Shown: positions 1 to 37,094 of the stretch, one piece after another
How positions within the stretch are numbered: position 1 is the first letter of the stretch
Layout: every line of letters begins with the position of its first letter
DNA from: Nitrosomonas communis
GTDB taxonomy: Bacteria > Pseudomonadota > Gammaproteobacteria > Burkholderiales > Nitrosomonadaceae
Length of the DNA: 37,094 nucleotides
Direction of reading: 5' to 3'
NCBI RefSeq assembly: GCF_024102715.1
Contig: NZ_JAGFJM010000099.1
Location: forward strand, 1 to 37,094
Program-made: the position numbers and the translations under genes
The notes under the pieces: model-generated
The model's database searches: none
Told to the model about the DNA's origin: nothing
The model's input: the letters and a program-made list of their open reading frames with translations, nothing else

Positions 1-768
1 CTGTTCGTAAGAAGGAAGGACTTACCATTGCGCAGGCGGCAGCGCATTTTTGCGTGGGAATTGCCAGCGTGACGCGCTGGGTGAAGAATCCCAATCCCAA
101 GCAGACCCGTAACAAACCGGCGACGAAGATCGACATGATGGCGTTGGCCCGTGATGTGCAGGCGTTTCGACCAGGTGTAAGCGAAAAAGGTATCGGCCAC
201 GCGCTGCGGCGTATGAACATCAGCTATAAAAAAAACACTGCAGCATCCCAAAGCGGACGAAGACAGACGGCATACCTTCCAGGAGACGATTAAGGCGTAT
301 AAGGCTCAAAACCGCGCCATCGTCTATATTGATGAGAGTGGTTTTGCTCACGATATGCCACGAACACATGGGTATGCGCCCATTGGCAAGCGGTGTCACG
401 GTGTGTGTAATTGGCATGCCAGAGGCCGCGTCAATGTGATCGGCGCGTTGATTGGCAAATGTCTTCTGACGGTGGGATTGTTCAAAAGCAATATTGATGC
501 AGATACTTTTTTCGGCTGGACGGTACACGATTTGTTGCCAAAACTCCCGCCAGCATCAGTTGTGGTTATGGATAACGCGACCTTCCACAAAAGACAGGAT
601 ATTCAAAATGCAATCACACAGGCCGGACATACGCTTGAATATCTGCCAGCATATTCACCAGACCTTAACCCCATTGAGCACAAATGGGCACAAGCCAAAG
701 CAATCAGAAAACAACAAAACCAAACCGTTTAGCAACTCTTTAAAATTGAATCATTTTATGTGACGTAG
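1..768 (+). pseudogene. IS630-family transposase, frameshifted, 5'-truncated by window edge
   Basis: The frame is open from the window edge (about nt 3), encoding an N-terminal helix-turn-helix (TIAQAAAHF...SVTRWVK), and runs to a stop near 293. The catalytic half continues in another frame. The switch falls at a run of eight A at 228-235: seven A would give the expected continuous ISYKKTLQHPKADE. The second part shows a DDE pattern: D in YIDESG, D in VVMDNATFH, E in NPIEHKWA. A TAG at 730-732 looks premature, because the same frame continues (QLFKIESFYVT) to a TAG at 766-768. Some IS630 elements express a fused protein by frameshifting at A runs, so the A8 tract could be functional; the additional in-frame stop favours decay. 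The gene is opposite in orientation to the host element, consistent with later insertion. Confidence 0.85.
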
Positions 769-776
769 GCTATAGT

Positions 777-897
777 GGGGACACTGGGGACATTGGGGAC
801 AGGTTCTTGAAACCCTTTATCCATGCGGATTTCCATCTTCTCATTTTGTCCTCAATCAGTTTTTTGGGACTGGGGACAAATCGCAGAATTGGGGACA
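777..897 (+). repeat. GGGGACA repeat array (5 copies, plus orientation)
   Basis: Copies of GGGGACA lie at 777-783, 786-792, 795-801, 872-878 and 891-897. The first three have an exact 9-nt period. The stretch 733-940 between the transposase and the helicase is otherwise nearly gene-free. An inverted counterpart lies inside the helicase gene at 2656-2767. P4 alpha protein acts on short iterons at two sites (ori and crr), so element-borne replication iterons are one reading. Low-complexity expansion is the other. Confidence 0.6.
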
Positions 898-944
898 AAG
901 TCTTTTTTGAGAACTTCACGAACGAACCAGTCTTGAGTAATCAT
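852..944 (-). CDS. small ORF (30 aa) coupled to the helicase gene
   Basis: An ATG at 944 overlaps the stop of the helicase gene in an ATGA arrangement, the same coupling seen between the two upstream genes of this operon. It encodes 30 residues beginning MITQDWFVREVLKK and ends at 852. The product matches no family I recognise. It may be the start of a longer gene cut short by mutation or by the nearby IS630 insertion, because GGGGACA repeats and the transposase follow immediately. Evidence is only the start-stop overlap and reading frame. Confidence 0.3.
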   Translation of the reverse strand: MITQDWFVREVLKKDFVPNSAICPQSQKTD

Positions 945-2866
945 AGGTCGCCACCCTCAATAGCGCGGCTGTTTATGATGTAAGCCCATACTGTTTTATT
1001 TAAGGCCGCTATCCTTGGCTTCTGTTGTGTGCGATCATTCCCAGGGGTTAGCCATCCCTTGTTGGTGAGCGTTGCAATTGCGTACTTCAGTTCAAATCCT
1101 TTGCAAAGCTCACCCTTGAACGCTTGTGATTCAACAAGATATTGAGTCTCACCATCTTCGGTTCTGGTAAATCCTGAACAGCTATGAACCTTAGCCAGCT
1201 CATCAGGGGTAGCATCGTGAGCGGGAAACCGACTGCCACCATATGTTTGCAGGTAGGCCGATACCTGATCCAGCAATGCCTTGTCATCGTGTCCGACACC
1301 ACCGCCTGATTGCGCTAGCCAATCACTGAAGCATCGATGTGTCGCAGATAACGCTGAACCCTTTTTCCATCCGGTAACGCCGTACTTTGTCGCCAACTCG
1401 CCAGCATAAGCCACTAGCGCGAACCGCTCGGCAACCCTGCCAACTTCTGGCGGATGATTAGCGGGCAGATTGAAGCTGTTAACGATAGCCCTTATCGCCT
1501 CTTTAACGCCAGGCGCAAGCGCCAAATAGTCACCGGTCAGTTTTTCAAGAAACGCTACGCCAGCCGTCCCGTAATATTTACGTGATGCCTCCTTCATCTT
1601 CCCCGAAAACTCTTTACCGTCCGTGCACCCGTGAAGTTCTTCAATCGTGTACCAACCTGAACCGGTATCACAAGGAATGCTGGGCAACCTCACCGCTTGC
1701 CCTCCCTTGGCTTTTTTCCCCGTACTTTCAATATGCTGCGTCAAGTCAATCTCGCCTGAAGATAGCAATAGAGTTTTCCAGGTGGTCAATGGCCTTGCGT
1801 AAGCCTCCTTGCTCATCCGCTGTTTACCTTGACCGTTCGCAATCAAATATGCGGCTTGCCCTGCTTCCCTTGGGTCGATTTGTCCAAGATCATCAAGAAT
1901 CAGAATGTTGTGATTTCTCGCAAGGCAAAGCGCCTCCAGTCCATTTGTCGTAGTGCGCCACTTTTTGGCGAATGAGTCAGGATGTCCCCACACACTTGCG
2001 GCAGGATCAATCAAGGTGCTGGTCTTGCCTTTAGATGTTTGCCCCGTAAATTGAAATCCGCCGCCAGACTCACCCGCAAGTTCAACCAGCACGCCAGCAA
2101 ATGAACAGCTTATAGAGAATGTCATTCGGCTATTTTCAGCAGCCATTGATGCAATGTTGGCTTTCCATTCGTCCAGCGTGCCTTTTTCTGAAAAATCAGC
2201 CGATGCCGCACCTTGATAGACAATCATGTCATCGCCGCTTTTGTTGCCGATCACGCGCGAATTGTGAACATATCTGCCGCTACTCCATCCTACCCGATCA
2301 ATGCATCGCGCTCTCTTGTCTGCTTTATGAGTCAACACGTAATCGCACAGCAGCTTTCTTGCTTTCGAGTTGGTGCTGATAATCAATCCCCCACTCGCAA
2401 GCATCTTTCTAAACTCGCTCTGATCTGTCGATTGCAACAATTCAGCAGGACATGCCCACGTATGCTCGTGATTGTCGTTGTCACGCCATGACAAGAGCCG
2501 TCCCCAATTACTTTGGCTGTAGTCTCTCGTTTCGGCAAGCACCTTTAGCGGGGCACACAGCCACGTATAAGCCGGGTCTCCATCTTCGTTTTCTTCGGTG
2601 AAATACACTCCATTTCGACGGCCTTTTTGGTACTCAATCACCTCGAAATTGGATTTGTCCCCACTTGTCTCCACCTCATTTTTTTCATTTGGAGACAAAT
2701 CAGAATCGTCGAAACCCGCATGAATGCTTGATTCTTCGTTTTTGTCCCCATTGTCCCCAGTGTCCCCATCAAAATTAACATGGTCTGCGTTTTCTTCAGG
2801 CAGATAATGAAGAACATCATTGTCATCGTAATAAGCTTGTTCCACCATTTGCTTTAAGCTGGTCAT
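941..2866 (-). CDS. DUF927-family helicase/replication protein
   Basis: This 641-residue protein is a probable replicative helicase of an integrative element. Residues 1-80 are acidic and low-complexity. Residues about 85-500 resemble the DUF927 module: Walker A GQTSKGKTS at 275-283 (K281, T282) and Walker B ILILDDLG with D325/D326. The C-terminal 150 residues are likely a DNA-binding or regulatory region. In phage P4 the primase and helicase are one protein (alpha); here they appear split, the zinc-finger part being the gene immediately upstream with an ATGA overlap, so the two are probably made and used together. A GGAGGGG ribosome-binding site precedes the ATG. The acidic segment is encoded partly by GGGGACA repeats (reading GDTGDNGD). 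DUF927 assignment comes from motif and overall resemblance; helicase activity is inferred. Confidence 0.8.
   Translation of the reverse strand: MTSLKQMVEQAYYDDNDVLHYLPEENADHVNFDGDTGDNGDKNEESSIHAGFDDSDLSPNEKNEVETSGDKSNFEVIEYQKGRRNGVYFTEENEDGDPAYTWLCAPLKVLAETRDYSQSNWGRLLSWRDNDNHEHTWACPAELLQSTDQSEFRKMLASGGLIISTNSKARKLLCDYVLTHKADKRARCIDRVGWSSGRYVHNSRVIGNKSGDDMIVYQGAASADFSEKGTLDEWKANIASMAAENSRMTFSISCSFAGVLVELAGESGGGFQFTGQTSKGKTSTLIDPAASVWGHPDSFAKKWRTTTNGLEALCLARNHNILILDDLGQIDPREAGQAAYLIANGQGKQRMSKEAYARPLTTWKTLLLSSGEIDLTQHIESTGKKAKGGQAVRLPSIPCDTGSGWYTIEELHGCTDGKEFSGKMKEASRKYYGTAGVAFLEKLTGDYLALAPGVKEAIRAIVNSFNLPANHPPEVGRVAERFALVAYAGELATKYGVTGWKKGSALSATHRCFSDWLAQSGGGVGHDDKALLDQVSAYLQTYGGSRFPAHDATPDELAKVHSCSGFTRTEDGETQYLVESQAFKGELCKGFELKYAIATLTNKGWLTPGNDRTQQKPRIAALNKTVWAYIINSRAIEGGDL
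2656..2767 (-). repeat. GGGGACA repeat array inside helicase gene (minus orientation)
   Basis: The complement TGTCCCC occurs at 2656-2662, 2743-2749, 2752-2758 and 2761-2767. The last three have the same 9-nt period as the array at 777-801. Read on the minus strand, the triplet is almost the same sequence as the plus-strand triplet about 2 kb away, so the two form a long imperfect inverted pair around most of the helicase gene. Confidence 0.6.
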
Positions 2867-3327
2867 TTTCGCCCCTCCAAATATTGCAACGCCTCATTAA
2901 TGCGCTTGCAAACGTCAGTCAGATAATCCACGTCTGACTGACAAGGCTTTTTACCATTAAGAAGAAAGTCATTAATGGCGATCAAAACAACCAGCAAATC
3001 CTTTTCGAGGGCGTGCAGCAGCTGCCAAGCGCTAAATCCGCTGCGCTGTTGTTTTTCATAACGTGGGTTGTCAGCAAGAGGGAATAGCGCTGACGGATCA
3101 ATACCGAGCGCATTAACAATATCAAGGCCTTTTGCGCCGCAGGCATGACAATACATGACGACAACGCCATCAGGTTTTACAGTTACCGTCATTGACGGAT
3201 TTTTATCGTCGTGAACTGGACAGCAAGCAAGATATCGACCTTCACCGACTCGCTTAACTTTCTGTAGATGTGGTAAAATATCGACTCTGTTTTGTTTCAA
3301 AGTCGTTGTTTTTAAAGGAGCGTTCAT
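2863..3327 (-). CDS. CHC2 zinc-finger primase-like protein
   Basis: The 154-residue protein has a DnaG-type N-terminal zinc-binding domain. After a short helix (VDILPHLQKVKRVGEGRYLACC), it shows CPVH followed about 25 residues later by CHAC, the CHC2 ligand pattern, with the usual HDDKNPSMTV loop between. No TOPRIM catalytic core is present, so the protein alone is probably not a full primase. It likely supplies template recognition to the DUF927 partner encoded directly downstream (4-nt ATGA overlap). The ATG at 3327 has an AAGGAG Shine-Dalgarno, but that site lies inside a hairpin (3314-3341). It starts 15 nt after the AlpA-like gene stop, so the two are co-transcribed. Confidence 0.8.
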   Translation of the reverse strand: MNAPLKTTTLKQNRVDILPHLQKVKRVGEGRYLACCPVHDDKNPSMTVTVKPDGVVVMYCHACGAKGLDIVNALGIDPSALFPLADNPRYEKQQRSGFSAWQLLHALEKDLLVVLIAINDFLLNGKKPCQSDVDYLTDVCKRINEALQYLEGRK

Positions 3328-3341
3328 GTCGGCGCTCCTTT
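3314..3341 (-). promoter_or_regulatory. hairpin sequestering the primase ribosome-binding site
   Basis: Minus-strand arms AAAGGAGCG (3341-3333) and CGCTCCTTT (3322-3314) pair perfectly over 9 bp. The 10-nt loop contains the ATG of the CHC2 gene. The 5' arm holds the Shine-Dalgarno, so the fold would hide it unless ribosomes finishing the AlpA-like gene (stop at 3343-3345) open the structure. On the plus strand the same palindrome is followed by a T run and could act as a terminator for opposing transcripts. Confidence 0.55.
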
Positions 3342-3342
3342 T

Positions 3343-3582
3343 TTATTGGCCACTGCGGCTTTTCTTGATCTGAGCCGCCAGCCATTCGTCTATCTCGTGC
3401 TCAACCCATCCCACCGCTTTAAGTCCCACTCTAATAGGCTTGGGAAAAGTCGGGTCATACTCATGTGGCCGCTTCGGATTGAGTTTCATCTTTCCGTAGA
3501 TCGTTGAACGCGAAAGTCCAAGACGAGCCTCTACTTGTTTGCGTCGAAGAATTGCTAATGATTTTTTGATTTGCGCTGCCAT
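3343..3582 (-). CDS. AlpA-family (MerR-like winged helix) regulator
   Basis: The 79-residue product begins MAAQIKKSLAILRRKQVEARL. It has the AlpA pattern: a helix-turn-helix (RRKQVEARLGLSRSTIYGKM), a FPKPIRVGLKAVGW segment and a terminal VEHEIDEWLAAQIKK helix. AlpA proteins, first found in cryptic prophage CP4-57, are positive regulators of excision or integrase expression in P4-like elements. The ATG at 3582 is chosen because AAGGAT lies 7 nt upstream; an in-frame ATG at 3663 would add 27 residues unlike the family and overlaps another small ORF. It sits between the leader region and the replication genes, consistent with control of the element. Family call is strong; its target here is inferred. 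Confidence 0.85.
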   Translation of the reverse strand: MAAQIKKSLAILRRKQVEARLGLSRSTIYGKMKLNPKRPHEYDPTFPKPIRVGLKAVGWVEHEIDEWLAAQIKKSRSGQ

Positions 3583-3601
3583 GTTTAATCCTTTTTTGTA
3601 T

Positions 3602-3775
3602 TCACCGGAATATACCGGCGTGAACAGGATTATTAAGCACGGAAATAGGCCGTTTTGCGCCATTTTCCGTGTTTTGAACCACTAAAACCACCCTGCCTTC
3701 ATTTGAGTCGATGACAAGATCAGAATGACGCATGGAGATAAGTTCACGCGAATGCGTGTATTGAATTTTGTTCAT
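3602..3775 (-). CDS. small leader protein, 57 aa, unknown function
   Basis: ATG at 3775 with GGAG 8 nt upstream opens a 57-codon frame (MNKIQYTHSRELISMRH...) ending at TGA 3602-3604, 19 nt before the AlpA-like start. It fills the space between the immunity RNA and the AlpA gene, where P4-like elements often carry short ORFs. No signal peptide, membrane segment or known motif is visible. An inverted repeat (CACGGAAA at 3638-3645 with TTTCCGTG at 3664-3671) lies within it and could be a regulatory hairpin. Support is the ribosome-binding site, spacing and operon fit; function is unknown. Confidence 0.5.
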   Translation of the reverse strand: MNKIQYTHSRELISMRHSDLVIDSNEGRVVLVVQNTENGAKRPISVLNNPVHAGIFR

Positions 3776-3983
3776 GATGTGTGCTCCGGTTCGTTTTATG
3801 AACCGCCATCACTCTTTGCGAGAAGTGGTGGCAGACCGAAACAGGGTCGCAAATCCGGTGGAGCACCGGCAAACCTTTCGGTTTCCCTGTCCAGCCTGCC
3901 ATAAGAGGAACAACAGGCGAAATAATAGTCGTATTAAGTTTGCGACCATTTGCCGCTCCAATCAGGTTTGCGATCCTGACCAC
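3744..3983 (-). CDS. Ash-like leader ORF overlapping the immunity RNA
   Basis: A 79-codon frame starts at GTG 3983 (GGAG upstream) and spans the CI/C4-like RNA. The core, MAGWTGKPKGLPVL followed by CDPVSVCHH, resembles the recurrent Ash-type leader peptides of P4-like islands, where a similar G-Q/K-PKG-x-P stretch is simply the immunity RNA read as protein. It overlaps the 57-aa ORF out of frame. It may be translated, but its conservation may reflect RNA pairing rather than protein function, so I rank the RNA as the primary feature. Confidence 0.4.
   Translation of the reverse strand: MVRIANLIGAANGRKLNTTIISPVVPLMAGWTGKPKGLPVLHRICDPVSVCHHFSQRVMAVHKTNRSTHHEQNSIHAFA
3815..3821 (-). promoter_or_regulatory. 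seqC-like target downstream of the immunity RNA
   Basis: Minus-strand TCGCAAA lies 8 nt after the closing stem of the immunity RNA, the position of seqC in the P4 arrangement. It is complementary to the exposed TTTGCGA. Confidence 0.5.
3829..3901 (-). ncRNA. P4 CI / P1 C4-like antisense immunity RNA
   Basis: On the minus strand, TGGCAG (3901-3896) pairs with CTGCCA (3834-3829), and ACAGGG (3890-3885) with CCCTGT (3846-3841). Inside are two perfect hairpins, AAACC-GAAA-GGTTT (3884-3871) and CCGGTG-CTC-CACCGG (3869-3855). Between the second hairpin and the closing stem lies a single-stranded ATTTGCGA. This is the cloverleaf-like shape of C4-type RNAs. The TTTGCGA segment (3853-3847) is complementary to TCGCAAA copies upstream (3973-3967, 3945-3939) and downstream (3821-3815), matching the seqB to seqA/seqC scheme of P4, where pairing causes premature termination of the replication transcript. 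All pairings were read directly; the immunity role is from the family. Confidence 0.75.
3939..3945 (-). promoter_or_regulatory. seqA-like target, second copy
   Basis: Minus-strand GGTCGCAAA (3947-3939) is complementary over 9 nt to TTTGCGACC in the immunity RNA (3853-3845). It is the longest of the three flanking complements and lies upstream of the RNA on the same transcript. Confidence 0.55.
3967..3973 (-). promoter_or_regulatory. seqA-like target, first copy (TCGCAAA)
   Basis: Minus-strand TCGCAAA within GATCGCAAAC is complementary to the exposed TTTGCGA of the immunity RNA. It also forms the loop of a small hairpin (TCAGG-ATCGCAAA-CCTGA), which would present it for pairing. Confidence 0.5.
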
Positions 3984-4004
3984 GTTTATCTCCGTGGCAA
4001 AGAA

Positions 4005-4034
4005 AGGATAAGTCTAGCGCGATTACAATGTCAA
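4005..4034 (-). promoter_or_regulatory. leader promoter (PLE-like) of the element's replication operon
   Basis: On the minus strand a -35 TTGACA (4034-4029) and a -10 TATCCT (4010-4005) are separated by 18 bp. A transcript would start near 3998 and run through both seqA-like copies, the immunity RNA, the AlpA-like gene and the replication genes. It overlaps the last few bases after the integrase stop. Confidence 0.6.
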
Positions 4035-4041
4035 GGAATGG

Positions 4042-5355
4042 TCAGGAAGATTGAAATGCCTTGCCAAACCTGCCAATGATTACCTTGCGGCCTTCCTCAA
4101 TCTGGCTATCTACGAAGTCAGCCCACCATTGAAGCATTCCTCGCCGCTGATCAGCATACTGCGCTCGGTTATAAACACCTCGAATACCCTTGGTTTCGTG
4201 AGCCAAGCATTTCTCAATCCAGTCTGAATTGAAACCTGCTTCATGCAAGTGAGTTGATGCTGTTCGACGAAAATCATGGATTACAAAATCACGCACGTCG
4301 ATATCTAGCGCTCTCACCGCAACATTAAGGGTGCTGTGGGCTATAGGTTTGTTCAAGCTGCCCCGACTAGGGAATACCCACTCTGAACCGCTTGCTAAAC
4401 TCATTAATTCCTCAAACATTGCTAGCACCTGCCGGGACAATGGAACAAGGTGTGGCTTGTCTTTCTTCATGCGCTCACTGGGGATAGCCCACTCCGCTTT
4501 GCTAAAGTCTATTTCTTCCCACTTGGCTTCGATCAGCTCAGTTTTTCGCACCATGCACAAAATCAGCAAATGCAGCGCTAATTTGTGTGACCGATTTATG
4601 CTGGACTGGTAGATACCACGAAGCAGTTTCCCAATTTCAACTGATGTCAGAGCTACATCACGACTCTTGGCTTGAGCAATGAATTTCGCCTCAATCGCTG
4701 CTGCTGGGTTAAATTGAGTTTTCTCACGTGCAATGGCGTAGGCAAATAACCGCTTCAATACATTGCGGGTTTGCAGTGCCATTTGATCGGCTCCACGGTT
4801 CTTGATCTTGTCGGTAATTGCCAGAATGTCGGTTACGGTCACATCGGCTATTTGTTTCATGCCTATTGCTGGAATTACGTCTTTCTCCAGTACCCGTTTG
4901 ATGTTACGCGGATTACTGTTCGCCGGTTCCACGATTTCAGAATACCAGCGCCAAGCGAACGCCTCCACAGTGTCAACAGCCTTTCGAGCTTCTTGCTTAG
5001 CTTTAAGCTTTTCGTGGGTTTGAATACACCAGCTTTGAATGAAGCTTTGCGCCAGCTCCTTGACGGTAGGGGAGGCATCGTAAGGGATAGGGTCACCACG
5101 CTTCAAAGCCATGGGGGATAAACCACGTCCGGCCAGCGCCTTGCAATTCTCACGCCATGTTCGGGCCTCGGCAAGGGAGTAGGTCGGGTAGTCGCCTAAT
5201 GTGACTTTCTCTTGCTTCCCGACCAGCCGATAACGCATTCGCCAGATCTTCGTGCCGCTAGGTTGTACCTCGATATGTAGCCCGCCGCCGTCAGATTCAG
5301 AAAAAGTCTTATCTGCTGGTTTTAACATTCGCAGTTTCACATCCGATAAAGCCAT
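4042..5355 (-). CDS. P4-type tyrosine recombinase (integrase)
   Basis: This 437-residue protein catalyses site-specific integration and excision. Residues 1-90 match the DUF4102 arm-binding domain (SDGGGLHIEV, then TLGDYPTYSLAEAR), about 100-210 the core-binding domain, and 230-420 the catalytic domain. Catalytic residues visible: R270 (CMVRKTEL), a lysine near 297-300, H360 and R363 (HDFRR), H386 (LAHE), and nucleophile Y395 in VYNRAQY, followed by the typical RRGMLQWWAD tail. Length is normal for the family and nothing looks broken. AGGAT precedes the ATG. The start faces the mnmE 3' end, with repeated GGGAACA sites in between, fitting att-adjacent arm sites and possible self-repression. 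It is transcribed in the same direction as mnmE, so read-through from that operon could also express it. Confidence 0.92.
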   Translation of the reverse strand: MALSDVKLRMLKPADKTFSESDGGGLHIEVQPSGTKIWRMRYRLVGKQEKVTLGDYPTYSLAEARTWRENCKALAGRGLSPMALKRGDPIPYDASPTVKELAQSFIQSWCIQTHEKLKAKQEARKAVDTVEAFAWRWYSEIVEPANSNPRNIKRVLEKDVIPAIGMKQIADVTVTDILAITDKIKNRGADQMALQTRNVLKRLFAYAIAREKTQFNPAAAIEAKFIAQAKSRDVALTSVEIGKLLRGIYQSSINRSHKLALHLLILCMVRKTELIEAKWEEIDFSKAEWAIPSERMKKDKPHLVPLSRQVLAMFEELMSLASGSEWVFPSRGSLNKPIAHSTLNVAVRALDIDVRDFVIHDFRRTASTHLHEAGFNSDWIEKCLAHETKGIRGVYNRAQYADQRRGMLQWWADFVDSQIEEGRKVIIGRFGKAFQSS

Positions 5356-5369
5356 AATCCACCATCCTT

Positions 5370-5612
5370 TCAGGGAACAATTCTGATTATGTTCCCTAAG
5401 TAATTCTTATATTTGGGAACAAATAAATAATCAGGGAACAATTGTTTAAAGCTCCTATTTATAAGCCTTAAAACTTATTAAAACTGTCTATCCATTCTAC
5501 TCAACTTGATTTGTCGCAAGAAAAATAGTACCAATTTAGCTATCTTCTGGAAAAATGTTCCCTTAATAGGGAGCAGACAAATAATCAAATGGGAACAGAT
5601 CAGGGAACAATT
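5370..5612. repeat. GGGAACA repeats: candidate integrase arm-type sites
   Basis: The 367-nt interval between integrase and mnmE has no convincing gene but carries seven GGGAACA heptamers. Five are on the plus strand (5373, 5415, 5434, 5591, 5603) and two inverted (5390-5396, 5556-5562). Three of them sit in a perfect 13-nt repeat TCAGGGAACAATT (5370-5382, 5431-5443, 5600-5612). Two paired arrangements (5415/5434 and 5591/5603) flank a 130-nt central gap. This pattern fits arm-binding sites for the DUF4102 domain; binding is inferred. Confidence 0.6.
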
Positions 5613-5722
5613 TTAACCGGATTAGGCCGGAACAAACAAGACAATTACAGAATGGAAAGACGTTATTTAAAAGGTTTATCAGGTGGTTATGTTGAATATA
5701 CCGGAAGCGCCCGGAAGTTTAG

Positions 5723-5740
5723 TTATTTCCCAATACAAAA
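5723..5740 (-). other. attachment-site core in the mnmE 3' end
   Basis: The last 18 nt of mnmE on the minus strand read TTTTGTATTGGGAAATAA (CIGK plus stop). The equivalent last 18 bp of trmE/mnmE is the established chromosomal attachment site of Salmonella Genomic Island 1 and related islands, and this sequence is very similar. The integrase and arm-like repeats lie immediately beyond it. The second copy expected at the other end of the element was not found in the window. Confidence 0.6.
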
Positions 5741-7078
5741 GCGGGAAAAAATTTCACCCAGTAAATCATCTGCGGTGAATTCTCCGGTAATCGAGGATAA
5801 TGCGAGTTGTGCGAGCCGTAATTCTTCTGCCAGCAACTCCAATTGTCCGTCACATTCCATCGAGGAAACTGCATTATCAAGATGTGCCCGCGCTTTATTC
5901 AGTGCCTGCAGATGCCGCTGCCTCGCCATGAACAGACCTTCTCCCGCAATATTGGACTGCCAGCCGATTATCTCGAGCATTTTCATGCGTAATAATTCCA
6001 AACCGGTGCCTGTTCTAGCAGAAAGATAAACAACTGGTTTGCCTGATTCTTCCTTAATCCGGGCAGTTTCGCCTATTAAATCAATCTTGTTATAGATAGT
6101 GAGTAGCGGTAGCTCGGCAGGCAAGCTTTGCAGTACTTGCTGGTCTGCCTCCGTCACTCCGTAGCGGCTATCGATCAGCAACAGCACCATATCCGCTTTC
6201 CTAATCGCAGCGTGGGTGCGGGCAATACCGCTTTGTTCAACGATATCCATAGTTTCCCTCAAGCCGGCAGTATCGATGATATGCACCGGCATACCTTCAA
6301 TCTGAATTAACTGCTGAATTGTGTCGCGTGTGGTGCCGGCTATTTCCGTTACAATGGCCACTTCATCGCCGGCTAACCGGTTCATCAGACTGGATTTACC
6401 GACATTAGGCTGTCCTACTAGCACGACTTTGACCCCTTCCTGCAGCAAGCTGCCCTGACGGGACGAGATCAAGACGCGTTCCAGCTTTTCACGGATAGTA
6501 TGTAATTGAGTTGCCGCATGTGCTGACTCTAGAAAATCGATTTCCTCCTCTGGAAAATCCAGTGTGGCTTCGACCAGCATGCGTAAATCGATCAGTGCAT
6601 TTACCAGCGCCTGGATGGTTGCGGAAAAATCTCCCTGCAAGGAGCGCATGGCGCAGCGCGCAGCCCCCGCGGTACTGGCGTTGATCAGATCCGCCACACT
6701 TTCAGCCTGAGCCAGATCAAGTTTATTATGCAGAAAGGCGCGTAACGTAAATTCGCCTGGCTCAGCTAATCTGGCGCCTAAGTGGAGACAGCGCGATAAC
6801 AATAAATTGATTACCGCCGGGCCACCATGACCTTGCAATTCGAGCACGTCTTCGCCAGTGTAAGAATGCGGAGAGGGGTAATAAATGGCAATGCCTTGAT
6901 CAATCGGTTGACCATTTTCATCAAGAAAATGGCTTAAATGTGCGCTACGAGGGTAAGGTATCAAGCCAAGAATAGCTTGAATAATGGATTGTAAATTTTT
7001 ACCGGAAAGCCGGATGATTCCGATGCCACCACGCCCGGGTGGCGTTGCGATGGCAGCAATGATGTCATTGCTTTGCAT
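5723..7078 (-). CDS. mnmE: tRNA modification GTPase MnmE (TrmE)
   Basis: MnmE works with MnmG to add a carboxymethylaminomethyl group to wobble U34 of certain tRNAs. The N-terminal folate-binding domain begins [19 protein letters not shown]. The G domain shows G1 GQPNVGKSS (222-230), G2 GTTRDT (248-253), G3 DTAG (269-272) and G4 NKID. The protein ends with the invariant FCIGK, whose Cys is needed for tRNA modification. With the start at 7078 it is 451 residues, close to E. coli MnmE (454). An in-frame ATG at 7129, with an AAGG upstream, would add 17 residues not seen in the family. It is the last gene of the rpmH-rnpA-yidD-yidC-mnmE cluster. Despite the neighbouring island its 3' end is intact. 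Confidence 0.95.
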
Positions 7079-7141
7079 ATCATTCTTGCGTGTCAGTGAG
7101 CGTCCATCAATCGAAAGACGCTCACCCATACCGAACCTTAT

Positions 7142-8875
7142 TTAAGGTTTTCTTTTTTCTTTTACTTTCTTCTTACTGGTGATTGTTTCGGCAGTAGGTT
7201 GACCGTACATTCGGGTGATCTGCCACTGCTGCGCAATAGATAGCACATTGTTCACCAATGAATACAATACGAGACCAGCCGGGAAAAAGAAGAAAAATAC
7301 ACTGAACATAAATGGCATTATCTGCATGACCTTTGCCTGTATTGGATCAGTCGGCTTGGGATTCAATCTATGTTGAACGAACATTGAAATCCCCATGAGA
7401 ACAGGCAGTACGTAGTAAGGATCAGGGGAAGACAAATCCGTAATCCACAATGCAAGCGGCGCATAGCGCAGCTCAACAGCAGCCAGCAATGTCCAGAATA
7501 GCGCGATGAACACAGGGATTTGCACCAGAATAGGAAGGCACCCGCCCATCGGATTGATTTTTTCTTGTTTGTACAGCTCCATCATCGCCTGATGCATCTG
7601 TTGGCGATCGCTTTTGTACTGCTCCTGGATGCGTTGCAGCTTAGGCGTCACTAAACGCAGCCTTGCCATCGATCGATAACCTGCTGCAGACAACGGGAAG
7701 AATAAAATCTTGACTGTCATCGTTAGCAGGATGATGGCGATACCCCAGTTACCAACCCACTCGTGATAAAACGAGAGCAGCCAAAATAACGGCACAGCAA
7801 CCACCGTAAGCCAGCCATAATCGACTGTGAGCTCTAGCCCAGGGGCCAATTCGGCCAGTTTATCTTGTTCCTGCGGACCCTCATAGAGCGGCATCGTCAC
7901 ACTTGTTGTTTGACCAGGCTCAATTGCACTAACTGGAACGATCACACCGGCACTGTATAAATTGTCACTTATCCGTTTTGCAAAAAACTCGCGCGGTGTT
8001 TTCTGTTGTGGCAACCAGGCTGAAACAAAGTAATGCTCCAACATGGCAATCCAACCATTGTCGGCATTTTTGGGATAATCTGCTTTATTTTTATCCAGAT
8101 CAGAAAACTGTATTTTCTGGAATTTTTCATTTTCAGTATAAATAGCAGCACCGAGGTAAGTAGGAATCATCATGGTCGCACCAGCAGGTGGAACGTTATC
8201 CCGCAATATCTGGAAATAAGCAAAGGGTCGAATTGTTGCTTCTCCTAGATTTTGCACCTCAAATTGAACGTCGATAACATAGCTTCCACGATGGAAAGTG
8301 TAGATTTTAGTAACCTGCACGCCATTTACTTCCGGTGCGACAAGACGCACGACAACCTTGTCCTGATCAGCTGCTAGTGTATAGTCACGCGTCCCTGAAT
8401 CCAGCTTGTATTCCGTCTTATGATTAGGCAGTCCATCGCCAATCAACCCGGATTGCGCTACGCTAATGTGAGAAGCCTGACTTTGTAGTAATGCATAAGG
8501 GATATCTTTACTTTCACTGGATGGGTGCTGGAGTAATTCGAGGCGGCGCAGATCCCCGCCTACAGTGTCAATTTCTGCCACTACCATATCAGTAACGACT
8601 TTAATTTGCTCGCCTGTTGCCAGCAAACGCGGTGTTGCTACCAATGGCATCCCCTCTGTCTCTGGCAGAGGGGTATTGTCAGACTGGGAAGAAATCAGCT
8701 CATCGCCTGGAGCAGGAAGCGCATTTTTACTTTGCTGAGACGACGCATTTTCTGTACTGACCGCTAGGTCAGCAGCTAAGTTATCTAGTCTCTCCCGCTC
8801 TTTTATCCAGGCATCCCAAAGAAATAGCAGCGATGTGCTAAAAATGATGATCAGTACAATTTTTTTTGTTTCCAT
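7142..8875 (-). CDS. yidC: membrane protein insertase YidC
   Basis: YidC inserts and folds inner-membrane proteins, alone or with SecYEG; the Fo subunit c of ATP synthase (encoded later in this window) is a classic substrate. The 577-residue protein has an N-terminal membrane anchor (IVLIIIFSTSLLFLWDAW), a large periplasmic domain to about residue 350, and the conserved five-helix insertase core at about 360-550 (GYRSMARLRLVTPKLQRI, then NPMGGCLPILVQIPVFIAL). The C-terminal tail is basic (KKKVKEKRKP), as expected for ribosome contact. Length is slightly above E. coli (548). It lies between yidD and mnmE, the common arrangement. Confidence 0.96.
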   Translation of the reverse strand: METKKIVLIIIFSTSLLFLWDAWIKERERLDNLAADLAVSTENASSQQSKNALPAPGDELISSQSDNTPLPETEGMPLVATPRLLATGEQIKVVTDMVVAEIDTVGGDLRRLELLQHPSSESKDIPYALLQSQASHISVAQSGLIGDGLPNHKTEYKLDSGTRDYTLAADQDKVVVRLVAPEVNGVQVTKIYTFHRGSYVIDVQFEVQNLGEATIRPFAYFQILRDNVPPAGATMMIPTYLGAAIYTENEKFQKIQFSDLDKNKADYPKNADNGWIAMLEHYFVSAWLPQQKTPREFFAKRISDNLYSAGVIVPVSAIEPGQTTSVTMPLYEGPQEQDKLAELAPGLELTVDYGWLTVVAVPLFWLLSFYHEWVGNWGIAIILLTMTVKILFFPLSAAGYRSMARLRLVTPKLQRIQEQYKSDRQQMHQAMMELYKQEKINPMGGCLPILVQIPVFIALFWTLLAAVELRYAPLALWITDLSSPDPYYVLPVLMGISMFVQHRLNPKPTDPIQAKVMQIMPFMFSVFFFFFPAGLVLYSLVNNVLSIAQQWQITRMYGQPTAETITSKKKVKEKRKP

Positions 8876-8924
8876 CTTGATCCGGTCAAACTAGTTATAG
8901 CGATAGTTTTTTGTTAAAAAGTCT

Positions 8925-9134
8925 TTAAGGAACGGGGTCATATCCACCTTCATTCCATGGATGACAACGTAAAATACGACTTATGCTTAATTTCATTCCA
9001 TTGATAAAACCGTATTTGATTAACGCCTCTCTTGCATAATTTGAGCAAGTTGGGCTGAAACGACAGGAGGGTGGAAAAAAAGGGCCAATGCAGTATTGAT
9101 ATAGCTTGATAAGACCGATCATCAATCGCGCCAT
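8925..9134 (-). CDS. yidD: membrane protein insertion efficiency factor YidD
   Basis: The 69-residue protein carries the YidD signature: an amphipathic N-terminal helix ([16 protein letters not shown]) followed by [19 protein letters not shown] and a C-terminal [14 protein letters not shown]. YidD is a peripheral inner-membrane protein that assists YidC-dependent insertion. Its start overlaps the rnpA stop by 13 nt, so translation is probably coupled, and yidC follows 49 nt later. The alternative longer frame on the same strand (8950-9195) is a shadow of these two genes. Confidence 0.93.
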
Positions 9135-9481
9135 TGTTGCATCCTAAGTTTAAGTATGAGCATCTTGGCTTCCTGCCTGATACGAATAGAGTCAATCTGA
9201 GTTAATGCGCGTTGTAGCCGAAAAACACAGTCCATGTTGTCTAATTCTTGCTGATGTATGCGAAATACTTCTCTCAATAAGCGTTTCAATCGATTTCGCT
9301 TGATTGCTTGTCGCACCATTTTTTTTGCAACAATCAATCCCAGCCGTGAATAATCCAAATTACTTGGTTTTACATAGAGCTGGAAAAATTCACCACTAAC
9401 CATGCGCCTAAAACGAATAACAGATTGAAACTCCGCTGCTTTATGCAAGCGGTGTTTCTTAGATAGTGAATAAATCCTCAC
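9122..9481 (-). CDS. rnpA: ribonuclease P protein component
   Basis: RnpA is the protein subunit of RNase P, which together with the catalytic RNA removes 5' leaders from pre-tRNAs. The 119-residue product starts [18 protein letters not shown] and contains the RNA-binding RNR signature in [16 protein letters not shown]. Length and basic composition are typical. It lies 44 nt downstream of rpmH and overlaps yidD by 13 nt, the standard cluster order. The RNase P RNA gene itself is not in this window. Confidence 0.96.
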
Positions 9482-9525
9482 TTAACCATTCGATCATGGC
9501 ACGAGTTGTGTGTATAAAATGGCAA

Positions 9526-9660
9526 CTAGACACTCAAACGGGCCCGGCCTTTGGCTCTGCGTGCCCGAATTACTGCTGTGCCACCGCGGGTTCTCATGCG
9601 TACAAGGAAACCGTGCGTACGTTTTCTGCGAATAACAGATGGTTGGTATGTGCGTTTCAT
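9526..9660 (-). CDS. rpmH: 50S ribosomal protein L34
   Basis: Translating the minus strand from ATG at 9660 gives a 44-residue protein starting [18 protein letters not shown] and ending KGRARLSV, a textbook L34. L34 is a small, highly basic part of the large ribosomal subunit. There is no strong Shine-Dalgarno, but the conserved sequence fixes the start. In many bacteria rpmH lies directly beside dnaA, divergently transcribed; here dnaA starts 14.8 kb away, with secretion and glycan genes in between. Confidence 0.97.
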
Positions 9661-9718
9661 TTTGTTTTGGGTTTGCTTATTTAATTAATTGGATAATACT
9701 GACTCAATAGAACCGCAT

Positions 9719-9748
9719 ATTACAACCTGTTATGACTATTGATGTCAA
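9719..9748 (-). promoter_or_regulatory. rpmH operon promoter
   Basis: On the minus strand a perfect -35 TTGACA (9748-9743) is followed after 18 bp by TGTAAT (9724-9719), one mismatch from the consensus -10. Transcription would start near 9712, about 50 nt before rpmH. It probably drives rpmH-rnpA-yidD-yidC-mnmE. Confidence 0.7.
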
Positions 9749-9805
9749 CCATATTTTTATGATTTGTCCTATATCTGGCTGATGGCTCCGCTCCATGGCA
9801 ATACC

Positions 9806-9849
9806 TGTACACTGGTACACTTGAACTAATTGGATCTTAAATCAATAAT
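9806..9849 (+). promoter_or_regulatory. promoter and small palindrome upstream of the DUF5658-type gene
   Basis: TTGAAC (9821-9826), a 17-bp spacer and AATAAT (9844-9849) form a good sigma70-type promoter for the plus-strand gene at 9910. A palindrome TGTAC-ACTG-GTACA (9806-9819) abuts the -35 and could be an operator. An AGGAG ribosome-binding site follows at 9895-9899. Confidence 0.5.
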
Positions 9850-9909
9850 CGCTGCCTGCGCGTATTTAAAGAGCGTAGTTTTGCATTCACTTTCAGGAGT
9901 GCTTACATC

Positions 9910-10380
9910 ATGACAAATAGGAATATAACCACTATGGATCAACGATCTCAGGATCGTCGGGCGAGCATGCCTTTTTTCTGCCTTTATCAATTGGGAATCA
10001 AAAAAGGAAAGCGCGTTAACAAACGACGCGCTGGAGCAGGCCCCGCATATGTTGATCGTTATGCAAACCATCTCATGCTTTGTATCATTGCAATTATTTT
10101 ACTCAGCGCAATCGATGCCTTATTGACGCTCAACATTTTAGCTGGGGGAGGAGTAGAGCTTAATAGCTTCATGGCAATCCTGATTGAAGACAGTCCAGAA
10201 AAGTTTGTTCATTTCAAACTCGCATTGACTTCGCTGGCATTGGTTTTTCTAGTCATTCACCATCACGTTAAACTGGTTGCAAAGCTACATGTCAAGCATC
10301 TGCTGTATTTAATATTATTTGGCTATCTCACATTGGTCGGCTACGAAATTGTACTGCTGTCAGCTATGAGCAATGCTTGA
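9910..10380 (+). CDS. DUF5658-like small membrane protein
   Basis: The 156-residue protein has an Arg-rich cytoplasmic N-terminus (about residues 1-50) and three hydrophobic segments near 55-76, 97-117 and 128-152. The first contains SAIDALLTLNILAGGGVELNSFMA, a pattern I associate with DUF5658 proteins, whose function is unknown. AGGAG lies 10 nt before the ATG and a clear promoter lies upstream. It is the only plus-strand gene between the IS element and dnaA, and converges on the TolC-like gene with a 49-nt gap. Role unknown; the family call rests on pattern memory only. Confidence 0.65.
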   Translation: MTNRNITTMDQRSQDRRASMPFFCLYQLGIKKGKRVNKRRAGAGPAYVDRYANHLMLCIIAIILLSAIDALLTLNILAGGGVELNSFMAILIEDSPEKFVHFKLALTSLALVFLVIHHHVKLVAKLHVKHLLYLILFGYLTLVGYEIVLLSAMSNA

Positions 10381-10429
10381 TAAACTGCTCATTGTAACCA
10401 CCGAGTCAAATTGAAAAAAATTACGATGG

Positions 10430-11797
10430 TTAATTTGCTGCAACAAAATAGCTGGCGACCTTTTCTAGATCTTCCAGCGCGAGTGTGCCTGCAGCTAATC
10501 GTAATCGTAGATAGGCAAGTAAATAACTATATCGTGCTTCTGCCAGATCAACCTGGGCGGAAAACAACTGGCTTTGTGCATTCAGCAAATCAAGATTAAT
10601 CCGTATACCTCCCTGGATACTTTTCTCAGTAGCTTGCACCAGCAGGAGCGCTGAATCGACTGCTAGCTCTAGGGATTCAATTCGTTTAATACTACTTTGC
10701 AATAATTGGTATTGCCTGCGCAACTCCACTAATACTCTATCGCTCATTGCATCTAAATCAGCTTGGGCGCGTGCATGATTCGCTTGCGCTTGATTAGTGG
10801 TCGCAACCACTCTCCCGCCTGCATATAAGGGGAAGCTGACTTCTACACCGACACTGGCAAAAGTCGCATCACGATTTGGTACAATAAAAGATGCAGAGTT
10901 TTGTTTGTTCAGGCTTGCTACCAAATCAACGCGAGGTGTATGACCAGCACGGCTTTTTTTCACCTCAAGTTGGCTGGAAGTGACGATATGGCGCTGGGTC
11001 ACCAGTTCGGCATTGCGTTCAAGCGCCATCTCGCGCCAACTTTCAAAATCAGGTGGATGAATCGGCTGTGCTTTAAAAGAACCGGATAATGAATCAAGCT
11101 GCATCACTTGTTGCCCTACTATTTTTTCTAAGGCTAAGCGGGCGACATCCAGCTCATCTTGCGCTTCAATCACTTGGGCCTGTGACAATGCATGTCTGGA
11201 GAGCGTTTCAAGCACATCTGTCTGCGTGCCTTCACCTCTCTTCAGCATATGTTCATTAACTTGCTTCAGCTCCTCCAACGCTTTATGCTGGGCATTCGCT
11301 AAGAAGAGTCGATCCTGTGCAAGCAGTGTTCTGACATAAGCTTCCACTAGCCGCACGACAAGTTCATAACTCTGGCCCAAAAATTTGGCTTGACTGGAAT
11401 TGGCGCGTGCAAATCCTTGATCATAGCCAGCTGCTGCCTCCATATTTAGCAATGGTTGCCGCAATGTCAGTGTGGTTACCTGGCTATTAAAATCGAGATC
11501 TGATTTGTTCGTTATTGTCCTGTTAAATTGATCAAGTTCATCTATTTTTTGTGTGCCCCGGCTCATTCCTTGCAAATGAGTAACAGACAAAGTTGGTAGT
11601 AGACCAGCCCGGCCAAGCGCAATTGCTTGCTGACCAGCTTCATTTTCATGAGTTGCCGCACGAAAGGTCGGATCATTCCTTAAAGCAGCTTCATAGGCGT
11701 CTAATAAGCCCATTGCCTGAATGCCCCCCACCTGCCACAAGAAGGCAAGAGTGAATACCGATGATGGGGGGAGCTTCTTAAATAAGCGCAGCGGCAC
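10430..11797 (-). CDS. TolC-family outer-membrane channel of a type I secretion system
   Basis: The 455-residue protein starts with a basic, hydrophobic leader (residues 1 to about 28, cleavage likely after GIQA). It then follows the TolC/OEP plan: LLDAYEAALRNDPTF, an internal repeat of two long helical halves, and a second half opening with a conserved VEVSFPLYAGGR strand. Such proteins form trimeric beta-barrel plus periplasmic alpha-tunnel channels. The start is 2 nt after the HlyD-like stop, so it is the last gene of a three-gene secretion operon. Substrate cannot be read from the window. It could also serve drug efflux, but the neighbours make type I secretion more likely. Confidence 0.9.
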   Translation of the reverse strand: MPLRLFKKLPPSSVFTLAFLWQVGGIQAMGLLDAYEAALRNDPTFRAATHENEAGQQAIALGRAGLLPTLSVTHLQGMSRGTQKIDELDQFNRTITNKSDLDFNSQVTTLTLRQPLLNMEAAAGYDQGFARANSSQAKFLGQSYELVVRLVEAYVRTLLAQDRLFLANAQHKALEELKQVNEHMLKRGEGTQTDVLETLSRHALSQAQVIEAQDELDVARLALEKIVGQQVMQLDSLSGSFKAQPIHPPDFESWREMALERNAELVTQRHIVTSSQLEVKKSRAGHTPRVDLVASLNKQNSASFIVPNRDATFASVGVEVSFPLYAGGRVVATTNQAQANHARAQADLDAMSDRVLVELRRQYQLLQSSIKRIESLELAVDSALLLVQATEKSIQGGIRINLDLLNAQSQLFSAQVDLAEARYSYLLAYLRLRLAAGTLALEDLEKVASYFVAAN

Positions 11798-11799
11798 GG

Positions 11800-13152
11800 C
11801 TAATCTTCCACAAGCGAGGTATGAATCCGATCGAGAATGGGCTTTAGCAGGTAATTCATCAGCGAACGCTCGCCGGTTTTTACAAAAATTTCTACCGGCA
11901 TGCCTGCACGTATTTGCAGATCAGCAAGTAGTTTCATGCCTTCCGGCATTACTTTGGCTTTCAATTGATAATAAGGCATCCCCGTTCGCTCATCGGTCAA
12001 ACGATCAGCCGACACGGTCGTTACAACACCGGGTATGCGCGGAGTTTTGTTTTGATTAAAGGCAGTAAATATGAGATCTACGTCTAGCCCAGTATGCACT
12101 TTGTCAATAAGATGAACCGGTACTTGCCCCTCAATAACCAGCATATCTTCCGATGGCACAATATCCATCATGCGAAATCCTGGTCCAATCACACCACCAC
12201 GGGTGAAGATATTTATCCCTACCACAATGCCCTCTACCGGCGCTTTCACTAAAACGTTGGCCAATTCGAAATCTTGCGCCAGCAGTCGGCTATTGAGCGC
12301 TTCGGCCTCCCGTTGCACATCTGTCAATTGCTGGCGAACTTCCTTCTGATGCTCCTCCAGGCGCTGTACCCGGCGCAGATTAAGCTCTGAAATTTGACGC
12401 TGGATACGGCCGATATTACCGTTATCTTCGGAAATATCACCATTTAATTGAGCATAAGTACGTTCCAGTTCGAGCACACGATTCCTCGGCACAAAGCCGT
12501 CTCGTGCTAATTCCCGCATATTATCGAGTTGCTCTTTCAGAAACTGCAATTGCTGTTCCTTGCTTGCGCGCGATGACTCTAATCCGCGCAACTGGATAGT
12601 TAAACCCGCAATATTTTCTTCCAGCGCGGCCAATTCATGTTTCAATACTGATTTGCGCGAGGTAAACAACTGTTGCTGCAACGCGATGCTACTGGTTGCG
12701 CGGGGATCATTTGTGGCAGAAAGTAGAAAGGGTGGAAAATCGATCTCAGACTTATTATCCCGCTCAGCTATCAATCGTGCTTCGACAGCCCTGGCAGTAA
12801 TGAGTTGGCCGCGTGTTACTTCTGCCTGCGCCTTAACCTGAATATCATTCATTTGCACAAGCACCTGGCCGGCTTTGACTCTGTCTCCTTCCTTCACCAG
12901 AATATCATCTACAATACCACCTGTTTGATGTTGAACTGCTTTGCGATTAGTCGCTACCATCACTGATCCAGAAAGGGGTACTCCTTTGTCTAATGGTGCA
13001 AATATTGCCCACAGCAAAAAACCACCGACGCCAATCAGTACGATCCACCAGCCAATGCGTGCATGAGTTGTTTCATCCGTCTTGATCAGGCTTCCTGTAT
13101 CTGTTAGCGCAGTTTCAGTCGTTGTTATATCCTTTTGACTTATGAGCTTCAT
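11800..13152 (-). CDS. HlyD-family periplasmic adaptor (PrsE-like)
   Basis: This 450-residue membrane-fusion protein links the ABC exporter to the outer-membrane channel. A cytoplasmic tail (1-33) is followed by one membrane segment (IGWWIVLIGVGGFLLWAIFA). Then come a lipoyl-like half (VKEGDRVKAGQVLVQM), a long coiled-coil hairpin (about 130-290, rich in Q, E, L and R) and the second lipoyl and beta-barrel parts (VKAPVEGIVVGI...). It ends with the common MSYLL-like tail seen here as LMNYLLKPILDRI. It lies 120 nt downstream of the ABC permease-ATPase gene and 2 nt before the channel gene. Confidence 0.93.
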   Translation of the reverse strand: MKLISQKDITTTETALTDTGSLIKTDETTHARIGWWIVLIGVGGFLLWAIFAPLDKGVPLSGSVMVATNRKAVQHQTGGIVDDILVKEGDRVKAGQVLVQMNDIQVKAQAEVTRGQLITARAVEARLIAERDNKSEIDFPPFLLSATNDPRATSSIALQQQLFTSRKSVLKHELAALEENIAGLTIQLRGLESSRASKEQQLQFLKEQLDNMRELARDGFVPRNRVLELERTYAQLNGDISEDNGNIGRIQRQISELNLRRVQRLEEHQKEVRQQLTDVQREAEALNSRLLAQDFELANVLVKAPVEGIVVGINIFTRGGVIGPGFRMMDIVPSEDMLVIEGQVPVHLIDKVHTGLDVDLIFTAFNQNKTPRIPGVVTTVSADRLTDERTGMPYYQLKAKVMPEGMKLLADLQIRAGMPVEIFVKTGERSLMNYLLKPILDRIHTSLVED

Positions 13153-13272
13153 ATCTCTCTTCTATTCCTGCATCGTTACACAACGTGACAAAGTCATTAA
13201 CTTATATAGCAAGTTTATTCATCTCCCTGTTTGCTCGTCAGGGGCAATGATGTCAAACTGGAATATACCTCA

Positions 13273-15012
13273 TTAAGCAATCTGCTCCTTAATCTGCCGT
13301 TGTGCTAATAGCGCTTGCTGCGCCGCCTGCTTTTGTTTATTCAATTCAGCCAGAACTTGGTCAGTAGGTCCAAACATCTGAAGTGCACCTTCACGCAATA
13401 GCAGTAGCTTGGTCGTGGCAGAAATAATACTCGTGCGGTGAGTGATTACTACAATCGTTTTACCACGGTTACGCAAATCAACAATTGCCGCCAATAAAGC
13501 GCGCTCACCGACATCATCCAGATTGGAATTAGGTTCATCCAGCACAATTAGTGAGGGATCACCATACATGGCGCGTGCCAGACCGATACGCTGTTTCTGT
13601 CCGCCGGACAGGCCGCCGCCGCCATCTCCCAGCAACGTATCATAGCCTTTAGGCATGCTCAGAATCATTTCATGAACGCCCGCCCGCTTAGCAGCCAGAA
13701 TCACTTTTTCAGAGTCGATTTCGCCAAAACGAGCAATATTTTCACTAATGGTGCCAGCAAACAATTCAATATCCTGGGGCAGATAGCCAATATGAGGCCC
13801 CAACTCATCCTTATTCCACTGATATACATCGGCACCATCAAGTCGTACCTTACCTGCAGTAGCAGGCCACACACCAACCAGCAAGCGCGCGAGCGTGGAT
13901 TTGCCCGAACCACTTGGCCCAATGACGCCTAATACTTCCCCAGCGCCAACTGCAAATACTAATCCCTTGATAATAGGCACTTTTGAGCCTGGTGGTGCTG
14001 CCACGACATTTTCAACCGACACTGCACCTTGCGGTTTAGGCAATGCCATACCAGGCTGGCGGTCAGGGTTTTCTTCGAGCAATTTGGTCAGTCGTTCATA
14101 GGCGCTACGAGTACTGCCAAATTGCCGCCAGACGCTGATCAGCAACTGGACAGGACTAATCGCTTTACCCAGTAAAATTGAACCGGCAATCATCATACCA
14201 GGAGAAATACTGTCTTCTAAAACTAGCAGCGCACCCAGTCCCAGCATCAGTGATTGTAACGCAACCGAAGTGGCTTTACTGAAAGCGCTGACAACACCTG
14301 ATTTTTCACTTGCTTCTGCCTGTAAATTCAAAAAACGGCTATGGAGTTTGTACCAGCGTGTCTGTAAATTGGGCAGCATGCCCATTGCTTCAATCACCTC
14401 AGCATTACGCAGATTATTGGTCGCCATTGTGGTCGAGGCCACTGCCACAGCATTAGCCTCTGCGAGCAGTTTATGTGAAATTTTTTCGTTGATATAGGCT
14501 AGCAGCACCAGGACAGCCGTGCCAAGCAAAGCAAACACACCCAGCCAGACATTAAACAAAAAAATGACTAGAAGATAAATCGGAAACCAAGGTGCGTCAA
14601 AAAAGGCGAATAAAGCATTACCAGTCAGAAATTGGCGTAGATTGGTCAAATCTTGTAAAGCCTGGCCGGCATTACTATTGCCATGCCGCAAACTTTGTTC
14701 GAAAGCGGCAGTATAGACACGCTTGTTCAACTTCAGATCAAATTGCGCGCCTACCCGTATCAAAACAAAACTGCGGATATACTCCAGTGCGCCCATAAAT
14801 ATATAAGCTCCCAGCATGATCAATGTTAGCATCAGCAACGTCATTTCGTTACGGCTTGTTAATACACTGTCATAGAGTTGCAGCATATATAAGGCCGGCA
14901 TCAGCATCAGCAAATTAATGACAGCGCTGAAGACACCAACCGTACGAAATGCACGCTTAAAACTGATTAATATCTCTGCAAGTTCGTTATAAGGTGTATT
15001 TTTTGCTTTCAT
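13273..15012 (-). CDS. type I secretion system permease/ATPase (PrsD-like)
   Basis: The 579-residue ABC exporter combines an N-terminal membrane domain (about 20-310, several hydrophobic helices) with a C-terminal nucleotide-binding domain. Walker A is GPSGSGKST at 365-373, the signature is LSGGQKQR, Walker B LIVLDEP, and the H-loop ITHR. It lacks the N-terminal C39 peptidase-like domain of bacteriocin and HlyB exporters, so it belongs to the PrsD/AprD branch, which exports C-terminal-signal proteins such as RTX enzymes or adhesins. It is first in the operon; its adaptor and channel follow. No RTX repeat protein is visible nearby. Confidence 0.94.
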   Translation of the reverse strand: MKAKNTPYNELAEILISFKRAFRTVGVFSAVINLLMLMPALYMLQLYDSVLTSRNEMTLLMLTLIMLGAYIFMGALEYIRSFVLIRVGAQFDLKLNKRVYTAAFEQSLRHGNSNAGQALQDLTNLRQFLTGNALFAFFDAPWFPIYLLVIFLFNVWLGVFALLGTAVLVLLAYINEKISHKLLAEANAVAVASTTMATNNLRNAEVIEAMGMLPNLQTRWYKLHSRFLNLQAEASEKSGVVSAFSKATSVALQSLMLGLGALLVLEDSISPGMMIAGSILLGKAISPVQLLISVWRQFGSTRSAYERLTKLLEENPDRQPGMALPKPQGAVSVENVVAAPPGSKVPIIKGLVFAVGAGEVLGVIGPSGSGKSTLARLLVGVWPATAGKVRLDGADVYQWNKDELGPHIGYLPQDIELFAGTISENIARFGEIDSEKVILAAKRAGVHEMILSMPKGYDTLLGDGGGGLSGGQKQRIGLARAMYGDPSLIVLDEPNSNLDDVGERALLAAIVDLRNRGKTIVVITHRTSIISATTKLLLLREGALQMFGPTDQVLAELNKQKQAAQQALLAQRQIKEQIA

Positions 15013-15120
15013 CTAAAAATATTAATGAGCAACAGAATTTCCGGGATACCCACTGTGCCAGAAAAATCAGCTGCACTATCCATGTAAAATTTAGCCGTTG
15101 CGGCATATTGCCTGGCCTGA

Positions 15121-15146
15121 CTATAACATCAAGTCTACTGTTATAG
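15121..15146. promoter_or_regulatory. inverted repeat upstream of the secretion operon
   Basis: CTATAACA (15121-15128) and TGTTATAG (15139-15146) are perfect 8-bp arms with a 10-nt spacer. They lie in the 185-nt gap between the SDR gene and the type I exporter, about 110 nt upstream of the exporter start. A tandem AGTTATT repeat lies just beyond. This could be an operator or a weak transcript-end hairpin; there is no T tract. Confidence 0.4.
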
Positions 15147-15197
15147 CAGAGAAGTTATTGTGAAGTTATTCATGTAAGGGCATTCTTAAACCATTCA

Positions 15198-16121
15198 TCA
15201 GGGCAAATCCTCTTTCATCAATAGAAACGGCTTGGGTGCATAGCCAAAATCACGCGCAGCTTCTGCGTAATCAAAGACCAGATTACGATTCATTCGTTCA
15301 GCCATGGCAATTGTCCAGTGACGATAACGTGGTAATTGCCGCAATGTATTGACTACCAATCGAAAAAGCCAGTGCGGTATCGTTAACATACAGGGAGGCT
15401 GATCTAATGCTTTGAAGACTCGTTTAATCATTTCGCGATAAGTCAGTGTCTCCGCACCGCTAATATTATAAGCTCGGTTGATTACGTTACTTGCTAAGAA
15501 AGCAGCAAAGCAGGCAGCTGCAACATCCTCTACATGAACCGGTTGACGTAAGCCTTGCGCGCTTCCTAGTAAAGGAAAAAATTTAAAGCGCCGGATAAAT
15601 CGGATTATTTCAGTAATATTTTTATCACGCCCCAGACCATAAATCAGTGTGGGGCGCAAAATAATCCATGTTACGTCACTCTTTTCAGCCCATGCCCGTA
15701 GCATTGCTTCTCCTTCAGCCAGGTGTTGTGCAACCTTTTTTTCTCCACTGTCAGAGGAGTCATCTTTGGTAAAGATACTTGTGGAAGACAACACCACAAT
15801 TCTTTGTGCTCCTTGTGCGGTCAGAAAGTCGAAATAAGCCGGCAATGTCCAGATTGGTGCCAAATACAACCACGAAGTGATGTTGTTATCAGCTGGTGGG
15901 AGTTTTCCCATTCTTGCCATGTTAAGCTCATGTGCTAGCTGGTACCAGATTACTGCCGGATTCTGTCGCATGATTTCAGCTTCAACCTGGCGGCGGGAAA
16001 ATGCCACGGCTTGCCAGCCATGCTGCGCTAACAATGGCAATACACATTTGCCTACAGAACTGGTTGCGCCAATCACCCCTATGCGCTGATCAGCCACGCC
16101 GCAATCCAGCAAAACTGCCAA
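15198..16121 (-). CDS. atypical NAD(P)-dependent epimerase/dehydratase (extended SDR)
   Basis: The 307-residue protein has a Rossmann nucleotide-binding start (RIGVIGATSSVGK), then IVVLSSTSIF at the usual active-site strand, ILRPTLIYGLGRD (conserved RPxxxYG) and RQPVHVEDVAAA, all typical of extended SDRs acting on sugar nucleotides or related compounds. The classical YxxxK pair expected after the serine strand is not visible: the region reads STSIFTKDDSSDSGEKK. It may therefore be an atypical SDR with altered or no redox activity. It overlaps the upstream GT2 gene by 32 nt and ends the glycan gene run, so a role in sugar modification is inferred. Confidence 0.8.
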   Translation of the reverse strand: MAVLLDCGVADQRIGVIGATSSVGKCVLPLLAQHGWQAVAFSRRQVEAEIMRQNPAVIWYQLAHELNMARMGKLPPADNNITSWLYLAPIWTLPAYFDFLTAQGAQRIVVLSSTSIFTKDDSSDSGEKKVAQHLAEGEAMLRAWAEKSDVTWIILRPTLIYGLGRDKNITEIIRFIRRFKFFPLLGSAQGLRQPVHVEDVAAACFAAFLASNVINRAYNISGAETLTYREMIKRVFKALDQPPCMLTIPHWLFRLVVNTLRQLPRYRHWTIAMAERMNRNLVFDYAEAARDFGYAPKPFLLMKEDLP

Positions 16122-16995
16122 GATGGCTGATCGTGTGAAAGGCTACTACTGCACCGAAACGCAGCCATATGCCAACAGTTACGAACCACATCAAAATACC
16201 AGGATATTGGTTACGAAAAAATTTCTGGTAAAAACGCACCATTCCTCGGTGTTTGTGCCACGCCACAAAAATCGGGCGAGCCTGACTGCATACTCCCTTG
16301 TAATGTAGTACCTGCACATCGGGAACAAATACTATCTTCCAGCCTTTCTGCCGGAAACGCATGCACCAGTCCAGATCTTCACAATGAAGAAAATAACCTT
16401 CATCCCAAGTGCCAATTTCTTCGATCGTTTCCCGGCGAACCAGCATCAATGCGCCTGAGATGGCTTCCACTTCGATTGGCTTCTCTGGCAGAGATTGCCG
16501 GTGCAGATGAAAATCAAAAAACAGCCGTGGCCAATATCTGGCCAAGCGATAAAGCCCCAGCACTCGCACAAGTGAACGCCAGGGAGTCGGGATCGCGCGC
16601 CGGCTACCGCCTTGCTCACTCCCATCTGAATTGAGCAGTCGCCCGCCAACCATCCCAATGCGATTATCCTGTGCCATTACTTGTAATAATCGTTCTACTG
16701 CACCAGGTGGTAACATGCAATCTGGATTCAAAAACAAAACAAATGGTGCAGTCGCTACTTTTAGACCGATGTTGCATCCCGCAGCAAATCCCCTATTTTT
16801 ATCCAGGCAGATGACTTGTAAACGAGGTTCTGCTGGAAACCTTTCTGTTAGCTCAATTAAACTCGTATCAGAGGAAGCATTGTCAACAACGATTACCTGT
16901 TGTGCTTGCTTCAGCGCTGCGCCAATACAGCCGGCTAGCGATAAGCCGGCATTATAATTTACCGTTACGATAGCAACATGCGATTGATAATTCAT
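16090..16995 (-). CDS. GT2 glycosyltransferase (rhamnosyltransferase-like)
   Basis: The roughly 301-residue GT-A fold enzyme begins VAIVTVNYNAG, has IVVDNASSDTS, NRGFAAGCNIGL, the nucleotide/metal site FLNPDC (in place of a DXD), and the acceptor-side HCEDLDWCMRFRQKGW. It resembles WbbL-type rhamnosyltransferases that extend surface glycans. A C-terminal hydrophobic stretch (GILMWFVTVGIWLRFGAVVAF) suggests membrane contact. The ATG at 16995 is preferred because GAGAGG lies upstream; the ATG at 17007 would leave no spacing. It follows the 1287-residue fusion gene and overlaps the SDR gene by 32 nt, giving a tightly packed operon. Confidence 0.88.
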   Translation of the reverse strand: MNYQSHVAIVTVNYNAGLSLAGCIGAALKQAQQVIVVDNASSDTSLIELTERFPAEPRLQVICLDKNRGFAAGCNIGLKVATAPFVLFLNPDCMLPPGAVERLLQVMAQDNRIGMVGGRLLNSDGSEQGGSRRAIPTPWRSLVRVLGLYRLARYWPRLFFDFHLHRQSLPEKPIEVEAISGALMLVRRETIEEIGTWDEGYFLHCEDLDWCMRFRQKGWKIVFVPDVQVLHYKGVCSQARPIFVAWHKHRGMVRFYQKFFRNQYPGILMWFVTVGIWLRFGAVVAFHTISHLGSFAGLRRG

Positions 16996-17019
16996 TCGGC
17001 CAAACATCCTCTCACTTGG

Positions 17020-20000
17020 TCAATCCTGCTCAGCTAAAATCGATTCTACCGTCTGCTGAAAACGTTGCCGGTTACAATCGCGCTCAACGGCTTGTAATGC
17101 TGATAAGCGCTTGGCTGTCCACAATGCAGAATCGTTATAAAGAGCGAGGCAAGCTTTGGCAAAGCTTATGGCGCTATCACCTACAGCAATTTCATCCTGC
17201 CAGCCTAATTGGGATGCAATCAATGGCGTGACCACCATCGGCAATCCTTGCGCGGCTGCTTCGTGAGCTTTATGAGGAATACCGGCTGCAAATCTCGTTG
17301 GGACAATGAATAGCCGGGCGCTTGCATAAAACGCTGAAACAGAGTCGACCCTGCCATGAATGCGAACCCTATCGGAGGCAAACCCCAACACGGCTGGCGC
17401 TTCGCACAGGCCAATGATGTCGAGGTGTGCACTTCCCTGCGCGCTAATTATTGGCCATACATGACGTAAGAACCAAATCAGACTGTCCGCATTCGGCGAC
17501 GAATCTGACGGCATCGCGCCGACGAATAAATAACCCGCACGTTCCTGGAATCCGGGCATTTTTTCAACGATATCAAGCGCATGTCCAAGAACAAATACAT
17601 TTTCCTTACCATAGCGAACAAAATGATCTGCTTCGGCTTGTGAAACCGTAATGATACGGTTTGCATACTTGGTAATTGCCAATTCCTCGTGAATCAAAAG
17701 ATCGCTTTTTTCAGGAGAAAATGGTTTTCCATTTACCTCCGCCTGCACAATCTCACGTAGGGAAAACATCGCTTCTGCATCGTAAACGAGCATTTTTCCA
17801 GAAAACCATTCTGGATGGCAGGAAACAATGCTGTTGACGACGACCATGTTATGGGGACGGCTGACAATGATAGCATGATAAAAATTCTGCCGCTCTTCAA
17901 GAAAATCCTGCAATCCAAAAGCACCGCGATTGGCAGCAATTTCAACGGTTTCCGGTAAAAATTTGCGTGCCTCTTCCCACAGTTCATGAGGAAACTGCAA
18001 AGGATAATGTGTTACGAAGCAGCCAATCTGATCCAGCGATTTGATAAATTCGAGTGCCCGCGGAAATCCGCTACCCAGATCGCGCCGTGGCAGCCGATCA
18101 TCGATGAAAAGGATGCGCCGACATCCTTTTTTGAAGCGCTGCCGTGCAAATAATACATTAGAAGCTGATGGCGTCAATTGAGATTGCAGAAAAGCTGGTT
18201 GCTTGGAAATAAATACCGATCGGTTCTTTTTCTGCAAGGCAAAGGCGCGATCAGATTTAGCATCCGAGCTGGCGAATTCGAAATGGCGTATGCATACCGC
18301 AGGATCATAGATCACACGATAACCAGCCTGCCAAAGCCTGGCACAGTAATCACTTTCTTCGTAATACGCAGGAATGTAGTCAACATCGAATTGCCCCATC
18401 GATGCAAACAAGGCTCGGCGTGTCAGTAAAAATGCTCCAGAGCAATAATCCACATCCCTGACATGACTGAAAATCGAATCGTCGGGATCTTCGCCGCGGC
18501 CGTAGCCTGAGCAGCTGCCATCCTGCCAGATAATGCTGCCTGCCTCCTGAAGCTTGCCGCTCCATAAGAGAATTTTCCCTCCTACCGCGCCAGCATCCGG
18601 CGTATTCCTCATTCGTGTAACTGCCGCCGACAAAGCGCCAGGCAGCAGCACAGCATCATTATTGAGAAAAAGCAGGTATTCTCCGCTAGCGGCTTTGGCA
18701 GCACGATTACAGGCTAAAAGAAAGCCTTCGTTCTCATGATTGCGAATAATCTGCGCACCCTCGATACGGTCTAGCAATAAAGCTGTAGCATCTTCTGAAG
18801 CATTGTCGACGATAAGGGTCTCAAATGTAACCGAGCGCTCTTCTGCTAAAGCGGTAAGACAGCGGTATGTCAAGCCAGCCTGGTTATATAAAACCAGGAG
18901 AATGGAAACAACTGGGCTGGAGGATTCTGGCAGCTTTAATTTCTGATTTGATTCCAGGAATTTTAAAAGAGCAGCATGACTTTCTGCGCGTACAGCTTCT
19001 TTGTCGATGGAAAGCATCTCGCTGTGTTTACTTCCTGAAATCAATCCGCCTCCCCACAGTTTTTGCAGAACCCGTCCCATGGGGGATCGCAAGGCATAGC
19101 TGCGCAGGCGGATACGCAGCGTGCTATTAATCGGCAAAGCGTGATAAATCGCACGGCAAGCCCGGAAAATCGAGCGTCTGAGAAAACCGGATTTTCGTAA
19201 CTTCGTCATTAGCCAGCGAAGCGGCGCAGTCAAACGCCAGGAAGTTGACGCCAGCAATGCTGTCCTGTCGCGCTCTAAAATGGCATAGGCATCCTGTAAA
19301 CCTTGTAAGTCAGCTTTTATTTTAGCAAGGGAAGAACGGGACGTTTGAAGATCCCTATCTAGCATCTGTAATTTATTTTCCGTGTCCTGCAATTTACTTG
19401 TTAAAGTTCTCGCCTCTTCAGCACGTGCAAAAGCGATGGCAAGCTCATTCGATGGAATCTGTGCCCGCCATTTTTCATAGAAAAGGCTGCGTGCCTGCTG
19501 CACAAGATGGCTATCCGAGACATGGGAAAGACCCGAATTTCCGGCAAGACGATAGGTTGCGGATACTCCAGCAATATGCGTAAATGGGGTAGTGAGTGCA
19601 AGCTGGGCCCAAAAATCCCAATCCTCATAAACATCAAATTGTTCATCGAATCTGGCGCCAGACAACAGCAAGCTACGCTGGAAAAGTACAGCGTGAATCG
19701 GCATGAAATTCGCCTGCCATAAACGGGAGCGATCCCATTCCTCATCAAGGATGTACAGCTCATGAAAATGATGGTCGACTACTCTGACACCCGTGTAAAC
19801 CACGCGCGCAATCGCTGTTTGCGCAGTGTGCACCAGCCGATGGATATGATCGGGATCAATCGTATCATCATCATCAAGCAACAACACCCAATCCCCTCGC
19901 GCATTATCAAGACCGGTATTGGCTGCGCTAACGCGCGATAAGCCGTTCTTTCCCTGGTTGACTAATCGCAAGATAATGTGAAAATGCTTCTCATTGAGTT

Positions 20001-20883
20001 CGCTATGGCGACCGCCTTTGGCATTGACAACGATGACCTCGATATTTGGATAAGTTTGTAATGCGACTGAATCTAAAGCATCTGACAGTGTCGGGCGATC
20101 CATGCTGCGAATGATGACGCTGACAAGCGGCATATCACGTGCATCCAAGGGCAATCCCAGCTCTTTTTGGCGGACACGTTCGGAGTGATAAAGTTTGAGC
20201 GCGTCATTGGCCAGCTCCTCGGCGGAAACCAAAACATAAGCTTCTGCAGCACTCACTTCAGCAGGCAGGGTATAAGTCCGGTAGCGATTGAGTGCGGCAA
20301 TCCCCAGATCGTAACGCTGCTTTTCATTCTGTGAAACGAAGCATTGCATCGCCATCATCTTGCGTTCAGCAAGATTGCTGATATCCAGCAAGCAATTCGG
20401 ACGCAACGGCATCCCGATTTCATATAATGCCAATCGGATCGCTTCACCCATTCTTCGTACGGCTTCGACTGTCGCCATTCCCACAGCGCGATGATCTGGA
20501 TGCATCTCCCAAATAGAAGGAGCGTAAATTAGATCGGCCTGAGTGTCATTGACAACTTCTAAAATTTCCTGTACCAGCTTTTCGCCATAGCAGATCTCCC
20601 GGTCCCGATGCGGCCAGAAAATGGGCGCACCATACCCCAATACTTTGGCAGCCGCCTCACTTTCACGCTGCCGTTGAAGCGCATAGTCTGCGCGCTCTGC
20701 TGCTGGAACACCATGGCTACCGTCTGAAACCACTATGACACGTACCGGGATACCTTGCTCGACATGGCGCATGATGGCTCCGCCGCATCCGAACACTTCA
20801 TCATCGGGATGGGGTGCCAATACTAATGCACTTTTACCAGGAATGAATAACGTCGCTTGATAGGGAACAAGCAGATTTTCCAA
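17020..20883 (-). CDS. four-domain glycan enzyme: PIG-L deacetylase, GT2, GT2, GT4
   Basis: The 1287-residue protein is built from separable modules. Residues 15-230 are a PIG-L/LmbE deacetylase with zinc motif HPDDE (25-29) and HPDH (128-131). Residues 251-480 are a GT2 domain (PLVSVIIRS) with DDDD at 337-340. Residues 481-545 are a heptad-rich coiled coil ending in the STSWRLTAPLR linker common between glycosyltransferases. Residues 655-890 are a second GT2 domain (VDNASED, NND at 741-743, EESDYCARLW near 842). Residues 920-1287 resemble a GT4 (GT-B fold) enzyme with GIPHKAHEAAAQGLPMVVT. It could deacetylate an N-acetyl sugar and add several residues as one machine. No signal peptide is seen, so it is cytoplasmic. 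Domain calls are firm; order of action and substrates are unknown. Confidence 0.88.
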   Translation of the reverse strand: MENLLVPYQATLFIPGKSALVLAPHPDDEVFGCGGAIMRHVEQGIPVRVIVVSDGSHGVPAAERADYALQRQRESEAAAKVLGYGAPIFWPHRDREICYGEKLVQEILEVVNDTQADLIYAPSIWEMHPDHRAVGMATVEAVRRMGEAIRLALYEIGMPLRPNCLLDISNLAERKMMAMQCFVSQNEKQRYDLGIAALNRYRTYTLPAEVSAAEAYVLVSAEELANDALKLYHSERVRQKELGLPLDARDMPLVSVIIRSMDRPTLSDALDSVALQTYPNIEVIVVNAKGGRHSELNEKHFHIILRLVNQGKNGLSRVSAANTGLDNARGDWVLLLDDDDTIDPDHIHRLVHTAQTAIARVVYTGVRVVDHHFHELYILDEEWDRSRLWQANFMPIHAVLFQRSLLLSGARFDEQFDVYEDWDFWAQLALTTPFTHIAGVSATYRLAGNSGLSHVSDSHLVQQARSLFYEKWRAQIPSNELAIAFARAEEARTLTSKLQDTENKLQMLDRDLQTSRSSLAKIKADLQGLQDAYAILERDRTALLASTSWRLTAPLRWLMTKLRKSGFLRRSIFRACRAIYHALPINSTLRIRLRSYALRSPMGRVLQKLWGGGLISGSKHSEMLSIDKEAVRAESHAALLKFLESNQKLKLPESSSPVVSILLVLYNQAGLTYRCLTALAEERSVTFETLIVDNASEDATALLLDRIEGAQIIRNHENEGFLLACNRAAKAASGEYLLFLNNDAVLLPGALSAAVTRMRNTPDAGAVGGKILLWSGKLQEAGSIIWQDGSCSGYGRGEDPDDSIFSHVRDVDYCSGAFLLTRRALFASMGQFDVDYIPAYYEESDYCARLWQAGYRVIYDPAVCIRHFEFASSDAKSDRAFALQKKNRSVFISKQPAFLQSQLTPSASNVLFARQRFKKGCRRILFIDDRLPRRDLGSGFPRALEFIKSLDQIGCFVTHYPLQFPHELWEEARKFLPETVEIAANRGAFGLQDFLEERQNFYHAIIVSRPHNMVVVNSIVSCHPEWFSGKMLVYDAEAMFSLREIVQAEVNGKPFSPEKSDLLIHEELAITKYANRIITVSQAEADHFVRYGKENVFVLGHALDIVEKMPGFQERAGYLFVGAMPSDSSPNADSLIWFLRHVWPIISAQGSAHLDIIGLCEAPAVLGFASDRVRIHGRVDSVSAFYASARLFIVPTRFAAGIPHKAHEAAAQGLPMVVTPLIASQLGWQDEIAVGDSAISFAKACLALYNDSALWTAKRLSALQAVERDCNRQRFQQTVESILAEQD

Positions 20884-20951
20884 TAATATCTTCTCTCTCG
20901 CTTAATGAATAAACATTCAAAACAATGGTAAAACAGTCAAATTGCTTTTTT

Positions 20952-22814
20952 TTACCTAAAATCCATATCGCCACTCATCAGCCACCAGCAATCACGTAAT
21001 TTTGCCGGTGCTGGGCCAGCGCTCCAGGCATTGGCTGGAATACGAATAGGTAACTCATGTTGAATGCCTCCTGCCGCAATGAAATACGCTGCAAAATTTT
21101 CAGTGATTTGGCAAAATAACCGCTGATTGGCACTGAGGCCTGCAATCCTCCTTGCATGCTTCACCAACAACGGAATTTCCTGTAATGAAGCAACCAAGTC
21201 AACGACTTCACAACCTTCCGGGTTATGCCGAAGTACCAGCACGCCGCGCACCTTTCTGCCAAATCGATTGATCACCAATACCAATTGGTAATATTGATGC
21301 GGGTGTCTAAGATAACGATCGCGCAAGTACGTCCAATCACGCACGCCGACTAATGCATCATGCAAATCCGCTGCCATACCCTGCCAGCATTGATTAATCG
21401 CTGTTGCAATCCAGGCCTCCTCAGCATTGATACTGTCGACAACATGCAATCGCGTCAGCCATTGCGGTGTTTTGGCTAGAGGTTGCCATTCAATCTCAAC
21501 CATACGCCCTGTTTCCGCGTATAAACCCTGCCGTTCGGCGACTTTCATGGCGCGCTCATTTGGAAAGCCGAATCCCAGTAAATAAGGTTTGCCATAGCCG
21601 ATGTAGCGTTCCAGAAATGTTGCTGCCATCAGGAAAAAAGGTCCTTTTTTCGTCAAAATACCGCGTTCTGCAGGATCGACCATGACATCGCCAATCTGGA
21701 CTGCTGTTTGTGATTGTCCAAAAAACAGAATTTTTCTGGCTATGCCGCCATAATGAGCGATCAGCCGATTCTCGCGCCATACACCAAGCGCCCGCCCTCG
21801 CCCTGCGCCATATTTCCATTGCCACTGGGCGGGGGTCATGGCATGACCAAACGTTTGCTCGAACAAAGCAAGCATGTCGGGAATTTGATTTCCTTCCAGT
21901 AAACGCAGTCGCCACACTGGTTGCTGTTTTTTTCTGAAGTGCAGTAACGCATAGCCAAACTGCCCACCTGCATATTTTTTTTGATACAGCCGATTGGATT
22001 CATCCAGTTGCGCCAAGCACTCTGCATTCAAGGAAAGATCGGTGATCAGTCGTTGCCGCTGGAGAGCCGTCACGCGCAGTAAATAGTCCAGTGTAGGTGC
22101 CGCCATGCTGGATAAATCCAGCTGTTCGACCAATTCAAATCCGAAGCGACTGGCTAATGCCACCATATCATCCAGCAAATGCAATCCTTCCTCAGCGGGA
22201 TCGGCGCGGCGCAAAGCAAATTCATCGGCGATGAGCAAGCTCCCGCCTGCTGGTAGCAAGTCGAGTCCTTTGTTAAAAATAATCAAGGGTTCGATATATT
22301 GAGCAGATTCCTGAAACAGCATGACATCAAAACTATCCTGTGCTGCTTCAAAATCTTCCAGACACTGACAAGTTACCTGTGCTTGTGTGCCCAACCGCTT
22401 GTGGATTTGTGCGATTTGCTGTGCATCCGGGGTGATGCCGTGAACCTGATAGCCTTTCTGGCTAAGCAGAGAAAACATTGTCCCCAAGCCGACCCCTACT
22501 TCCAGGATACGGCAGGGTGCAGCAGGCAAGCGGCGCAACAACAAATCGGTTGAAAATTGCTGCGCTGCGCCAAGATCATTTTGATTTTCCTGAAACAAAC
22601 CATAATGCAGATAATCTACTCTATTTTCTTGGAGTAGCAATGCGTGGGCATAAACATTGAGCGGGAAAGTTAGATCTTTGTATGGAGAAATTGCCTCAGG
22701 CTTTAAATCAGTGCTATCGTTAGCTTGCTGAAACAATCGCATATCGTTTGTTTTTATGGAAGATGTCGCAGGCGTATCTGGAAGGGGTGCCTGTTTAAGC
22801 CAGGATGTGCTCAT
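20952..22814 (-). CDS. SAM methyltransferase fused to a GNAT-like acyltransferase
   Basis: With the start at 22814 the protein has 620 residues. The N-terminal half (about 60-300) is a class I methyltransferase with motif I ILEVGVGLGT (103-112) and a later DVMLFQESAQYI segment. The C-terminal half (about 320-600) resembles a GNAT-type acyltransferase: IPDMLALFEQTFG, WKYGAGRGRALGVW, then IGDVMVDPAERG and the GFGFPNERAMKVAERQG acyl-CoA-site-like region. The start gives a TAATG overlap with the Wzt-type gene and has GGAAGG just upstream; an ATG at 22829 would bury that site. Next to a glycan exporter, capping the chain by methylation or acylation is plausible, as WbdD does for Wzt-dependent O-antigens. 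Substrates are inferred only. Confidence 0.8.
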   Translation of the reverse strand: MSTSWLKQAPLPDTPATSSIKTNDMRLFQQANDSTDLKPEAISPYKDLTFPLNVYAHALLLQENRVDYLHYGLFQENQNDLGAAQQFSTDLLLRRLPAAPCRILEVGVGLGTMFSLLSQKGYQVHGITPDAQQIAQIHKRLGTQAQVTCQCLEDFEAAQDSFDVMLFQESAQYIEPLIIFNKGLDLLPAGGSLLIADEFALRRADPAEEGLHLLDDMVALASRFGFELVEQLDLSSMAAPTLDYLLRVTALQRQRLITDLSLNAECLAQLDESNRLYQKKYAGGQFGYALLHFRKKQQPVWRLRLLEGNQIPDMLALFEQTFGHAMTPAQWQWKYGAGRGRALGVWRENRLIAHYGGIARKILFFGQSQTAVQIGDVMVDPAERGILTKKGPFFLMAATFLERYIGYGKPYLLGFGFPNERAMKVAERQGLYAETGRMVEIEWQPLAKTPQWLTRLHVVDSINAEEAWIATAINQCWQGMAADLHDALVGVRDWTYLRDRYLRHPHQYYQLVLVINRFGRKVRGVLVLRHNPEGCEVVDLVASLQEIPLLVKHARRIAGLSANQRLFCQITENFAAYFIAAGGIQHELPIRIPANAWSAGPAPAKLRDCWWLMSGDMDFR

Positions 22815-24082
22815 TAATTTGCCTTCCATGCATGCGGTACAGCGAAATATCCCTGTAGCCTGCCTTCCTGTCGGACATGTAGCGTAGCTACACCGCTTGC
22901 TGAATCATAGAGATGGATGCCTTGTTCGCACAGCAAATAAACAGTAATCAAGTATTCCCCTTTGAGCAAAGGCAATCGTTCAAAAATAGCACTGATTTGT
23001 CCCGCTCCATTGAGCGTGCGCTCCAATGTGACTTGATCTTCCCAGGTGGCTGCGCTAGTCAGTGTGCGTCCATCCATCGCATGGATTGTCACCGCAACAG
23101 TAGGACAGGGGATCGCAGGATCGGAAACAAACGATACTTTCACTCTCACTGTTGATTGCCCGCTTATCACAATGGCGTCACTATCCGCTTTCCCATCGAT
23201 GTAAACAACCACTTTATCCAGGTGCGCACGCCCGAATGCATATCCACCAGCACTGATCAAAGGCGCTGATACAATTTCATCGCCAGCCGGTACAGCTTGC
23301 TCGGTGGCTGCTAGTACACTTCTGTCTAAAAATGTCTGGTAAGCAGACACGACACGCTTTGCGTCTCCTTCCGCCATTAGCTTGCCATGATCAATCCAGA
23401 GCGCCCGGGAACACAGTGATTCAATTTGGAAAAGAGAATGGGAGCAAAATAAGATCGTTCTGCCACTTTCCTTTAATTGCATGATGCAATTAAAAGATTT
23501 TCGTGCAAATGCACCATCGCCAACTGATAGCGCTTCATCAATGATTAGAATATCAGGATCAATACTCACTGCTACTGAAAATGCCAGACGCACATACATT
23601 CCACTCGAATAAGTTTTGACTGGTTGATCAATAAAATCGCGAATCTCTGAAAAAGTAATAATTTGTTCAATCCGGTCAGCAATTTCTGTTCTGGTCAGGC
23701 CCATGACGGCAGCATTTAGCCAGATATTTTCGCGTCCAGTAAACTCAGGATTAAAACCGGCTCCCAGCTCCAGTAGCGCTGCCAACCGTCCATTTACCTC
23801 CACTTTGCCGCAGGTCGGTGTCAATGTTCCACAAATAAGTTGCAATAAGGTTGATTTACCCGAGCCGTTGCGACCAATTATTCCTATCACTTCTCCGGGC
23901 ATTATTTCCAAATCAATTCCCTGCAGTGCCCATAGTTCCCGGTAATACTGACGTCTGCCACGCCATAGAAACTGCTTTAAGCGATCTATCGGTTGCGGGT
24001 ATAACTGATAACATTTACCGAGACCATCTGCATGCACGGCAGGTTGTAAAGATGCTGATATTCGGCTGACATTCAAGCTCAT
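22814..24082 (-). CDS. wzt: Wzt-type ABC transporter ATPase with glycan-binding domain
   Basis: The 422-residue protein has an ABC domain (about 20-245): Walker A GRNGSGKST (about 70-78), signature YSSGMYVRLAFSVA, Walker B ILIIDEAL, and FCSHSLFQIE at the H-loop. The YSSGM signature is typical of the KpsT/Wzt polysaccharide exporters. A C-terminal extension (about 260-422) is a beta-rich Wzt carbohydrate-binding domain, which in O9a-type systems recognises the modified chain end. The ATG at 24082 is preferred over two upstream TTG codons. A Wzm permease, normally directly upstream, is absent: the gene is preceded by about 370 nt of non-coding DNA and dnaA. The permease may be elsewhere in the genome. 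Confidence 0.9.
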   Translation of the reverse strand: MSLNVSRISASLQPAVHADGLGKCYQLYPQPIDRLKQFLWRGRRQYYRELWALQGIDLEIMPGEVIGIIGRNGSGKSTLLQLICGTLTPTCGKVEVNGRLAALLELGAGFNPEFTGRENIWLNAAVMGLTRTEIADRIEQIITFSEIRDFIDQPVKTYSSGMYVRLAFSVAVSIDPDILIIDEALSVGDGAFARKSFNCIMQLKESGRTILFCSHSLFQIESLCSRALWIDHGKLMAEGDAKRVVSAYQTFLDRSVLAATEQAVPAGDEIVSAPLISAGGYAFGRAHLDKVVVYIDGKADSDAIVISGQSTVRVKVSFVSDPAIPCPTVAVTIHAMDGRTLTSAATWEDQVTLERTLNGAGQISAIFERLPLLKGEYLITVYLLCEQGIHLYDSASGVATLHVRQEGRLQGYFAVPHAWKAN

Positions 24083-24454
24083 CAACAATTACTTATGTGT
24101 TTTCTTAAAGCAGAATTTGTTCATCTACTATGAGCGCTGACAGCAAAGTTCGAGAAGAGGCTTTATTTGATACGCAAAGTGTCAATAATAGGAAGTGCAC
24201 GCTCATTTTCGCACGAAAAAATACTAAATAGAGAGCTATCTATTATACTATTGTTAGCTACAAAGCGGCGACCTCTCAAGAGAAATCTGGTTTTAATCCT
24301 CAGCATAAAAAGTGCAACCACACTGATGTTACTCCAAAGAGCAAGCACTTTTGAATTTTGGGGAGCAAGCGCATCTTTCAACATCAGTGTAGAATACTCT
24401 ATGAAAAAAAGTGCAGTTTAAGATAAATTTCAGATTAACTAGAATCTTCCACCT
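24083..24454. promoter_or_regulatory. divergent Wzt-dnaA intergenic region
   Basis: This 372-nt AT-rich stretch separates genes of opposite orientation and should hold promoters for both. Visible elements are a small palindrome TTTTCG-CA-CGAAAA (24206-24219) and a possible -10 TATACT (24244-24249) without a good -35. I saw no match to the DnaA-box consensus and no convincing gene; a 73-codon minus frame (24163-24384) has no family signal. It marks the switch of gene orientation and may be part of the origin region. Confidence 0.4.
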
Positions 24455-25825
24455 ATGCAGGCTATAGAAACTTTCTGGTATTCCTGTCTTAAGCATTTCA
24501 AGAAAGAGCTAAATGCCCAACAATTCAATACCTGGATTAAACCATTAAAATTAGATACTTCCGGGAATGGCGACGATCAGCCAGTATTAATCGCGCCAAA
24601 TGGTTTCGTTCTGCAATGGGTTAAAGACAATTTTATACCTCACATTGAGGTAATGGCTCAGCAACACTTTTCTAAGAAAATTCAGTTTCAATTGATACTT
24701 GGAAATACAGCTGAAACAAAAAGCTCTAAAAATGAAAGCTTACGCAATATAACTGACAATTCTGCGCAAACTATTGCTACTAAACCGGTATCTAAAAAGA
24801 GAAACGCTAGTCATCTGAATCCAAATTTTACTTTTGATAGCTTTGTTACTGGCAAAGCCAACCAACTCGCACGCGCAGGTGCAATCCAGGTTGCTGAGCG
24901 TCCCGGCGTCGCTTACAACCCGTTATTTATCTATGGTGGAGTGGGTTTGGGTAAAACGCATTTAATTCAGGCTATTGGTAATTATGTTTTAGAAAACGAT
25001 CAGGAAGCAAAAATACGCTACGTTCACGCCGAAAAATATGTTTCCGATGTGGTTAGCGCTTACCAGCACAAATCATTTGATAAATTTAAACTGTATTATC
25101 ACTCGCTGGATGTTTTGCTCGTTGATGATGTTCAGTTTTTTGGTGGCAAGAATCGTACCCAAGAAGAATTTTTCTATGCATTTAATACGCTGGTTGAAGC
25201 TCACAAGCAAGTAATCATTACTTGCGATAGTTATCCAAAAGAAATCTCGGGTTTGGAAGAACGTCTCGTATCCAGATTTGGCTGGGGTTTAACAGTAGCG
25301 GTTGAGCCGCCAGAGTTAGAGATGCGGGTAGCTATTTTATTAAAGAAAGCTTTGATGGAAAAAATCGTGCTGGATGAAAATGTGGCTTTTTTTGTCGCTA
25401 AACATATCCGCTCCAATGTTCGTGAACTGGAAGGCGCTCTGAAGCGGATACTAGCTTATTCCCGCTTTACGGGCCATCCTATATCTTTGGAGCTGGCAAA
25501 AGAGGCATTGAAAGATTTGTTGGCGGTGCAGAACCGGCAAATCTCCATCGAGAATATCCAAAAAACGGTTGCTGATTATTACAAAATCAAGGTAGCCGAG
25601 ATGTACTCTAAGAAACGCACACGCATCGTGGCGAGGCCTAGGCAGATTGCGATGGCAGTCGCCAAAGAGCTCACGCAATTAAGTTTGCCGGATATCGGTG
25701 AAGCCTTCGGAGGGCGAGATCATACGACTGTTCTGCATGCGTACAGGAAAATTACAGAATTACGCGCTTCGGATCCGGCTGTAAGCCGGGATTACAATGC
25801 CTTAATCCATATTCTTCGCGGATAG
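24455..25825 (+). CDS. dnaA: chromosomal replication initiator DnaA
   Basis: DnaA binds 9-mer boxes at oriC and opens the duplex to start replication. The 456-residue protein has domain I (1-85, [19 protein letters not shown]), a variable linker (about 86-120), an AAA+ domain with Walker [11 protein letters not shown] (161-170) and Walker [11 protein letters not shown], and domain IV with the [14 protein letters not shown] helix-turn-helix signature. Length is usual for betaproteobacteria. The start matches the family although its ribosome-binding site is weak. dnaN follows after 207 nt containing a DnaA box, consistent with autoregulation and origin function. Confidence 0.97.
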
Positions 25826-26032
25826 CATTGATATCTTGTTTAGAAACCCCCGGGACGGTTTGTGGATAACAATCAAAAAATTAAACTGTGAGTTTCATTC
25901 GCAGATTGTTCCGGTGAAATGCTCGTTTTATACAGGGTGAAAGAATACTTCATGTTTTTGATGGTTAAACTATTTTTAAAGCTATACCGTAGCAGATCTT
26001 CCTTTATCTACTATTCTTAAAGTTTAAATTAA
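25826..26032. other. candidate oriC segment between dnaA and dnaN
   Basis: The 207-nt interval has a perfect DnaA box TGTGGATAA (25861-25869, complement of TTATCCACA) and an AT-rich stretch toward dnaN (about 25970-26030) that could be an unwinding element. Gene orientation changes just upstream of dnaA. Only one perfect box is visible, so this may be part of the origin or a dnaN regulatory site. Confidence 0.5.
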
Positions 26033-27154
26033 ATGAATTTACTCAAGGCAAATCGGGATCTTTTGCTAAAACCTGTACAAATGGTCAGCGGAATAGTCGA
26101 GCGTCGTCATACACTGCCAATACTTTCCAATGTGCTTATCAAGAAAGAGAATGGAAAAATTATTTTTATAACGACTGATCTTGAAATAGAAATCGAAACT
26201 TCTTCCCAGGCATCAGAAATGATGATTGCAGAGGATTTTTTCGCCATCACTGTTTCCACCAAAAAACTGTTGGATATTTTGCGAACTTTTCCATCCAACA
26301 CAGAGGTTGCCTTGATAAAGCTTGATAACCGTCTCCAAGTGAATGCCGGAAAAAGCCGTTTTAATCTGCAAATACTTCCTGCTGATGATTTTCCGCGAAT
26401 GACCAAGGAAGATCTGCCTGAAATTACGCTGACACTATCCCAGCAAAAATTTAAAACGCTTCTTCACTTGGTTCAGTATGCCGTGGCGCAGCAGGATATT
26501 CGCTATTATCTGAATGGCTTGCTGCTATTGGTCGAAGATAAATTCCTGAAGGTGATTGCTACTGATGGTCATCGTCTTGGCTATGCTGCTATTGAATTGG
26601 AAGATCAATGGGAGAGAAAAGAAACGATCCTCTCCCGAAAAACTGTTCTGGAGCTTGCAAAGTTACTCGATGACAGTGAAAAACCTGTTGTCATTGAAAT
26701 CTTTTCCAAAAAAGTACGCTTTGCCTTCTCTGATGTTGTGCTGGTTTCCAAAGTGATCGAAGGAAAGTTTCCAGATTTCAAACGTGCTATTCCTGAAAAT
26801 AATACCAAGCAATTCAGTATAAACCGCCAGAATTTTCTGCAAGGATTGCAGCGGGTTGCCATTCTCTCTAATGCGAACGAAAAATTCCGTGGTGTAAGAC
26901 TCATTATTTCAAACGGCGTATTAAGCATTATTTGTAAGAATAGCGAGCAAGAAGAAGCCCAGGAGGATCTCGAAATTGATTATCATCAGGATGCCATTGA
27001 TATTAGCTTTAATATTACTTACCTATTGGATGTGCTGACTAATCTCACTAGTGAGAACATACAATGTGCTTTTGAAAATGCTAATAGCAGCACGCTGATT
27101 ACCGTGCCAGGCGACGAGCATTTTAAGTATGTCGTGATGCCAATGCGACTGTAA
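26033..27154 (+). CDS. dnaN: DNA polymerase III beta sliding clamp
   Basis: DnaN forms the ring-shaped dimer that tethers polymerase III and other proteins to DNA. The 373-residue protein has the three-fold clamp repeat. The first domain begins MNLLKANRDLLLKPVQMVSGIVERRHTLPILSN, the second includes QYAVAQQDIRYYLNGLLL and ATDGHRLGYA, and it ends with the conserved YVVMPMRL that contributes to the ligand-binding pocket. Length is typical (E. coli 366). It lies between dnaA and gyrB in the standard order. Confidence 0.97.
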   Translation: MNLLKANRDLLLKPVQMVSGIVERRHTLPILSNVLIKKENGKIIFITTDLEIEIETSSQASEMMIAEDFFAITVSTKKLLDILRTFPSNTEVALIKLDNRLQVNAGKSRFNLQILPADDFPRMTKEDLPEITLTLSQQKFKTLLHLVQYAVAQQDIRYYLNGLLLLVEDKFLKVIATDGHRLGYAAIELEDQWERKETILSRKTVLELAKLLDDSEKPVVIEIFSKKVRFAFSDVVLVSKVIEGKFPDFKRAIPENNTKQFSINRQNFLQGLQRVAILSNANEKFRGVRLIISNGVLSIICKNSEQEEAQEDLEIDYHQDAIDISFNITYLLDVLTNLTSENIQCAFENANSSTLITVPGDEHFKYVVMPMRL

Positions 27155-27208
27155 ATAATTCCAAGTTATTCAGCGAAATATTTTTTCAACAAGTGTTACT
27201 AAGAGTGA

Positions 27209-29626
<2,418 letters not shown>

Positions 29627-29776
29627 CAGAAGTTGATTTTAATGACGAATTTTTTCTGTTTTTTCTGAGAAGATAACTGTTTGATCTATTCTGCTATTTT
29701 GGAATGGGTCGAGCCGGCATCGGCCTATTTCGCACTAATTAATGCTAAAAATATCGGAAAATTGAATTATTCCGCG

Positions 29777-29805
29777 TTGACTGATAAGCCTAGTCAGGTT
29801 AGAAT
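29777..29805 (+). promoter_or_regulatory. atp operon promoter
   Basis: TTGACT (29777-29782), an exact 17-bp spacer and TAGAAT (29800-29805) are a near-consensus sigma70-type promoter. Transcription would start near 29812, leaving about 60 nt of leader before atpI. The remaining gyrB-atpI gap (29627-29776) shows no gene, only a weak long-range inverted repeat. Confidence 0.75.
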
Positions 29806-29870
29806 CCGCGTTCTTTTGTGTGAGCGTGTAGCTTAATTCTTTTCGGTTCTGAGGGGAGAGCAAATAATTT

Positions 29871-30254
29871 ATGCCTTGGATACCAAATCGAGCGCTATAC
29901 GTAGTGATACGCTGGCAAGTGCTGTTTACAGCAGTTATGGCGCTAATTTTAGGATGGATGTTAGGATTGCATGCTGCTATTTCAGGTTTGCTTGGTGGAA
30001 TGGTTAGCGTAGTTTCATCTGTGCTCTATGCGCTCATAATCTCGCGTCATACAGGGTACACTGCAGCGGGTGCTGTACGTACAGCATTAAGGGCAGAAGC
30101 AGTTAAAATTATTATAATGATTGTTTCTCTTTGGGCAGTATTTGCAGTCTATAAACAAGTTAATCCGACCGCATTTATCGGAGTATTTATCGTGGCAGTA
30201 ATTATCTTTAGCTTGGCGTTATTTGTGCCCAATGACTCTAAAGATATTAAATGA
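29871..30254 (+). CDS. atpI: ATP synthase protein I
   Basis: AtpI is a small inner-membrane protein thought to help assemble the c ring or handle Mg; it is not needed for catalysis. The 127-residue product has four hydrophobic segments (about 10-30, 33-53, 73-93, 98-118), with small glycine-rich turns (LGLHAAISGLLGGM). A GAGGGGAG ribosome-binding site precedes the ATG. It is the first gene of the atp operon, as in many proteobacteria, and atpB follows after 27 nt. Confidence 0.88.
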   Translation: MPWIPNRALYVVIRWQVLFTAVMALILGWMLGLHAAISGLLGGMVSVVSSVLYALIISRHTGYTAAGAVRTALRAEAVKIIIMIVSLWAVFAVYKQVNPTAFIGVFIVAVIIFSLALFVPNDSKDIK

Positions 30255-30281
30255 CAAAATTAGATAATAGATAATTCAATA

Positions 30282-31411
<1,130 letters not shown>

Positions 31412-31450
31412 TAACTATTTGCAATTTATAAAACTTACACGAAGCTGGCT

Positions 31451-31924
31451 ATGAATATTAATTTCACTCTCATATCACAAGCACTAGCCTTCTCGGTATT
31501 CATATGGTTTACGATCAAATTTGTATGGCCGCCTCTGCTGCGTGCAATTGAAGAGCGTCAAAAACAAATTGCAGATGGCTTGGCTGCGGGTGAGCGCGGC
31601 AAAAAGGAATTGGAGCTTGCAAGTCAAAGGTCTTCAGAGGTATTGAAAGAAGCGAAACAACGCGCAACAGAAATTCTTACGCAAGCTGAAAAGCGAGCAG
31701 CAGAAATTGTTGAAGAAGCCAAAGAAAATGCGAAGATAGAAGGAGAGCGAATATTGGCAGGCGCAAAAGCTGAAATTGAGCATCAAGTATTTGGAGCAAA
31801 AGAAGCGTTGCGTCAACAAATAGCAGGTTTGGCAGTAGCCGGTGCAACAAAAATATTGCGTCGTGAAGTGAATGCCAAAGTGCACGCCGATTTGCTTGCA
31901 TCTATAGAAGAAGAGTTAAAGTAA
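31451..31924 (+). CDS. atpF: ATP synthase Fo subunit b
   Basis: Subunit b is the peripheral stalk that holds F1 still. The 157-residue protein has one N-terminal membrane helix ([22 protein letters not shown]) followed by a long, charged, alanine- and glutamate-rich helix that dimerises. The stop overlaps the atpH start by one nucleotide (TAATG), indicating coupled translation. Length is as in E. coli (156). Confidence 0.96.
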
Positions 31925-32460
31925 TGGCCGAAGAAATAACAATTGCAAGACCTTATGCTGAGGCGGTATTTAGATTGGCAAAGGAAAGGAATACATTGTC
32001 GGCGTGGTCGGATATGCTGAAGGTTATTTCGGAAACAATATCTGTTGGGCAAATACAAGCGCTTGTGAGTAATCCAGGCGTTTCGGCAGATAAGCTATCG
32101 GAAATAATTTTGGAGATTTGTGGAGATAAGCTCAATAGCGAAGGAAAAAATTTAGTTGCTCTATTGATTGAAAATGACCGTATAGAAGTATTGCCGCAAT
32201 TGAGTGATTTGTATGAGCAATTAAAGGCGCAGTATGAAGGGATACTAGAGGCTAATATTACTTCGGCATACGAGATTTCTGATAAGCAATTAGAAAAATT
32301 AGTTTCGGTACTCGAAAATAAATTCAAATGTAAAATCAAAACAAAAGTAAACATAGATCCAGAGTTAATAGGCGGAGTAAAAGTAGTAATCGGCGATGAA
32401 GTTATTGATAGCTCCGTACGCGGTAAACTCGAAACCATGTCTGTTGCCCTTAAAAGCTAG
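31924..32460 (+). CDS. atpH: ATP synthase F1 subunit delta
   Basis: Delta joins the peripheral stalk to the top of F1. The 178-residue protein has the typical start [17 protein letters not shown], a six-helix N-terminal half, and a C-terminal [28 protein letters not shown] signature. It is translationally coupled to atpF and lies 11 nt before atpA. Confidence 0.96.
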
Positions 32461-32471
32461 GAGTTATTAAA

Positions 32472-34013
32472 ATGCAGTTAAATCCATCAGAAATCAGTGA
32501 GCTGATTAAAAATAGGATTGAAGGTTTATCTATTTCTTCTGAGGTTCGTACCCAAGGAACCATCGTATCATTAACGGATGGAATTGTTCGAATTCACGGA
32601 CTTTCGGACGTTATGCAAGGGGAAATGCTTGAGTTTCCAGGCAATACCTTTGGGCTGGCGCTAAATTTAGAAAGAGATTCAGTCGGTGCAGTTATTTTGG
32701 GTGCTTATGAACACCTTACTGAAGGCGATACAGTCAAGTGTACAGGACGAATATTAGAGGTTCCAGTTGGTGAGGGTTTATTAGGGCGAGTAGTTAACGC
32801 ATTAGGACAGCCCATTGATGGAAAAGGTCCCATAACTGCCAAGAAAACAGAGCCTATAGAAAAGATTGCGCCAGGTGTTATTTGGCGTCAGTCTGTTGAT
32901 CAACCAGTACAAACTGGACTTAAGGCTATTGACTCCATGGTGCCAGTAGGTCGAGGCCAACGTGAATTAATCATTGGAGATCGTCAAACTGGAAAAACAG
33001 CTGTAGCCATAGATGCAATCATTAACCAAAAAGGTGAGAATATGATTTGTATCTATGTGGCAATTGGACAAAAAGCTTCATCAATTGCAAACGTTGTGCG
33101 CAAGCTTGAAGAACACGGTGCAATGGAATACACCATTGTTGTGGTGGCATCTGCTTCAGAGTCTGCTGCAATGCAATTTATCGCACCTTATTCGGGTTGC
33201 ACAATGGGCGAATATTTTCGTGATATCGGACAGGATGCGCTCATCGTTTATGATGATTTGACTAAGCAAGCTTGGGCATATCGCCAGATATCATTATTAC
33301 TGCGCCGTCCTCCTGGACGGGAAGCTTATCCAGGGGATGTATTTTATCTGCATTCACGCTTATTGGAACGTGCTGCGAGGGTAAATGCTGATTACGTTGA
33401 AAAGAATACAAATGGAACAGTTAAGGGAAAAACTGGCTCATTAACAGCATTGCCAATAATTGAAACGCAAGCAGGTGATGTGACCGCATTTGTTCCTACG
33501 AATGTGATCTCCATTACCGATGGGCAGATATTCCTGGAAACAGATTTGTTTAATGCTGGAATTCGTCCTGCTATCAACGCAGGTATTTCTGTGTCGCGCG
33601 TGGGTGGGGCGGCGCAAACCAAAGTAATAAAAAAACTGGGTGGCGGTATACGACTTGCTTTAGCACAATATCGAGAGCTTGCTGCTTTTGCTCAGTTTGC
33701 ATCAGATTTAGATGAAGCAACACGCAAGCAACTAGAACGGGGGAAAATGGCGACCGAGCTGATGAAGCAGTCCCAATTTGCCACGTTAAGTGTGGGAGAA
33801 ATGGCGTTGACCCTATTCGCGCTGAATAAAGGATATCTTGATGATGTAGAAGTTAAGCGCGGTTTAGCATTTGAGTCCGCGCTGAGAAGCTACATGCGTA
33901 GCCAACATGCTGAAATCATGGATAAGATTGAAGCAACTAAGAATCTTGATGATGCGACTGAGCAAGCATTATCGACAGCAATTGAAGAATTTAAGAAAAA
34001 CGGGACATATTAA
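32472..34013 (+). CDS. atpA: ATP synthase F1 subunit alpha
   Basis: Alpha is the regulatory nucleotide-binding subunit of the F1 hexamer. The 513-residue protein has Walker [10 protein letters not shown], the segment [31 protein letters not shown], and the arginine-finger region [12 protein letters not shown]. Length equals E. coli AtpA (513). It has a clear GGAG upstream and ends 3 nt before atpG. Confidence 0.97.
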
Positions 34014-34016
34014 CCG

Positions 34017-34898
34017 ATGGCTGGAAGCAGAGAGATACGCAATAAAATCAGAAGCGTTAAGAATACGCAGAAGATTACTCGTGCTATGGAGATGGTTGCT
34101 GCATCAAAAATGCGCAAGGCTCAGGATCGCATGAGAAAAGCACGGCCCTATGGAGAGAAAATCCGTAATGTTGCTGCCCATATGAGTCGTGCAAGTACGG
34201 AATATCGTCATCCTTTTTTGGTTGAACGTGATACGGTAAAACGAATTGGTATTATAGTCATTACCTCGGATAAAGGATTATGCGGTGGGCTTAATACCAA
34301 TATTTTGCGTAAAGCTGTCAATCAGATGCGCATCTGGGAAGCTGAAGGCGAGCAAGTGGAAGTATGCTGTATAGGCAACAAGGGTCTGGGTTTTATGAGC
34401 CGTATTGGAGCAAACGTTATTTCTCAGATAACAGGGCTTGGTGATACACCGAATATCGAACGATTGATAGGTGCTATTAAGATTGTGCTTGACGGCTATA
34501 CAGCAGATCGGTTTGATAGGGTTTATATTTTTTATAATCGATTTGTTAATACGATGAAACAAGAGCCCACGATGGAGCAGTTGCTGCCATTATCCGATGA
34601 GCGTATTCGCGAAGGTGGAAAGGATATTGAGCAAAAAAAATTATGGGACTATTTATATGAGCCCGAAGCGAAACCAATCATAGATGATATTATGGTCAGA
34701 TATGTCGAGGCATTAATTTATCAGGCTGTTACAGAAAATATGGCATCAGAGCAATCTGCTAGAATGGTCGCGATGAAAGCTGCTTCAGATAACGCAGGTA
34801 ACTTAATTAATGAGTTGACTTTAATATATAACAAATCTCGTCAAGCCGCCATTACTAAGGAATTATCAGAAATTGTTGGTGGTGCAGCAGCTGTTTAA
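34017..34898 (+). CDS. atpG: ATP synthase F1 subunit gamma
   Basis: Gamma is the central rotor shaft inside the alpha-beta hexamer. The 293-residue protein starts [20 protein letters not shown], with the conserved [14 protein letters not shown], the [12 protein letters not shown] turn, and a C-terminal long helix ([31 protein letters not shown]). Both terminal helices that form the coiled coil are intact. Confidence 0.97.
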
Positions 34899-34918
34899 TC
34901 AATATTTTAGTATTTTAG

Positions 34919-36307
<1,389 letters not shown>

Positions 36308-36334
36308 TTAAATCTATTTGGTGTGGAAAAATAA

Positions 36335-36757
36335 ATGGGTACGATATTTCATCTAGATATTGTAAGTGCTGAAGAGTCAATATACTCTGGACCAGCGGAG
36401 TTTATAGCGGCACCTGCACTTATGGGAGAAGTGGGCGTTTTTCCTAATCATACACCTATGCTTACTCGTATTAAATCGGGGATGGTGCGGATTAAAGCTC
36501 CCTTAAAAGACGAAGAAGCAGTTTATGTATCAGGCGGTATGCTGGAAGTTCAACCAGACGTGGTAACAATACTGGCTGATACTGCAATACGTGGTAAAGA
36601 TCTAGACGAAGCCAAAGCTTTAGAAGCCAAGAGAAGAGCGGAAGAAGCTATGAAAAATAAAGTATCCGAAATTGAATATGCGCGTGCACAAGCAGAATTA
36701 ATTGAAGCTGCAGCGCAGCTTACTGCTATTCAGAAGCTTAGGAATCGCGGGCATTAG
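36335..36757 (+). CDS. atpC: ATP synthase F1 subunit epsilon
   Basis: Epsilon is the small rotor subunit that couples gamma to the c ring and can inhibit ATP hydrolysis. The 140-residue protein has the N-terminal beta-sandwich ([34 protein letters not shown]) and the two C-terminal helices ([35 protein letters not shown]). It ends the operon. Confidence 0.96.
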
Positions 36758-36863
36758 CTATTAGAATAAACTGGCAGATATCATAGTTCTCCCACTAGCG
36801 GCAAAACAGCTAAGTAGTATTTACAGTTCCTGTTATCGTGAGGAGTAAGAGTAGCAAAGAGAT

Positions 36864-36896
36864 GATGGTGTCTTGACCGAAATCCAAGGCACCATC
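36864..36896 (+). terminator. hairpin downstream of the atp operon
   Basis: Arms GATGGTGTCTTG (36864-36875) and CAAGGCACCATC (36885-36896) pair over 12 bp (one G-U) around a 9-nt loop, 107 nt after atpC. There is no T run, so it would be a processing or pausing structure more than a canonical terminator. Confidence 0.45.
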
Positions 36897-36928
36897 TGCT
36901 TTGTCATTGACTGGATAGGAGTTAGCTG

Positions 36929-37080
36929 TTGTCAAACACATGCATGCTGACAAGCCAGGTATCGTTGCTAATTAGTCAGCCCTGAAATATCGACAAGCTA
37001 TTGATATTATGAATAGATTCTATTCATTGCGATGATCATGCCGACCAGAAATGTTAAAATATTCAAGTGTTTTCTGGTCG
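36929..37080. promoter_or_regulatory. cluster of inverted repeats at the window end
   Basis: Three further dyads sit here: TTGTCA (36929-36934) with TGACAA (36948-36953) around CATGCATG; a 19-nt palindrome ATGAATAGA-T-TCTATTCAT (37009-37027); and CGACCAGAAA (37042-37051) with TTTCTGGTCG (37071-37080), perfect over 10 bp. No gene is visible from 36758 to 37094. They may be operators of a gene beyond the window or ends of a small repeat element. Confidence 0.4.
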
Positions 37081-37094
37081 AAATGGTGATTAAA

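Follow-up and report, generated by a model that had tools for sequence, protein, structure and literature searches.

Antisense RNAs of the C4 class, with which phages P1 and P4 keep themselves silent, are typically trimmed by RNase P to a length near 77 nt; P1 and P7 apply theirs to the ant/icd operon, and satellites of the P4 type carry genes for capsid size, polarity suppression and helper activation (sid, psu and delta). In the published description of P1 and P7, where the C4 RNA is likewise processed by RNase P, two words of the molecule are told apart: ribosome-binding sites are partly masked by b', and specificity comes from a' (PMC5320573). Weinberg and colleagues listed the c4 antisense RNA for Proteobacteria and phages, and c4-a1b1 for Gammaproteobacteria and phages (PMC2864571), so that both the family and its spread among Proteobacteria were already known. 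A comparable layout is described for IsrK/STnc1160 of Salmonella Gifsy-1, in which a leader RNA and a Rho-independent terminator precede a processed RNA sharing complementary sequences (PMC4825925). A literature search on Nitrosomonas together with P4-like elements and integrase returned no paper.

The locus considered here lies in a 37,094-nt contig of Nitrosomonas communis, the whole of which is called the window. We consider it likely, with a probability of about 0.8, that a C4/CI-type antisense module heads the ORF1-alpA-primase operon of a P4-like island beside mnmE and silences it. The C4 family (RF01695) provides the sole Rfam match at gathering level within the window, on the minus strand and over the full length of the model (positions 1-87), with 51.3 bits (E = 3.5e-07) as against a gathering score of 45 bits. 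The stretch folds into a cloverleaf with two internal hairpins and GGC on the 5' side of its stem; the fold energy, -41 kcal/mol, compares with a shuffle mean of -25.3 (z = -4.93) and was equalled by none of 200 shuffles. Among 16 aligned sequences, of which the window is one, 10 of the 24 consensus pairs show a both-sided change at least once. The original prediction had read such a cloverleaf in the minus-strand leader and had proposed a covariance search with the Rfam C4 model and a comparison of relatives for compensatory stem changes; both have now been made, and both bear it out. A second C4 is present in the same genome (3.05 Mb, 144 contigs), on contig C97, with 60.5 bits.

On the minus strand the order is mnmE, integrase, promoter, leader, C4, ORF1, AlpA, CHC2 ORF and DUF927 protein (Table 1). 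The last three lie in the downstream operon; the original prediction had noted replication genes together with the RNA. ORF1 was without a match in PHROGs and NCBIfam at E 0.001, and AlpA perhaps starts at an inner ATG near 3584.

Table 1. The C4 locus and the genes around it, listed in minus-strand order (positions in the window)
Feature	Position	Strand	Basis
Tyrosine integrase	4042-5355	-	Pfam PF00589, PF13356, PF22022
Promoter TTGACA (4029-4034), 18 bp, TATCCT (4005-4010)	4005-4034	-	Direct reading; relatives' box at similar distance
a1 region CAGG-ATCGCAAA-CCTG, possible hairpin exposing TCGCAAA (3967-3973)	3963-3978	-	Direct reading
b1 TGGAGC, complementary to 6 nt of b'	3955-3960	-	Comparison
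Terminator-like hairpin, weak (-5.2 kcal/mol), TATTATTT at 3' end; middle TCGCAAA (3939-3945) in 5' arm	3925-3949	-	
C4 antisense RNA	3824-3906	-	Rfam RF01695 (51.3 bits), fold, covariation
b' word TGCTCCA, C4 hairpin 2 (loop)	3859-3865	-	Comparison
a' word TTTGCGA, unpaired junction of C4	3847-3853	-	Fold and comparison
a2 region CACTTCTCGCAAAGAGTG with TCGCAAA at 3815-3821, possible weak hairpin	3810-3827	-	Direct reading
b2 target GGAGCAC, ORF1 Shine-Dalgarno region	3781-3787	-	Comparison
ORF1, 57 aa, first ORF after the leader	3602-3775	-	Open reading frame
AlpA-type regulator/excisionase	3343-3663	-	Pfam PF05930, 6.2e-18
CHC2 zinc-ribbon ORF, resembling the N-terminal part of primase	2863-3327	-	Pfam PF01807, 2.6e-09
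DUF927 primase/helicase-type replication protein	941-2866	-	Pfam PF06048, 3e-76; PHROG 1139 DNA primase

Two words of the C4 RNA account for its four contact sites. The junction word a' is complementary to targets on both flanks, over 7 nt upstream and 7 nt downstream. The loop word b', on which the original prediction was silent, is complementary over 6 nt to one leader site and over 6 nt to the ORF1 Shine-Dalgarno region, where the run GGAGCA stands just ahead of the ATG; this downstream match is by itself a weak feature, since a 6-nt run is also present in 15 of the 123 downstream flanks taken from other loci. The b2 stretch (3760-3800) is predicted to be nearly unstructured, and b1 is tied up in the fold of 3907-3960 alone (-16.2 kcal/mol, z = -2.7), where it pairs with the 3' end of that stretch. 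RNAfold of 3945-4000 alone did not choose the a1 hairpin, and the slightly truncated a2 stretch (3805-3826) folds no better than shuffles. Despite this missing support in isolated stretches of the window, the a1 and a2 loops co-vary with a' across relatives.

The comparison across relatives drew on two sets of genomes: the window's own genome with 60 relatives (61 in all), of which 14 held a C4 match, and 399 genomes of the same GTDB order, with a match in 59. From 129 parsed loci, 124 were kept; L132, L145, L150 and L153 were dropped for a second hairpin mis-assigned by the script, and L086 because it duplicates the C4 of L034 within one genome. Four of those kept (L019, L020, L021 and L160) are below the C4 threshold, and seven other sub-threshold matches stand outside the 124. 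The words, a' as the 7-nt junction and b' from the loop, were extracted by script without hand correction, which gave 38 different words for a' and 112 for b'. For every contact the summed longest complementary runs with a locus's own flanks exceeded the permuted means: 834 against 599 for a' upstream, 781 against 513 for a' downstream, 872 against 597 for b' upstream and 888 against 554 for b' downstream. In each case none of 2000 permutations reached the observed sum, a figure that is not a strict probability because related loci share words. All four contacts reach at least 6 nt in 82 of the 124 own pairs, as compared with 47 of 14,432 mismatched pairs, and the window's own values (7, 7, 6 and 6 nt), taken as thresholds, were reached in none of 123 in either foreign direction. 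The matched changes between junction word and targets that the original prediction had proposed to look for are thus present and, together with the C4 match and the covariation, support its view of the locus as a P4 CI/C4-type module. Downstream runs of b' of at least 6 nt occur in 103 of the 124 loci; GGA or AGG lies inside 72 of these 103, and in 98 the next 25 nt contain a start codon (ATG, GTG or TTG), the median distance being 8 nt, values taken without a shuffle control. By this comparison C4 RNAs in the window's GTDB order carry a two-word address, an arrangement that recurs in P4, and cross-immunity between such islands becomes directly testable with reporters.

Exclusion of shared a' words among co-resident islands was considered and rejected, a' being shared in 17 of 188 within-genome pairs and in 393 of 7438 between-genome pairs. 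Avoidance of cross-recognition, scored by a lenient rule, was likewise rejected: the frequency is higher within genomes (5 of 188) than between them (58 of 7438). These pairs give no sign that like excludes like, a point against the preferred reading. Genome G019 holds two C4 RNAs in tandem (L006 and L020) inside about 320 bp (contig C1, 2585037-2585354); the upstream one has a sub-threshold score of 41.7 bits and, by eye, an a' without a target just downstream, and may be a remnant.

The TTGACA-18-TATCCT promoter of the original prediction is present, and relatives have a similarly placed box. Within 220 nt upstream of C4, the pattern TTGACN-16..19-TANNNY was found in 36 of the 124 loci, and for 31 of them the first match lies 124-143 nt from C4; single-base shuffling, repeated 50 times, gave a mean of 2.3 loci and a maximum of 8. 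Further into the leader, a1, b1 and the weak hairpin stand upstream of the window's C4 in the order expected of a P4-type leader, although the stretch matches neither isrK nor c4-a1b1 at E 0.5. An upstream hairpin with a T tract, of -6 kcal/mol or better, is predicted in 84 of the 124 loci under a wider scan, which on shuffled sequences (one single-base round, dinucleotides not kept) returned 5 of 124; a strict scan counts candidate terminators in 75 loci, the number depending on the rule. In the window's genus, 15 of 18 loci reach -6 kcal/mol; the three that do not are the window, L015 (-4.2 kcal/mol) and L019 (none). The leader of the sister C4 on contig C97 resembles isrK (48.1 bits, threshold 50) and c4-a1b1 (39.8 bits), both below gathering.

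Within window 4042-5740 the integrase gene begins next to the 3' end of mnmE. The 3' end of trmE (mnmE) is a known site of the island SGI1 (PMC8409611). Two integrase relatives, 83% and 76% identical, likewise adjoin mnmE, the second with stops; C4 was found neither in the stretches of these closest relatives (L052 and L053) nor in their genomes (G008 and G024), which counts against the preferred reading. The contig does not extend to the far end of the island. When the window's genome was searched with the last 18 bases of mnmE, allowing up to 3 mismatches, the mnmE site and four places with 3 mismatches each were returned, the reversed pattern had 3 matches, and no second att site could be named from this search. 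The window also contains dnaA, dnaN, gyrB and yidC besides mnmE, and its DnaN shares 84% identity with the Nitrosomonas sp. Nm132 protein and 79% with the one from N. communis Nm44, so that the host stands close to Nitrosomonas. Elsewhere in the window (10430-24088) lie exporter-type genes (OEP, HlyD, ABC, Wzt C-terminal domain) and glycosyltransferases, among them an ORF of 1287 aa with PIG-L and several glycosyltransferase domains.

The C4 fold, the four contact sites, the promoter box and the gene order were computed from the sequence. By analogy with P1 and P4, processing, translational block, termination and immunity may be expected to follow. Transcription from the promoter at 4034 would yield the leader transcript, from which C4 would be excised; C4 would then pair, at two downstream places, with its own leader and with that of any incoming sister element, a' binding the a2 sequence and b' the ORF1 Shine-Dalgarno region (b2). 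Translation of ORF1 would thereby be blocked, transcription uncoupled from translation and terminated prematurely, and the replication genes would stay off in the resident as well as in an identical newcomer. Upstream, a1-b1 and the terminator-like hairpin would set the supply of leader to C4, and they may also serve as a decoy for it. The original prediction had spoken of an intact switch, which is plausible, with the reservations that the hairpin is weak, isrK and c4-a1b1 are unmatched, the middle TCGCAAA is probably a terminator arm and the far island end was not found.

Alternatively, the module may be decaying, its fold and words persisting from a recently active element while the terminator in the leader has lost strength and the switch has ceased to work. 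The leader would fit this: the terminator-like hairpin is weak, TATTATTT is an interrupted T tract, and neither isrK nor c4-a1b1 was matched in the window's stretch by Rfam, even at E 0.5. On the island side, moreover, the contig ends in an insertion-sequence fragment, and the second att site was not found. A transposase-like ORF (DDE_3) stands near this end at 355-732; the ORF next to it at 54-293, in a different frame, was without a Pfam match. Against decay, however, each of the four contact sites is matched over 6-7 nt, a promoter box is in place, and int, alpA, CHC2 and DUF927 all have open frames. Even the weak hairpin offers a counterargument: in our reading, two of its pairs differ from those of L108 on both sides yet still pair, although one further pair is broken and another is changed on one side. 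We accordingly regard decay as unlikely.

The hairpin also bears on the TCGCAAA copies. Within C4, 300 nt upstream and 250 nt downstream, the minus strand holds three of them, in the a1 region, the hairpin and the a2 region; when 130 nt upstream and 45 nt downstream were shuffled by single bases 20,000 times, no shuffle held three copies and 2 held two. All three had been named as complements of the exposed junction word in the original prediction, and all three are there; the middle one, however, sits in the 5' arm of the terminator-like hairpin, which that prediction did not mention, and for that reason may not be a C4 target. L108 carries CCGCAAA at this place, and one of the both-sided stem changes between the two creates the extra TCGCAAA. 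The extra copy is rare rather than unique, since two exact copies within 130 nt upstream occur in 4 of the 124 loci, the window among them; in L090 and L095 it seems, by eye, to lie within a second hairpin loop. The middle copy is probably a terminator arm. That it might be a real third site, through which C4 would open its own leader terminator in positive feedback on C4 supply, seems to us quite improbable, and we know of no such control point in P1 or P4. Least probable of all, and hardly to be expected, is that C4 now targets other host or phage transcripts, a trans role proposed for C4-like RNAs of Acinetobacter baumannii (PMC5320573), with the cis targets as leftovers: in the window, as in 82 of 124 loci, four cis sites match a' and b', a finding that speaks for selection still acting on the cis circuit.

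A match to the replication protein was obtained in 25 of 85 genomes of the genus, while a scan of genome contigs confirmed no relatives, and all matches in plasmid and phage records (67 and 19 records) were below 60% identity. The best relatives within the genus are in G010 (56%) and in a broken copy in G028 (59-67% in pieces); a short fragment in G030 is 70% identical. In the G028 island the primase, one of the nearest to that of the window, lies in pieces with other ORFs between; the island has two int-alpA RNAs in tandem (L185:2583-2728; RF02996), and C4 was not found in this stretch. Neither C4 nor int-alpA RNA was found in the G010 and G030 stretches; a G033 stretch combines C4 and isrK with two int-alpA RNAs. 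Tentatively, the RNA module might have been exchanged between island backbones. In genome G401, a match to sRNA-Xcc1 (RF02221, 63.1 bits; L188:7414-7505) shares a stretch with an int-alpA RNA.

P4 itself, run as a positive control, matched C4 with 74.9 bits, isrK with 60.8 and c4-a1b1 with 44.1 (just under the threshold of 46.7). By the same procedure its a' runs are 6 and 6 nt and its b' runs 8 and 9 nt, the 9-nt run lying inside a GGAGG stretch shortly ahead of an ATG. The P4 CI RNA with seqA/seqC shares with the window the C4 fold, the order leader-C4-ORF, and a1/b1 upstream and a2/b2 downstream. The leaders differ: that of P4 matches isrK and has a hairpin followed by seven T, in contrast with the window's weak hairpin, extra TCGCAAA and lack of an isrK match. 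The words also differ, ATTCTCA and TATCCTGTGAAG in P4 as against TTTGCGA and TGCTCCA. The leader-then-processed-RNA layout of Gifsy-1 IsrK/STnc1160, as described, resembles the window's (PMC4825925), although IsrK activates translation of its own read-through transcript and has no matching counterpart here. The int-alpA RNA occurs in related islands of the same genus but belongs to an RNA family different from C4. P1 and P7, compared by published description only, likewise have two words with b' facing a ribosome-binding site (PMC5320573), but in the window C4 heads alpA and primase genes, unlike in P1 and P7. The C4 of this Nitrosomonas island is, accordingly, a further genuine example of the switch used by P1 and P4, and not a new type.
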